In this document: positions 1-46,838 of the stretch, piece after piece | How the letters are laid out: each line of letters opens with the position of its first letter | Position numbering within the stretch: position 1 is the first letter of the stretch | Assembly (NCBI GenBank): GCA_028716525.1 | Contig: JAQUPQ010000032.1 | Coordinates: 1 to 46,838, forward strand | Direction of reading: 5' to 3' | From: Terriglobia bacterium | GTDB lineage: Bacteria > Acidobacteriota > Terriglobia > JAIQFV01 | Length of the DNA stretch: 46,838 bases | Translations under genes and position numbers: made by a program | Notes under the pieces: model-generated | Told to the model about the DNA's origin: nothing | Database searches by the model: none | The model's input: only the letters and a program-made list of their open reading frames with translations

Positions 1-1565
1 GAAGTGGCCAGTTGAATACGCTGCGATTCACCCCCGGAAAGAGTTGAAGCCAAACGATCCAGCGTGATGTAATACAGCCCGACATCATAGAGAAATCGCA
101 GTCGCACTCGGATTTCGTGGAGTAATTTATCGGCGATGGCGGATTGAGTCGGACTCAATTGCAGGGTCTCAAAGAATCGATGTGCCTCGCCGATGGTCAT
201 ATGGTTGATCTCGGTGATGGCGCGGCCGCCCACTTTCACGTCCCGGGCCTCCACCCGGAGCCGGGTGCCGTGGCAATCGGGACAGGTGGAATAGCCGCGA
301 TACCGACTTAAAAAGACGCGAACGTGCAGCTTGTATTTCTTACGCTCGAGATATTGGAAAAATCCCTTCAAACCCAGAAAACGCCCGCCGCCATTCAGGA
401 TGAAATCACGCTGCTCCTGGGAAAGCTCGCCATAAGGCACATTCAAAGGGATGCCCTTCTCGCGAGCGACGCGCCGAAGTTCCAATAGGGGATGGCGGTA
501 TTGAGGCTTTGTCCAGGGTTCGATGGCGCCTTCGTCGATGCTCTTTCTTTTGTCAGGGATGACCAGATCCAGATCGAAGTCGATGGTGTTCCCGAAGCCC
601 TGACAGCGCGGACAGGCTCCAAAAGGGTTGTTGAATGAAAAAAGTTGCGGCTCCGGCGAGGTGTAAAGGATATTGCAGCGTTTGCATTCAAACCGCTCCG
701 AGAAACGCAAATCTTTAGGCGCGGCCGGGTCTGATGGCGCCGCCGATTCGGGGGACTCCGACCCGCCATCGCCCGTCAATCGAACGACCACCTCACCGCC
801 ACTCTCACGAAGGCAAGTTTCAATGGAATCGACCAGGCGTTGTCGTTGGGTTGGGTCGACGGCCAAGCGATCGACGATCACATAAAGGGGAGCGCTGCGG
901 CTCAAATCCAGTAACGACTCCGGCGTTCTCAAATCGAACAAACGCGTACCTTGCAGCAGGCGCGTAAAACCCTTCTTGAGGAGCTCTTCAAACTTGGCCT
1001 TGAATTCGGCGAGTGATTCCGGGGCAGCAGCCTTGCTCTTTCTCGCGGTCCGCATCGTGTTGGCCGGAGCGGAGGGTGACGAGGCGGAAATCTGCACGGG
1101 AAACAGGAGTGAAAATCTCGTGGCGGCGGGAAGCATCAGGATTTCGTCCGCGATGCTGTCGGGCGTGTCCCGCTTCACACGCTGTCCGCACTGGCGGCAA
1201 ATGGTTTCTCCAATGCGGGCAAACAGCAAACGCATGAAGTCATAGACTTCCGTGGTTGTTGCTACAGTAGAACGCGGATTGCGGGTCGAAGTCTTTTGCC
1301 GGATCGCAATGGCCGGCATAATACCTTCAATGGCTTCGACATCCGGCTTTTCAATACGCTCCAGGAACTGGCGTGCGTAGGCGGACAGGGATTCAATATA
1401 GCGGCGCTGTCCTTCGGCATAGAGGAGGTCGAAGGCCAAAGAGGATTTACCGGAACCGCTGACCCCGGTCACCACCGTCAAGCTGTTGAAGGGGATGGAA
1501 AACGATATGCCTTTGAGGTTGTTGACTTGCGCCCCTCGAACGATGATGCCGCTGTTAGTTCCCAT
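1..1565 (-). CDS. uvrA: UvrABC excinuclease subunit A, N-terminal part (cut by window edge)
   Basis: Nucleotide excision repair ATPase that finds DNA lesions with UvrB. About 521 codons are present and the C-terminal part lies beyond base 1. Visible are the first Walker A (GVSGSGKSS, about residue 33), the YAEGQRRYIESLSAYARQ block, a CxxC pair in ICRQCG, the second pair CKRC...CPRC with FSFNNPFGACPRC, and the ABC signature LSGGESQRI in the last codons before the edge. The ATG at 1565 is preceded by only a weak AGG. An upstream in-frame GTG exists, but its ribosome site would be too close. A perfect-consensus promoter lies about 75-100 bases upstream. The family is certain; only the product end is missing. 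Confidence 0.97.
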   Translation of the reverse strand, partial: MGTNSGIIVRGAQVNNLKGISFSIPFNSLTVVTGVSGSGKSSLAFDLLYAEGQRRYIESLSAYARQFLERIEKPDVEAIEGIMPAIAIRQKTSTRNPRSTVATTTEVYDFMRLLFARIGETICRQCGQRVKRDTPDSIADEILMLPAATRFSLLFPVQISASSPSAPANTMRTARKSKAAAPESLAEFKAKFEELLKKGFTRLLQGTRLFDLRTPESLLDLSRSAPLYVIVDRLAVDPTQRQRLVDSIETCLRESGGEVVVRLTGDGGSESPESAAPSDPAAPKDLRFSERFECKRCNILYTSPEPQLFSFNNPFGACPRCQGFGNTIDFDLDLVIPDKRKSIDEGAIEPWTKPQYRHPLLELRRVAREKGIPLNVPYGELSQEQRDFILNGGGRFLGLKGFFQYLERKKYKLHVRVFLSRYRGYSTCPDCHGTRLRVEARDVKVGGRAITEINHMTIGEAHRFFETLQLSPTQSAIADKLLHEIRVRLRFLYDVGLYYITLDRLASTLSGGESQRIQLAT

Positions 1566-1640
1566 TCGAGCCTGCCGGCCCACCTTCCATTCAAAGTTGC
1601 TGTCTCTTTACTTGCCCTGACGCCCCTTCGTAAACTGGTC

Positions 1641-1669
1641 ATTATATATTCACCCGCAGCTGTTGTCAA
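1641..1669 (-). promoter_or_regulatory. Consensus sigma70-type promoter of uvrA
   Basis: On the minus strand TTGACA (1664-1669), a 17-base spacer and TATAAT (1641-1646) match the housekeeping consensus perfectly. The predicted start is near 1634, giving a leader of about 70 bases before the uvrA ATG. I saw no obvious LexA-type palindrome over it, but SOS boxes of this phylum are not known to me. Confidence 0.75.
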
Positions 1670-1763
1670 AAGGGTTGCGGTAACGGGATTGATGGGACAT
1701 CGCATGGCCATGAGGGTGAGGATAATGCGGGTTGAGAATGAAAGGAGAGGTTGAAGACAGAAA

Positions 1764-1795
1764 AACGGCCCCGCCCTTCATTGAGCGGGGCCGTT
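1764..1795 (-). terminator. Rho-independent terminator of first lactonase-like gene
   Basis: An 11-base perfect stem (AACGGCCCCGC with GCGGGGCCGTT) and a 10-base loop are followed on the minus strand by a short T run. It sits just after the stop of the propeller gene at 1816 and is repeated almost exactly at 3827-3858 after the second copy. Confidence 0.85.
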
Positions 1796-1815
1796 GACGC
1801 GCTGTAATCTGGATA

Positions 1816-3270
1816 CTACGACGGATTCGGCAGCGGGCAACTGCAGCTGGTGATCGGCAGGATCGTACCATGAACGCTCACCACTCCTGAGCCAGTCGGG
1901 ATTCCATCGAAGGTGCCCGTTCCCGGTTGACCGCAGGTGTTGATTGCCCCTTTGACGAATCCATTGGGCAAGGGCTCAAAGAAGAATATGTTGCAACCCT
2001 CACTGAAAGATCTTCCCTGGCCAAAGGCAGTCAAGCCGGAGTTGCAATTCTGTAACTCAAAGAACCCGCGGATCGGATCAAAAAGCAGGCGATTTCCGGA
2101 AGAGTCCGCCACACAGATGCTGAAGTCGGGCGCGGGCGAACTGTCGGTTATTCCTGTGCGGCTTTCTCCTGGTGAGTTCGAGAACGGCGAACCGGGAACC
2201 AAAGTCAGAGTGCCGTTTGTGGCGATCTTAAAGACACTGACCGGATCATCGTTCGCACCGGTAACAAACAAGAACTGCCCTAACGGATCGGTTGTCAAGG
2301 CCTCTGTAAACCCGGTAATGCCGGTGCCAAAAGGGGACCCAGGTAGCAGCGTTGGCGTGCCACCGGGCGATAAGGCCAGCACGGTGATGGTATTGGAGAA
2401 TTGATTACTCACAAAGAGAAAGCGATTGTCGGGGCTGGGGAGCACTATGTTGGAGTTCACCCCGCTCTCAAAGAAAAATGGGGATCCAGCTATAGGCGAC
2501 AAAAAACCATTCGCTGCGACGCTGAACGCTTCAATTTCGGTATCTTCGTCGTTGGAATTGGCCACGTAAAGGAGCGTCCCCGTATTGTTGAAGGCGACAC
2601 CAGTGGGGTTCCCGAGATCTGTCTCAAACGCAGAACCCGGAACAGGAGACAATGCACCGCTGGCGGCAATGCTGAACATGTCAATCTCGCCACTGTCCGG
2701 GTCGGCAAAAGCCAGGAGCTTTCCATTGGGGCTGACGGCCATCCCATCAATATCGCTCGCGTCAGTTTCAAAGGGGGAACCTGATATCTGGCTGAGGACT
2801 CCGTTCCCAGCGATGGTGAATACTGCGACATATGCGGATCCATCATCGCCGGCAAACAGAAATTGCCCGTTAGGACTGACCGCCAAAGAAAGGCCTGCGC
2901 CGGAGCCCTCACCGGCAGTAAAAGGCGAGCCTGGAACCGTAGTGAGCTGTCCTGTGCCGGGGCTCACCGCAAAGGCGGAAACAGTGTTGTTTCCCCCGTT
3001 AGATGCGAATAAGAAATTCCCGTTGGATGAGATGACAATCAAATTGGTGGCAAAGAAACCGCTTCCTTGTCCAGTTCCTCCGGTCGCAAAGGGCGACCCG
3101 GGCAGAGGCAGCAAGGATCCATTCGATTGCACACTGAATGCGGAAACAGAATTGGGACCCTCCCTGTCGTTGTTGACGTAAATGAAATTCGCCTGAGCTG
3201 AGAGAATGGTGGTGAGAAAAACCACTCCTGCCAGGGTGACGACTATTCGAAAGCGTGATAAACAGTTCAT
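1816..3270 (-). CDS. Secreted YVTN/lactonase-like beta-propeller protein, copy A
   Basis: 484-residue exported protein. An N-terminal signal peptide (hydrophobic VVTLAGVVFLTTILSA, ending near AQA) precedes about eight propeller blades that each end in a PGSPF-type motif with LAVSPNGQFLF/VFNNTGTLLYV strands. These are typical of the lactonase (PF10282) and YVTN families. The last ~110 residues form a different, Cys-containing tail (NCNSG, EGCN, INTCGQ, SCSCP) that may be disulphide-bonded outside the cytoplasm. The ATG at 3270 was chosen because AGGAGAG lies about 12 bases upstream; a longer frame starts at 3318 but reads through that ribosome site. Substrate or ligand is unknown, and lactonase activity should not be assumed. 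It is the tandem paralogue of the gene at 3879-5339. Confidence 0.85.
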   Translation of the reverse strand: MNCLSRFRIVVTLAGVVFLTTILSAQANFIYVNNDREGPNSVSAFSVQSNGSLLPLPGSPFATGGTGQGSGFFATNLIVISSNGNFLFASNGGNNTVSAFAVSPGTGQLTTVPGSPFTAGEGSGAGLSLAVSPNGQFLFAGDDGSAYVAVFTIAGNGVLSQISGSPFETDASDIDGMAVSPNGKLLAFADPDSGEIDMFSIAASGALSPVPGSAFETDLGNPTGVAFNNTGTLLYVANSNDEDTEIEAFSVAANGFLSPIAGSPFFFESGVNSNIVLPSPDNRFLFVSNQFSNTITVLALSPGGTPTLLPGSPFGTGITGFTEALTTDPLGQFLFVTGANDDPVSVFKIATNGTLTLVPGSPFSNSPGESRTGITDSSPAPDFSICVADSSGNRLLFDPIRGFFELQNCNSGLTAFGQGRSFSEGCNIFFFEPLPNGFVKGAINTCGQPGTGTFDGIPTGSGVVSVHGTILPITSCSCPLPNPS

Positions 3271-3826
3271 GTTTTCTATTCCTCTCTCCTTGTCATGGGA
3301 TGTGAAACAGCAGTTCAAAGATTTTCTGAAATGCCGTTGTGGTCTGTTCTTTCAGTTGAAAAGCCGGGTATGTATCGGCCTGTGGAAACAGGTTCTGCCC
3401 GCTTCTGCAGTGAAGTTGCCCGCCGCATTTACGCCTCAAAAACGATGGATTTTCTGATTTAGAGTGAGCGAAAGTTCTTTTTCCCGTTGATTGATCAAAA
3501 GAATCTAAGTCTTTGGCTTGCTTTAAAGGTTGGAAACTCTCCAGTCAAGAATTATGAGGGGAAAGAAACCTCCACATAAACCCTCGAATCATTGTTGAAA
3601 GATTTTCAACCGGGACTGAGGATAATGATCGCATATTTCAGGCCCGAATCCACTGACGCAGACTCGCGACCCGATTCATGAAAAACTTCTGTTTCCGTAA
3701 GATGGACCAGATGCTAAGTCATTCGTATTCACCTGTCAAGGGGGATTTGTGTATGGCATAGCCCTGGGACATCGTATCCGTTTGACGGAGAGGTGAGGCA
3801 TTGACTGGTGTGCTGATGGCAGAAAA
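3271..3826. other. Intergenic region upstream of copy A
   Basis: About 550 bases without a convincing gene. The part up to 3749 is duplicated at 5340-5819. On the minus strand, TTGACT and TTGATG-type -35 elements with 17-base spacers to TAAAG(C/G) are kept in both copies (near 3515-3545 and 5580-5610), so they are candidate but weak promoters. The rest is AT-richer than the genes, and I see no hairpin of note. Confidence 0.5.
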
Positions 3827-3858
3827 AACGGCCCCGCTCAATGGAGAGCGGGGCCGTT
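3827..3858 (-). terminator. Rho-independent terminator of second lactonase-like gene
   Basis: Stem AACGGCCCCGC / GCGGGGCCGTT with a 10-base loop, followed on the minus strand by a run of T. It is the paralogue of the terminator at 1764-1795; the loop has drifted but the stem is unchanged. Confidence 0.85.
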
Positions 3859-3878
3859 GACGCGCCGTAATCTGAATA

Positions 3879-5339
3879 CTACGACGGATTTGGCAGCGGG
3901 CAACTGCAACTGGTGATCGGCAGGATCGTACCATGAACGCTCACCACTCCCGAGCCAGTCGGGATTCCATCAAAGACGCCAGTTCCCTGTTGACCGCAGG
4001 TGTTGATTGCCCCTTTGACGAATCCATTGGGCAAGGGCTCAAAGAAGAATATGTTGCAACCCTCACTGAAAGATCTTCCCTGGCCAAAGGCAGTCAAGCC
4101 GGAGTTGCAATTCTGTAACTCAAAGAACCCGCGGATCGGATCAAAAAGCAGGCGATTTCCGGAAGAGTCCGCCACACAGATGCTGAACTCCGGCGTGGGC
4201 AAACTGTCGGTTATTCCTGTCCGAATTTGTCCCGGTGAGTTCGAGAACGGCGAACCGGGAACCAAGGTCAGAGTCCCGTTTGAGGCAATCTTAAAGACGC
4301 TAACCGGATCATCAATCTCACCACTAAACCCGGTAACAAACAAGAAATTGCCTAATGGATCTGTCGCCACGGCTTCTGTAAGCAAGTTCATGCCGGTCCC
4401 AAAAGGCGATCCGGGCAGCAGCGTCGGCGTGCCACCGGGCGATAAGGCCAGCACGGTGATGGTATTGGAGAGTAGATTACTTACAAACAGGAAACGGTTG
4501 TCGGGACTGGGGAGAACAATGTTGGAGTTCCTTCCACTGGCAAAACTAAATGGGGATCCGGAAATAGGCGCCAAAAAGCCATTCGCTGCGACGCTGAACA
4601 CTTCAATTTCGGTATCTTCCACGTTGAAATTGCCCACGTAAAGGACCGTCCCCGTATTGTTGAACGCGAGACCGGTGGGGCGCCCGAGATCTGTCTCAAA
4701 TGGAGAACCCGGAACAGCCAACAATGCACCGCTGGCGGCAATGCTGAATATGTCAATAGCGCCGTTAGGGTCGGCAAAAGCCAGGAGCTTTCCATTGGGG
4801 CTGACGGCCATCCCATCGATGTCGCTCGCGTCAGTTTCAAAGGGGGAACCTGGTATCTGGCTGAGGGCTCCGTTCCCAGCGATGGTGAATACTGCGACGT
4901 ATGCGGATCCATCATCGCCTGCAAACAGAAATTGCCCGTTAGGACTGACCGCCAAAGAAAGGCCTAGGCCGGAGCCCACACCGGCAACAAAAGGCGAGCC
5001 TGGAACCGTCGTGAGCTGTCCGGTGCCGCTGTTTACCGCAAAGGCGGAAACGGTGTGGTTTCCCCCGTTAGATGCGAATAAGAAATTCCCAGTGGATGAG
5101 ATGACAATCAAATTGGTGGCAAAGAAGCCTATTCCCTGTCCGGTTCCTCCGGTCGCAAAGGGCGACCCGGGAAGAGGCAGCAAGGATCCATTCGATTGCA
5201 CACTGAATGCGGAAACAGAGTTGGGACCAGCAATGTCGTTGTTGACGTAAATGAAATTCGTCTGAGCTGAGAGGATGGTGGTGAGAAAAACCATTCCAGC
5301 AAGGGTCAAGAGAATTCGAAAACGTGAAAAACCGTTCAT
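3879..5339 (-). CDS. Secreted YVTN/lactonase-like beta-propeller protein, copy B
   Basis: 486 residues, paralogue of the gene at 1816-3270 with the same order: signal peptide (ILLTLAGMVFLTTILSA), about eight blades with repeated PGSPF ends, and the Cys-containing C-terminal tail. The ATG at 5339 has AGGAGAG about 14 bases upstream, as in copy A. Relative to copy A it has small in-frame indels (for example FSGEIDDP against ANDDP) and many conservative changes in mid-protein blades. The last ~120 residues are almost identical, which suggests gene conversion or selection on the tail. Function is unknown; a surface or periplasmic binding protein is the cautious reading. Confidence 0.85.
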   Translation of the reverse strand: MNGFSRFRILLTLAGMVFLTTILSAQTNFIYVNNDIAGPNSVSAFSVQSNGSLLPLPGSPFATGGTGQGIGFFATNLIVISSTGNFLFASNGGNHTVSAFAVNSGTGQLTTVPGSPFVAGVGSGLGLSLAVSPNGQFLFAGDDGSAYVAVFTIAGNGALSQIPGSPFETDASDIDGMAVSPNGKLLAFADPNGAIDIFSIAASGALLAVPGSPFETDLGRPTGLAFNNTGTVLYVGNFNVEDTEIEVFSVAANGFLAPISGSPFSFASGRNSNIVLPSPDNRFLFVSNLLSNTITVLALSPGGTPTLLPGSPFGTGMNLLTEAVATDPLGNFLFVTGFSGEIDDPVSVFKIASNGTLTLVPGSPFSNSPGQIRTGITDSLPTPEFSICVADSSGNRLLFDPIRGFFELQNCNSGLTAFGQGRSFSEGCNIFFFEPLPNGFVKGAINTCGQQGTGVFDGIPTGSGVVSVHGTILPITSCSCPLPNPS

Positions 5340-6022
5340 ATTCTTTTTTCCTCTCTCCTATTCAATAGATGTGAAACAGCAGTTCGAGAATTTTCTGAAA
5401 TTCCCTTGTTGTGTGCTACTTACACGGCAAAGAACCGAGCACGCGTTGATCTGTGGGGACAGGATCTGCCCGCCCTTGCCGTGAAAGCGCCCATCGTTTG
5501 TTCGCCTCACCAGCGATGGATTTTCTGATTTAAAGTGAGTGAGGGTTTTTTCCCGTTGATCAATTAGAAAAATTTAAGTCTTCGCTTGGCCTTTAGAAAG
5601 TGGAAAGTTTTCCATCAAGAATCATGAAGGGAAAGAAACTTCCACCTAAATCCTCGAATCATCGTTGAAAGATTTTCCACCGGAAATAAGGATAATGGTC
5701 GCAAATCTCAGGCCCGAATCCACGGACGCAGCGTCGCGACCCGATTCATTAAAAACTTCTGTTTCTGTAAGATGAACCAGATGCTAGGTCATTCGTATTC
5801 ACCTGTCAAGGGGGATTTGGAAAAGCGACACTGTCGATGTCCAGAGCCGGGTTGAGCCTTTGAAAGAATCTGCTGCCACAATCAATTGCTCACTCTTTCA
5901 TAGGAAAACTGCTGGCATTTGCAACCCGCCCCGATCTTGCGGGGGGTCAAGATGCTGCACCCAGTCAAAAAACATGAAAGGAATAACCGTCTTCAAGCGA
6001 GTGGATAAGATGAACCCGGCAT
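5340..6022. other. Intergenic region between NUDIX gene and copy B
   Basis: Up to 5819 this is the duplicated upstream region of copy B. From 5820 to 6022 it is unique and holds a short GC hairpin (CCCCG / CGGGG around 5932-5947) without a T run. A 73-codon plus-strand frame here has no ribosome site or recognisable protein and is not called. Confidence 0.5.
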
Positions 6023-6556
6023 TCACAAATTCAACTTTGACCGGACCAGCAGGAGGCTTGCAATCGACTTGGCGTCGATGATGACGCCACCGAAGAGCAT
6101 GGCGTAAACTTTTTCGAGGGAAATGATGTGGATTTCAATATTCTCGTCATCGTCGGGCCGCGGAGCGGTTTTGGTCAGAGAGGAAGCCAAGATGACATGC
6201 ATTTTTTCGTCGGTGAAGCCCGGAGCGGAATAAAAGGAAAACAGTTCGGAAATGGATGCCGCCTTGTATCCGGTTTCTTCTTCCAGTTCCCGGAGTCCGG
6301 CCTGAGGAATGGTTTCTCCCGATTCAACACTTCCGGCGGGGAGCTCCCACAAAAACTCGTCGGTGGCGTAGCGATATTGCCGGATCAAAAGGATTTCGCT
6401 CTTACTGAGCAGGGGAAAGATGACCACGGCGGGGGAATGACGGACCACATCTCGAACCACAATCCGCCCGTTGGGTTCAACGACGCGGTCGGTAATGACT
6501 TCAAAGGTTTTTCCGGCAAAGAGTTTTTGGGTGTTAAGAATTCTCGACCTTGACAT
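6023..6556 (-). CDS. NUDIX hydrolase, ADP-ribose pyrophosphatase-like
   Basis: 177 residues. It likely hydrolyses a nucleoside diphosphate linked to another moiety, ADP-ribose being the usual substrate of this subgroup. The complete Nudix box GX5EX7REUXEEXGU is visible as GSVESGETIPQAGL then RELEEETGY (about residues 76-98). It follows the QYRYATDEFLWELPAG strand typical of ADPRase/YffH-type enzymes. The ATG at 6556 has GGGAG seven bases upstream. It lies 56 bases behind argJ on the same strand and is probably co-transcribed with it. The substrate is inferred from subgroup resemblance only. Confidence 0.9.
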   Translation of the reverse strand: MSRSRILNTQKLFAGKTFEVITDRVVEPNGRIVVRDVVRHSPAVVIFPLLSKSEILLIRQYRYATDEFLWELPAGSVESGETIPQAGLRELEEETGYKAASISELFSFYSAPGFTDEKMHVILASSLTKTAPRPDDDENIEIHIISLEKVYAMLFGGVIIDAKSIASLLLVRSKLNL

Positions 6557-6612
6557 ATGATTTCTCCCACTCCCTCAGCCGCCGCGACCCACGGCCAAAA
6601 ATATAGAACACT

Positions 6613-7845
6613 TCAGGTTCGGTACGCAGCGTTGATGCGGATGTAACCTTCTGTCAAGTCGCATGTCCACATGCGGGCTTGTTGTGTTCCCTGATTTAAA
6701 TTCAAATCAATCCGAATCTCCGGGCCGGACAAGAGTTGCTTTGTCCGGAGCTCGTCAAATGCTATTTGTTGTCCACGACGGCAAACCTGGACGCCACAAA
6801 GCCCGATATCAATGCGGTCGGGATCAATCGATGCCCCCGAATATCCGGCCGCGCAAATAATGCGACCCCAGTTGGCGTCGGCCCCGGCGATGGCGGTCTT
6901 CACGAGGGGCGAATTGGAAATGGCGCGCGCCACCATTTCAGCTTGCGATGCGGTGCGGGCGCCTGCAACTGTGATGGTGATGAACTTCGAAGCCCCTTCG
7001 CCGTCGCGCGCAATCATCTGAGCCAGCGACGTACAAACTTGCGCCAAGCCGTCTTGGAAGTGCTCGAAAGGCTTGCCCCGTTTGGAGATTTCCTCAACTC
7101 CGGCCGCGCCATTGGCAAACAACAACACGGAATCGTTGGTGGAGGTATCACCATCAACCGTCAGGCGATTGAACGATTCATCGACGGCCGTCTTCAATGC
7201 AGCCCGCAGTAGCGGGGTTGAAATGGCCGCGTCGGTAGTGAGAAACGCCAACATGGTTGCCATTCGGGGATGGATCATGCCTGCGCCTTTGGCAACGCCG
7301 GCGAGGGTCAAAGACTCCCTTCCCAAGCGCGATTGCAGCACGCAAACTTTAGGCCGGGTGTCGGTCGTCAGGATGGCTTCGGAAAAATCCCGCCCGCCTT
7401 CAAAACAGAGAAGGCCTTTCAGCGGTCGAATGGCGATTTGTATGCGCTCCAGAGGGAGCGGTTGGCCAATCACACCTGTGGAAGCCACCAGGACGGAGCT
7501 GCGGGAGACGCCCAGAACCTTGGCCACTTCCTTGGCTGTCTGCTGAGCGGCGATGAATCCCGGGCGTCCAGTGCAAGCGTTGGCATTTCCGGAATTGACC
7601 ACCACGGCCTGGATTCGCCCTCTCGATTCCGCCAGATGCTGTCGACACACTCGCACGGGAGCGGCTACAACTCGATTGGTTGTGAAGAGACCCGCTCCCC
7701 GGGCCGGATTCAAAGAATAGAGCAATGCCAGGTCCTTTCGAGTGGATCCCGGTTTTATCCCGGCATGTATGGCTGAAGCCACATATCCCTTCGGAGTTGT
7801 TATCTCTCCAGGAATTTCTTTCCAGGTGCTACTGTTTTTGTACAT
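6613..7845 (-). CDS. argJ: Bifunctional ornithine acetyltransferase/N-acetylglutamate synthase
   Basis: Transfers acetyl from N-acetylornithine to glutamate (the recycling step of arginine synthesis) and in some organisms also uses acetyl-CoA. 410 residues from the ATG at 7845, the family's usual length. The self-cleavage site is clear in KGAGMIHPRMATMLAFL (cleaved before Thr in MATML). Other landmarks are NSGNANACTG and AGADANWGRI. The ATG at 7845 overlaps the end of the preceding propeller gene by 17 bases and has no good ribosome site. A second ATG at 7914 has AGAAGG at the right distance but would add a Pro-rich extension unlike ArgJ, so the start is unsettled. Because a separate GNAT-type synthase gene is in the cluster, ArgJ may act only in recycling. 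Confidence 0.95.
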   Translation of the reverse strand: MYKNSSTWKEIPGEITTPKGYVASAIHAGIKPGSTRKDLALLYSLNPARGAGLFTTNRVVAAPVRVCRQHLAESRGRIQAVVVNSGNANACTGRPGFIAAQQTAKEVAKVLGVSRSSVLVASTGVIGQPLPLERIQIAIRPLKGLLCFEGGRDFSEAILTTDTRPKVCVLQSRLGRESLTLAGVAKGAGMIHPRMATMLAFLTTDAAISTPLLRAALKTAVDESFNRLTVDGDTSTNDSVLLFANGAAGVEEISKRGKPFEHFQDGLAQVCTSLAQMIARDGEGASKFITITVAGARTASQAEMVARAISNSPLVKTAIAGADANWGRIICAAGYSGASIDPDRIDIGLCGVQVCRRGQQIAFDELRTKQLLSGPEIRIDLNLNQGTQQARMWTCDLTEGYIRINAAYRT

Positions 7846-9919
7846 GAGTTTGGGTCGGGGTTTGGGCTGTTGATTCGATTCGGGCGTCGGAAGAGACCGG
7901 GCCTTCGGCACCATACAAGCCTTCTCTGAAAAAGAGCACAAAAAACCGATTTGGGGATTGCGGATCAGGTAACAGAGATCGATATTTCATTCCTGCGCCG
8001 GGGAACGGGCTCATCCACTCCCACGTTTTACCCAAATTGGTGGAGCGATACAGCGAGCCGAAATAAGACTCACTGACATAAATTTCTGTTCCTTGCCGGG
8101 CGTCGATCTGGATGTCTGACATTTCAGAACGGGGCAATCCTCCCTGCGCCCGGGACCAGGAGTTTCCGCCATCTTCAGATCGGAAGAGGCCGTTGCCTGT
8201 GGCCACGAGCAGGACTTGCGATTTCTGAGGAACGGCCCGGATGCAATGGATGGGAGTTGGTCCATCCTCAAAATCGACTACTTTCCAATGCACCCCTTCA
8301 TCTGTTGAAACGGCCAGTCCCTTGTCTGTGCCATAAAAAACACGGCCATCATCAAGCGTCAACACTCCGATTCCGGCGGAATCCTTGAAAGGGGCGTTTA
8401 CTCGAACCCACTTTTGGCCTGAATCTCGCGTCGCAAACAAGCCGCGTTGAGAAGCGGCATAGAAATAATGACCGTAGGCGGATTCACCGGACAAGCTTGA
8501 GACCGTGCCCATTCCGGGAAGTGAAGCCGGCTTGATGTTTCTTCGGGGCGGCAGAGAATGTGCGGGCCGGGCGGAAATAATTTTAGGAACAGAGGATTGC
8601 TCCGCCATCGAGACGTTTATGTCCATGCGCCGCCATTCATTCCGGGCGCGATCGTACAGAAATGCTCCATCGGCGGTTCCCGCCCAAAGTGAATTGTCCT
8701 CGGGCGAGAGATATAAAACGTGAACGTCCGTCGACCCGAGTCCATGATTGATGGTTCTCCAGGTCGCACCGCTGTCTTCACTCACAAAGACGCCGCCGAA
8801 CTCATGATCATACAAGACTCCCAGGTAAATCCGCTGAGGCGACTGGGGGTCGAAAACGATCGATGAGACGGCGCGGTTCGTAAATCCATCGTTGATGGGA
8901 GTGAAATGCGTTCCCGAGTCGGTACTCACCAACACACCGGCGTCATCGGTTCCCAAAAGAAGGCGGTTGTGATTGCTGGAATCCACGACGATGGCGTTCA
9001 CGGTCAGTGTTCGCGAGGTCATTTGATTCCACGTCACGCCGCCGTCCAGAGATCGCCAAAGTCCCTCGGTGGTTCCGGCGTACACCGAAAGGGGATTGGA
9101 GGGATCTGCCACAATGGCGCGGGTACGCCGGCTGGAAGATGGTATTCCCTTAAATTTGGCCCACAGGCTTCCTCCATCGGCGGATTGATAAATCCCCGTG
9201 CAGGCACTTAACAAAACGTGATCAGGGATGGTCGGTTGAATGAAGATGGCGAAGACGTCGGAGTCTTCGACGATGCCGCGCTGAATGTGGGTCCAATTCT
9301 GACCGCCATCGACGGTTTTCCAAGGCAGGTGCCAGGTTCCGGCATAAATGACGCGAGGATTGCGCGGATCGATGGCAATGGATTCCACATTTCGGATCTC
9401 CTCGTGATGGGGCGGTGAAATCTGGCTCCAATGTTCACCGCCGTCCTGTGAGGAAAAAACACCCTCCAGCGTTCCTGCCACCAGAATGTGTTGATCACTC
9501 GGCGCCATGGCCAGCGCCCGAACAGATTGTCCATGGATGCCGGGCAAGTCTTTCCAAGTGTGTCCGGCATCGGTGCTGAGAAGGACCCCGCCTTCCGCAT
9601 TGGACGCAATGGACCACGTCCCGACGTAAATCCGTTTGGGATCGGTGGGATCAACAAGAATATGATCGACCACAAAATCAGATCGGGCGGAGATGGAACT
9701 CAAGCGCTCCCAATGGGTACCCCCCGTGGTCGAGAAGAATATCTGGCTGTCGGACGTACCTAAGTAAAGGTGGAAGGGATTTTTGGGATCCTGGGCCAGC
9801 GACCGGACGTCGCCTCCAAAGGGGCCCAGTGACCGCCAGGAACCACCGGCGGTTTCGGCACACAATATCAAAAACAACAAAACTGCTATAGGCAGCTTCT
9901 GGATTACAAGGTTTTTCAT
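7829..9919 (-). CDS. Secreted Asp-box (BNR/YCF48-like) beta-propeller protein
   Basis: 696 residues from the ATG at 9919, which begins a clear signal peptide (LPIAVLLFLILCAETAGG). At least eleven Asp-boxes of the SxDxGxxW kind are spaced along the chain (STDAGHTW, SQDGGEHW, TVDGGQNW, SADGGSLW, SLDGGVTW, SEDSGATW, STDEGVHW, SEDGGNSW and others). This is the sortilin/YCF48/sialidase-type repeat that builds 7- to 10-bladed propellers. No sialidase catalytic set was recognised. A longer frame to 10222 is open, but it has no signal peptide at its start and spans a likely promoter at 10131-10158. The gene sits between argA and argJ and overlaps argJ by 17 bases, odd company for an exported protein. 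Function unknown. Confidence 0.85.
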   Translation of the reverse strand: MKNLVIQKLPIAVLLFLILCAETAGGSWRSLGPFGGDVRSLAQDPKNPFHLYLGTSDSQIFFSTTGGTHWERLSSISARSDFVVDHILVDPTDPKRIYVGTWSIASNAEGGVLLSTDAGHTWKDLPGIHGQSVRALAMAPSDQHILVAGTLEGVFSSQDGGEHWSQISPPHHEEIRNVESIAIDPRNPRVIYAGTWHLPWKTVDGGQNWTHIQRGIVEDSDVFAIFIQPTIPDHVLLSACTGIYQSADGGSLWAKFKGIPSSSRRTRAIVADPSNPLSVYAGTTEGLWRSLDGGVTWNQMTSRTLTVNAIVVDSSNHNRLLLGTDDAGVLVSTDSGTHFTPINDGFTNRAVSSIVFDPQSPQRIYLGVLYDHEFGGVFVSEDSGATWRTINHGLGSTDVHVLYLSPEDNSLWAGTADGAFLYDRARNEWRRMDINVSMAEQSSVPKIISARPAHSLPPRRNIKPASLPGMGTVSSLSGESAYGHYFYAASQRGLFATRDSGQKWVRVNAPFKDSAGIGVLTLDDGRVFYGTDKGLAVSTDEGVHWKVVDFEDGPTPIHCIRAVPQKSQVLLVATGNGLFRSEDGGNSWSRAQGGLPRSEMSDIQIDARQGTEIYVSESYFGSLYRSTNLGKTWEWMSPFPGAGMKYRSLLPDPQSPNRFFVLFFREGLYGAEGPVSSDARIESTAQTPTQTHVQKQ

Positions 9920-10285
9920 GAATCGTCCGGCATCCCGCTGAGGGGATCGCAGCCGGTGTTTCTCAAAGCGCAATGTTCGCGAGCCTGAAATCGTGCCACC
10001 CTCAAATTGATCAAAAACGCATGGGTAGCACCGAAGCCTGCTGATACCGGCCACTGATCTTGCTGACCCGCCCTCGTGAACAAACGGGCCTACCCAGACG
10101 TTTTCCTGCAACGTCGCAGCTTGAAATGGAATTATGTCTTGGAATTGGAATTTGTAAAGTAAAAATGAGAAAAAATCCAACTTCATCCTGGAGCGGAGAT
10201 CGGAAAGCCGTCGGCGCTCCATCGGTTGTCCGGCTCATGAGGACGAAAATGGCGGTCCGAAATGCCCTTCACAGACCCGCACACT
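9920..10285. other. Intergenic region between propeller gene and argA
   Basis: 366 bases on the minus strand side of the arg operon. It contains the promoter at 10131-10158 and a 7-base inverted repeat TGGAGCG / CGCTCCA near 10192-10222 that lacks an adjacent T run. Nothing else is seen. Confidence 0.5.
10131..10158 (-). promoter_or_regulatory. Promoter for Asp-box propeller-argJ-NUDIX run
   Basis: Minus strand TTTACA (10153-10158), 16-base spacer and CATAAT (10131-10136), each hexamer one mismatch from consensus. The implied start near 10124 leaves a ~200-base leader before the propeller ATG. If used, argJ would be expressed separately from the ArgR-controlled promoter. Confidence 0.5.
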
Positions 10286-10795
10286 CTACAACTTTCGAAG
10301 CATCGCGATTTCGTTGCAGTTATTGAAAAACGAGCAATTAATGCAATCTTTCCATACTTTCAGCGGAAGACTTGTGTGAGGGACTTCCTGGAAGCCAAAC
10401 TTTTCGAAGAAACGCGGAACATAAGTGAAAGCAAAAACCGATGAGATATTCAATTGACGGGCTTCGTCGAGCAGATGGAGAACGATGTCCCGCCCGATGC
10501 CCTGACTTTTGTGCGTGGAGGCGACCGCCAGGGATCGAATTTCGGCCAAATCTTCCCAGTAGCAATGCAGCGCTCCGGTGCCGATCACTTGACCGGCCTC
10601 TTCCGCGACAGCGTAATCCCGGACTTGCTCATAGATCTGCATCAGTGTCCGCGGGAGCATCAAGCGTTCCTTGGCGTATCCCTCGATGATCGCCTGAATC
10701 ACTGTGGCATCGGTCAACCGGGCCGGACGAATCGAAATCGCCGGCGGGGCCGCGGCAACAACCCTATTCAATTTGTGCGAGGACATGTTTTGCAT
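10286..10795 (-). CDS. argA: Short GNAT-type amino-acid N-acetyltransferase (N-acetylglutamate synthase)
   Basis: Likely acetylates glutamate with acetyl-CoA, the first step of arginine synthesis. About 169 residues form a single GNAT domain: IRPARLTDA at the start, the LAEIRSLAV strand and the acetyl-CoA loop THKSQGIGRD. The C-terminal YVPRFFEKFGFQEVP resembles the short NAGS seen in actinobacteria and in some arg clusters. It lacks the amino-acid kinase domain of classical ArgA. Several starts are possible: ATG 10795 or 10786, or GTG 10831. None has a good ribosome site, and all overlap the end of argH, suggesting translational coupling. Assignment as NAGS rests on context plus subfamily resemblance. 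Confidence 0.85.
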   Translation of the reverse strand: MQNMSSHKLNRVVAAAPPAISIRPARLTDATVIQAIIEGYAKERLMLPRTLMQIYEQVRDYAVAEEAGQVIGTGALHCYWEDLAEIRSLAVASTHKSQGIGRDIVLHLLDEARQLNISSVFAFTYVPRFFEKFGFQEVPHTSLPLKVWKDCINCSFFNNCNEIAMLRKL

Positions 10796-12146
10796 TGTTG
10801 ATGGCTTTTTGAACAAACTTTCGTGCCACACCCCCTTCGATGGCTTTGCTTTCGACAGCGCGTTCGAGCGTCAGCGCCTTCCGTACATCCTCGTTGAAGA
10901 GAGGAGAAAAAGAGCGAAATTCATGGAGTTCCAATTCCTCGAGAGGCACACCTTTCTGAAGCGCGTATCGAACAATCTTCCCGGTCAATTCATGAGCTTT
11001 ACGAAAGGGCAGGCCTTTCTGCGCTAGATAATCCGCGCAGTCGGTGGCGTTGGCGTGACTGGCAAGAGCTGCGCGGGCCATGGCATGGCTGTCAAGTTTC
11101 AAAGTTTGAAGGACCAGCGTGGCCATCTCCAGAGAGCCGAACACCGTATCCACGGTATCAAAAACCGCTTCCTTGTCCTCCTGCATGTCTTTGTTGTAAG
11201 CCAGGGGCAGGCCTTTCATCACGACCAGAAGACGAAGGAGATTCCCGTACACGCGTCCGGTTTTGCCGCGTATCAATTCCAAAGAATCGGGATTCTTCTT
11301 TTGGGGCATCAAACTGCTCCCTGAAGACACGGCATCGCTTAATTCGACGAAATGAAATTCCGCCGTCGAAAACAAAATCAAATCTTCCGCCAGCCGGCTG
11401 AGATGCATCATCAGGATTGCCAGGCAACTCAATAATTCCGCGACATGGTCGCGGTCGCTGACCGCATCCAGGCTGTTGCGTGTGGGCCGTCGAAATCCCA
11501 GCTCGCGTGCCAGAAATTGGCGATCGATGGGAAAACCGGAACCCGCCAAAGCCCCCGATCCCAGAGGCAATGTGTTCATGCGTCGGCTGCAGGATTCCAA
11601 CCGCTCCAAGTCCCGAACCAACATTTCAAAGTAGGCCAGCCAGTAGTGCGCCAGGCGAATCGGTTGGGCCCGCTGCAAGTGTGTATAGCCCGGCAGAATC
11701 ACGTCCAAGTGCTTCTCGGCATTTTGAGTCAATGTTCGGAGAAGCAGGAGCAGACGCTCACGGATCCCTTTAGACTCGCTTCGCAAATACAGTTTCAAAT
11801 CCAGCGCCACCTGATCGTTGCGGCTTCTTCCGGTGTGGATTTTCTTTCCTAAATCGCCGACAGCAGCCACCAGCTGGGCTTCCACAAAGGAATGAACGTC
11901 TTCGAACTGTGGCAGCGCATCCCTGAGCGTTCGAGGGCGCGCGGCGATGCGGTTGACCAGGTTGCGGAGAGCGCGCTGCAATTTCTTTGATTCCGGAGCT
12001 GTTAAAATGCCGGCGCGTTCCAAAGCTTTGCAATAGGCCAAGCTGCCTTGGACATCAAAAGGCAGCAGTCGATAATCAAAGGAGAAGGAGTTGTTAAAAC
12101 GCTCGAACAACGGCGAGGGACCCTGTTGAAAGCGGCCGCCCCACAT
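10764..12146 (-). CDS. argH: Argininosuccinate lyase
   Basis: Cleaves argininosuccinate to arginine and fumarate. 460 residues with the fumarase/aspartase-superfamily signature GSSLMPQKKNPDSLELIRGK, the early MWGGRF start motif, HTGRSRNDQVALDL and TRNSLDAVSDRDH. The ATG at 12146 was chosen because GAAGG lies eight bases upstream. The longer frame begins with a GTG at 12191, overlaps argG by 20 bases and has no usable ribosome site. The 3' end overlaps the argA start. Confidence 0.96.
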   Translation of the reverse strand: MWGGRFQQGPSPLFERFNNSFSFDYRLLPFDVQGSLAYCKALERAGILTAPESKKLQRALRNLVNRIAARPRTLRDALPQFEDVHSFVEAQLVAAVGDLGKKIHTGRSRNDQVALDLKLYLRSESKGIRERLLLLLRTLTQNAEKHLDVILPGYTHLQRAQPIRLAHYWLAYFEMLVRDLERLESCSRRMNTLPLGSGALAGSGFPIDRQFLARELGFRRPTRNSLDAVSDRDHVAELLSCLAILMMHLSRLAEDLILFSTAEFHFVELSDAVSSGSSLMPQKKNPDSLELIRGKTGRVYGNLLRLLVVMKGLPLAYNKDMQEDKEAVFDTVDTVFGSLEMATLVLQTLKLDSHAMARAALASHANATDCADYLAQKGLPFRKAHELTGKIVRYALQKGVPLEELELHEFRSFSPLFNEDVRKALTLERAVESKAIEGGVARKFVQKAINNAKHVLAQIE

Positions 12147-12171
12147 TTTGCGTGCCTTCGATTGTTCCGCC

Positions 12172-13404
12172 TTACTTGTTGGTCTTGACACGCTCCATCT
12201 TCCCTTCGAGCAGGGCCTTCACCTTGAGAGGAAGACCAAGACAGTTGATGAATCCTTCCGCATCCTTCTGGTTGTACACCTCGCCCATGGTGAAGGAGGA
12301 AAGATCTTCGCGGTACAGCGAATGCGGAGAGGATCGTTTCACCACGCTGACCGTGCCCTTGTAGAGTTCCAAAGTCACTTCGCCGGTGACTGGGTCTTGA
12401 GTCGAATCCACGAATGCATCGAGAGCTTCCCGCAGGGGAGTGAACCACTGCCCGTAATACACCAGCTCGGCGTACCGAATGGCCAGCTGGTCTTTTTGGT
12501 GCAGGGTTTCCCGATCCAAGCAGATGGATTCCAGCTCCCGGTGGGCAGAATACAGCAGCGTTCCACCCGGCGTTTCATAACAGCCGCGGGATTTGATGCC
12601 CACGAGGCGGTTTTCGACGAGATCGATTCGACCCACGCCGTGCTCGCCGCCGATGGAATTCAACACTTCGAGCAGCGTGACGGGGCTCAAGGCCGCGCCG
12701 TCGACACTCACCGGTGTGCCTTTTTCAAAACCCAGGGTGACTTGAGCCGGACGATCGGGAGCTTGTTGCGGCGATTTCGTGATCATCCACATGGAGTCGT
12801 CCGGAGCATTATTGATATTTTCCAGCCGTCCACCTTCGTGGGACACATGCCAAAGATTGCGATCGCGGCTGTAGATTTTCTCCTTGGAAGCAGTGATTGG
12901 AATGTGGCGTGCCTCGGCATAATCGATGGCATCCTCACGCGATTTGATGGACCACTCCCGCCACGGGGCGATGACCTTCAGATGCGGGGCCAAGGCCTTA
13001 AAAGTCAGTTCAAATCGCACCTGGTCGTTGCCCTTGCCCGTGCAGCCGTGAGAAACCGCGTCGGCCCCTTCCCGCAGAGCGATTTCCACTAATCGCTTGG
13101 CTATGGCGGGTCGGGCGAAGGAGGTGCCCAAAAGATATTTGGACTCGTAAATGGCGCCGGCGCGCAAAGTCGGCCAGATGTAATGGCGGACGAATTCGTC
13201 ACGCAAATCCTCAATGTAGATTTTGGAAGCCCCGGTCGAGAGCGCTTTTTCGCGCAAGCCTTCGAGCTCTTCCGCTTGCCCGACATCGGCGGCCATGGCA
13301 ACAATCTCGCAGCCATAGTTTTCCTTCAGCCAGGGAATGATAATAGAGGTATCCAAGCCACCGGAGTAGGCCAGGACCACTTTTTGAATTGATGTGTTGA
13401 CCAT
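12172..13404 (-). CDS. argG: Argininosuccinate synthase
   Basis: Joins citrulline and aspartate using ATP. 410 residues, normal length. The N-terminal pyrophosphatase-type P-loop is [14 protein letters not shown]. Further landmarks are the [13 protein letters not shown] block and the [13 protein letters not shown] and [17 protein letters not shown] segments. The ATG at 13404 has AAGG about 12 bases upstream. It lies 55 bases behind argD; the carbamoyltransferase gene argF, often found in this position, is missing. Confidence 0.97.
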
Positions 13405-13459
13405 ATGCTTCTTGCCTTATTTGAGATTTCGCCTTCCGCGATGAAGCCCGCCAGAACAT

Positions 13460-14662
13460 TCAATGGGGCAGTACTTGATCCAGGGCATCAATGAGCCGAT
13501 CGATGTGTTCGCGTTCAATGAGATAAGGCGGTAGGAATCGAAGTACCGTCTCATTGGCGCAATTAATGACATAGCCTCGATCAAGCATCTGTCGCACAAT
13601 CTCCTTTCCCGAAGAGGAAAGTTGCATGCCGATCATCAAACCTTTACCCCGAATTTCTTGAACTGCAGGATGCCGGGCGCGCAGCTCAGCCAAGCGGCCT
13701 GAAAAATATTGACCCTGCGATGCCACCTTTTCGAGTAGACCCTGTTCCTCCATGATTTGGAAAAACTCCAAGCTGACCCGGCAAGCCAGAGGACCGCCGC
13801 CGAAAGTAGAGCCATGCGTCCCCAGAGCCAGATCTTCGCGGACCTTCTTGACACCCAGAAGGGCGCCCATGGGGATTCCGAGACCCAGAGGCTTGGCCAC
13901 GGCCACCAGGTCGGGCTGGACATCGGTATGCTGAAAAGCGAAGAATTTTCCGGTGCGGCCCAAACCGCATTGCACCTCGTCAAAAACCAGCATGGCGTTG
14001 TGGTCATCACATGCGGCGCGAGCGGCCTTCAGAAAAGCCGCGTCTAGAACCTGAATTCCACTCTCACCCTGGATGGGTTCCAAAATGACGGCGCACGTTT
14101 TATCCGTCACGGCTGCATGCAGCGCGTCGATGTCGTTGCGGGGAATGAAATGAACTCCCGGAATCAAGGGCTCGAAAGGTTTGCGATACTTTTCTTGGCC
14201 GGTCAATGAGAGCGCCCCGCATGTGCGACCGTGAAAAGAATCCAGCAATGCCACGACTTCAACTTTGGGGTTTGCTTGGCCGTTGGAGTTGCGGTAGGCA
14301 CGAATGCGGGCGGCTTTCAATGCGGCCTCGACGGCTTCCGTTCCACTGTTGCAAAAGAAGACGGAGTCCAGACCACTCAGGCGGCAAAGAGTCTGCGCCA
14401 AAGCCGCTTGGTATTCGTTGTGGTAGAGATTGCAGACATGGAGAATTTTCCGTGCTTGGTCCGTAATCGTGGAGACGATGCGGGGATGATTGTGTCCCAG
14501 GGCATTGACTGCAATGCCGCTTAAAAAGTCCAAGTATTGTTTTCCGTTCTCATCGAACAGGAAAACGCCTTCGCCGCGGACAAAAACCACGGGGGCGCGG
14601 GCGTAAGTCGGAAAGACAAATTCCTGATCCAGGGTCTGCACGGCCGAGCGGGTGGAAGTCAT
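13460..14662 (-). CDS. argD: Acetylornithine aminotransferase
   Basis: PLP enzyme that makes N-acetylornithine from the semialdehyde and glutamate. 400 residues of class III aminotransferase. It shows FLSGIAVNALGHNHP, the FFCNSGTEAVEAALKAAR block, HGRTCGALSLTG, the PLP-binding LVFDEVQCGLGRTGKFFAF and the Schiff-base lysine in VAVAKPLGLGIPMGA. The K is followed by P rather than the usual G, a mild peculiarity. The ATG overlaps the argB stop in an ATGA arrangement. Confidence 0.96.
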   Translation of the reverse strand: MTSTRSAVQTLDQEFVFPTYARAPVVFVRGEGVFLFDENGKQYLDFLSGIAVNALGHNHPRIVSTITDQARKILHVCNLYHNEYQAALAQTLCRLSGLDSVFFCNSGTEAVEAALKAARIRAYRNSNGQANPKVEVVALLDSFHGRTCGALSLTGQEKYRKPFEPLIPGVHFIPRNDIDALHAAVTDKTCAVILEPIQGESGIQVLDAAFLKAARAACDDHNAMLVFDEVQCGLGRTGKFFAFQHTDVQPDLVAVAKPLGLGIPMGALLGVKKVREDLALGTHGSTFGGGPLACRVSLEFFQIMEEQGLLEKVASQGQYFSGRLAELRARHPAVQEIRGKGLMIGMQLSSSGKEIVRQMLDRGYVINCANETVLRFLPPYLIEREHIDRLIDALDQVLPH

Positions 14663-15459
14663 TGCACCGCACCTGCCCCTATAGCCGTGCCCAACGGCTC
14701 GCCTTGGGCGATCAAACGCTTCAAACCGTCTTCGATCGACCCGTTCAGAATGTTGATGCCGCCCACGCCGCCGTCCAGCGCAGCCAGACAGGCATTCAGC
14801 TTGGGAAGCATTCCGCCGGTCACCACTTTGTCGGCCACCAGATGCTTGACCTTGGCGGGATTAATTTTGGGAAGAACGGTGCGTTCTTTGCTCAACACGC
14901 CGTCCACGTCGGTCAGAAACACCAGCTGATCCGCCTGCAAAGCGACGGCGCAGGCCGCGGCCATTTGATCGGCGTTGATGTTGTAATAATGATGATCCGG
15001 ACCCATGGCCACACAGGAGATCACCGGAAGGTAGTCATTTCGCAATAAGAGATCGATCAGGTCGGTATTAATCATCGACACGGTCCCGACAAAACCGTAA
15101 TCCACCGTGGCGTGTTCCAGTTTCTGAGCCAACACGGCTCCTCCATCGCCCCCGCATAGTCCAATTGCACGGCATCCCACCGCTGCAAATGACGCCACCA
15201 ACTTTTTATTGACCACACCCGCCAAGGTCATGAGAGCCGCGTCCATGGTTTCGGCGTTCGTAATTCGCAAACCTTCGTGAAAGTGTGACGGCACGTCCAG
15301 GCGATTGAGGAGCGAGGTCAGGGCTTTTCCGCCGCCATGAACCACCACCACCTTCTGGGTGTCGGTCACCAAGCCGGCGATTTGCTTGACCAGCGCTTCC
15401 TGCCGGGACTCGTCATTCAAAATGCTTCCGCCTATTTTTACGACAATGCGAGAGCTCAT
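14659..15459 (-). CDS. argB: Acetylglutamate kinase
   Basis: Phosphorylates N-acetylglutamate. 266 residues of the amino-acid kinase fold: VVKIGGSIL at the N-terminus, VVVHGGGKALTSLL for substrate and phosphate binding, NINADQMAAACAVALQADQLVFLTDVDGVL and a C-terminal GGMLPKLNACLAAL. The start is four bases after the argC stop; the end overlaps argD by four bases. No N-terminal helix of the arginine-inhibited hexameric type is obvious, so feedback inhibition is uncertain. Confidence 0.96.
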   Translation of the reverse strand: MSSRIVVKIGGSILNDESRQEALVKQIAGLVTDTQKVVVVHGGGKALTSLLNRLDVPSHFHEGLRITNAETMDAALMTLAGVVNKKLVASFAAVGCRAIGLCGGDGGAVLAQKLEHATVDYGFVGTVSMINTDLIDLLLRNDYLPVISCVAMGPDHHYYNINADQMAAACAVALQADQLVFLTDVDGVLSKERTVLPKINPAKVKHLVADKVVTGGMLPKLNACLAALDGGVGGINILNGSIEDGLKRLIAQGEPLGTAIGAGAVQ

Positions 15460-15462
15460 CGT

Positions 15463-16542
15463 TTATTCCAGGCCGGAACTTTCTTCCAGACCAAACATCA
15501 AATTCATATTCTGGACAGCTTGTCCGGCAGCCCCTTTCATCAGATTGTCGATGCACGATATGAGAATCAGCCACGAAGATTCCGGATCGTTCTGTATCCC
15601 CACATCGCAGTAATTCGTGTGGGTCACAAATTTGATTTCCGGCAGCCGACCCTCCGGATAAATTCGAACGAAGGGCGCTCCCGAATAGAAATCCGTGAAG
15701 GCCCGCCGGATGGAACCCACGCTCACTCCCGGTTTCGGCTTCACATACAGCGTGGAAAAAATCCCCCGGTTAATGGGCAGCAGATGCGGGGTAAATATAA
15801 ATGTCGAGGTGCCATTCAATCCCAGCGCCTGCTTGATCTCCGGCGTGTGACGGTGCGAAAAGACGGAGTAGGCTTTAAACGACTCGGACACCTCACAAAA
15901 ATGCGTATTGGCCGTGGGTTGTTTCCCGGCTCCACTCACGCCGGACTTGCTGTCACAGACGATGGACGCCGCGGGATCGAGAAGATCGTCCTGAATCATC
16001 GGCAACAAAGGAATCAACGCCGAGGTGGCATAACATCCCGGATTGGCGACCCATTTGGATTTCCGAATGACTGCGGAATTCATTTCCGGAAGTCCGTAAA
16101 TGAATTGGGAAAGCATTTGAGGCGCCGCGTGATCGAAACCGTACCAGCGCGGATACTGGGCCGCGTCTTTAAGACGAAAGCCGCCGCTGAGATCGATGAT
16201 CTTGAAAGCAGAATCCTTGAACTGTGGAATGACGGCAACGGAGGTTTCATTGGGCGTGGCAAAGAAAACCACATCGGGTTTGGATTCGCACAAATGCTTC
16301 TCATCAAAACCGTCTACCTTCACCGAAGATCTCACTGCCGAAGCATCCCCGGGGGAGACAGGCCCCTTGTTTTCGGTTGTGGCAGACGAGGCGTGGGCAG
16401 CCGGAGAGGAATAAAGCCCCGCCAACTCGACGCCGGGATGGCGGCGCAGGAGCCGGACCAATTCCATGCCGGAGTAGCCCGTGGCGCCCACCACGGCGGT
16501 TCGAAGTTTGGAAAATGTTTGTGTTCTATCCGACATCGTCAT
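15463..16542 (-). CDS. argC: N-acetyl-gamma-glutamyl-phosphate reductase
   Basis: NADPH-dependent reduction of the acyl phosphate to the semialdehyde. About 359 residues. The dinucleotide-binding loop VVGATGYSGMELVRLL lies near the start and the catalytic cysteine is in WVANPGCYATSALIPLL. HTPEIKQ and FTPHLLPINRG are conserved C-terminal blocks. The ATG at 16542 overlaps the argR stop as ATGA and is preferred over a TTG at 16551; an ATG at 16536 is also possible. Confidence 0.96.
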   Translation of the reverse strand: MTMSDRTQTFSKLRTAVVGATGYSGMELVRLLRRHPGVELAGLYSSPAAHASSATTENKGPVSPGDASAVRSSVKVDGFDEKHLCESKPDVVFFATPNETSVAVIPQFKDSAFKIIDLSGGFRLKDAAQYPRWYGFDHAAPQMLSQFIYGLPEMNSAVIRKSKWVANPGCYATSALIPLLPMIQDDLLDPAASIVCDSKSGVSGAGKQPTANTHFCEVSESFKAYSVFSHRHTPEIKQALGLNGTSTFIFTPHLLPINRGIFSTLYVKPKPGVSVGSIRRAFTDFYSGAPFVRIYPEGRLPEIKFVTHTNYCDVGIQNDPESSWLILISCIDNLMKGAAGQAVQNMNLMFGLEESSGLE

Positions 16543-16985
16543 CCCACCCAATTCAGAAACTTCTTTCGTAAGCTGCGCGCGGTGGCTGCCGAGCGGGTCA
16601 CGACCAGAATGGTGTCGTCGCCCGCAATCGTTCCCACAACCTCAGGAAGCGAGGCTTTGTCGAGTGCGATCCCCAGGGCATTGGCGTTGCCGGGCGGTGT
16701 CTTCACCACAATAAGATTGTTGGCCGGGCTGGCCTCCCGCAGAAATTCCCGCATCACGCGCTTCAAGTCTCCATTGGGGAATTGCGAAGGTTCCGCCACC
16801 TGGGCGGGAAGTTTGTATCCCTCCGCGGTCTTCACCAGTCCCAGTTCCGCCAAGTCCCGCGACAGGGTTGCCTGGGTGGCGGCCAAGCCGGATTTCTTGA
16901 GTTCCATCTGCAAAGCGTGTTGATTCGGAATGGGAGCTTGCCGGACCAACTTTAAGATTGTCTCGTGGCGTAAAGGCTTCGTCAT
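16539..16985 (-). CDS. argR: Arginine repressor
   Basis: Arginine-sensing transcriptional repressor that heads the operon it probably controls. About 148 residues. The N-terminal winged helix has the recognition segment SGLAATQATLSRDLAELGLVK. The C-terminal oligomerisation and arginine-binding part ends with GTIAGDDTILVVTRS, including the GD that contacts arginine in known ArgR. The ATG at 16985 has GGGGGAC four bases upstream; the open frame beyond it to 17039 runs through the promoter and is not coding. A strong promoter with ARG-like boxes lies immediately upstream, consistent with autoregulation. Confidence 0.95.
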   Translation of the reverse strand: MTKPLRHETILKLVRQAPIPNQHALQMELKKSGLAATQATLSRDLAELGLVKTAEGYKLPAQVAEPSQFPNGDLKRVMREFLREASPANNLIVVKTPPGNANALGIALDKASLPEVVGTIAGDDTILVVTRSAATARSLRKKFLNWVG

Positions 16986-17004
16986 AAGTCCCCCGTTGCG
17001 GCAG

Positions 17005-17038
17005 TGCATATAAATCGTGCAACATGTATAATTATACA
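17005..17038 (-). promoter_or_regulatory. Putative tandem ARG boxes (ArgR operator)
   Basis: TGTATAATTATACA (17025-17038) is a perfect 14-base palindrome that fits the TG(N)ATWWWWAT(N)CA pattern of ArgR boxes. A weaker partner, TGCATATAAATCGTGCA (17005-17021), lies right beside it. Paired boxes with a few bases between them are usual for hexameric ArgR. The perfect box covers the -10 of the argR promoter, so bound repressor would block RNA polymerase. Confidence 0.7.
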
Positions 17039-17058
17039 ATTGATCCGGAGGCTGTCAA
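17031..17058 (-). promoter_or_regulatory. Promoter of the argRCBDGHA operon
   Basis: Minus strand TTGACA (17053-17058), 16-base spacer and TATAAT (17031-17036). Both hexamers are perfect. The implied start near 17024 is about 40 bases before the argR ATG at 16985. Confidence 0.8.
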
Positions 17059-17603
17059 CTGAAAAGATGAGGTCTTGCAAATAATTGCGCCCTGTTGTTA
17101 GGGCTGAGCGTAGTCCGCCGTAAAACGGGCGGACAACCCAGGGCTATGAAGATGTCCCTTGCAGGGACCAAAAAACTGTCGCTTCAAGTGCCTGATTGCA
17201 TTTTCATCCCCTGGGGTGCCCCGATCCATCGGGGCATGAGAAGCTGCCTCGAAAATAGGAGAGGTTTCTGTCGCCACTGCCGGGGCTGGGCGATCTTATG
17301 CGTGCGCAAGACTACCAGAACGATTTTCATGGCCTTGGGTGGCCCGATGCATCGGGCGTACGAGGAGCTGCCTCGAGAATAAGTCGCGCTTTGGCAGCAA
17401 GAGGCCGCGCCCCGCTGCGGTTAAATTCTAAAAGAGCGATTATCGTCGACTTCGATTTACCTCGGCATTTTTGATAGTATTTCGACTAGGCACAGGCCTC
17501 AAGTTGGTGGTCTCGTGAATTGTTGGAGTTGTCGTCTTGATATGAGGCGAGTCAGGAATTTGAGCCGATCGGCTTCATTGGGCTTTTGCACCGCGGGGAG
17601 GAT
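17059..17603. other. Intergenic region, argR to ECF sigma factor
   Basis: About 545 bases. The part 17095-17395 is a dispersed repeat (separate entry). From 17400 to 17603 the DNA is AT-richer and should hold the promoter of the sigma factor gene, but I could not pick a convincing one. A 95-codon plus-strand frame at 17095-17382 is only the repeat being read. Confidence 0.5.
17095..17395. repeat. Dispersed palindromic repeat cluster, locus 1
   Basis: Contains modules that recur, reverse-complemented, at 35640-35880: an ACAACCCAGGGCTAT stretch, TGTCCCTTGCAGGGACCA, a GTGCCCCGATNCATCGGGGCATGAG module and a CCTCGAAAATAGGAGAGG module. Each module has a small internal palindrome (CCCTTGCAGGG, CCCCGAT..ATCGGGG). 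The second half repeats the GATGCATCGGG module in degenerate form. No transposase is linked. Confidence 0.8.
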
Positions 17604-17606
17604 TTG

Positions 17607-18167
17607 GTGGAGGACGATTTAACCATCTTACTGAAGGAATGGAGTGGCGGGAACAAGGCCGCTTTGGACAAGTTATTGCCGGCCGTGTACAGCGAGTTGC
17701 GGCGTTTGGCGGGACACTATTTGCGCCATGAACGTCCCGGTCACACTTTTCAGGCCACCGATCTGGTGCACGAGGCCTACGTTCGGCTGATTGATCAACA
17801 GCGTGTCGATTGGCAGAACCGCGCTCATTTCTATGGAGTGGCGGCTCAAATGATGCGTCGGATCCTGGTGGACCATGCCCGGCGTCATATTTCAGAAAAA
17901 AGGGGCGGGGGACAGCCCCATCTTCGTCTGGATGAGGCCATTGAGGCGCCCAGCAAGTTGCATCGTGAGGTTGTGGCTTTGGACGAAGCGTTGACACGTT
18001 TAGCGGAAATTGATCCCCGCAAGAGCCGCATGGTGGAATTTCGATTTTTTGGGGGCTTGTCGGTCGAGGAAACGGCTGCGGCGTTGGGAATCGCACCCGC
18101 CACTGTCATGCGCGACTGGGCGTTGGCCCGTGCCTGGTTGATGCGGGAAATGGACGCGAAGAATTAG
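17607..18167 (+). CDS. ECF-type RNA polymerase sigma factor (Sigma70_ECF, PF07638-like)
   Basis: About 186 residues from the GTG at 17607, which has GGGGAGG six bases upstream; a TTG at 17586 would place that site inside the gene. Region 2 is seen in ELRRLAGHYLRHERPGHTFQATDLVHEAYVRL with MMRRILVDHARRH. Region 4 is ESRKS-type followed by the helix-turn-helix GLSVEETAAALGIAPATVMRDWALARAWL. This subgroup is common in Acidobacteriota and Planctomycetota and is usually next to a TPR Ser/Thr kinase. Here the neighbour is not a kinase, but a kinase of that type lies at 37618. No anti-sigma gene is adjacent. Target promoters are unknown. Confidence 0.9.
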   Translation: MEDDLTILLKEWSGGNKAALDKLLPAVYSELRRLAGHYLRHERPGHTFQATDLVHEAYVRLIDQQRVDWQNRAHFYGVAAQMMRRILVDHARRHISEKRGGGQPHLRLDEAIEAPSKLHREVVALDEALTRLAEIDPRKSRMVEFRFFGGLSVEETAAALGIAPATVMRDWALARAWLMREMDAKN

Positions 18168-18174
18168 GGTTTAT

Positions 18175-18256
18175 GAAAACAGTGGGGCGCGAGTTGATCG
18201 AAACAAGACACCCGCCGGGAACAACATCTGCACAAAAGATTGAACCCCCTGTTTTC
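18175..18256. terminator. Long-loop inverted repeat between convergent genes
   Basis: GAAAACAG(T)GGGG at 18175-18187 pairs with CCCCCTGTTTTC at 18245-18256, a 12-base stem with one bulge and a loop near 57 bases. It lies between the ends of the sigma factor gene and the DUF900 gene, and its distal arm touches the latter's stop codon. It could act as a bidirectional RNA structure, but it is not a classical terminator. Confidence 0.35.
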
Positions 18257-19700
18257 AGTTGAGTTCGCCCGCTTCCGAGTTTCTGGGCTTGGGCGTAGGG
18301 ACAATCCAGTAGGGAAGTTTATTCAGCCACATGGCCGGCAGAAGGTGGCGCTTGCCGGGGGGAGCTTCTTTCAAAAGAATCTGGCGAATATCGCTGATGA
18401 TGGAATCGCTGGTTCCGTAGTAGAGGTGGCCCAGGAATTCTGTTTTGACTGCGGAGGCATCTACGGTGTCAACGCCGGGAGTAATCAACAGGTATTTGCC
18501 TTCGCCCGCGCGCATGGCGCCGTGCATGATTTGCGAAAGCAGCAGGGCGTTGTCGTTGGCGGAGGCGTACAGCGTGATTCTCCTCGTGATGGGCTCGATC
18601 TCTTTGGCCATCAATTGGAATGTATCGGCGCCGATGTCGGGCGCGGCCAGTATGACCTGGTCGAAGATAGGTTTTTTGGCATCATGATGTTCCGCCGCCA
18701 TCACCTGCAAGGCGGAGAGCAGCGCGCGGTTTCCCAGGCTGTGAGCGATGACATGAATTTTGGCGGCGTGAGTGCGCGCGGCCAATTCTTCCAGGAAGGC
18801 CCGAAGGTGAAAAGCGGTCCACTGAATGGTGTCTTCATCTTCCGTGTAAGCGAGCATCCGATTGCGTGAAGGCCAGCTGTAAAGGATAGGAGCTCCGTCA
18901 AAACCCAAATCGTAAGCGAGTTGGGCGGTATTTCGGGCCGCCTTTTCAAAGCCCACATTGTAGCCATGGATGAACACCATGACCTCCCGCTGGCTGGAGC
19001 GTTCCACCTTGGAATTGAGTTTTTGGTAGAACGTGTCCGTGGGAAGCGCATCAATGCTTTGAAGAACGATATGTTTGTTGGGATCCGGCCTGAATTCCAA
19101 CCGCATAAGTGATGGCGATTCCACTTCTCCCATGCGGTGATCGCGAGGAATACTCACTTCACAGGTGCCCCGTTCCAGCTCTCCCGCTGAGCGCTCGTTG
19201 GCGTACCGCAACTCCACATCCTTGGTGCCGGTGTCTTTCCGATCGGTCGCATAGAATATCTGGACGACTTGATAATTCGGTTTTTCACCTCCGCTCGTTC
19301 CACGAACCGTATATTTTTGCTTTACGGAAGGCGATTCCTCTTTGAGCTGAATCTCGAGCGACAGACCCGGCTTTGTTGCATCGGAAGGAAGTTCAATGGA
19401 TTTTCGCTCGGAAACGAATCCCAGGCGACTGACAACCAATTTGTGGGCACCAGAAGGAAAGGGTTTGCGCAAGAGGATGAAGAGGCCGGTTTCGTCAGTA
19501 ATCCCCACCGTAGCCTCATCCAAAATGACATCGGCATCGGCCACCGATTTGCCGCTGGTGTCCGTTACGACAAGCTTCAATAGATAGGAATTCGGAGGAA
19601 TTTCTTTCTGGGCCCAGCCGGTTTGCAGGCAGAGTGCGCTGAGAGTGATGCTTACAATCACCCCTACGAAAGCACGCTTGCTCCAACCCTCTTCTTTCAT
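18255..19700 (-). CDS. Exported DUF900-type alpha/beta hydrolase with carboxypeptidase-regulatory-like domain
   Basis: About 481 residues. Signal peptide (FVGVIVSITLSALCLQTGWAQ) first. Then a CarboxypepD_reg-like beta sandwich follows (LLKLVVTDTSGKSVADADV ... ITDETGLFILL), and last an esterase/lipase-type domain of the DUF900 family (PF05990). The latter has VMVFIHGYNVGFEKAARN for the oxyanion loop, ILYSWPSR and the nucleophile elbow VIAHSLGNRAL. A catalytic Asp may be in LAAPDIGAD and a His in a later GHLYYG. The ATG at 19700 was chosen because a TATAAT (19725-19730) lies just upstream, inside the longer frame to 19733. Substrate unknown; an ester or lipid in the envelope is plausible. Confidence 0.88.
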   Translation of the reverse strand: MKEEGWSKRAFVGVIVSITLSALCLQTGWAQKEIPPNSYLLKLVVTDTSGKSVADADVILDEATVGITDETGLFILLRKPFPSGAHKLVVSRLGFVSERKSIELPSDATKPGLSLEIQLKEESPSVKQKYTVRGTSGGEKPNYQVVQIFYATDRKDTGTKDVELRYANERSAGELERGTCEVSIPRDHRMGEVESPSLMRLEFRPDPNKHIVLQSIDALPTDTFYQKLNSKVERSSQREVMVFIHGYNVGFEKAARNTAQLAYDLGFDGAPILYSWPSRNRMLAYTEDEDTIQWTAFHLRAFLEELAARTHAAKIHVIAHSLGNRALLSALQVMAAEHHDAKKPIFDQVILAAPDIGADTFQLMAKEIEPITRRITLYASANDNALLLSQIMHGAMRAGEGKYLLITPGVDTVDASAVKTEFLGHLYYGTSDSIISDIRQILLKEAPPGKRHLLPAMWLNKLPYWIVPTPKPRNSEAGELN

Positions 19701-19724
19701 AATCCGATTCTCGCTCGGGACGGC

Positions 19725-19730
19725 ATTATA
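19725..19730 (-). promoter_or_regulatory. -10 element of the DUF900 hydrolase gene
   Basis: A perfect TATAAT on the minus strand about 25 bases before the ATG at 19700. No convincing -35 was found at 16-18 bases. Confidence 0.35.
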
Positions 19731-19828
19731 CACTGGATCCCAGGTCTTCAGGCGGATCTGAAGGTCTTGAGGATCAAGTGACTGAGATGTAGCCGAGCAT
19801 GGCCGCCATGCCGCTCTCGCCGGAGCTG

Positions 19829-19951
19829 ACCAATAACCCTTGGCATTAGTTACAGGTTATTGGTTCCGCCTTACAAGCCCGCGGGCCCATCCTGATTGAG
19901 GCACGAATTCTTTTTCATCTGGGCCGGGGCGCGAACCCGGTGAGCCCCGGC
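19829..19951. other. Two hairpins downstream of the FG-GAP gene
   Basis: GCCGGGGC / GCCCCGGC (19923-19930 and 19944-19951) starts about 50 bases after the FG-GAP stop. ACCAATAACC / GGTTATTGGT (19829-19838 and 19855-19864) lies further on. Neither is followed by a T run on the minus strand. They may stabilise or end the transcript, or be repeat remnants. Confidence 0.4.
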
Positions 19952-20003
19952 TCAACTTTATACGTAGGATTCACTCTCCAACGATCGGTGATTCGAGTTT
20001 GGG

Positions 20004-23000
20004 TTAATACGCCTTCTTTCCCACCCCCAACGGAGATCCGTCATCTCCAAAGAAGTTGAGGGTAAAGTTCGAAGCACCCACGCCGCCGCTCAAGAAAATG
20101 AACTGCGTCTGAAATCCGCCTCCATCGGCAATCTGTGGAAAGATGATGGGGACGGGTGCGGTTTGATTGAAATCGGCAATCGGAAACGTTGTCAGGAGTG
20201 TATCGCCGCGAGTATTAGTCAGCGCCCGCAAGGTCAGAGCCACAAAAGGCGACGAGGAAGAAATATCGAGGACGCCGGTAAAACCGGCCGGCAATCCCGA
20301 AATCAACTGCCCCACGAACGCCGCTGTATGTCCGTTCCCGTTCAGAGCAATCGGCCCCAAACTGGATCCCACTCCCGTCGTTCCGTCCAGTTGAAAGGCG
20401 CCCGCCGCCACGTTAATGGGTGAGGCGCCTGGATTGGCAATGGCCAACCCGGTGTCGTGGCCACCCGACTTGTCGACGTAGATGCGAGCGTGAGTGGTGG
20501 GGGTCGCGGAAGCAATGCCCGACTCCGTGACTTCGATTCCCGCCTGCTTCAAGCTGAACAATCCCGCTCCCACCGGTGACATCGTGCCGGGGTCGGGAAC
20601 AACCTGCACAGAACCGGCGCTGATGTTCACGGGAGAACCATCGGTAGAAAAGATGAAGGCGCCTCCCGCAGGAATGTTGTAAGCGAACGAGGAGGCGGCC
20701 ACACCCGATCCTCCTTGCTGCTTTACCGCCAAGGGAGCACCGGAATCGCCTCGAATCTGCAACACCCCTGTCTCAGTGCTTCCGGAGGTGTTCAGCAACA
20801 CGATGGCGGTTTTGAATCCGCCGCCATCGGCCAGTTGCGGAAAATACACGATGGAATTGTTCAAAGATTTGGTCAAATCCGCGATGGTTGTACTGGTCAG
20901 TAGAGAGTCGCCCCGTTGATTTGCTGTGATGCGCAGGGCCAGGATTGAAAGCGGCTGATCACTGGAAATTTCCAACGTTCCAAATTGTGTGGCGGTTGAA
21001 AAATTAGCCGGCAACACAAAATTCGGTGCGAGGTCGCTCAGCTGGTCAATGAATTTAGCCACGTGAGCATGCGGGGCAATGGTCCCGGTTCCTTGAATGG
21101 GGTTCTGAGCGTTGACATCCCGGAGCGTGTAGGTCACGTGCGCAGTTGTGCCGTTAGGATTCACAACCGCCAAGCCGGTATCGATGGAAAGAGTTCCTGA
21201 ATCCTCCTGATCGGTCTTGCCGCTGACGCCGCTGCGAAAATCGATGAAAATCTTGGCGTCAGTGGTGGGGGGCGATGAGGGGACGCCGGCTTCGCTCTGC
21301 ACGACTCCGTTCACCGAAAAACTGAAGACCGCCGTGCCATAGGGAGGGCTACCGGAGTTGACTGTAACAGTGGCGTCGCCCGCTTTTACTGAGCTGCCAA
21401 TTCCGATGGTGCTGAGAGCATTGGCTCCGCCATTCGAAACCGTTTCGTTTTTGGTGGAAGCTCCCGTGATGAAACGAATGGTGAGGGAATAATCCTGGCT
21501 GCCGCGGCAACTGTTCGTATCCGTGGCCGTGACCGTGATCAAAAACACACCCCCTGTTGTTGAAGTTCCTGACAACACTCCTGAGGAGGACAAGGTTACG
21601 CCCGAGGGCAGGACTCCGAAGGTAAGAGCAAAGGAGTAGGATCCGGAACCGCCGTGGGCGACTAGAGTTTGATTGAGAGAGGTGCCGATGGGGCCTCCAG
21701 AGAGGGTTCCCGGGGTAAGTGAGATTTTCGGGCAGGTCGAGGAATTTTGATTCAGAAGAACGCTGACTCCGTTGTTAAAATCTCCAGATCCGCCCAGGGC
21801 GAGATCGGGTTTGCCGTCGCCGCTGAAGTCCGTGAGGACGAGAGACAAGGAACTGCCTCCGGCTGTCAAATGAACCTCCGGCGCGAAGGTCCCGTCACCG
21901 TTGTTGAGCAAATAGGTAGTGTCCTGGCTGCCGCAACAATGCGCCACGACCAGATCACTTTTCCCGTCGGCATTGAGGTCACCCACGGCCAGCCACTGAG
22001 GTCCTGAATCTGTGGCATACATGACAGGTGACTGAAAGGTCCCATTACCGTTCCCCAAAAGAATGGCGATCTTTGAAGAACCTCCCGGTCCCAAAGTGGT
22101 CACCGCCAAATCGGCCTTTCCATCCCCATTGAAATCGCCCAGGGCCAAAGCGTTCGGGTTTGTACCGACCGCCAGACTCGAAGGCGTTTGGAACGTGCCG
22201 TCGCCATTGCCTAGCAGAATTTTGACGCCGCCGGGATCTGCCCCGGAAACGCCGTTATCAACGACGGCCAGATCGAGTTTTCCATCCTGGTTGAAGTCGC
22301 CAACAACGACGGACTGCGGATGGGTTCCGGCGGCAGAACTCACGGCGGATTGAAATGTTCCATCGCCGTTACCGAGGAGAATCGAAACAGATCCGGGGGT
22401 TGAGCCGTGCGTGGGAAGATCTCCATAATTGGCGACCGCAAGATCCGCCTTTCCATCGCCATTGAAATCGCCCACCGATACGCTCATGGGATTTCTGCCC
22501 GCCGTGAAGTTGGCAGGGTTTAGCAAGGTTCCATCTCCTGCCCCGAGCAGGATCGAAACCGCTCCGCCATCCAACTCGGCCACGGCCACATCGGGTTTTC
22601 CATCACCGTTAAAATCACCAATGGCCTCCGAGGAGGGAGTTGCGGACGGGCTGGAAACCAGGACGCTGATTTTGAAAGGGGTGGCAAATGGATTTCCAAA
22701 GGTCCCATCGCTGTTTCCCAGAAGGGTCGTCACGCTGTTGTCGTGTTGGTTGGCAATCAGCAGGTCCACCGAGCCATCCGTTCGCAGGTCTGCAGACTTG
22801 ACAATGGTGGCATCGGTCCCGGTCGGGAAATAACGCGGTCCGATAAAAGTGCCGTCCCCGTTTCCGAACAAGATGGAGAAATTAAGATTGGAGAGATTGA
22901 GGAGGATGAGGTCCAATTTGCCGTCGCCGTTCAAATCCTGGATGCCCACGAAACTGGGTTGCTGTCCCACGGCATAGGCGATCGGAGGTTGAATCGTGCC

Positions 23001-24107
23001 ATTTCCATTTCCAAGAAAGACCTGCACGTTGTTGGAGAATTTATTGACCACAACGATGTCCAAATTCGCATCGCCATTCAAATCAGCCACGGCAACGTGT
23101 TCCGGGGAATCTCCGGCTGAAAAAATCACAGGGTTATGAAAAGTCCCGTCGCCATTCCCAAGAAAGATGGCGAGACCGCCGCTGCCATCGAAGTTCATTG
23201 TTCCAACCGCCAGATCCAGCTTTCCATCCCCGTTGAGATCGCCGAGGGCAATGCTTTGAGGGAAGGCGTTCACGTGAAAGTTGACCGGGGTTTGAAAGGT
23301 CCCGTCTCCTTTGCCGATCAGAATCGAGAGGCTTCCGCCCCCGCCATCCCCATTGTTGACCGCCACCAGATCTAACTTCCCATCCCCATTGAAATCGCCC
23401 ACGACAGCAGAGGTGGGATTGAACCCGAGGTTGTAACTCACGGCAGACTGGAACGTCCCGTCGCCATTACCCAGGAGGACAGAAAGAGTCCCGTCGCCCC
23501 CATCCATGGGACCGAAGTTCACGACAGCGAGATCGATCTTGCTGTCTCCATTAAAGTCTCCTGCGACAACGGTGAATGGGTTTTGGCCAACCGCATAAGT
23601 ATGAGACAGCGAGATACTGCCCGCGGAAGTTCCCAGATAGATGTTGAGAGATTGAGAGGGTAGGTCAACTTCAGCCATATCGAGCAGGCCGTCCCGATTG
23701 AAATCGGCAGCAGCCCGGGTTCCTGGACTGCAACGAGTCACTTGAGTGCTCCCGGAGTTACACGCAGCAGCAAAGGTCAAGGCTGCCTGCTGGGCTTGAG
23801 GAGAGAGGGTCAATATGGAACTGGGAGAGCCTGAGCCTGAATTGAAATGGCCCGTCTGGAGGAGAACACACGGAGAAGCTGGGCCGCCTCCTGTTAACGG
23901 AAGGATTGCTCCAGTCGAAAAGATCGGGTTGGAGAGAAGGGTACACGTGGATCCCGTCGCCTTCATGATCAGCCCGTTTGAGAAAAACAAGAACACAAGC
24001 AAGGCCGACGTTATCAAACAAACTCGTCGTGCCGGTTTACTGGAGGATATTCTTTCTGGTTTTCGATTCATAGCCTTGATCTCCTTCGATCGTTTTTGCG
24101 AATTCAT
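20004..24107 (-). CDS. Giant exported FG-GAP/VCBS repeat protein
   Basis: 1367 residues from the ATG at 24107, or 1355 from the ATG at 24071. Both have ribosome sites (GGAAGG and AAGGAG), so the start is unsettled. A signal peptide lies around residues 28-50 (VCLITSALLVFLFFSNGLI). Residues ~120-760 hold about 14 integrin-type FG-GAP/VCBS units with GDFNGDGKLDLAV and LLGNGDGTF. The DxDxDG loops bind calcium in this family and the units build one or more beta-propellers. An Ig-like 'putative Ig' stretch (GTSTTGGVFLITVTATDTNS) follows. The last ~480 residues contain at least two copies of a ~220-residue beta-rich unit (DTGLAVVNPNG / DTGLAIANPGAS; FPQLADGGGFKT / FPQIADGGGFQT). Likely surface or secreted, with an adhesion or binding role inferred only. 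Confidence 0.9.
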   Translation of the reverse strand: MNSQKRSKEIKAMNRKPERISSSKPARRVCLITSALLVFLFFSNGLIMKATGSTCTLLSNPIFSTGAILPLTGGGPASPCVLLQTGHFNSGSGSPSSILTLSPQAQQAALTFAAACNSGSTQVTRCSPGTRAAADFNRDGLLDMAEVDLPSQSLNIYLGTSAGSISLSHTYAVGQNPFTVVAGDFNGDSKIDLAVVNFGPMDGGDGTLSVLLGNGDGTFQSAVSYNLGFNPTSAVVGDFNGDGKLDLVAVNNGDGGGGSLSILIGKGDGTFQTPVNFHVNAFPQSIALGDLNGDGKLDLAVGTMNFDGSGGLAIFLGNGDGTFHNPVIFSAGDSPEHVAVADLNGDANLDIVVVNKFSNNVQVFLGNGNGTIQPPIAYAVGQQPSFVGIQDLNGDGKLDLILLNLSNLNFSILFGNGDGTFIGPRYFPTGTDATIVKSADLRTDGSVDLLIANQHDNSVTTLLGNSDGTFGNPFATPFKISVLVSSPSATPSSEAIGDFNGDGKPDVAVAELDGGAVSILLGAGDGTLLNPANFTAGRNPMSVSVGDFNGDGKADLAVANYGDLPTHGSTPGSVSILLGNGDGTFQSAVSSAAGTHPQSVVVGDFNQDGKLDLAVVDNGVSGADPGGVKILLGNGDGTFQTPSSLAVGTNPNALALGDFNGDGKADLAVTTLGPGGSSKIAILLGNGNGTFQSPVMYATDSGPQWLAVGDLNADGKSDLVVAHCCGSQDTTYLLNNGDGTFAPEVHLTAGGSSLSLVLTDFSGDGKPDLALGGSGDFNNGVSVLLNQNSSTCPKISLTPGTLSGGPIGTSLNQTLVAHGGSGSYSFALTFGVLPSGVTLSSSGVLSGTSTTGGVFLITVTATDTNSCRGSQDYSLTIRFITGASTKNETVSNGGANALSTIGIGSSVKAGDATVTVNSGSPPYGTAVFSFSVNGVVQSEAGVPSSPPTTDAKIFIDFRSGVSGKTDQEDSGTLSIDTGLAVVNPNGTTAHVTYTLRDVNAQNPIQGTGTIAPHAHVAKFIDQLSDLAPNFVLPANFSTATQFGTLEISSDQPLSILALRITANQRGDSLLTSTTIADLTKSLNNSIVYFPQLADGGGFKTAIVLLNTSGSTETGVLQIRGDSGAPLAVKQQGGSGVAASSFAYNIPAGGAFIFSTDGSPVNISAGSVQVVPDPGTMSPVGAGLFSLKQAGIEVTESGIASATPTTHARIYVDKSGGHDTGLAIANPGASPINVAAGAFQLDGTTGVGSSLGPIALNGNGHTAAFVGQLISGLPAGFTGVLDISSSSPFVALTLRALTNTRGDTLLTTFPIADFNQTAPVPIIFPQIADGGGFQTQFIFLSGGVGASNFTLNFFGDDGSPLGVGKKAY

Positions 24108-24421
24108 TGCGACCTTCCTTTTCTAATTTCCAAAGAGCGGGATATTCATCTCCCGCAACTCTTGGTAGAGCTTCGTCCATGATCGGGAGCACACTCCGAT
24201 TTTGGTTCTTCGCCCATTTCAAGCTGCACACTTGGAGTGTGCCTTCTCAGCGGATATTGCTCCAAGAAGACGAACCCAGAAGAGACATCCATTAATGGTC
24301 TTCTTGCCTGCGAATCAGCTTGAGTGGAAACCTGTGTGCCGAATGTGGAACAGTGTCTTTATGGCCTCCGAGCTTTAAATCTCGTGGCTAAAATCGCGCA
24401 CCTGTACTTCAGGCAGGCCTT
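24108..24421. other. Intergenic region upstream of the FG-GAP gene
   Basis: 314 bases. It contains a GCGGGA / TCCCGC hairpin (24137-24156) in the likely leader of the FG-GAP gene. A perfect 9-base inverted repeat, GCACACTCC / GGAGTGTGC, sits at 24189-24197 and 24234-24242. No gene, and no classical terminator for the gene ending at 24422. Confidence 0.5.
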
Positions 24422-25081
24422 CTACTTATTTTCGCAATAGGACGCTTCCGAGTTGCTGGGTCCGTAGAAGCTGACCTTGGGACGGCCTTCGGGCAAGTGA
24501 TAGACGGACCGAAAACCGGGCGGCATGGCATCCTTGAGAAATCCGCTGGTAAACGTGATGCGTCCCGAACCGCCTTCATAAACGTAGTTGCCCGTCTTGC
24601 CATCCGAGCCGGTGTATTGGGAGCCGTTCAAGATGGTGAAATTCAAAAACGGACGTGGCTGGCTCCAAGACCAACATTGGTAGTTGCCCAGTGCCACCGC
24701 GCCTGATCCACCACCGCCATTCCTGGCAGCGGCAGTTGTGGGGGTCGGGGCTGCACGATGCGGCGTGGTGGAAGTCCGTGCGGTCGTCTTGGCCGGCGCT
24801 GTGTTTTGAGCGGGTCCGGAGGTCAAGATCTGCGCGGATTTCTCATACGCTTGGGCGGCCTCGCTGAACATGTTGAGCTTGCTGTAGGCTTCACCGAGCA
24901 GGTGGTAGGCCTCGACATTGTTGGGATCGATTCGAACGGCCTGTTGCAATGTCGCGACGGCAGTTTTGTATTGGTGGGCATTGATCTGTTGTTTTCCCCG
25001 CGCCACCAACGAAGTGGAGCTTTGGCAAAATATAGCCATGCTGGCCAGCAACAGGGTTGCTATGATTAAGAGCGCTTTCAT
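24422..25081 (-). CDS. Exported TPR protein with C-terminal beta-rich domain
   Basis: 219 residues. Signal peptide MKALLIIATLLLASMAIFCQ; a Cys near the cleavage point could make it a lipoprotein, but the lipobox (MAIFC) is poor. Two or more TPRs follow (YKTAVATLQQAVRIDPNN, AYHLLGEAYSKLNMFSEAAQAYEKSAQ), then a Thr/Pro/Ala linker. A ~90-residue C-terminal domain comes last (YQCWSWS ... FTILNGSQYTG ... GRITFTSGFL ... YCENK), with two cysteines. I cannot name that domain. The ATG has AAGGAG eight bases upstream. It is the last gene of a closely spaced run that includes the CHAT protease. Confidence 0.82.
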   Translation of the reverse strand: MKALLIIATLLLASMAIFCQSSTSLVARGKQQINAHQYKTAVATLQQAVRIDPNNVEAYHLLGEAYSKLNMFSEAAQAYEKSAQILTSGPAQNTAPAKTTARTSTTPHRAAPTPTTAAARNGGGGSGAVALGNYQCWSWSQPRPFLNFTILNGSQYTGSDGKTGNYVYEGGSGRITFTSGFLKDAMPPGFRSVYHLPEGRPKVSFYGPSNSEASYCENK

Positions 25082-25134
25082 GAATTACTCCTTTGCATGT
25101 TTCGAAATTGCGGAGGCAATACGCCTCCGATAAC

Positions 25135-25725
25135 TCATTGTTTGGGCGGTGGAATGTTGAAACGGTTCAATTGCAAGTGAGGCATATCCGACATTCCACA
25201 ACGCCAATCTCCGAAGGTGGTTCGATAGCAAACGCCCGTTGCTTGGGGCTGATCCGCGGAATTACAGTTCTTGCCGGCATTGTTCAGGGATGCTATGGCA
25301 GTATTGCTTACGCGGAAACACTGGTATTTCGTAAAACTTCCTCGGACGGGATAGAGCGGACTACTCGGATCGATGTCGGGATAATCATCCGAATTGATGT
25401 TGAAGGGTCGGGACTTGCCCACCTCCGTCTTGACATCTTCGATGAGATAGAGTGCACCGCCCGTTTCTCCCTCCGCGCCACAAATAACGTATTGTCTTGC
25501 TTGATCCGCTGAAATAGCCCCGTGGGCCGGCGCCTTCGTGGACTTGCATGTAAAAGGATCGCGCGACCCGTATAGGGCGCCGACCCCCGTCTTCGGCTGC
25601 ATATTATTGGGATCGGCGCTTTCGTTCGACGCCATCCCACCGCACCCGGCGAGAAGCAAGGCTGTGGCGGCCAGCAACAGAAAGAACGAAGTAATTTTCC
25701 CCATCGACCATTTCACGTTTTTCAT
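25135..25725 (-). CDS. Putative lipoprotein of unknown function
   Basis: About 196 residues. The lipobox LLLAGCGG follows a positively charged start and a hydrophobic stretch (ITSFFLLLAATALLLAGC), so the mature protein is probably lipid-anchored. The rest has six to eight cysteines (FTCKS, YVICGAE, YQCFRV, KNCNS, GVCYRTTFGDWRCGM), consistent with disulphides outside the cytoplasm. The ATG at 25725 has AAAGGA nine bases upstream; an ATG at 25731 is possible. No family is recognised. It lies 62 bases behind the PYGQP-rich protein gene and 53 bases before the TPR gene. Confidence 0.8.
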   Translation of the reverse strand: MKNVKWSMGKITSFFLLLAATALLLAGCGGMASNESADPNNMQPKTGVGALYGSRDPFTCKSTKAPAHGAISADQARQYVICGAEGETGGALYLIEDVKTEVGKSRPFNINSDDYPDIDPSSPLYPVRGSFTKYQCFRVSNTAIASLNNAGKNCNSADQPQATGVCYRTTFGDWRCGMSDMPHLQLNRFNIPPPKQ

Positions 25726-25787
25726 TCTCATGTGTCCTTTCTTTGGCAAGGTTGATTGACATTGCCAGGTGATGCCATGGCGGGTTT

Positions 25788-27110
25788 CTAGTCGGAGAGC
25801 CCCAACTGTTTCCGCAGTGAATCCACATCGGCTCTCCCGTCGTCTCGATTGCCGGACGGCGGCGCCAGATTCAAATAAAGTCCTTTCTTGGTGGCGATGT
25901 GAAACGCGCCGATATCCTTGCCCACAGTAGTATTGAGGCGGATTTCTCGAATCTCAGAAGCCGGAACCAGCTGCGGGGGTTCACCACCGCTGGGCGTGAA
26001 CGAAAGTGTTCCCGCATCCACGCTCAACAGTGCACCACATCCTTTTTCAAAATAGGTTTTGTCTCCCAATTGAGAATGGTCGTGGATCACCTTGATAGGC
26101 GCAGGAGCTGAATCCCCGCGAGTCACATTGGGACGGACTTTACGATAATTGTGAGGGGCGCTGTACGGGGCGGCCGGGGCTGCATAGCCGTATGCCGCGG
26201 ACTGGTCTGGAGAATTTCCGACCGGTCCGGGTTGGCCGTAGGGTTGTTGCTGACCATATCCAGGATTGCCTTGGGGTCCGCCGTAAGGCGCGGGTTGCCC
26301 GTAACCGGGATTTCCTTGGGGGGCACCATAGGGAGCGGGTTGACCGTAAGCCGGTTGCTGGCCGTATCCAGGATTGGCTTGAGGTTGGCCATAGGGCTGT
26401 GGTTGTCCATACCCGGGATTTCCCTGAGGCGCACCGTAAGGAGCGGGCTGTCCATAGGCCGGATTTCCTTGCGGGCCGCCGTTGGGCCCAGGCGCTCCAC
26501 CTCCATAAGGGTTGCTCGAAGGGTCCGGCTGTCCATAACCCGGCATGGAACCGTAACCACTGGGAGGAGCGGAGTATCCTGGATCACCCACCGGTGCGGA
26601 AGGATAGCCATAACCGCCGCCCGGAGGAGCCGCATAATTTCCCTGCGGCATGGCCTGCATTTGCTGAGCTCGAGCTGCGCGCGCCTGTTGAACTGCGGTC
26701 ATGACACCCGCGAAGATTGCGAGAGCCGTGTCGGCTTTTCCTCGGGTGACCACGGCCGGCGCTGCTCCGAGCACACGGGAGGAGACTTTGGGATCCAAGG
26801 ACTGAGCGGTTTGATTGAAGACCTTGGCCTGAGTAGTATCGCCGGCTTTTTCTGCCGCCGCGCCCATCGCCAAATAAACCGGGGCTTGCAGCAGAGGTTC
26901 GTTGGGAAACAACTCCAACCACCTGCGATAATCTCGGAGGGAAGCGGAATAGTTTCCTTCCAACTCTGAGGCGTGGGCGGATGCCAGGATTTGGTTTCCC
27001 ATATCCGGCTTGACCACGACGGAGAGGCGATTGTCAGCTGCCCACATTAAGCTCGCGCCAGCGAGCACTGTGAAAACCGCGATGAGTAAGATCTGCTTGT
27101 ACGCTTTCAT
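25788..27110 (-). CDS. Exported PYGQP-rich low-complexity protein with PH-like C-terminal domain
   Basis: 440 residues. Signal peptide ([19 protein letters not shown]), then a TPR-like helical part ([20 protein letters not shown] ... [16 protein letters not shown]). A ~170-residue low-complexity centre follows, built on units such as [15 protein letters not shown] and rich in Gly, Pro, Tyr and Gln. The C-terminal ~100 residues ([15 protein letters not shown] ... [13 protein letters not shown] ... [17 protein letters not shown]) look like a PH/GRAM-type beta barrel and helix. The ATG at 27110 has AGGAGG at ideal spacing. Y/G/Q/P-rich tracts in other proteins tend to self-associate; whether this one does is inference. 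It sits 58 bases behind the CHAT gene. Confidence 0.82.
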
Positions 27111-27168
27111 GTGATTCCTCCTATACAACACGTTTGTGTAAGCCCCCCACAATTAGGGCGGCATGGAA

Positions 27169-30100
27169 CTAGTTGGCGCCCGTCACAATAAAAGGCGCCC
27201 AGAAAAACGGATGAGAAAATTCCTTGCGCACCGACAATGCGGATTCCCTCATGGCTTCCGCAGGCAGCCGGCCCGATTGCAAACCGCGATAGAAACCTTG
27301 CATCAGGAGCGCTGTGGATTCGTCGCTCACTTTCCACAAGCTCGAGACCACCGTATCGGCTCCCGCCAATAAAAAGGTGCGCGTCAGGCCGGTAACCTCG
27401 TCGCCCTGCTGCAGCTTTCCGAGGCCGGTCTCACAGGCGCTTAACACCACCAGGTGAGCCTGCAATTTCATCTCCGTCAATTCATACAGGGAAAGGCGCG
27501 AAGGCTGGTGCGGCGCCGGGCTGGTCAGTATGGCGCTGAATAAGGGCGATTGTTCATCAAGGATTCCGTGGGTTGCCAGATGCACCTCTTGATATCGGCG
27601 CAAGGCGGCCACAACTTGATCGTGTGTAAAATTCTTTTCGAAGGCATCAACGGCTTTCGGGTAGATCTTCGCGATTCCCGCGGCTTCTTTGAGCGTTCCG
27701 GGAAGCGGCGCCATTCCGTCCACGGAGGTGTTGCCCAGCGCCCCCAAAAAGAGATCGTCTTTCAATTTTTGTTGGACCGGGAGAAACTGCAGCGTGGCGG
27801 CGCTCGGCAGATAGCTGATGGAAAATCTTTCGACGAGCGGATGTCCGGCGGTGATCGGCAGAACCTGGAATGGCAAATAACTCAAGTAACCTGCCGGAAC
27901 AATTAATAGGTGATGGATGTCTCCCGGCAGTTTTTCAAGAACGGGACGGAGAACGGCGGCGGATACGCTCTCCAAGAGGGGATCCAAATCCGATCCGGAC
28001 TCCGGGTCGGCCAGCATGGACCGCAACTGCAGGAGATCCTGCCGAAGTTTTTTCGGATCGGCCTTCCAGGTGACCTGTTGAGTATCGGCGCGCGTGGCAA
28101 CGAATGCTGTAAGGGAATCGGTCAAAAGAGAATATTCCACCAGGGCCGTGGACGGCGGAAGATGCTTTTGAGTGTCCCCGAGCCCAGGCGAAGAAATTGA
28201 AACAGCCTGGCCGGCGCGAGAATTTTCCAAGGCGGCCTGTTGGCGCGCTAAAGTGAAACGGGATTCCAATTCCTGCAATTGATCCCGAAGCACTGAAGGG
28301 TCTCGCCCCGAGCCTCGAACAAACGCTTGCGCCTGAGGACTCAACTGCAAACGCAGACTGATGATTTGATTTTCCAGCATTCGCAGTTTGGCGACCTGAG
28401 GCGTCGCGTTCCCGGATTGAAGCCTTCGTCCCTGGAACATTTCCAGGAAGGTCCTGGCTTTGCTTCGTTCCAAATAATCCCAAGCTTCCGCTTTTCGGCC
28501 GCTCTGGGAAAGCAAGGCAATGAGTCTTTGATAAAGTTCCTGGACCCTGGAGTTATCCATAAAAGCCCGGCGCTGGTCTTCCTGGCTGAAACCCGTTCGA
28601 ATCTCTTCAAGCCGTGCAACGGCCTTCTTGTACTGGTCGATCGCGGCGGGGATATCTCCCTTGGATTCCGCTAATAAACCTTGCGTGAAGCGGACTCGCC
28701 ATTGGGCATCGGCAAATTCGGCGGCTTGAGCTTCCTGCTCGACCACCTTGAGATCCTGCGTCGCGAGCTGCTCGGCTTCGGGCAAGGAGCTCCCGGGCGC
28801 AGTCGCGAGGAATCGCGCATATTCCAATCGTGCCGTCATTTCCCAGTTGCGGTTCCGCTCGTCCCGGTAGGCCTGAACAGTCTCCTCATAGAGTCGTTTG
28901 GCTTCTGAGGGCTGTTCGCCCACGGATTTTTCCAGACGGGCCCACTGCAGCAGCACGTCGGCACGATCGAATTTGGCCGGGTTTTTGGGGTCCGTCTTAA
29001 GCGCCTGCTGCAAAATATCGCGTGCCGTGTCGGGATCGTCATCGAGTTCCGAGAGGCGGGCTTTTCCCAAAAGCGCTTGAGCGTAATGGCGGTCTTGATT
29101 GGCGCGCACCGACATTTCAGGAATGCCGTCGGTGAACCGGATCATCTCATCGTAGCAATGCCGCGCCTTCGAGATTTCCCGGACGTTGGTGTAGGCGTCG
29201 CCCAGGGACTCGAGCGTCTGGAGATAATAGGAATCTTGAACCGTCCTTTCGGATAAGCGTGCGGCCGGTGGGATGGATTTCTGCAGATTGAGCGCTTCTT
29301 CCAAGGAAGCAATTTCATGCGATGTGCTGTTGGCCGCGCGGTAGCTCACGGCCAGCGATTGCAGAGTTTCGATCTGCCCTGGAATGTTTGCCGTTTTGCG
29401 AAATTCTTCCAGACGGGCCAGGTCTTCGCGTAAGAGGCCATCGAAGTCTCCGGCCATGCGGCGACGCATTCGGATGGCGAGCTGGGCGAAAGGGGATACC
29501 GAGAAGGGCAAAGACGGGAATTCCTTGTCAATCCGTCCGGCCAGCGAAGTGGCGTCCTGGTAAGAGAGACTTTGCATGGAGGCCAGAACACAGGTCATCA
29601 ACTGGCTGGCCACTTCGTATGAAAAATCTTCGGCCTTGGGCTGTCCTTTCACCCGATCCAGGGCCTCGTGCACGAAGGACAGAACGTCGTCATATTTTTC
29701 AGTTTCAATGGCGACATCCGACTGTGCCAGCAGCGCTCTGGCTTGAAAATAGGGAGTCGCGGAACGGGCTTGCTGCTGAAACTGATCGAGATCGGCTCGG
29801 GCGGCACCCACCTTGTGCCCGGCCAGGTCAGCCCTGATCAAATCACTCCACAGATTGGCGGCATGATCCGACGTCGGATCATTCATTACCTTCTGGGCTT
29901 GTCGATACTGCTGAATTCCTTCATCGAGGCGCCCCAGGCTGACGAGATCTTGAGCGATGTATTGATAGGGAATGTAGAGCGTTGCGGTTTGCCCGGATCG
30001 TTGTTGAAGCTCTAATGCTTTTCGGGAAACCGCCAGGGCGGCGACGTAGTCCTCTTCGTGGTTTCGATAATAGATGTTTTGAGCATTGGCGTAGACGGCC

Positions 30101-30516
30101 GCACGCATGAAATCGCCACGCGACTCATACAATTCAATCAGAGCATCAAGCGCCCGATGCAAATTGACCCAATCGTCGGCGGTGGCGGTGGTGGCCTGTC
30201 CTTTGGCCATGACTGCGGAAAGAACCGAGGCGGCCCGCGCAATGCCGTATCCGACAAAGAGGCCGGCGTCCTGCTGCGGTTGGAATTTCAGCTGACTGAG
30301 AAGTTGTTGGCCGGCTTGGACGAGGGCGTCGTTGGAGGAAGTCTGATCTGCTTGGGCCCGTAGGGCTCCGCTGCAAAATATCAGAAGGGAAATCGCCAGG
30401 AGTGAAAAGCGAATCATTCGGCCTCTGGATTCCGGCCTCGGCCAGGCGAGCGGGAATCTCCCGGTCCAAGCCTCTGCCAAGCAATCCAAGAATTGAGGTG
30501 TGATTCGCTTCATCAT
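27169..30516 (-). CDS. Exported TPR-CHAT protein (caspase-fold peptidase)
   Basis: 1115 residues. A hydrophobic export signal lies at about residues 34-55 (MIRFSLLAISLLIFCSGALR); an ATG at 30417 would start right at it. The ATG at 30516 directly abuts the preceding stop (TAGATG), which favours coupling. Residues ~70-700 are helical TPR-type repeats (AAVYANAQNIYYRNHEED, ALGDAYTNVREISKARHCYD, LLAESKGDIPAAIDQYKKAV). The C-terminal CHAT domain (PF12770) has catalytic His in VHLATHGILDEQ (near 983) and Cys in VVLSACETGLGK (near 1028), then FLLAGADTVVSSLWKV. CHAT peptidases are clan CD relatives of separase and caspase. Most act in the cytoplasm, so an exported one is notable. Substrate unknown. 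Confidence 0.9.
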   Translation of the reverse strand: MMKRITPQFLDCLAEAWTGRFPLAWPRPESRGRMIRFSLLAISLLIFCSGALRAQADQTSSNDALVQAGQQLLSQLKFQPQQDAGLFVGYGIARAASVLSAVMAKGQATTATADDWVNLHRALDALIELYESRGDFMRAAVYANAQNIYYRNHEEDYVAALAVSRKALELQQRSGQTATLYIPYQYIAQDLVSLGRLDEGIQQYRQAQKVMNDPTSDHAANLWSDLIRADLAGHKVGAARADLDQFQQQARSATPYFQARALLAQSDVAIETEKYDDVLSFVHEALDRVKGQPKAEDFSYEVASQLMTCVLASMQSLSYQDATSLAGRIDKEFPSLPFSVSPFAQLAIRMRRRMAGDFDGLLREDLARLEEFRKTANIPGQIETLQSLAVSYRAANSTSHEIASLEEALNLQKSIPPAARLSERTVQDSYYLQTLESLGDAYTNVREISKARHCYDEMIRFTDGIPEMSVRANQDRHYAQALLGKARLSELDDDPDTARDILQQALKTDPKNPAKFDRADVLLQWARLEKSVGEQPSEAKRLYEETVQAYRDERNRNWEMTARLEYARFLATAPGSSLPEAEQLATQDLKVVEQEAQAAEFADAQWRVRFTQGLLAESKGDIPAAIDQYKKAVARLEEIRTGFSQEDQRRAFMDNSRVQELYQRLIALLSQSGRKAEAWDYLERSKARTFLEMFQGRRLQSGNATPQVAKLRMLENQIISLRLQLSPQAQAFVRGSGRDPSVLRDQLQELESRFTLARQQAALENSRAGQAVSISSPGLGDTQKHLPPSTALVEYSLLTDSLTAFVATRADTQQVTWKADPKKLRQDLLQLRSMLADPESGSDLDPLLESVSAAVLRPVLEKLPGDIHHLLIVPAGYLSYLPFQVLPITAGHPLVERFSISYLPSAATLQFLPVQQKLKDDLFLGALGNTSVDGMAPLPGTLKEAAGIAKIYPKAVDAFEKNFTHDQVVAALRRYQEVHLATHGILDEQSPLFSAILTSPAPHQPSRLSLYELTEMKLQAHLVVLSACETGLGKLQQGDEVTGLTRTFLLAGADTVVSSLWKVSDESTALLMQGFYRGLQSGRLPAEAMRESALSVRKEFSHPFFWAPFIVTGAN

Positions 30517-30918
30517 CTAGGCTGCCTTGCGTCCTGCCAGTTCGGCTTTCCAGATCTTGCCCCTCTTGATTCCCGAAACAACATTTCCGGTCAGATCGGC
30601 GATTTGCAGGGCGTTGAATGCCGTTCCTGCAACGGCTCCCATGGCCGGCGTGGTGAGCGTCGCCGGCATGGCGGCGGCTGCGCCGTTAGGTCGCGCAAAG
30701 GAGAAGTAATACTTCTTCCCGTTGATGGTCGCCTTAAATGCCGCGTTCATGCTGTACCAGGGCCAGCGGAGATCGTGGACTTCTCCCAAAGGAACTTGAA
30801 AGAGACATCCTTCCTCTGTGCTGAACGACAAAGTCTGGTCGGCAAGCACCAACACTCCGGGCATATTGGTTAGGCCGCGGCGTTGCCAGACAATCGCCTG
30901 TAAAATTGGAGTCGGCAC
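30517..30918 (-). CDS. Small PH/GRAM-like protein 1
   Basis: 133 residues, no signal peptide. The order resembles a bacterial PH/GRAM fold: a start strand (PGVLVLADQTLSFST), then GCLFQVPLGEVHDLRWPWY, then KATINGKKYYFSFARPN, and a C-terminal helix after a Gly/Ala/Thr-rich linker. It shares the motif [LI]xWPWY and the following YYFSF strand with the next upstream gene, so the two are paralogues. Start GTG at 30918 with AAAGGAA five bases upstream. Its stop abuts the CHAT start. PH-like domains bind lipids or proteins; no ligand can be inferred. Confidence 0.78.
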   Translation of the reverse strand: MPTPILQAIVWQRRGLTNMPGVLVLADQTLSFSTEEGCLFQVPLGEVHDLRWPWYSMNAAFKATINGKKYYFSFARPNGAAAAMPATLTTPAMGAVAGTAFNALQIADLTGNVVSGIKRGKIWKAELAGRKAA

Positions 30919-30950
30919 AATTTCCTTTCCTTAAATCCGCGATTTCTGTT

Positions 30951-31253
30951 TCACACTACACTTGCTGTTATGGCTCGCTTCCACCGGCGTCCCTTCCGCA
31001 CTCCCTGCCACCAGGAGTACAGAGAATTGTTTGTATGAAGAAACGAAATGAAGTATCGACGTTCTCCCACATGAGCCCAGAATTGGCATCCAAAGCCGTA
31101 CCAGGGCCAGGAGATTCGGAGCTCTGCCGTCGGTGCCTCGAACTCCACTCGATTTTCCAGATCGAATCGAAGCCGGTTGTCCTGAAGCCGCAAGATTCCG
31201 CGTTGGGGGTTAAACCCGCGTCCTGTCCAGACAGGCGTTTCGAGTTCCGGCAT
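30951..31253 (-). CDS. Small PH/GRAM-like protein 2
   Basis: About 100 residues. Paralogue of the gene at 30517: VWTGRGFNPQRGILRLQDNRLRF, FEAPTAELRISWPWYGF and RRYFISFLHTN match its blocks, and a basic tail ends it (GVRKGRRWKR). The ATG at 31253 was chosen because AAGGTGG, formed partly by the stop of the Sel1 gene, lies five bases upstream; a longer frame to 31310 would overlap that gene. No export signal, so it is presumably cytoplasmic or membrane-peripheral. Function unknown. Confidence 0.75.
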   Translation of the reverse strand: MPELETPVWTGRGFNPQRGILRLQDNRLRFDLENRVEFEAPTAELRISWPWYGFGCQFWAHVGERRYFISFLHTNNSLYSWWQGVRKGRRWKRAITASVV

Positions 31254-31263
31254 AGCGGCCACC

Positions 31264-31851
31264 TTAGTTGGAGGGCTTCCAGTTCTTGGCGGATTGTTGG
31301 GCCTGAGCAATCTGATCCGGCGTAAGCGACTTGCTCAAAATATCGCGATTCTTAGCACCCGCATCACCGGCCAAGATGAACCACTTTTGGGCTTCGACCA
31401 TGTTTTGCGTTATTCCCTGGCCATTGGCATACATGACCCCCAAATTGACCTTGGCGCTTGCCAGGTCATGATTGGCGGCTTTTTGATACCAATTGAACGC
31501 GTCCGTGTCGCTTTTGGTCACGCCTTGGCCCTTGTCGTAAAGTTGGCCCAGATCGAACATGGCGTCTTTGTCGCCGCCGTCGGCTGCCTTGCGATACCAC
31601 TGGGCGGCCTGGGCATAGTCCGCCGGACCCCCTTCACCTTTTTCATTCATCAACCCCAAGTTGAAGGCCGCCCCACTATTCCCATCGTTGGCGAGTTTGA
31701 GGAAGGCCGCACGGGCCTCGACATAGTGGCCGGAGTTATAGAGGTCCATGGCTTTCTGGCCCTCATCGCCCCCGCCAAACAGCTTGTAAACACGATAGCC
31801 CACTCCGGCGAGGATGATAAGGCTTAGACAGATACTGAGAATCTTCTTCAT
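31264..31851 (-). CDS. Membrane-anchored Sel1-repeat protein
   Basis: 195 residues. An N-terminal hydrophobic segment (ILSICLSLIILAGVGYRVY) without a clear cleavage site suggests a membrane anchor. Three to four Sel1-like repeats follow (GAAFNLGLMNEKGEGGPADYAQAAQWYRKAA in two parts, DAMFDLGQLYDKGQGV, SAKVNLGVMYANGQGI). Sel1 repeats are scaffolds for protein binding. The ATG at 31851 has GGAG seven bases upstream. It sits 39 bases behind the DUF3592 gene and 10 bases before the small PH-like gene. Confidence 0.85.
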   Translation of the reverse strand: MKKILSICLSLIILAGVGYRVYKLFGGGDEGQKAMDLYNSGHYVEARAAFLKLANDGNSGAAFNLGLMNEKGEGGPADYAQAAQWYRKAADGGDKDAMFDLGQLYDKGQGVTKSDTDAFNWYQKAANHDLASAKVNLGVMYANGQGITQNMVEAQKWFILAGDAGAKNRDILSKSLTPDQIAQAQQSAKNWKPSN

Positions 31852-31890
31852 AAGGCTTCTCCATCCAGCACAAAGAAATTTCCAAGAACA

Positions 31891-32325
31891 TTAATGAGCG
31901 ACCAAAAACGACATAATGCCGATAACCGCGAAGACGCCTCCGACGATAGGCAGCAAAACGAGGGCGCCCGACATTTTGCGTTCCAACACAGCGGAGCCCG
32001 GTTTTTGGGGATCATAGAAAACACTGACGGCAGCTCCTGCGGGATACCGCTCAGCCGTTTTGCGAGCGGCAGCGCGGTTTCCGGAGGCGGCATTGCCGAA
32101 CGTGATGCGATTTCCTCGAAGGGAATTTCCCCCGACAACATATTCGTAGACCACCCGAGCTTCTTCAGCCCACTCGCCGTCGCTCCCACGGTAGCGGTTT
32201 ACGTCGGAAGCAATCACGCGACCCTGTGCTGACGGCCACTGCATGGCGGCCTGTGATTTCTTCTTAAGAAAGTACCATCCAGCGCACAACAGCAATCCAA
32301 CAAGAATGAAAAGCAAACCTGTCAT
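31891..32325 (-). CDS. DUF3592-family membrane protein
   Basis: 144 residues with two membrane segments, one at each end (LLFILVGLLLCAGWYFL and ALVLLPIVGGVFAVIGIMSFLV). Between them is the extracytoplasmic beta-rich DUF3592 part (GRVIASDVNRYRGSD ... YEYVVGGNSLRGNRI ... RYPAGAAVSVFYDPQKPGSAVLE). The YxPxxPxxAVLE ending is a family hallmark. The ATG at 32325 has GGAGG six bases upstream. A damaged copy of its 5' end is at 33775-33872. Function of the family is unknown. Confidence 0.88.
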   Translation of the reverse strand: MTGLLFILVGLLLCAGWYFLKKKSQAAMQWPSAQGRVIASDVNRYRGSDGEWAEEARVVYEYVVGGNSLRGNRITFGNAASGNRAAARKTAERYPAGAAVSVFYDPQKPGSAVLERKMSGALVLLPIVGGVFAVIGIMSFLVAH

Positions 32326-32344
32326 GATTTCCTCCAAAAAGGTG

Positions 32345-32398
32345 GGGTGTGGTCCGGGTTGTGCAAAAAAAACTTAAATTTCGCTCCCGACCACACCC
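32345..32398 (-). promoter_or_regulatory. Intergenic stem-loop between repeat protein 1 and DUF3592
   Basis: Arms GGGTGTGGTC (32345-32354) and GACCACACCC (32389-32398) pair perfectly over 10 bases. The 34-base loop contains eight T on the minus strand, and a second run of five T follows the stem before the DUF3592 ribosome site. It may be a leaky terminator or an mRNA end stabiliser. A counterpart lies after repeat protein 2. Confidence 0.6.
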
Positions 32399-32407
32399 GC
32401 CCGAGAT

Positions 32408-33430
32408 TTATCGAAAATTCGGATGCTGGGCCTTGTACTGTTGATTCAGGCTCACCAGCTGCTCATAGGTCGCACCCGTCGATGCCACCTGTTGGTCCCA
32501 ATAACGCATTTCCCCACTGTTGGGGTTGCGGCGAAAAACGGCCATGTAAGATCGGCTAATGGTTCCTTGTCGTTCAGCGGCGTTGGATCTCAAATACGTC
32601 TGATGACTTGCTAACAGGTTGTTGATATTGGCAACTCGCGAGTCACTTGCTGGAAGTCCATTCCAGTAAGCCAATTCGGCGGGGGAAGGAGCGCGGCCGA
32701 AGGCTCTTTCGTAAGATGTCGTGATCATACCCGATCGGTTGGCAACTGGCGGGGTAATAGGTCTGTAGGGCTGTTGAACTGGCGGAGTAATTGGTCTGTA
32801 TGGTTGTTGGGGGGCCGGAGCTGGCGTGTTGGGCCCGGTCTGAACCCATTTGCCGGGAAATTGAACCACCGTTGTACCAGTTGACTGTACACCGCGGAAG
32901 TTTCCACCGCCTTGAGCCACTACATTGCCACCACCTTGGGCGACCACATTGCCGCCCCCCTGAGCGACCACGTTAGAGGCAGCCACGATATTGCCTCCTC
33001 CTTGAGCCACCACATTGCCACCGCCTTGGGCGACAACGTACCCACCGTCGATTCCGAACAGGACACCGCTCGGATTCTTGACTGCAATATAGGCATGGTT
33101 ATCGCGTCCCATGAACACAGACAGACTCACCCCCTGCCGTGACATCAATTGCAGATAGGCATGAAGGTTACTTTCCAACTGAGGGGCTGTGGTCCATGTT
33201 CCATAGTTTGAAGGGTCACAGTCGCCCGAAGTGCCGATGCCGCCGGTGGGCCGGTTGAACCCAGCGGTCAGATTCCACAGAGCCCAACTGATAAATGGAC
33301 TGCTGCAAGGGTTGTTGGTATAAAAGTTTCGATCCTTTTGACTCATTCCCCAATCGGCGTTCATGGGGACAGTCAAAACCAAGGCCAGAACGGTAGCGGC
33401 GCAAAGCAGAATCAACTTCGATTTAATCAT
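32408..33430 (-). CDS. Exported octapeptide-repeat protein 1 (paralogue family, DUF4214-like C-terminus)
   Basis: 340 residues. Signal peptide (LILLCAATVLALVLTVPMNA). An N-terminal ~95-residue domain has two cysteines (NPCSSPFISW, GDCDPSNYG). Then five copies of an eight-residue unit VVAQGGGN follow, with one shorter break (IVAASN), and after them a VVQFPGKWVQ strand and a Pro-rich linker (QQPYRPITPPV twice). The C-terminal ~110 residues carry two SYxxxFxRxPxxxExxYW units like DUF4214 (SYERAFGRAP, SYMAVFRRNPNSGEMRYW). The ATG at 33430 has AAGGAG seven bases upstream. The short repeats would suit a narrow beta solenoid. Function unknown. Confidence 0.85.
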   Translation of the reverse strand: MIKSKLILLCAATVLALVLTVPMNADWGMSQKDRNFYTNNPCSSPFISWALWNLTAGFNRPTGGIGTSGDCDPSNYGTWTTAPQLESNLHAYLQLMSRQGVSLSVFMGRDNHAYIAVKNPSGVLFGIDGGYVVAQGGGNVVAQGGGNIVAASNVVAQGGGNVVAQGGGNVVAQGGGNFRGVQSTGTTVVQFPGKWVQTGPNTPAPAPQQPYRPITPPVQQPYRPITPPVANRSGMITTSYERAFGRAPSPAELAYWNGLPASDSRVANINNLLASHQTYLRSNAAERQGTISRSYMAVFRRNPNSGEMRYWDQQVASTGATYEQLVSLNQQYKAQHPNFR

Positions 33431-33774
33431 GGTGGGTCTCCTTTTTCTTGGGTTCACGTTTGAATCCCCGAACGAATTCCGGGGAAGCACGAATTGCAAT
33501 CCAGACGTCCAGCAGCAATTCAGAATTCTCCAGGGTCCGCGCACCAATATTGAATGGGTGAGCTGCCAAGTTCTTTTCTCGTGGTGTTCCGACATAGACT
33601 CGACCCAGTCCTGAATTTCATTGAAAAGGTGCAGATCCGTGGGTGTTCATCCATGTAACGCGTAATGTGGACCCAAAAACTCTCATTTATTTAATAATTG
33701 TTCCGGTGACCAGTCTTGCGGACGGACAAGATCGCCAAGCCCCGTCAGGGGCGGAAGCCATCACACGACCCGGA

Positions 33775-33872
33775 GCTGACGGTCACTGCATGGCGGCCTG
33801 TGATTTCTTTTTAAGAAAATATCAGCTGGCGTATAACAGCAATCCAACCAGATTAAAAAGCAAACCTGTCAT
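33775..33872 (-). pseudogene. 5' fragment of a DUF3592 gene with in-frame stops
   Basis: Reading from the ATG at 33872 gives MTGLLFNLVGLLLYAS, a stop where the intact gene has Trp, then YFLKKKSQAAMQ and a second Trp-to-stop change. It matches the first ~36 codons of the gene at 31891-32325, including its GGAGG ribosome site. Homology ends near 33775 at a dispersed-repeat remnant. The fragment shows that a past duplication took the repeat-protein gene together with the start of the next gene. Confidence 0.85.
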
Positions 33873-33889
33873 GATTTCCTCCAAAAAGT

Positions 33890-33944
33890 GGGGTGTGGTC
33901 CGGATTGTGCAAAAACATCTTAAATTTTGCTCCCGCCACACCCC
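33890..33944 (-). promoter_or_regulatory. Intergenic stem-loop after repeat protein 2
   Basis: Arms GGGGTGTGG (33890-33898) and CCACACCCC (33936-33944), loop 37 bases. It is the paralogue of the structure at 32345-32398; the arms have changed but the pairing is kept. Confidence 0.55.
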
Positions 33945-33952
33945 TTCGAGAT

Positions 33953-35008
33953 TTATCGAAAATTCGGATGCTGGGCTTTGTATTGTTGATTCGAGCTGAC
34001 CAGCTGTTCATACGTGATTCCAGTTCTCGCCACTTGTTGGTCCCAATATTGCATTTCGGCGCCGGTGGGATTCCGTCTAAACACCGCCATGTAAGATCGG
34101 CTTATGGTAGCTTGTCTTTCGGCCGCATTTGATCTCAGGTAGGTCTGGTGGCTCTGTAACAACGAATTGATGTTGGCGACGCGTGAATCATTCGCCGGAA
34201 GGCCTGTCCAGTATGCCAGCTCGGCCGAGGAAGGAGCTCGACCAAAGGCTCTTTCGTAAGACGTCGTGACCATACCCGATCGGTTGGCAACTGGCGGGGT
34301 GTTAGGCCGGTACGGTTGTTGAACTGGCGGGGTAACTGGTCTGTAGGGTTGTTGAACTGGTGGAGTAGTTGGTCTGTAGGGTTGTTGGGGGGCCGGAGCT
34401 TGCGTGCCAGGGGCGGTCTGAACCCATTTACCTGGAAATTGAATTACTGTTGCACCCGCAGCCATTATGCCGCGGAAGTTCCCAGCGCCCTGTGCGATGA
34501 CGTTTCCGGCGCCCTGTGCGATGACGTTTCCGGCGCCCTGTGCGATGACCTGGGCTGCGGGGACGAAATTTCCTGCACCCTGAGCTATCACGTTTCCGCC
34601 GTTTGTGGAAACCAATCGGCCGGCGTCGATGCCCAGCACGATTCCGTTGGGCTTGGCAATGGATATATAGGCATTTCCATCACGCCCCTGGAAAACAGTA
34701 AGCCTCAGTCCTTGGCGAGCAAGCAACTGCCGATAGGCTTGGAAGTTGTTTTTCAACTGTAGCTGAGTACTCCAGTTGCCGTAGTTTGAAGGGTCGCAGT
34801 CACCTGTCTGGCCAATTCCGCCTTTGGGTCGCGAAATCCCGCCAGACTCGTCATACAGTACCCAGCTGATGAAAGGGCTACTGCAGGGATTGTTGGTAAA
34901 AAAGTTTCGATCCTTTTGGCTCATTCCCCAATCGGCGTTCATGGGGACAGTCAAAACCAAGGCCAGAACGGTAGCGGTACAAAGCAGAATCAACTTCGAT
35001 TTAATCAT
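33953..35008 (-). CDS. Exported octapeptide-repeat protein 2
   Basis: 351 residues with the same architecture as protein 1: signal peptide (LILLCTATVLALVLTVPMNA), Cys-pair domain, repeat tract, Pro-rich linker (QQPYRP motif three times) and the two DUF4214-like units. Its repeat unit is VIAQGAGN, and the 24-base DNA repeats in 34490-34560 are nearly identical to each other, so the expansion is recent. The ATG at 35008 has AAGGAG seven bases upstream. It is closest to protein 1 in the C-terminal part and to protein 3 in the N-terminal part (SWVLYDESGGISRP), which suggests recombination among the copies. Confidence 0.85.
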   Translation of the reverse strand: MIKSKLILLCTATVLALVLTVPMNADWGMSQKDRNFFTNNPCSSPFISWVLYDESGGISRPKGGIGQTGDCDPSNYGNWSTQLQLKNNFQAYRQLLARQGLRLTVFQGRDGNAYISIAKPNGIVLGIDAGRLVSTNGGNVIAQGAGNFVPAAQVIAQGAGNVIAQGAGNVIAQGAGNFRGIMAAGATVIQFPGKWVQTAPGTQAPAPQQPYRPTTPPVQQPYRPVTPPVQQPYRPNTPPVANRSGMVTTSYERAFGRAPSSAELAYWTGLPANDSRVANINSLLQSHQTYLRSNAAERQATISRSYMAVFRRNPTGAEMQYWDQQVARTGITYEQLVSSNQQYKAQHPNFR

Positions 35009-36032
35009 GGTGGGTCTCCTTTTTCTTGGGTTCACGCTAGAATCCTCAAACGATGTCCGGGGAGGCACGATTTGCAATCCAGACGTCCAGTAGCAATTCA
35101 GAATTCTCCAGGATCCGCGCACCTATGTTGAATGGGTGAGCTGCCATGTCCTTTTTTCGTGGTGTCCCGACATTGACTCGACCCAATCCTGAATTTCATT
35201 TAAAAGATGCAGATCCGTGGGTGTTCATCCATGTAACGCGTAATGTGGACCCAAAAACTCTCATTTATTTAATAATTGTTCCGGTGACCAGTCTTGCGGA
35301 CTGATAAGATCGCCAAGCCCCGTCAGGGGCGATGGAAATCTATTTTTGGAGCAGTTCCTCATGCGACGTGGTCACACCCAGGAGCATGAAAATCGTACAA
35401 AGTGTGCGACCATAGGTTTGTGAAGGCTGGTCCGCCAGCTTTCTGGGGGATAGCCCACCAGAAGTTCCGTCCGCCTAGGCCGGGGAACATCCCGGAGAAT
35501 AGGCACGGGCACCACTGCATACCGACCCCGCAGAGGATTGAACGGTAAATGTCTGTGCCCGATTTCTATTTCGCCCCTTCGGGGCTCCGTCGTTAAAACG
35601 CGCCCTTTCCCGGGGCTCACGCCCCGGGCTACTGAACGCCGTCCCTCCGGGACTATTTTCGGAGCAGTTCCTCATGCCCCGATGTATCGGGGCACCCACG
35701 AGCGTGAAAATGAACTCAGGCACTAGAAGCGACGGTTTTCTGGTCCCTGCAAGGGACACCTTCAATAGCCCAGGGTTGTCCGCCGACTTTTTTGGCGGAC
35801 AACCCTGGGTCCAGCGGACCCATAGGATCGCCAAGCCCCGGCAGGGGCGACAGAAACCTCTCCTATTTTCGAGGCAGTATGGGGCCGTACAGAGAAATCG
35901 GACCGAGTCTCTTGTGTGGTCATGAGATCTCGTGAAAACGTGTGCGCGAATTCACTCTAGGGTTGAGAGGCGCCTGCGCGGATGTTCAAAAAAAGTCTGA
36001 TCTCCTCGCCAGGCGCATCTCCATGCCGGGAG
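35009..36032. other. Repeat-rich intergenic region between repeat proteins 3 and 2
   Basis: About 1 kb. 35009-35280 is the leader of repeat protein 2, homologous to 33431-33700. 35285-35880 is dispersed repeats (separate entry). 35881-36032 holds the stem-loop after repeat protein 3: GCGCCTG (35970-35976) with CAGGCGC (36010-36016) and seven T in the loop on the minus strand. A 119-codon minus frame at 35475-35834 is repeat sequence, not a gene. Confidence 0.55.
35285..35880. repeat. Dispersed palindromic repeat cluster, locus 2
   Basis: Carries the modules of 17095-17395 in reverse orientation: CCAAGCCCC(G/T)xCAGGGGCGA, CCCCGATGTATCGGGGCAC, GTCCCTGCAAGGGAC, GCCCAGGGTTGTCCGCC with a mirrored GGCGGACAACCCTGGG, and CCTCTCCTATTTTCGAGGCAG. 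More palindromic pieces lie at 35560-35660 (CGCCCCTTCGGGGC, GCCCCGGGCT). Some modules occur twice, at the left end and in the middle, so it looks like nested insertions. No coding potential is linked. Confidence 0.8.
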
Positions 36033-37043
36033 TTATCGAAAACTAGGGTTCTGGGCCTTGTATCGGGCGTTCATCCCGACAAGTTCGTCATAAAGCGTCC
36101 CGGACGCGGCAACTTGCTGGTCCCAATACCGCAACTCGCCGCTGGTCGGGTTACGTCTGAACACGAACATGTAGGACCGTGCGATCATGGCCTGTCGTTC
36201 GCTGGCGTTGGATCTTAAATAGGCCCGGTGGCTGGCCACCAAGGAATCGAGATTGGCAACGCGCGAGTCACTCGCAGGCAAGCCGTTCCAATAATTAAGC
36301 TCAGGCCCGGATGGATCCCGGCCAAAAGCACGCTTGTAGGAGAGACGAATCATGGATGCGCGGTTCGTTGCCGGCGGGGAATAGGGATTGTTGGGCCGTT
36401 GCGGGGCAGGAGCTGGATTGCTGGATCCCAACTTGACCCACTTTCCCGGAAACTGGACCACGGTGTCTCCCAGTGCTTTCACACCATAAAAATTTCCTGC
36501 GCCGGATGCGACGATGTTTCCTGCGCCCGAAGCAACGATGTTTCCTGCACCTGAGGCCACAATATTTCCCGCGCCCGAGGCCACAATTTGTGAGGCTGCA
36601 ACGATGTTCCCTGCGCCGGAGGCCACGATACTGGATCCACCTTGGCCAACCACACCCGCATCAATGCCCAGCAGAATTCCATCGTTACGTGCCACCACAA
36701 CATAGGCATGGCCATCGTTGCCGCGCCCGACGGCCAGCCTCAGTCCTTGGCGAGCAAGCAACTGCCGATAGGCTTGAAAGTTGTTTTTCAACTGTTGCTG
36801 AGTCCTCCAGTTGCCATAGTTTGAAGGGTCACAGTCACCTGTCTGGCCAATTCCGCCAGTGGGTCGCGAAATCCCGCCAGACTCGTCATACAGTACCCAG
36901 CTGATGAAAGGGCTACTGCAGGGGTTGTTGGTAAAGAACTGCAGATTCTTCTGGCTCATTGCCCATTGAGCGTTCATGGGGACAGTCAAAATCAAAGCCA
37001 GAAGCACAGTGGTGCAGAGCAGAATCAATTTCGACTTAATCAT
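36033..37043 (-). CDS. Exported octapeptide-repeat protein 3
   Basis: 336 residues, most distant copy of the family. Signal peptide (LILLCTTVLLALILTVPMNA), Cys-pair domain, a tract of six IVASGAGN units with a break at IVAASQ, the FPGKWVK strand, a short Pro/Asn linker without the QQPYRP repeats, and two DUF4214-like units (SYKRAFGRDPSGPELNYW, SYMFVFRRNPTSGELRYW). The ATG at 37043 has AGGAG at a suitable distance. It is the first gene of the minus run and faces the kinase at 37618 across a 574-base divergent region. Confidence 0.85.
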   Translation of the reverse strand: MIKSKLILLCTTVLLALILTVPMNAQWAMSQKNLQFFTNNPCSSPFISWVLYDESGGISRPTGGIGQTGDCDPSNYGNWRTQQQLKNNFQAYRQLLARQGLRLAVGRGNDGHAYVVVARNDGILLGIDAGVVGQGGSSIVASGAGNIVAASQIVASGAGNIVASGAGNIVASGAGNIVASGAGNFYGVKALGDTVVQFPGKWVKLGSSNPAPAPQRPNNPYSPPATNRASMIRLSYKRAFGRDPSGPELNYWNGLPASDSRVANLDSLVASHRAYLRSNASERQAMIARSYMFVFRRNPTSGELRYWDQQVAASGTLYDELVGMNARYKAQNPSFR

Positions 37044-37378
37044 GGTAGGTCTCCTTTTCTTGGGTTAACGTTTGACTCCCCGAACGATTTCGGGGGATGC
37101 ACGGTTCGCAATCCAGAGGTCCAATAGCAATTCAGGATTTTCCAGGGTCCGCGCGCCAATATCGAGAGGGTAAGCCATCCGATAAGCTGGCAAGTCCTTA
37201 TCCGGCGGCGTTCCGACATTGACTCGACCTAGTCCTGAATTTGATTCAGGACATGCAAATTCTTTGGTGTTCACCCACGTAACGCGTAAATCAGCGCCAA
37301 AGACTCTAATGGTCTTGAAAATTTTTTCGGTGGCTAGAATCAATGCTCCGTTTTGCCCGTGTTTCCGTGTGGAAAGAA

Positions 37379-37396
37379 ATTCCGCGCTTGCGGAAT
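37379..37396. promoter_or_regulatory. Perfect palindrome, possible operator
   Basis: ATTCCGC-GCTT-GCGGAAT, a 7-base perfect inverted repeat that overlaps the proposed -35 of the kinase promoter. It could be a repressor site or an RNA hairpin. Confidence 0.45.
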
Positions 37397-37416
37397 GAGG
37401 TCAATGGGCGTATTAT
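37388..37416 (+). promoter_or_regulatory. Candidate promoter of the Ser/Thr kinase gene
   Basis: TTGCGG (37388-37393), 17-base spacer, TATTAT (37411-37416). The implied start near 37424 leaves a ~195-base leader before the ATG at 37618. Confidence 0.45.
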
Positions 37417-37617
37417 TTTTGCCTTCTTAACCGTCTCAAGTGCACATCAGGCTGCCTCTACTGCTCAAAGTGAAATTTAGAGGTTCACGGCATCGGGAAT
37501 TAAGGCTGGGCTCACACCTTCTCCCTTTGGTACCGGGATGTTGATGTCCTGGAGGGAAGGCTCGTTATGGAGGTGTTGTTGGGCGCTTGCCGAAGGGGAT
37601 TGTGCAGGTAAGAACCA

Positions 37618-40482
37618 ATGCAGAATGATCGTTGGCAAAGAATTGAAGCGCTCTTTGAGCAAGCGGTCGAGCTATCGGTGAACGATCGCAGCACATTGCT
37701 TGCAGATGCCTGTCGGGAGGATGTGGCCCTGCGAAAGGAAGTGGAGTCGCTGCTGCTCTATCACGACACGGCAGGCGGACTCATGGAGACTCCCCTGAAT
37801 CAGGTCGCTGCTGAGGTCATTGCAGAACTGCAATCCGCTGTTCCCGGCCAACGCATAGGGAATTTCAAGATCCTTTGCAAGCTGGCACAGGGCGGTATGG
37901 GAACAGTGTATTTGGCTGTCCGCGATGACGATCACTTCAAAAAGCAGGTGGCCATCAAGGTTGTAAATCGCGGCATGGATAGCGAGTTGGTGTTACGCCG
38001 ATTTCGAAACGAACGGCAAATTCTTGCCAACCTGGAACATCCCAATATCGGTCGCCTTTTGGACGGTGGAACCACCGCAGATGGACTTCCTTACTTCATC
38101 ATGGAGTACGTCGAAGGGCGCGCTATCGACGTGTATTGTCAGGAAGCCGGGCTCGACATCGATGAACGGCTGGCCCTCTTTCTGAAAGTATGCTCGGCGG
38201 TGCAATTTGCACATCAAAATCTGGTTGTGCATCGCGACATCAAGCCCAGCAACATTCTGATCCGGGAAGACGGCGAGCCAAAACTGTTGGACTTTGGAAT
38301 CGCCAAGCTGCTGAATCCGGAGCCGGGTTCGGAATCCGTCGAGGGGTCGTTTACAGGCCATCAATTGATGACGCCTGAATATGCCAGCCCCGAGCAAGTT
38401 CGCGATGAGCCCATGACGACGGCCAGCGATGTGTATTCCCTGGGAGTTCTGCTTTACCGTTTACTGACCGGCGTCCGCCCTTATCGGGTGAAGGCGACCA
38501 ACCTTTTGGAACTCCAAGAGGCCATTTGTCATCAGTGGCCTGATAAACCGAGTTCGGCCGTCGCCCAGCTTGAGCGGGTCGAGGGACCCAATTCTCATGA
38601 AAAAGGGTGGACCGAGAAGCAGCGCAAGAAACTGGTGGGCGACATCGATAGCATCATTATGAAGGCACTCCGAAAAGAGCCTCACCTTCGATACCAGTCC
38701 GTGGAGCAATTCGCGGAAGACATCCGCCGCCATCTGGACGGACGGCCAGTTTTGGCGCGGCGGGGAACAATGGCCTATCGAGGCTCCAAATTCATAAGCC
38801 GCCACAAAAGCTTGGTGGCAGCTTCCGTGCTCATTGTACTTATCCTGACCGCCGGAATAGTTGCTACAGAGATTGAACGCGCCAAGGCGGTGCGCCGCTT
38901 CGACCAGGTCCGAAAACTCGCGAATTCGTTTATGTTCGAGGTGGAAGACGAAATCGATAAAGGACCGACCAAGGCCAAGGAACTCCTGGTCAAGAAAGCG
39001 CTGGAGTACCTCGACAGCCTGGCTCAAGAATCCGCGGGTGACCGCTCCTTGCAGCGAGACTTGGCGGCGGCTTACGAACGGATGGGTCGTATTCAGGGAA
39101 ATTCATACTATTCCAATTTGGGTGATACAGAAGGTGGAATCAAGAGCTATCGCAAGTCTTTGGATTTGCGCCTGAAGCTGCGCTCATCCGACCCCAAAAA
39201 TCCCGAACTTCAAGACGAATTAGCCGACAGTTACGAAGGTTTGGGAGATGTTTTGTATACGGCCGGGGACTTAAAGGCGGGGCTTGAGAATTACCAGCAC
39301 GCTTTGGAGCTTCGCGAGCCGCTGGTTTCCTCCCATCCCCAGAATTCTTCCTATCGCATGGAGCTTGCCGATTTGTACGGCAAGGTGGGAGACATTCAAG
39401 GCATGGATGGTTATCCAAACCTTGGAAATACGGAGGGAGCCCTTCAAAGCTACCGGAAAAGCCTCTCGCTCCATGAACAGTTGAGCCATGCAGATCCAAA
39501 CAATCGTGCCCTGCAGTATGATCTGGCGAAAACGCTCATCAGCATAGGAATGCTTTTGCATGTGACCGGGGAGTTTCAAAATGCCGTGGCGGCGGAACGA
39601 CGTGGCGTTGCCCTCATGGAATCCCTCGCGGGGCGGGAACCTGCCAATACGGAGTATCAGAAACAACTTTTGGCGAGCTATGCCAGCCTGAGATATGTTT
39701 TGTTCGATACGGGTGATCTGGCGGGCGCGTTGGCCTATGATCGGAAAACTTTGGCTCAGCTCGAACCCATGGTGGCCCGTGATCCTGAGAACGAATATCT
39801 GAAACGAAGCTTGTCAGTCACTTACAATTCCATTGGACGGGGGCTGCTGAAGATGCGCGATCCCGAGGCGGCTCTGGTGGAGCATCACAAAGCCCTGGCT
39901 ATCAGTGAAGAGCTTCTCCGTGCCGATCCAACCAGTGGAGAACACAGTCGCGATGTGGCTTACACGCTCCAACGCATTGGCGATGCTCAGGCTGCGGCCC
40001 GCGACTATGTGCATGCCTTCGACACTTACCGCAAGTCGTTGGAGATCTGTCAGAAAATCCTGGCGGAGGATGCAACCGATTCCGTGATTCGAGAAGATGT
40101 GTCCAGCGCCTATGCAGGCATCGGATCCATGCTCGCTGCGCTGGGGGATACCAACGGAGCTCTGAAAGCCTTTGATGAAGCTGTTCCTCTGGCGGAGCAA
40201 GTGGCGTCTCAATCCCCCAGAAATATTCGATTTCAAGGCCAGCTGGCCCGAACACTTTTTGGTTCGGGCCGGGTGTATGCGCAAAAGGCCGCCGCTCTGC
40301 CTGCGGCAAGTCCCGCGCACAAATCCTACTGGCAAAATGCCAGAAAACAGTTTCAACGAAGTGTGACCATATGGCAGGGGATGTCCGACCGCAATTCGTT
40401 GAGCCCCTCGGATGCCAACAACTGGGCAGAAGGAAAACGCGCCCTCACCCGGGCCAACGGCGCCCTAGCTCGATTAACCTGA
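37618..40482 (+). CDS. Transmembrane Ser/Thr protein kinase with extracytoplasmic TPRs
   Basis: 954 residues. Residues 1-80 are the usual N-terminal helical part of acidobacterial kinases (RWQRIEALFEQAVEL, EVESLLLYHD). The kinase domain covers ~83-375: Gly loop LAQGGMGTVYLA, Lys114 in VAIKVV, HRDIKPSN (Asp207), DFG at 225-227 and TPEYASPEQ. All key residues are present, so it should be active. One membrane helix lies near 398-417 (SLVAASVLIVLILTAGIVAT). After it, ~520 residues of TPR-type repeats lie outside the membrane (ADSYEGLGDVLYTAGDLKAGLENY, IGSMLAALGDTNGALKAFDEA). The PF07638 sigma factor that often accompanies such kinases is 19 kb away. Role inferred: senses an envelope partner and phosphorylates a cytoplasmic target. 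Confidence 0.93.
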   Translation: MQNDRWQRIEALFEQAVELSVNDRSTLLADACREDVALRKEVESLLLYHDTAGGLMETPLNQVAAEVIAELQSAVPGQRIGNFKILCKLAQGGMGTVYLAVRDDDHFKKQVAIKVVNRGMDSELVLRRFRNERQILANLEHPNIGRLLDGGTTADGLPYFIMEYVEGRAIDVYCQEAGLDIDERLALFLKVCSAVQFAHQNLVVHRDIKPSNILIREDGEPKLLDFGIAKLLNPEPGSESVEGSFTGHQLMTPEYASPEQVRDEPMTTASDVYSLGVLLYRLLTGVRPYRVKATNLLELQEAICHQWPDKPSSAVAQLERVEGPNSHEKGWTEKQRKKLVGDIDSIIMKALRKEPHLRYQSVEQFAEDIRRHLDGRPVLARRGTMAYRGSKFISRHKSLVAASVLIVLILTAGIVATEIERAKAVRRFDQVRKLANSFMFEVEDEIDKGPTKAKELLVKKALEYLDSLAQESAGDRSLQRDLAAAYERMGRIQGNSYYSNLGDTEGGIKSYRKSLDLRLKLRSSDPKNPELQDELADSYEGLGDVLYTAGDLKAGLENYQHALELREPLVSSHPQNSSYRMELADLYGKVGDIQGMDGYPNLGNTEGALQSYRKSLSLHEQLSHADPNNRALQYDLAKTLISIGMLLHVTGEFQNAVAAERRGVALMESLAGREPANTEYQKQLLASYASLRYVLFDTGDLAGALAYDRKTLAQLEPMVARDPENEYLKRSLSVTYNSIGRGLLKMRDPEAALVEHHKALAISEELLRADPTSGEHSRDVAYTLQRIGDAQAAARDYVHAFDTYRKSLEICQKILAEDATDSVIREDVSSAYAGIGSMLAALGDTNGALKAFDEAVPLAEQVASQSPRNIRFQGQLARTLFGSGRVYAQKAAALPAASPAHKSYWQNARKQFQRSVTIWQGMSDRNSLSPSDANNWAEGKRALTRANGALARLT

Positions 40483-40583
40483 CCCTCCGCGCGAAAGAAG
40501 CTGTTCGGAAACCCTCTGGTTCGAGTGATCAAAAATCGGGGGTGGATCCTTTTTGAATTCTGACTGGGTCCTGGCTGCGTTTT

Positions 40584-40677
40584 AACCGCAAAGAACACAG
40601 AGAATGCGTGGAGAACGCCGGCAGGAGATTCCTGTTCCATGACGCACTCGGCTCCCTCTTCGCGGACTCTGCGGTGG
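40584..40677. repeat. Degenerate inverted repeat of the ACCGCAGAG...CTCTGCGGT type
   Basis: AACCGCAAAGAACACAGAGA at the left and CGCGGACTCTGCGGTGG at the right form an imperfect inverted repeat around a middle of about 50 bases. It resembles the ACCGCAGAGAACGCAGAG elements that are interspersed in many genomes. It lies between the kinase gene and trpC. Confidence 0.6.
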
Positions 40678-40713
40678 AATTCAAAATAAGGGACAAGGCG
40701 ATGATTCCCTTCC

Positions 40714-40742
40714 TTGACGGCACGAAACCTTCTCTTTATAGT
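40714..40742 (+). promoter_or_regulatory. Promoter of trpC, probably giving a leaderless mRNA
   Basis: TTGACG (40714-40719), 17-base spacer and TATAGT (40737-40742), each one mismatch from consensus. The expected start, about seven bases after the -10, falls on the ATG at 40749, and no ribosome site precedes that ATG. Confidence 0.6.
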
Positions 40743-40748
40743 GCAGCG

Positions 40749-41537
40749 ATGTCGCAGAGCTTCCTGGAAATGATCAAGCCGCAGGTTGCCGCCGAGGTGG
40801 AGCGCTTGAAACAAGAGATGTCACCTCAGGAGTGGCGCGACAGAGCCTTGCGCCGGAGCGTGAAGAGCGATTTTTGTGATGCCATTAAAGACCGTGGTGG
40901 AATCCATGTCATTGCAGAAATCAAGAAAGCCTCTCCGTCGCGCGGCATTCTTCGCGATTCCTTCGATCCTGTGGCGTTGGCCAGAATCTATGAAGCTCAT
41001 GGAGCCGCGGCGTTGTCGGTGTTAACGGAAGAGAAGTACTTCCTGGGAAGTGTGCGACATTTGGCGCAAGTGGCGATGATTTCAAAGCTGCCGGTGTTGC
41101 GCAAGGATTTTATCCTGGATGAGATCCAAATCGCCCAAGCACGATCGAATGGCGCAGCCGCTGTCTTGTTGATCCTCTCATTTCTCGCTCGGAACCGGCT
41201 TGAGGAATTGATTCGAGTGTGCGAAATCTATTCCATGACGCCTTTGGTTGAGGTGCATGATGCGGAGGAACTGGAGCAAGTCACCTCGGCGGGCGCGAAA
41301 CTTATAGGGGTGAATAATCGTAATTTAAAAACCTTGGAAGTGGATGTTGAAATATCGGAGCGGTTGATCGATTTGAAAACGGACGGTCAACTGTTTGTTG
41401 CGGAAAGTGGATTAAATTCTCCCGATCAGGTCGTACGATTGCATGAGCGGGGTTACGATGCGTTTTTGATCGGGGAGCATTTCATGAAATCAGCTGATCC
41501 GGGCGCGGAGCTTGATCGCATGCGAGGCAGGCAGTGA
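40749..41537 (+). CDS. trpC: Indole-3-glycerol phosphate synthase
   Basis: Ring closure of CdRP in tryptophan synthesis. 262 residues from the ATG at 40749, the family length. TIM-barrel landmarks are HVIAEIKKASPSRGILR (catalytic Lys), LSVLTEEKYFLGS (catalytic Glu), LPVLRKDFILDEIQI (Lys), PLVEVHDAEEL (Glu), IGVNNRNLKTLEVD and VAESGLNSPDQV. A longer frame from 40608 runs through a degenerate repeat and the promoter, so it is rejected. The stop overlaps trpF as GTGA. Confidence 0.96.
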   Translation: MSQSFLEMIKPQVAAEVERLKQEMSPQEWRDRALRRSVKSDFCDAIKDRGGIHVIAEIKKASPSRGILRDSFDPVALARIYEAHGAAALSVLTEEKYFLGSVRHLAQVAMISKLPVLRKDFILDEIQIAQARSNGAAAVLLILSFLARNRLEELIRVCEIYSMTPLVEVHDAEELEQVTSAGAKLIGVNNRNLKTLEVDVEISERLIDLKTDGQLFVAESGLNSPDQVVRLHERGYDAFLIGEHFMKSADPGAELDRMRGRQ

Positions 41538-42154
41538 CACGCATCAAGATTTGCGGGATCCGTCGGCTCGAGGATGCGCTAGCCGCCATCGAATTTGGCG
41601 CCGATGCCCTGGGATTTAATTTTTATCCCCGCAGCCCGAGGTATATTTCAGTACGGCAGGCCTCGCGCCTCATCGCTGCCCTCCCGCCGTTCATCACCAA
41701 AGTGGGTGTGGTGGTTGATTTCGGCGCAGCCCGCGATATTGTCCGCTTGAAGGAGGCCGTGGGACTGGATGCCATCCAGCTTCACGGAGAGGAAAGTGCG
41801 GAGTTGGCGCGCCGACTTCTACCCTGGCCCGTCATCAAGGCTTTTCGAGTCGGGGAAGATTTCGATTTCAGGACGGTGCGCAGTTTTCCCGCCAACGCCA
41901 TTTTGTTGGATGGGTTTTCGGCGGGAAAGCCCGGGGGAACGGGAAAGACCTTCGACTGGAAGATGGCGCGTCAGGCCGGTCGTGATCGCCGCATCATCGT
42001 GTCGGGAGGCTTGACGGCCTCCAATGTGGCCGAGGCCATCGCGCAGGCGCGGCCTTATGCCGTCGATGTGGCCAGCGGCGTCGAGAGTTCGGAAGGGAAG
42101 AAAGATTTTAGAAAGATGCGACAGTTCATAGCCGCCGTCAAACGAATGGAGTAG
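41534..42154 (+). CDS. trpF: Phosphoribosylanthranilate isomerase
   Basis: Amadori rearrangement of PRA to CdRP. 206 residues: KICGIRRLEDALAAIEFGAD with the catalytic Cys near residue 7, GFNFYPRSPRYIS, GLDAIQLHGEES, ILLDGFSAGKPGGTGKTFDW (catalytic Asp) and VDVASGVESSEGKKD. Start GTG at 41534 within the trpC stop (four-base overlap), which points to coupling. Confidence 0.95.
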   Translation: MTRIKICGIRRLEDALAAIEFGADALGFNFYPRSPRYISVRQASRLIAALPPFITKVGVVVDFGAARDIVRLKEAVGLDAIQLHGEESAELARRLLPWPVIKAFRVGEDFDFRTVRSFPANAILLDGFSAGKPGGTGKTFDWKMARQAGRDRRIIVSGGLTASNVAEAIAQARPYAVDVASGVESSEGKKDFRKMRQFIAAVKRME

Positions 42155-42163
42155 AACATTGTC

Positions 42164-43378
42164 ATGAACCAACGCTACAACTTTCCTGATTCCTCCGGAC
42201 ATTTCGGAAAATATGGAGGGAGCTTTGTCCCGGAAACATTGATGGCGCCTTTGGAGGCGCTTCAGAAGGCCTATGCTGAAGCGTGTTCGGACGCAAGCTT
42301 TCAGGGGGAATTGGCCCGGCTGTTGAAGACTTACGTGGGCCGCCCGACACCTTTATTTTTCGCTGAACAGGTCACACATCATTTCAAGGGCCCCCGAATT
42401 TATTTGAAGAGGGAAGACCTGGCGCACACCGGCTCGCACAAGATCAATAATTGTTTGGGCCAAGGTTTGTTGGCGAAGCGCATGGGGAAAACGCGGGTGA
42501 TCGCCGAGACCGGCGCCGGCCAACACGGCGTTGCCGCGGCTACCGTATGCGCCTTGCTGGGACTGGAATGCGAAATCTACATGGGCACCGAAGATATGCG
42601 CCGGCAGGAATTGAATGTTTATCGAATGCAATTGCTGGGCGCCAAGGTCACGGGGGTCGATTCCGGGAGCCGCACGCTGAAGGACGCCATCAACGAAGCT
42701 CTCCGGGATTGGGTGACCAATGTTGATACGTATTATCTTTTGGGTTCGGTTTTGGGTCCACACCCGTATCCCGTGATGGTGCGCGATTTTCAAAGCGTTA
42801 TCGGACGGGAAGTGCGAGATCAGATTCTCGCGGCGGAACATCGGCTGCCCGATGTTCTGTTGGCTTGCATCGGCGGGGGAAGCAACTCCATGGGACTTTT
42901 TTACGAATTTATTGATGAAAACAAAATTCGCATGGTCGGCGTGGAGGCCGGTGGACGGGGAGAGAAGCTGGGCGAACATGCGGTTCGATTCATGGATCGG
43001 GTCGGAGGAGGCGGTCGACCCGGCATCCTGCAAGGGACTTACTCCTATGTCTTACAGGATGATGACGGACAAGTGGCGCTTACACATTCTGTTTCGGCCG
43101 GACTGGATTATGCCGCGATTGGTCCGGAACACGCCATGCTCCACGACACCGGGCGGGCCGAATATACGGCTGTGTCCGATCAGGAAGCCTTGGAGGCATT
43201 TCAATGGTTGAGTCGTTCGGAAGGAATCATTCCGGCGTTGGAATCGGCCCACGCCATCGCCTATTTGAAATACCTGGCGCCCAAGATGGGCAAAGACCAA
43301 ATTGTGGTGGTGAATCTTTCCGGGCGGGGCGATAAAGATGTGGCCGAAGCGATTCGACTGACGGAAAAGAAAGAGTAA
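42164..43378 (+). CDS. trpB: Tryptophan synthase beta chain
   Basis: PLP enzyme that joins indole and serine. 404 residues of the TrpB1 type: [17 protein letters not shown] at the start, [20 protein letters not shown] with the PLP lysine, [13 protein letters not shown], the [10 protein letters not shown] phosphate loop and a C-terminal NLSGRGDKD. It begins nine bases after trpF. trpA, the usual partner placed next, is not in the window; the following gene is on the other strand. Confidence 0.97.
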
Positions 43379-43401
43379 GAACTTTCTCTTCAGAGGGCTT
43401 C

Positions 43402-43425
43402 GACCGGCGTCATTCGTTGCCGGTC
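43402..43425. terminator. Hairpin between convergent trpB and PilZ-like genes
   Basis: Perfect stem GACCGGC / GCCGGTC with a 10-base loop in the 53 bases between the two gene ends. There is no T run, so it may be a weak or factor-aided bidirectional terminator. Confidence 0.5.
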
Positions 43426-43431
43426 TGCGCT

Positions 43432-43791
43432 TCAATCCCCAAAAATCCTGCTGATGGGCGGCCGATGGTTCTTGCTGCGGTCGAACTGCAGTCCCACTTC
43501 ATGGGCCGAAATCGAATACTGTTTGACCCATTGGACGATGGCGTCGAGGCGGAAATTGGAATGAGAAATTAAAGTCAGCCGCATGCCTTCCATGAACTGA
43601 ATGCGCTCGGAGTTGAAGCTGGCGCCGTACTCGGAGCAACTAAAGAGCCACGTGGACATTTGGAGGCGTTGATGGGTCTCCGGGTTTTCCCACTCCACCG
43701 TCACCGGTAGACGAACTTCACTGCGTTCGCCATAAGGCTCACGTAGGTGAAGGCTTCGCTGTTCCATTGGGGTCAGGTTTTGAGAAGTCAT
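43432..43791 (-). CDS. PilZ-like domain protein
   Basis: About 119 residues from the ATG at 43791, with AAAGGA about 13 bases upstream. The frame is open to 44031, but that part crosses the xseA promoter and is unlikely to code. The layout fits a PilZ barrel: basic RSEVRLPVTVEW, then STWLFSCSEYGASFNSE at the place of the [DN]xSxxG motif, then MEGMRLTLISH, DAIVQWVKQ and HEVGLQFDR. The first motif lacks a full RxxxR and the second has Ser for Asp/Asn, so c-di-GMP binding is doubtful. Confidence 0.7.
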   Translation of the reverse strand: MTSQNLTPMEQRSLHLREPYGERSEVRLPVTVEWENPETHQRLQMSTWLFSCSEYGASFNSERIQFMEGMRLTLISHSNFRLDAIVQWVKQYSISAHEVGLQFDRSKNHRPPISRIFGD

Positions 43792-43965
43792 CGCCAAGCT
43801 ATCCTTTCTTAATCCGAGCAACAGCGGGACCGCTATTCTTATCACTCGCACGTTGCAGTATTCCCTTAAATTGTCACAATAGTTTGAAGTATGGGGCGGA
43901 GTTAGGTTGGCGCCGGACCGCTGAACTTCACAATGCACGTCACAGCCGCAGCGCGCCAAAATCCT

Positions 43966-43994
43966 TTGACGCCTCTGGGGGACTGTGTTTAAAT
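43966..43994 (+). promoter_or_regulatory. Promoter of the xseA-xseB-ispA run
   Basis: TTGACG (43966-43971), 17-base spacer, TTAAAT (43989-43994). The implied start near 44001 lies about 24 bases before the GTG at 44025. Confidence 0.6.
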
Positions 43995-44024
43995 CCGGGA
44001 CGACCGGTCTTTTAGGTGGAATCC

Positions 44025-45440
44025 GTGCCAAAACACCCGCTGCCCACCAATAACGAGCGCAAAGTCCTCACCGTTTCCGAGGTCACAGGTCGGGTTAAAG
44101 GCTTGTTGGAGGCGGAGTTCGCCTCGCTTTGGGTGGAAGGCGAGATTTCCAATTTCACCCGCGCCGCCTCGGGACATTTGTATTTCACCCTGAAGGACGA
44201 AAGTGCCCAGTTGCGGTGTGTGTGTTTTCGGTCTCAGGCGCGATCCATCCGCTTTAATTTGGAAGACGGCTTGAAGGTGTTGGCGCGCGGATCGTTGTCG
44301 GTTTACGAGCGCCGCGGAGAGTATCAGTTTTATGTGGAGGTGATGGAACCGGTCGGTATCGGGGCGTTACAGCTGGCCTTCGAGCAGTTGAAAGCCAAGT
44401 TGCAGGCAGAAGGACTATTTGATCTGGCGAGAAAACAGCCGTTGCCACTCTACCCCAAAACCATTGGTGTGGTTACGTCGCCCACGGGCGCTGCCATCCG
44501 CGATATTTTGCGGATTCTGAAGCGGCGTAACGAGGCGGTGAATGTGCTGATCTATCCGGCCAAAGTTCAAGGCGATGGGGCCTCCGCGGAGATTGCTGCA
44601 GGTATTGAATATCTTAATACGCTGGCGGAAGTTGACGTCATGATCGTGGGGCGCGGTGGGGGATCGATTGAGGATTTGTGGGCATTCAATGAAGAGCGGG
44701 TGGCGCGGGCTATCGCCGCCTCGAAGATACCGGTGATCTCCGCCGTGGGCCATGAAATCGATTTTACGATTTCGGATTTTGTGGCGGATTTACGCGCCCC
44801 TACGCCTTCGGCGGCGGCTGAACTCGTTGCCTCGGCCAAAGATGAATTACTCAAGCATTTGAGCCGGCTGCAGGAGGAAACGATGAGCGCCTTGGTGTTG
44901 AAACTGAATCGGGCGCGCCAGAGTTTATTACAGCTGACAGGCCGTCGCGGTTTCGCTTTGGCCCAGGGGGCCTTGAAAGAATTTCGTCAGATTTTTGATG
45001 ATCTGGTCTACAAGTTGACACAAGGTGAACGCCACCTCGTCCTGGAGAGTCGAAATCGTTTTCAATTGGTTCGAAACCGAATTATATTTTTTGATTTGAG
45101 CGGCCCGCTTCGCATGGCTCGACTGAATGTTCAACAGCGCGAGCGCCAGGCGGCAACGATTGTTCAAAAGGTGCTGGCAACACTGAAGAGTTCATTGATG
45201 GTCAATTCAGGGAAGCTCGACAGTCTGAGTCCCTTAAAAGTGCTGGAGAGGGGATATGCGATAGTGAAGAACGCCAGAGGTGCGGTCCTTAAAGACTCGA
45301 CACAAGCCCCGGCGGGTTCCATGATCTCCGTCCAACTGGCCAAGGGAAACCTGGAAGCGCGCGTGGTGAGCGATGCAACCGCAAACAGACCGCGCTCAGA
45401 GGGTTCGCAGGGTGTCTTGAGTTTTGAGCCGGAAGGATGA
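44025..45440 (+). CDS. xseA: Exodeoxyribonuclease VII large subunit
   Basis: Catalytic subunit of the ssDNA exonuclease ExoVII. 471 residues. An N-terminal OB fold (LWVEGEISNFTRAASGHLYF) is followed by the catalytic part with GVVTSPTGAAIRDI, DVMIVGRGGGSIEDLWAFN and SAVGHEIDFTISDFVADLRA. A long coiled-coil region comes next, and the C-terminal end is SPLKVLERGYAIVKNARG. The GTG at 44025 was chosen over the GTG at 44016 because AGGTGGA lies four bases upstream of it and covers the earlier codon. Confidence 0.96.
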   Translation: MPKHPLPTNNERKVLTVSEVTGRVKGLLEAEFASLWVEGEISNFTRAASGHLYFTLKDESAQLRCVCFRSQARSIRFNLEDGLKVLARGSLSVYERRGEYQFYVEVMEPVGIGALQLAFEQLKAKLQAEGLFDLARKQPLPLYPKTIGVVTSPTGAAIRDILRILKRRNEAVNVLIYPAKVQGDGASAEIAAGIEYLNTLAEVDVMIVGRGGGSIEDLWAFNEERVARAIAASKIPVISAVGHEIDFTISDFVADLRAPTPSAAAELVASAKDELLKHLSRLQEETMSALVLKLNRARQSLLQLTGRRGFALAQGALKEFRQIFDDLVYKLTQGERHLVLESRNRFQLVRNRIIFFDLSGPLRMARLNVQQRERQAATIVQKVLATLKSSLMVNSGKLDSLSPLKVLERGYAIVKNARGAVLKDSTQAPAGSMISVQLAKGNLEARVVSDATANRPRSEGSQGVLSFEPEG

Positions 45441-45543
45441 GTTTTTTAGAAAGGGGAGTCCAGTTGCAAGATCTGTTTGGAGCGGCTCTTCGTTCTGGAA
45501 CGATGCATTCAACTTCATGATGTCCTTTTGAAACGAGTGAACC

Positions 45544-45822
45544 ATGGTCAAACAAAAAACCCAGGATTTTGAGAGCGCCATCAAGCGACTGGAAGAAATT
45601 GTTTCACAACTGGAGTCGGGAGATTTGCAACTGGAAAAGTCTCTGGAACTTTTTGAAGAGGGTATTCAGCTGTCGCGATTCTGTCATGGCAAGCTGGATG
45701 AGGCAGAACGCAAGGTGGAAGTGCTTTTGAAAGATGCCGAAGGTGAAATGAAGCGTGCACCGTTTGAGGGCGAATCCGCTGCCACAAAGGATGCGGAAGA
45801 AGAAGGCGGGGAAGAGGCTTGA
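45544..45822 (+). CDS. xseB: Exodeoxyribonuclease VII small subunit
   Basis: 92 residues, a helical partner of XseA. FESAIKRLEEIVSQLESGDL and LELFEEGIQLSRFCHGKLDEAERKVEVLL are the family core; an acidic tail (KDAEEEGGEEA) follows. It lies 103 bases after xseA, and its stop overlaps the next gene as TTGA. Confidence 0.94.
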   Translation: MVKQKTQDFESAIKRLEEIVSQLESGDLQLEKSLELFEEGIQLSRFCHGKLDEAERKVEVLLKDAEGEMKRAPFEGESAATKDAEEEGGEEA

Positions 45823-46718
45823 AGCCGGTGCAAACCCCCGCATTTATCCTGGAACGAAGCCGGCAAATCGAAGAAGCGCTGGACCGGCTCCTGCCTTCGA
45901 ACGAGACCATCCCCCAATCCATTCATCGAGCCATGCGCTACAGTGTGTTCGCCGGTGGGAAACGCCTGCGTCCGACGCTGTGTCTGGAAGCGGCTGCTGC
46001 GGTTGGAGCATCCGAAGGCGAGGTGATCCCGGTGGCCTGTGCCGTGGAGATGATTCACACGTACTCATTGATCCATGACGATCTTCCGGCCCTGGACAAC
46101 GACGATTTGCGCCGCGGCCGGCCCACGGTTCATAAACAATTCGGTGAAGCCGTAGCCATCCTTGCCGGTGACGCTCTGCTAACTCGGGCATTTCAGGTGC
46201 TCGGTTCGTTGGATGGAGGCGGAGAAATTCTCAATAGACGCATTCATGCCCTTCGGGAAATTGGGGACGCCGTCGGAACGGTCGAGGGAATGATTGGGGG
46301 ACAGGTTGTGGATATTGAGTCGGAAGGCAAAGAGATTCCCGCTGAATTGTTGCACTATATCCACTCCTCAAAAACCGGAGCCTTGATTCGCGCCTCGGTT
46401 CGCGCCGGTGCTTTTATGGGGGAAGCCGCACCCCATGAATTGTCGGCCCTGACGGAGTATGGCTCGAAGATCGGTTTGGCATTCCAAATCACCGACGATA
46501 TTTTGGATGTCGTCAGCTCGGCGGAGCAGTTGGGGAAGACCCCGGGGAAAGATCGGTCCACACGAAAAGCCACCTATCCCGGTCTCTACGGACTTGATGA
46601 ATCCCGTCGCAAGGCTAAACAGCTGGTCATTGAAGCCGTGGAATCGTTGGACTGCTTGCAGGCTCGGGGTGAAAATCTTAAAACACTGGCCTATTTTTTT
46701 GTCGAACGAGCCGCCTGA
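45819..46718 (+). CDS. ispA: Polyprenyl (farnesyl/geranylgeranyl) diphosphate synthase
   Basis: Chain elongation of isoprenyl diphosphates. 299 residues with FAGGKRLRPTL, the first Asp-rich motif DDLPALDNDDLRRGRPT, GDALLTRAF, the KTGALIRASV helix and the second Asp-rich motif ITDDILDVVSS. The bulky/small pattern before the first motif (HTYSLIHDD) fits short-chain (C15-C20) products, but length cannot be fixed from sequence alone. Start TTG at 45819 (GGGGAAG upstream) overlaps the xseB stop; GTG at 45828 is an alternative. xseA-xseB-ispA is a common gene order. Confidence 0.93.
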   Translation: MKPVQTPAFILERSRQIEEALDRLLPSNETIPQSIHRAMRYSVFAGGKRLRPTLCLEAAAAVGASEGEVIPVACAVEMIHTYSLIHDDLPALDNDDLRRGRPTVHKQFGEAVAILAGDALLTRAFQVLGSLDGGGEILNRRIHALREIGDAVGTVEGMIGGQVVDIESEGKEIPAELLHYIHSSKTGALIRASVRAGAFMGEAAPHELSALTEYGSKIGLAFQITDDILDVVSSAEQLGKTPGKDRSTRKATYPGLYGLDESRRKAKQLVIEAVESLDCLQARGENLKTLAYFFVERAA

Positions 46719-46838
46719 GCAGAGGGCAAGAAGAGTCTGTGTGAAAACCTCCGTTCATCAGAGGAACTCCAGGGTGGTAGTTTGATTCATGATGGTTTTT
46801 GAAGATTGCAGAATTTTGATTCCGGCGCCCAAGCGAGG

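Follow-up and report, generated by a model that had tools for sequence, protein, structure and literature searches.

Several described systems bear a likeness to the gene analysed here, which codes for an exported propeller (P0001) and lies inside an arginine operon. In the GH74 xyloglucanases two catalytic acids stand in the cleft between two propellers, and these enzymes, like sortilin/Vps10, have Asp-box repeats and a profile match in common with P0001. The propeller matches are however partial, catalytic residues or a ligand are putative at most in P0001, and our protein is bacterial and often encoded beside an OmpA-type gene. The assembly propellers Ycf48 and HCF136 are also exported Asp-box propellers of the PSII_BNR type, and by analogy an assembly-factor role like theirs is possible, although P0001 is about twice as long (696 aa versus chains of ~330-350 aa) and its score of 44.5 bits falls below the NCBIfam equivalog cut-off for Ycf48 (326 bits). 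BamI, a component of the BAM complex of Bacteroidota, is a six-bladed propeller; it is a lipoprotein of the cell surface and carries an Ig-like domain (PMC12578637). Its likeness to P0001 is that of an envelope propeller connected with outer-membrane proteins. In contrast to BamI, P0001 has no canonical lipobox by eye, and it scores 21.5 bits where the NCBIfam equivalog cut-off for BamI is 370 bits. The literature, surveyed through titles and the starts of abstracts, yielded no description of a propeller paired with an outer-membrane protein (OMP) or of a propeller in an arginine operon, and we claim no wider absence.

Biosynthetic operons can take in unrelated passenger genes. Similarly, at this locus a foreign gene lies near the operon end, with a candidate internal promoter and overlapping genes. 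It differs from the usual passengers in that it codes for an exported protein and in that translation of argJ is apparently coupled to it.

The arginine operon and the propeller protein

The window, that is the whole stretch of 46,838 nucleotides analysed, carries on its minus strand an operon running from 16985 down to 6023 in the order argR-argC-argB-argD-argG-argH-argA-propeller-argJ-NUDIX (Table 1). An earlier note had placed an exported propeller gene between argA and argJ, overlapping argJ by 17 bases, and our analysis of coordinates, Pfam matches and neighbours bears it out on each point. Over positions 5900-17600 Rfam gave no match. The operon lacks argF. In the window genome this gene lies on another contig (G000:C47:16925-17830), and it is at other sites too in the two remaining genomes of the family, G001 and G002. 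Downstream of the operon, two near-duplicate exported repeat proteins stand in tandem on the minus strand (1816-3318 and 3879-5339, frames of 500 and 486 aa). A 1367-aa exported frame, named by reading for its many FG-GAP-like repeats, occupies 20004-24107 of the same strand.

Table 1. Features of the arginine operon in the window.
Feature	Position	Strand	Basis
NUDIX hydrolase gene	6023..6556	-	PF00293
argJ, 410 aa	6613..7845	-	PF01960, E 1.7e-152
Propeller/argJ overlap, 17 bases	7829..7845	-	Same length in 3/3 family genomes
Propeller gene (P0001)	7829..9919	-	Pfam, Asp-box motifs, hydrophobic start, orthologues
Promoter-like element TTTACA-16-CATAAT	10131..10158	-	Conservation in family genomes
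Short argA-type GNAT acetyltransferase gene, overlapping argH	10286..10786	-	PF00583
argH	10764..12191	-	Name from translation and synteny
argG	12172..13404	-	Name from reading of translation and synteny
argD	13460..14662	-	Name from reading of translation and synteny
argB	14659..15459	-	Name from reading of translation and synteny
argC	15463..16536	-	Name from reading of translation and synteny
argR	16539..16985	-	Name from reading of translation and synteny
argR promoter with tandem ARG-box-like palindromes	17003..17058	-	Consensus scan, palindrome score versus shuffles

The reading frame of the propeller is open up to 10222, upstream of the ATG at 9919. We take this ATG as the start because it directly precedes the most hydrophobic stretch of P0001 (15-mers starting at residues 4-11) and lines up with the propeller starts in G001 and G002. 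Hydrophobicity reaches 2.43 in this N-terminal stretch versus 1.27 beyond residue 40, and on its hydrophobic export-type N-terminus P0001 is predicted to be exported. In Pfam, the Sortilin-Vps10 model (PF15902) matches at E 1.6e-38 (133.1 bits, cut-off 33), PSII_BNR/YCF48 matches at E 5.2e-12 and BNR models match too; all three kinds of model also match in each of the 24 orthologues scanned. A relaxed pattern finds 11 Asp-box-like motifs, with D or N at the third position in 10, and five of the 11 fit the full Asp-box consensus as given in PMC2716378. P0001 thus has both the repeated motifs and the profile score above cut-off by which the Asp-box propeller superfamily is recognised. Its single-sequence AlphaFold2 model has a mean pLDDT of 36.6, too low for a fold to be read from it.

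P0001 also exceeds the cut-off of the NCBIfam model NF045728, F510_1955 family glycosylhydrolase (206.1 bits, cut-off 175). The model is 246 positions long and aligns with six stretches of the protein, so its name tells little of the activity of P0001. When a 24-row profile, built from P0001 and from 23 orthologues out of 29 picked, was compared with solved structures, GH74 xyloglucanases came out best (7kn8, 1.6e-35; 2cn3, 2e-33), followed by Ycf48 and sortilin. Residues 1-430 hold 37 of the 40 columns that are invariant among the orthologues, the acids D184, D219 and D221 among them, so the conserved site is in the first part of the propeller.

Age and expression of the arrangement

We examined three genomes from two genera of the order to which the window genome (G000) belongs, two of the three being of one genus. 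The ten-gene order is the same in all three, and so in both genera, and the propeller overlaps argJ by exactly 17 bases in 3/3. Between the genera the propellers are ~57% identical and synonymous differences have reached saturation, with pS at 0.73-0.86 in argA, propeller and argJ, while within genus g2 the dN/dS values (propeller 0.137, argJ 0.082, argA 0.05) point to purifying selection. Taken together, the order common to two genera, the saturated synonymous sites and the purifying selection argue that the propeller is neither recent nor decaying, contrary to one of the two explanations offered in the earlier note.

The comparison of synteny proposed in that note shows, on the other side, that the arrangement is old within the family without being universal. 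Of the 121 genomes of the class 114 have argJ, and in 40 genomes that belong to its other families the stretch around argJ holds no propeller. An ancestral member of the arginine operon of the class should be found beside argJ elsewhere, and in these 40 it is not. In 16 of them argJ directly follows argH or argA, the aligned ends lying 32-235 bases apart; in the other 24, some of which are short contigs, the stretch fetched has no arg gene of the window directly upstream. The NUDIX gene after argJ has the same distribution (3/3 family genomes, 0/40 other argJ stretches) and is, as read from these stretches, a second family-specific passenger of the operon. In the 12 of the 40 stretches with both argD and argG matched, these genes are separated by ~1.03-1.19 kb, a gap in which argF was found in G045 and G029; the argD-argG junction of the window is at 13404-13460.

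The gap between argA and the propeller contains a promoter-like element that matches the promoter consensus in 10/12 positions. By itself a consensus scan finds no more sites than chance would give (5 versus a mean of 5.7 in shuffles). Conservation is what singles the element out: aligned without gaps, the regions upstream of the propeller in the window and in G001 reach a best score of 24.4, where the highest of 300 shuffles is 14.4. A degenerate pattern made from the three copies of the element finds one site per family genome at <=3 mismatches, where the reversed control finds 0, and with one site per genome a promoter motif shared by a regulon was rejected. From the end of the element to the propeller ATG there are 18 nt in G001 and G002 and 211 nt in the window; the whole gap between argA and the propeller measures 107 bp in those two genomes and 366 bp in the window. 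The leader from the element to the ATG (9920-10130) is thus ~190 nt longer in the window; a repeat element was rejected for 9925-10100, which is single-copy in the window genome. That the promoter was carried along from the old site of the gene is not supported, as a narrow pattern gave 1 promoter-like site in 43 OMP-propeller gaps.

The argR promoter (TTGACA-16-TATAAT, 17058-17031) matches the consensus in 12/12 positions and is overlapped by ARG-box-like palindromes at 17040-17023 and 17020-17003. Both upstream regions, of argR and of the propeller, were scored with the ARG-box consensus. Before argR, tandem boxes 20 bases apart occur in 3/3 genomes (15+13, 14+14 and 15+14 matches of 18), and their best score is reached by 1, 4 and 0 of 300 shuffles, respectively. 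Upstream of the propeller we found no ARG box, the best score being reached by 29, 83 and 94 of 300 shuffles in the three genomes, so the propeller has no direct operator at its own promoter as a member of the ArgR regulon would. Since the ARG boxes precede argR and not the propeller, argJ probably gains an ArgR-independent promoter.

The candidate promoter of the earlier note is borne out as a conserved element. The note also proposed that the propeller probably forces transcription of argJ to start outside the ArgR operator, and this holds in so far as a second promoter would be added. 'Forces' is too strong a word, because no terminator-like site is reported on the minus strand of the argA-propeller gap (10285-9920) and read-through from the argR promoter may occur. 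With respect to translation, there is no purine-rich SD close to the argJ ATG in the window or in G001, and G002 has AGGAG 14 nt upstream. The 17-base overlap, together with an argJ that has no close SD in the window and G001, makes coupled translation likely, and the overlap is probably where argJ is translationally coupled to the propeller. We infer both the promoter and the coupling from sequence conservation.

The propeller across the phylum and its outer-membrane neighbour

Relatives of the propeller are found across the phylum, reaching E<=1e-80 in 45/121 genomes of the class and E<=1e-90 in 100/396 of the phylum, the window genome included in both counts. From 78 propeller loci fetched, 76 had the gene according to our gene picker (L027 and L115 were left out); two of these belong to the window family and 74 do not. 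A tree of 77 propellers, made by a quick method, unites the three family rows with support 100 and nests them, with no clear sister, in a clade of 41 rows from the class (support 96); G021 and the second copy of G008 are placed outside this clade and have long branches. With the family rows inside the class clade, horizontal transfer is not supported. The simplest reading of the tree is that the propeller is old and vertically inherited, its descent having involved a relocation.

What lies next to the propeller elsewhere is not an arginine gene. The stretches around the 74 non-family propellers hold none of the arg genes of the window and one NUDIX match (L051). In 44 of these 74 loci an OMP-type gene is found on the same strand as the propeller, directly upstream (-1) in 41, at -2 in two and at +1 in one. 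Six of these OMPs were scanned with Pfam, giving PKD_4 in five, OmpA in five and an outer-membrane barrel in two, and several of the 44 (L128, L132, L133 and L138; 401-488 aa) appear to end before the OmpA part. The other 30 loci have no OMP neighbour among the genes listed, though the picker goes by the longest frames and so overlooks some genes; an OMP gene ~3 kb upstream in G109 is uncounted.

The two genes are also found in the same genomes. With cut-offs of E<=1e-95 for the OMP profile (39/121 genomes) and E<=1e-80 for the propeller, 38 of the 121 class genomes have both, seven the propeller only, one the OMP only and 75 neither. The association (Fisher 4e-23) is uncorrected for ancestry and hence confounded, and it depends on the cut-offs, on few candidates scored per genome and on an OMP profile whose rows were supplied by six genomes that are themselves among those scored. 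In G021, the genome counted as having the OMP only, a propeller with a weaker match (1.9e-61) adjoins the OMP gene. In family f6, where presence is patchy, eight genomes have both genes and 12 neither, with none having one of the two (p 8e-6); both occur in 21/21 genomes of f9 and in 6/7 of f7, the seventh having neither. A propeller without the OMP was seen in four f5 genomes and one f8 genome. A linked and co-distributed OMP gene suggests that the propeller may have a role in the envelope together with the OMP.

Possible roles of the propeller

What could be the role of the propeller, and why is it encoded among arginine genes? On these comparisons we consider it rather probable that an old, vertically inherited envelope propeller, perhaps the partner of an OmpA-type OMP, moved into the arginine operon in the ancestor of the family, and that the arginine setting is its housing and not its function. 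The move would have taken place before the two genera split. The protein would be made and then exported to the periplasm or the cell surface, where it may act as partner, scaffold or assembly factor of the OmpA-type protein. Its gene would be transcribed from its own promoter and by read-through from the ArgR-controlled argR promoter, argJ (and the NUDIX gene) would profit from the propeller's promoter, and translation of argJ would be coupled to that of the propeller through the overlap. A bolder version, which we put forward tentatively and with some doubt, is that throughout the phylum the propeller is a dedicated partner or assembly factor of the PKD/OmpA-type OMP, rewired here in such a way that synthesis of ArgJ, a cytoplasmic arginine enzyme, would depend via the overlap on the translation of an envelope protein bound for export, and argJ would receive a constant basal supply from an ArgR-independent promoter.

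Alternatively, P0001 could be an exported enzyme, GH74-like or another Asp-box glycosidase, that has no special tie to OmpA-type proteins and stands in the operon by chance. The GH74 structures at the head of the profile matches, the glycosylhydrolase family score and the invariant acids of residues 1-430 speak for it. The GH74 likeness is, nevertheless, one of profile similarity, with partial matches over Asp-box repeats that non-enzymes such as Ycf48 and sortilin also have, and an enzyme would leave both the recurrent OMP neighbour and the co-occurrence unexplained; we think this reading unlikely. A propeller functionally tied to arginine or nitrogen supply, its place in the operon having been selected, was the other explanation of the earlier note. 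It could appeal to a position kept under purifying selection in all three genomes of the order and to the possible read-through from an ArgR-controlled promoter. We judge it highly improbable, since the arrangement is confined to one family, with arginine genes missing from the 74 other propeller loci and propellers from the 40 other argJ loci, the promoter-like element of the propeller is separate and without an ARG box, the equally unrelated NUDIX gene joined the same operon, and the neighbour that does recur is an OmpA-type OMP gene. As far as the sequences tell, nothing seems to point to arginine. As for a recent insertion or an assembly artefact in the window genome alone, the longer argA-propeller gap would fit it, but the same order and the same overlap in the two other genomes, across two genera, refute it, and the leader stretch 9925-10100, being single-copy, is not a known repeat of that genome, which leaves it practically no chance.

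If the envelope propeller was indeed housed in this way, its place in the operon chiefly illustrates how operons change: a gene for an exported protein came to rest between two genes of arginine synthesis, and through a long divergence both the promoter-like element and the fixed 17-base overlap were kept. Of more use as a lead is an uncharacterised exported propeller that is linked to, and co-distributed with, an OmpA-type OMP gene over much of the phylum; the pair names a partner that can be tested, and it draws attention to the envelope of a group on which little work has been done. The window family, in which the two kinds of gene stand apart, offers a natural experiment on whether one of them needs the other. 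In this family G002 passes the OMP cut-off (2.8e-113, an 846-aa protein), and the matches in G000 (4.9e-88) and G001 (3.8e-84), just short of 1e-95, combine a FadL-type barrel with PKD and OmpA parts. The canonical partner thus seems to be missing from two of the three genomes, unless genome gaps hide the gene, as they could in the window genome (96.5% complete, 104 contigs); being below the cut-off in these two, it may have been lost, replaced or not needed. Elsewhere in the window genome, locus L139 (G000:C17:66000-76877) has at 6586-10302 two adjacent PKD/OmpA-type OMPs, one of them with a FadL-type barrel, and these adjoin genes resembling fatty-acid oxidation genes.

What the first reader, a model, noticed from the sequence alone, without database searches (positions are those of the whole stretch)
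32408..37043. Three tandem exported proteins with within-gene homogenised octapeptide repeats
Each paralogue has its own version of the eight-residue unit (VVAQGGGN, VIAQGAGN, IVASGAGN), and repeats inside one gene are more alike than between genes. In the second copy the 24-base units are almost identical. This implies recent or ongoing repeat expansion in each copy on a common ancestral solenoid, flanked by a Cys-pair domain and DUF4214-like units. It may be a variable surface protein family.
Basis: seen in the sequence. Interest (0 to 1): 0.65.

Follow-up and report, generated by a model that had tools for sequence, protein, structure and literature searches.

The report
Exported proteins with matched octapeptide repeats
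Three neighbouring bacterial genes make exported proteins carrying a short eight-residue repeat that is also found in many unrelated exported proteins from at least ten phyla; in each protein the repeats match one another although their DNA spellings have mostly drifted apart, which suggests selection for stacking and not fresh copying.

Summary
Three tandem paralogues (g1, g2, g3) each carry 4-5 perfect copies of their own octapeptide (VVAQGGGN, VIAQGAGN, IVASGAGN), between a signal peptide plus Cys-pair domain and a DUF4214-like tail. The reading "recent expansion in each copy" mostly fails: codon identity among units is at chance in g1 (p=0.21) and g3 (p=0.12); only three units of g2 are near-identical DNA. 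The octapeptide is not local. In 117 genes the freely varying position 4 matches 87% within genes and 31% between, while silent sites are near random, even for units more than 40 residues apart. AlphaFold2 models a long array as a beta-solenoid, but that program is known to do this for perfect repeats of random sequence, and it gives no structure for g3's own array. In Acidobacteriota an exported CHAT-TPR protease-like gene lies next to the octapeptide gene in 7 of 13 sampled loci. Best explanation: a portable, exported, stacked beta-arch module whose units are held alike by selection. Function remains inferred.

The parts
32408..33430 (-). g1: exported protein, 340 aa (signal peptide, Cys-pair domain, 5 x VVAQGGGN, Pro-rich linker, DUF4214-like tail)
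33953..35008 (-). g2: paralogue, 351 aa, 4 x VIAQGAGN
36033..37043 (-). g3: paralogue, 336 aa, 5 x IVASGAGN
32900..33037 (-). g1 octapeptide array (5 units plus a 6-residue interruption IVAASN)
34478..34591 (-). g2 octapeptide array (4 units plus FVPAAQ); preceded by the degenerate unit LVSTNGGN at 34592-34615
36492..36629 (-). g3 octapeptide array (5 units plus IVAASQ); preceded by the degenerate unit VVGQGGSS
33143..33313 (-). g1 Cys-pair domain (C..P.I...GxC[DN]xxxYGxW)
34721..34891 (-). g2 Cys-pair domain
36756..36926 (-). g3 Cys-pair domain
32411..32740 (-). g1 DUF4214-like tail, two helical units
   Evidence: alignments
33956..34285 (-). g2 DUF4214-like tail, two helical units
   Evidence: alignments
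36036..36362 (-). g3 DUF4214-like tail, two helical units (AF2 pLDDT about 81-96)
32744..32820 (-). g1 proline-rich 11-residue repeats (QQPYRPITPPV), 2 copies; g3 lacks them
34289..34387 (-). g2 proline-rich 11-residue repeats, 3 copies
32205..35331 (-). head-to-tail duplication: 35331-33752 matches 33753-32205 at 79%, about 1.57 kb per unit, running into the next gene
33753..33884 (-). truncated copy (44 codons, 84% identical) of the DUF3592 gene left behind g2 by the duplication
31891..32337 (-). DUF3592 membrane-protein gene directly after g1
27169..30417 (-). exported TPR-CHAT protein (signal peptide, ATHG and SACETG motifs); orthologues lie next to octapeptide genes in other Acidobacteriota
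25788..27152 (-). exported TPR-like protein that also follows CHAT in L042, L095, L119 and L195
37618..40482 (+). Ser/Thr kinase with C-terminal TPRs, divergent from g3; homologues lie near octapeptide genes in L028, L053, L060, L090

Best explanation
g1-g3 are exported proteins of a so far unnamed family: signal peptide, a small Cys-pair domain, then a short octapeptide array, here with a DUF4214-like tail. I infer that each octapeptide forms one short strand plus a Gly-rich turn (hh-A-x | G-[GA]-G-N), that two octapeptides make one coil of a flat beta-arch stack, and that identical residues from successive coils line up in ladders (Asn at position 8, Q/S/A at position 4). Stacking would make mismatched units costly, so all units of one protein stay alike while silent sites drift. 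Shown: export signals, domains, spread over phyla, protein-level matching with near-saturated silent sites, paralogue mosaicism, recent DNA-level duplication in g2 only, CHAT linkage in Acidobacteriota. Inferred: the fold, the ladder reason for matching, and the role, which I take to be a self-stacking or surface/matrix module for extracellular binding domains, in this locus working with the exported CHAT-TPR protein.
For: Protein-level uniformity without DNA-level uniformity in g1 and g3. In 117 genes with 3 or more units, within- versus between-gene identity is 0.88/0.37 at position 1, 0.87/0.31 at position 4 and 0.90/0.65 at position 6, while fourfold sites are 0.51 identical against 0.43 by chance; in the 52 genes with saturated silent sites it is still 0.86/0.31, 0.90/0.35 and 0.87/0.67. 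Units more than 40 residues apart: position 4 the same in 80%, fourfold sites 0.44. In one MAG with 27 such genes, matching is by gene, not genome (0/2000 shuffles reach it). Ser at position 4 is spelled with both TCN and AGY codons in 3 of 23 arrays. Hymenobacter orthologues differ in concert: sisters L077 (4x IVAAGGGN) and L091 (4x LVASGGGN) are 84% identical elsewhere. AF2 model of an 11-unit array: a strand in every unit, pLDDT 83-93 over most of the octapeptide part, pTM 0.71; top VIA-align rows are CsgA fibril Z 10.1 and Lolium ice-binding protein Z 9.2. 67 of 86 array proteins have signal-peptide-like starts, 4 in shuffled controls. CHAT linkage.
Against: AF2 gives confident but unrealistic beta-solenoids for perfect repeats of random sequence, units of 5-30 residues included (PMC11795689), so the array model is weak evidence. 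g3's own array is unstructured in its model (pLDDT about 23-40). VIA Z below about 13 for repeats may be a common arrangement, the rmsd of the two top rows is 8.2, and Foldseek found nothing at E<=0.001. Window arrays make only 2-3 coils. Matching could be an old unit-turnover relic kept by purifying selection. No function was tested.
Confidence: 0.5

Rival explanations
1. Recent or ongoing DNA-level expansion (slippage, unequal crossing-over, gene conversion) homogenises each array; the protein uniformity is a by-product.
For: Last three units of g2 are 22-24/24 identical; a minority of other arrays are near-identical DNA, for example L058 and L136; mosaic tracts that look like gene conversion exist among the paralogues.
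Against: g1 and g3 silent sites are at chance; mean fourfold identity is 0.51 against 0.43 expected over 117 genes; distant units match at position 4 with chance-level silent sites.
Confidence: 0.15
2. Old expansion followed by ordinary purifying selection: each protein keeps its ancestral unit because its own ligand or partner demands that sequence, without any unit-to-unit stacking.
For: Explains uniform protein and drifted silent sites; array length is 3-4 units across Hymenobacter orthologues.
Against: Positions 1, 4 and 6 vary freely between genes yet change in concert between close orthologues, which needs many parallel changes unless units are coupled or turned over.
Confidence: 0.2
3. 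The array is a flexible Gly-rich linker or tail with no defined fold.
For: Low pLDDT in g3; high Gly content; 26 of 110 ORFs with a visible stop carry it at the very C-terminus.
Against: Almost invariant hh-A-x-G-[GA]-G-N register, conserved hydrophobic pair, matching across distant units, stops exactly in register after Asn. Linkers drift in sequence.
Confidence: 0.1
4. The octapeptide protein is a substrate or activator of the exported CHAT protease, the repeated GGGN|VVA junctions being repeated cleavage or docking sites (clan CD enzymes have strict P1 preferences; legumain cuts after Asn).
For: CHAT-TPR gene directly or almost directly downstream in L042, L065, L095, L112, L113, L116, L119 and further downstream in the window; exported, His/Cys motifs present; full-length orthologues in only 5 of 399 class genomes.
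Against: Two of the five genomes with this CHAT lack an octapeptide gene beside it; octapeptide loci outside Acidobacteriota showed no CHAT-like gene nearby with the motif used; the P1=Asn idea is from memory and untested.
Confidence: 0.12

Closest known systems
Curli CsgA and curlin repeats
   Same: Exported; half-repeat N-x-hydrophobic-x-hydrophobic-x-Q followed by a Gly turn, with selection for matching inward residues in the centrosymmetric class (PMC10192328); the octapeptide reads like a shortened N-x-h-x-[QSA]-G-G-G half-repeat; the CsgA fibril is the top structural row.
   Different: 8-residue instead of about 11-residue half-repeats; no QX10Q spacing; no curlin hit in Pfam; embedded in multidomain proteins; only 4-5 units here.
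Ice-nucleation proteins and beta-solenoid ice-binding proteins (comparison from general knowledge plus fold search)
   Same: INP also has octapeptides pairing into 16-residue coils; ice-binding beta-rolls appear in the fold searches.
   Different: No AGYGSTxT-type motif or TxT ice-binding ladder; far fewer units; no sequence match.
DUF4214 proteins (PF13946)
   Same: Tail of g1 and g2 passes the Pfam cut-off; Bacteroidota proteins L044, L082, L086, L089 join DUF4214 units to C-terminal octapeptide arrays.
   Different: DUF4214 has no octapeptide by definition; the Cys-pair domain is distinct or very distant (hhalign probability 16%).
TPR-CHAT proteases such as Csx29 of Craspase
   Same: TPR plus CHAT neighbour with His/Cys motifs.
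   Different: Here exported, no CRISPR effector seen, substrate unknown.

Membership tests
Curli (CsgA) | Sequence match to the curlin repeat model | tested here: not met
   Pfam scan of g1-g3 at E<=1 returned only DUF4214
Curli (CsgA) | 22-23 residue repeats with QX10Q spacing | tested here: not met
   Unit is 8 residues; position 4 is Q, S or A; curlin definition from PMC10192328
Curli (CsgA) | Two-strand-per-coil beta-solenoid | tested here: inconclusive
   AF2 model of a related array and VIA Z 10.1 to CsgA, but AF2 is biased to solenoids
Curli (CsgA) | Linked secretion gene csgG | tested here: inconclusive
   One CsgG-domain gene in the genome on another contig; such genes are common
DUF4214 (PF13946) | Score above the Pfam gathering cut-off of 23.2 bits | tested here: met
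   g1 26.1, g2 26.2; g3 22.2 is just below
RTX beta-roll | GGxGxDxUx nonapeptides with Ca-binding Asp | tested here: not met
   Period 8, no Asp in the arrays
Phase-variable / antigenically variable surface protein | Repeat number or sequence differs among strains | not testable with these tools
   No close relative with these genes in 60 relatives; only distant ones in 299 class genomes
CHAT peptidase (neighbour, PF12770) | CHAT domain with His and Cys motifs | tested here: met
   PF12770 E 2e-62; ATHG and SACETG; activity not tested
Anti-phage defence proteins (PADLOC) | Match to a defence model | tested here: not met
   g3 and the CHAT protein have no hit; the neighbouring kinase hits only kinase models such as PD-T4-6

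The most novel reading that the evidence does not exclude
The hh-A-x-G-[GA]-G-N octapeptide is an undescribed, portable, exported self-stacking module, a shortened curlin-like beta-arch, used by at least ten phyla; its units are kept identical within each protein by selection on the ladder itself, and in Acidobacteriota it is coupled to an exported CHAT protease.
Probability: 0.25. Interest if true: 0.75.

Novelty: new variant of a known kind. Interest (0 to 1): 0.55.

Why it matters
If right, a short widespread repeat that no Pfam or NCBIfam model caught in the proteins scanned here, and that the held papers do not mention under the spellings tried, marks exported stacking proteins across many phyla. 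It gives a clean natural test of selection for unit-to-unit matching, because protein and silent-site signals separate. It also corrects a common inference: uniform repeats in one gene need not mean recent expansion. The link to an exported CHAT-TPR protein gives a handle on what extracellular CHAT proteins do in Acidobacteriota.

Tried and rejected
Full-length profile of g1-g3 in 60 relatives and in genome contigs: no relative; the Cys domain and the octapeptide had to be searched apart. A first, narrow octapeptide pattern found only the own genome among 297. Weak hits of the first Cys-domain profile in G491 and G353 look like TonB-receptor-type sequence and were dismissed. NCBIfam and PHROGs gave nothing useful. 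Alpha-synuclein and putidacin rows in the PDB sequence search are composition matches. Fold searches with the g3 model: no row with Z>=5; the tail's best row is a phycobilisome linker, Z 3.4. Octapeptide spellings are in no held paper; the other spellings tried returned only chance text matches. The CHAT-octapeptide link was tested from the CHAT side and is common but not obligate. L049 and L068 look like chance pattern matches.
Full report
OBSERVATION. The window (contig C32 of a 4.2 Mb genome) carries three - strand genes, g1 32408-33430, g2 33953-35008 and g3 36033-37043, each starting at MIKSKLILLC behind AAGGAG. Layout: signal peptide; a Cys-pair domain (NPCSSPF...GDCDPSNYGxW); predicted strands; the octapeptide array; two more predicted strands; a proline-rich linker with 11-residue repeats (2 copies in g1, 3 in g2, none in g3); a DUF4214-like helical tail. 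Arrays: g1 5x VVAQGGGN, g2 4x VIAQGAGN, g3 5x IVASGAGN, all interrupted by a hexapeptide at the same place and preceded in g2 and g3 by a degenerate unit. The shared interruption points to a common ancestral array.

ORIGIN OF THE THREE GENES. g1 and g2 are a head-to-tail duplication of about 1.57 kb (35331-33752 with 33753-32205, 79%) that ran into the next gene and left a 44-codon remnant of DUF3592 behind g2. The paralogues are mosaics: upstream sequence and signal peptide are 88-97% alike in g1-g2; the Cys domain is 93-97% alike in g2-g3 with 20/20 fourfold sites identical, but only 63-68% in g1-g2; the array and the strands before it are among the most diverged parts in every pair (fourfold identity 0.17 in g1-g2 against 0.54 in the tail and 1.0 in the signal peptide). 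Gene conversion among copies is thus likely, and it did not level the arrays.

IS IT RECENT EXPANSION? Codon identity among units against random codon choice: g1 0.41 versus 0.36 (p 0.21), g3 0.42 versus 0.34 (p 0.12), g2 0.52 versus 0.38 (p 0.06, driven by its last three units, 22-24 of 24 bases). So only part of g2 looks recently copied.

THE OCTAPEPTIDE ELSEWHERE. A DNA pattern for GxGN-hh-A-x-GxGN-hh-A hit only this genome and one other (G476) in 250 class genomes. Record titles name Acidobacteriota, Verrucomicrobiota, a MAG labelled Cyanobacteria, Bacteroidota, Alpha- and Betaproteobacteria, Gemmatimonadota, Chloroflexi, Actinomycetota, Planctomycetota and Eremiobacterota. 67 of 86 ORFs with a complete 5' end have signal-peptide-like starts, against 4 in shuffled controls. 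Companion domains include the Cys-pair domain (Hymenobacter, Gemmatimonadaceae, Caulobacteraceae, Pyrinomonadaceae, Bryobacterales), DUF4214 (L044, L082, L086, L089), ricin-B lectin (L029, L042, L043, L099, L116) and, by its sequence, an Rhs-type protein (L084). In 26 of 110 ORFs with a visible stop the protein ends exactly at the Asn of a unit; only 5 end 1-10 residues later. This register is unexplained.

MATCHING WITHIN GENES. Over 117 genes with at least three units, within-gene versus between-gene identity is 0.88/0.37, 0.95/0.76, 0.87/0.31 and 0.90/0.65 at positions 1, 2, 4 and 6; positions 3, 5, 7 and 8 were fixed by the pattern. Fourfold silent sites are 0.51 identical against 0.43 by chance. 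The 52 genes with saturated silent sites still show 0.86/0.31, 0.90/0.35 and 0.87/0.67 at positions 1, 4 and 6. Units more than 40 residues apart share position 4 in 80% of 967 pairs with chance-level silent sites (0.44). In one MAG with 27 such genes, matching is by gene, not by genome (0 of 2000 shuffles). Hymenobacter orthologues differ in concert, for example IVAAGGGN x4 against LVASGGGN x4 in a sister pair 84% identical elsewhere.

STRUCTURE. AF2 on mature g3 with 14 sequences: confident helical tail, moderate Cys domain, array pLDDT about 23-40. AF2 on an 11-unit array from L084 with 20 arrays: a strand in every unit, pTM 0.71, block pLDDT 83-93 from residue 41 on. VIA-align puts the CsgA fibril (Z 10.1) and the Lolium ice-binding protein (Z 9.2) first, both with rmsd 8.2; Foldseek gives nothing at E<=0.001. 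AF2 is known to build confident beta-solenoids from perfect repeats of random sequence (PMC11795689), so this is only compatible with a solenoid. The curlin half-repeat N-x-h-x-h-x-Q followed by a Gly turn, and its class with matched inward residues (PMC10192328), is the closest known logic: an octapeptide reads N-x-h-x-[QSA]-GGG. The family fails the sequence definition of curli and is not filed there.

NEIGHBOURHOOD. The window also has an exported TPR-CHAT protein (27169-30417) and an exported TPR-like protein (25788-27152). Homologues of the CHAT protein lie directly or almost directly downstream of octapeptide genes in L042, L095, L112, L113, L116 and L119, and a more distant CHAT-TPR gene follows in L065: 7 of the 13 Acidobacteriota loci in the scan (L042, L053, L065, L076, L080, L090, L094, L095, L112, L113, L116, L119, L143). 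The own genome has three CHAT genes. Full-length orthologues of this CHAT occur in 5 of 399 class genomes, with a clear gap to the rest. From the CHAT side, G585 and G642 have no octapeptide gene beside it, so the link is frequent but not obligate. A Ser/Thr kinase with TPRs stands divergent from g3, and homologues occur near L028, L053, L060 and L090.

VERDICT. A real and fairly widespread feature, ordinary in the sense that exported repeat proteins abound, unusual in how strictly units match within a protein while silent sites drift. Best read as a portable stacked beta module; function and fold are inferred.

Noticed in passing
35609-35654 (+): Rfam Acido-Lenti-1 RNA (RF01687, 56.5 bits) in the g2-g3 gap; a second copy sits near another copy of the dispersed element in L025.
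   Followed up: partly
33718-33753, 35296-35341, 35814-35859 (-): Dispersed element (core around CCTGACGGGGCTTGGCGATC) at the start of each duplicated cassette; 44 matches of the 181-base query genome-wide. It may have mediated the duplication.
   Followed up: partly
35769-35809: Near-perfect inverted repeat (GGTTGTCCGCC...GGCGGACAACC) in the g2-g3 gap.
   Followed up: no
37043-37332, 35008-35286, 33430-33708 (-): About 280-300 bases upstream of each gene are conserved among all three copies, up to 84% with g3 and 88-97% between g1 and g2; possible shared regulatory region.
   Followed up: no
loci L040-L158: 26 of 110 octapeptide ORFs with a visible stop end exactly on the Asn of a unit; last units sometimes read GGLN, GGMN or GGAN, like a cap.
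   Followed up: partly
JAQBPE01 contigs (L040, L046, L117, L122 and others): One MAG labelled Cyanobacteria bacterium RYN_339 holds at least 27 genes with octapeptide arrays, mixed with LITNDGGS / LISTNGGG sister octapeptides.
   Followed up: no
30517-30918 and 30951-31310 (-): Two small genes that look alike (both with ..WPWY.. and YFIS/YYFSF stretches), without Pfam match; a homologue of one lies after CHAT in L095.
   Followed up: no
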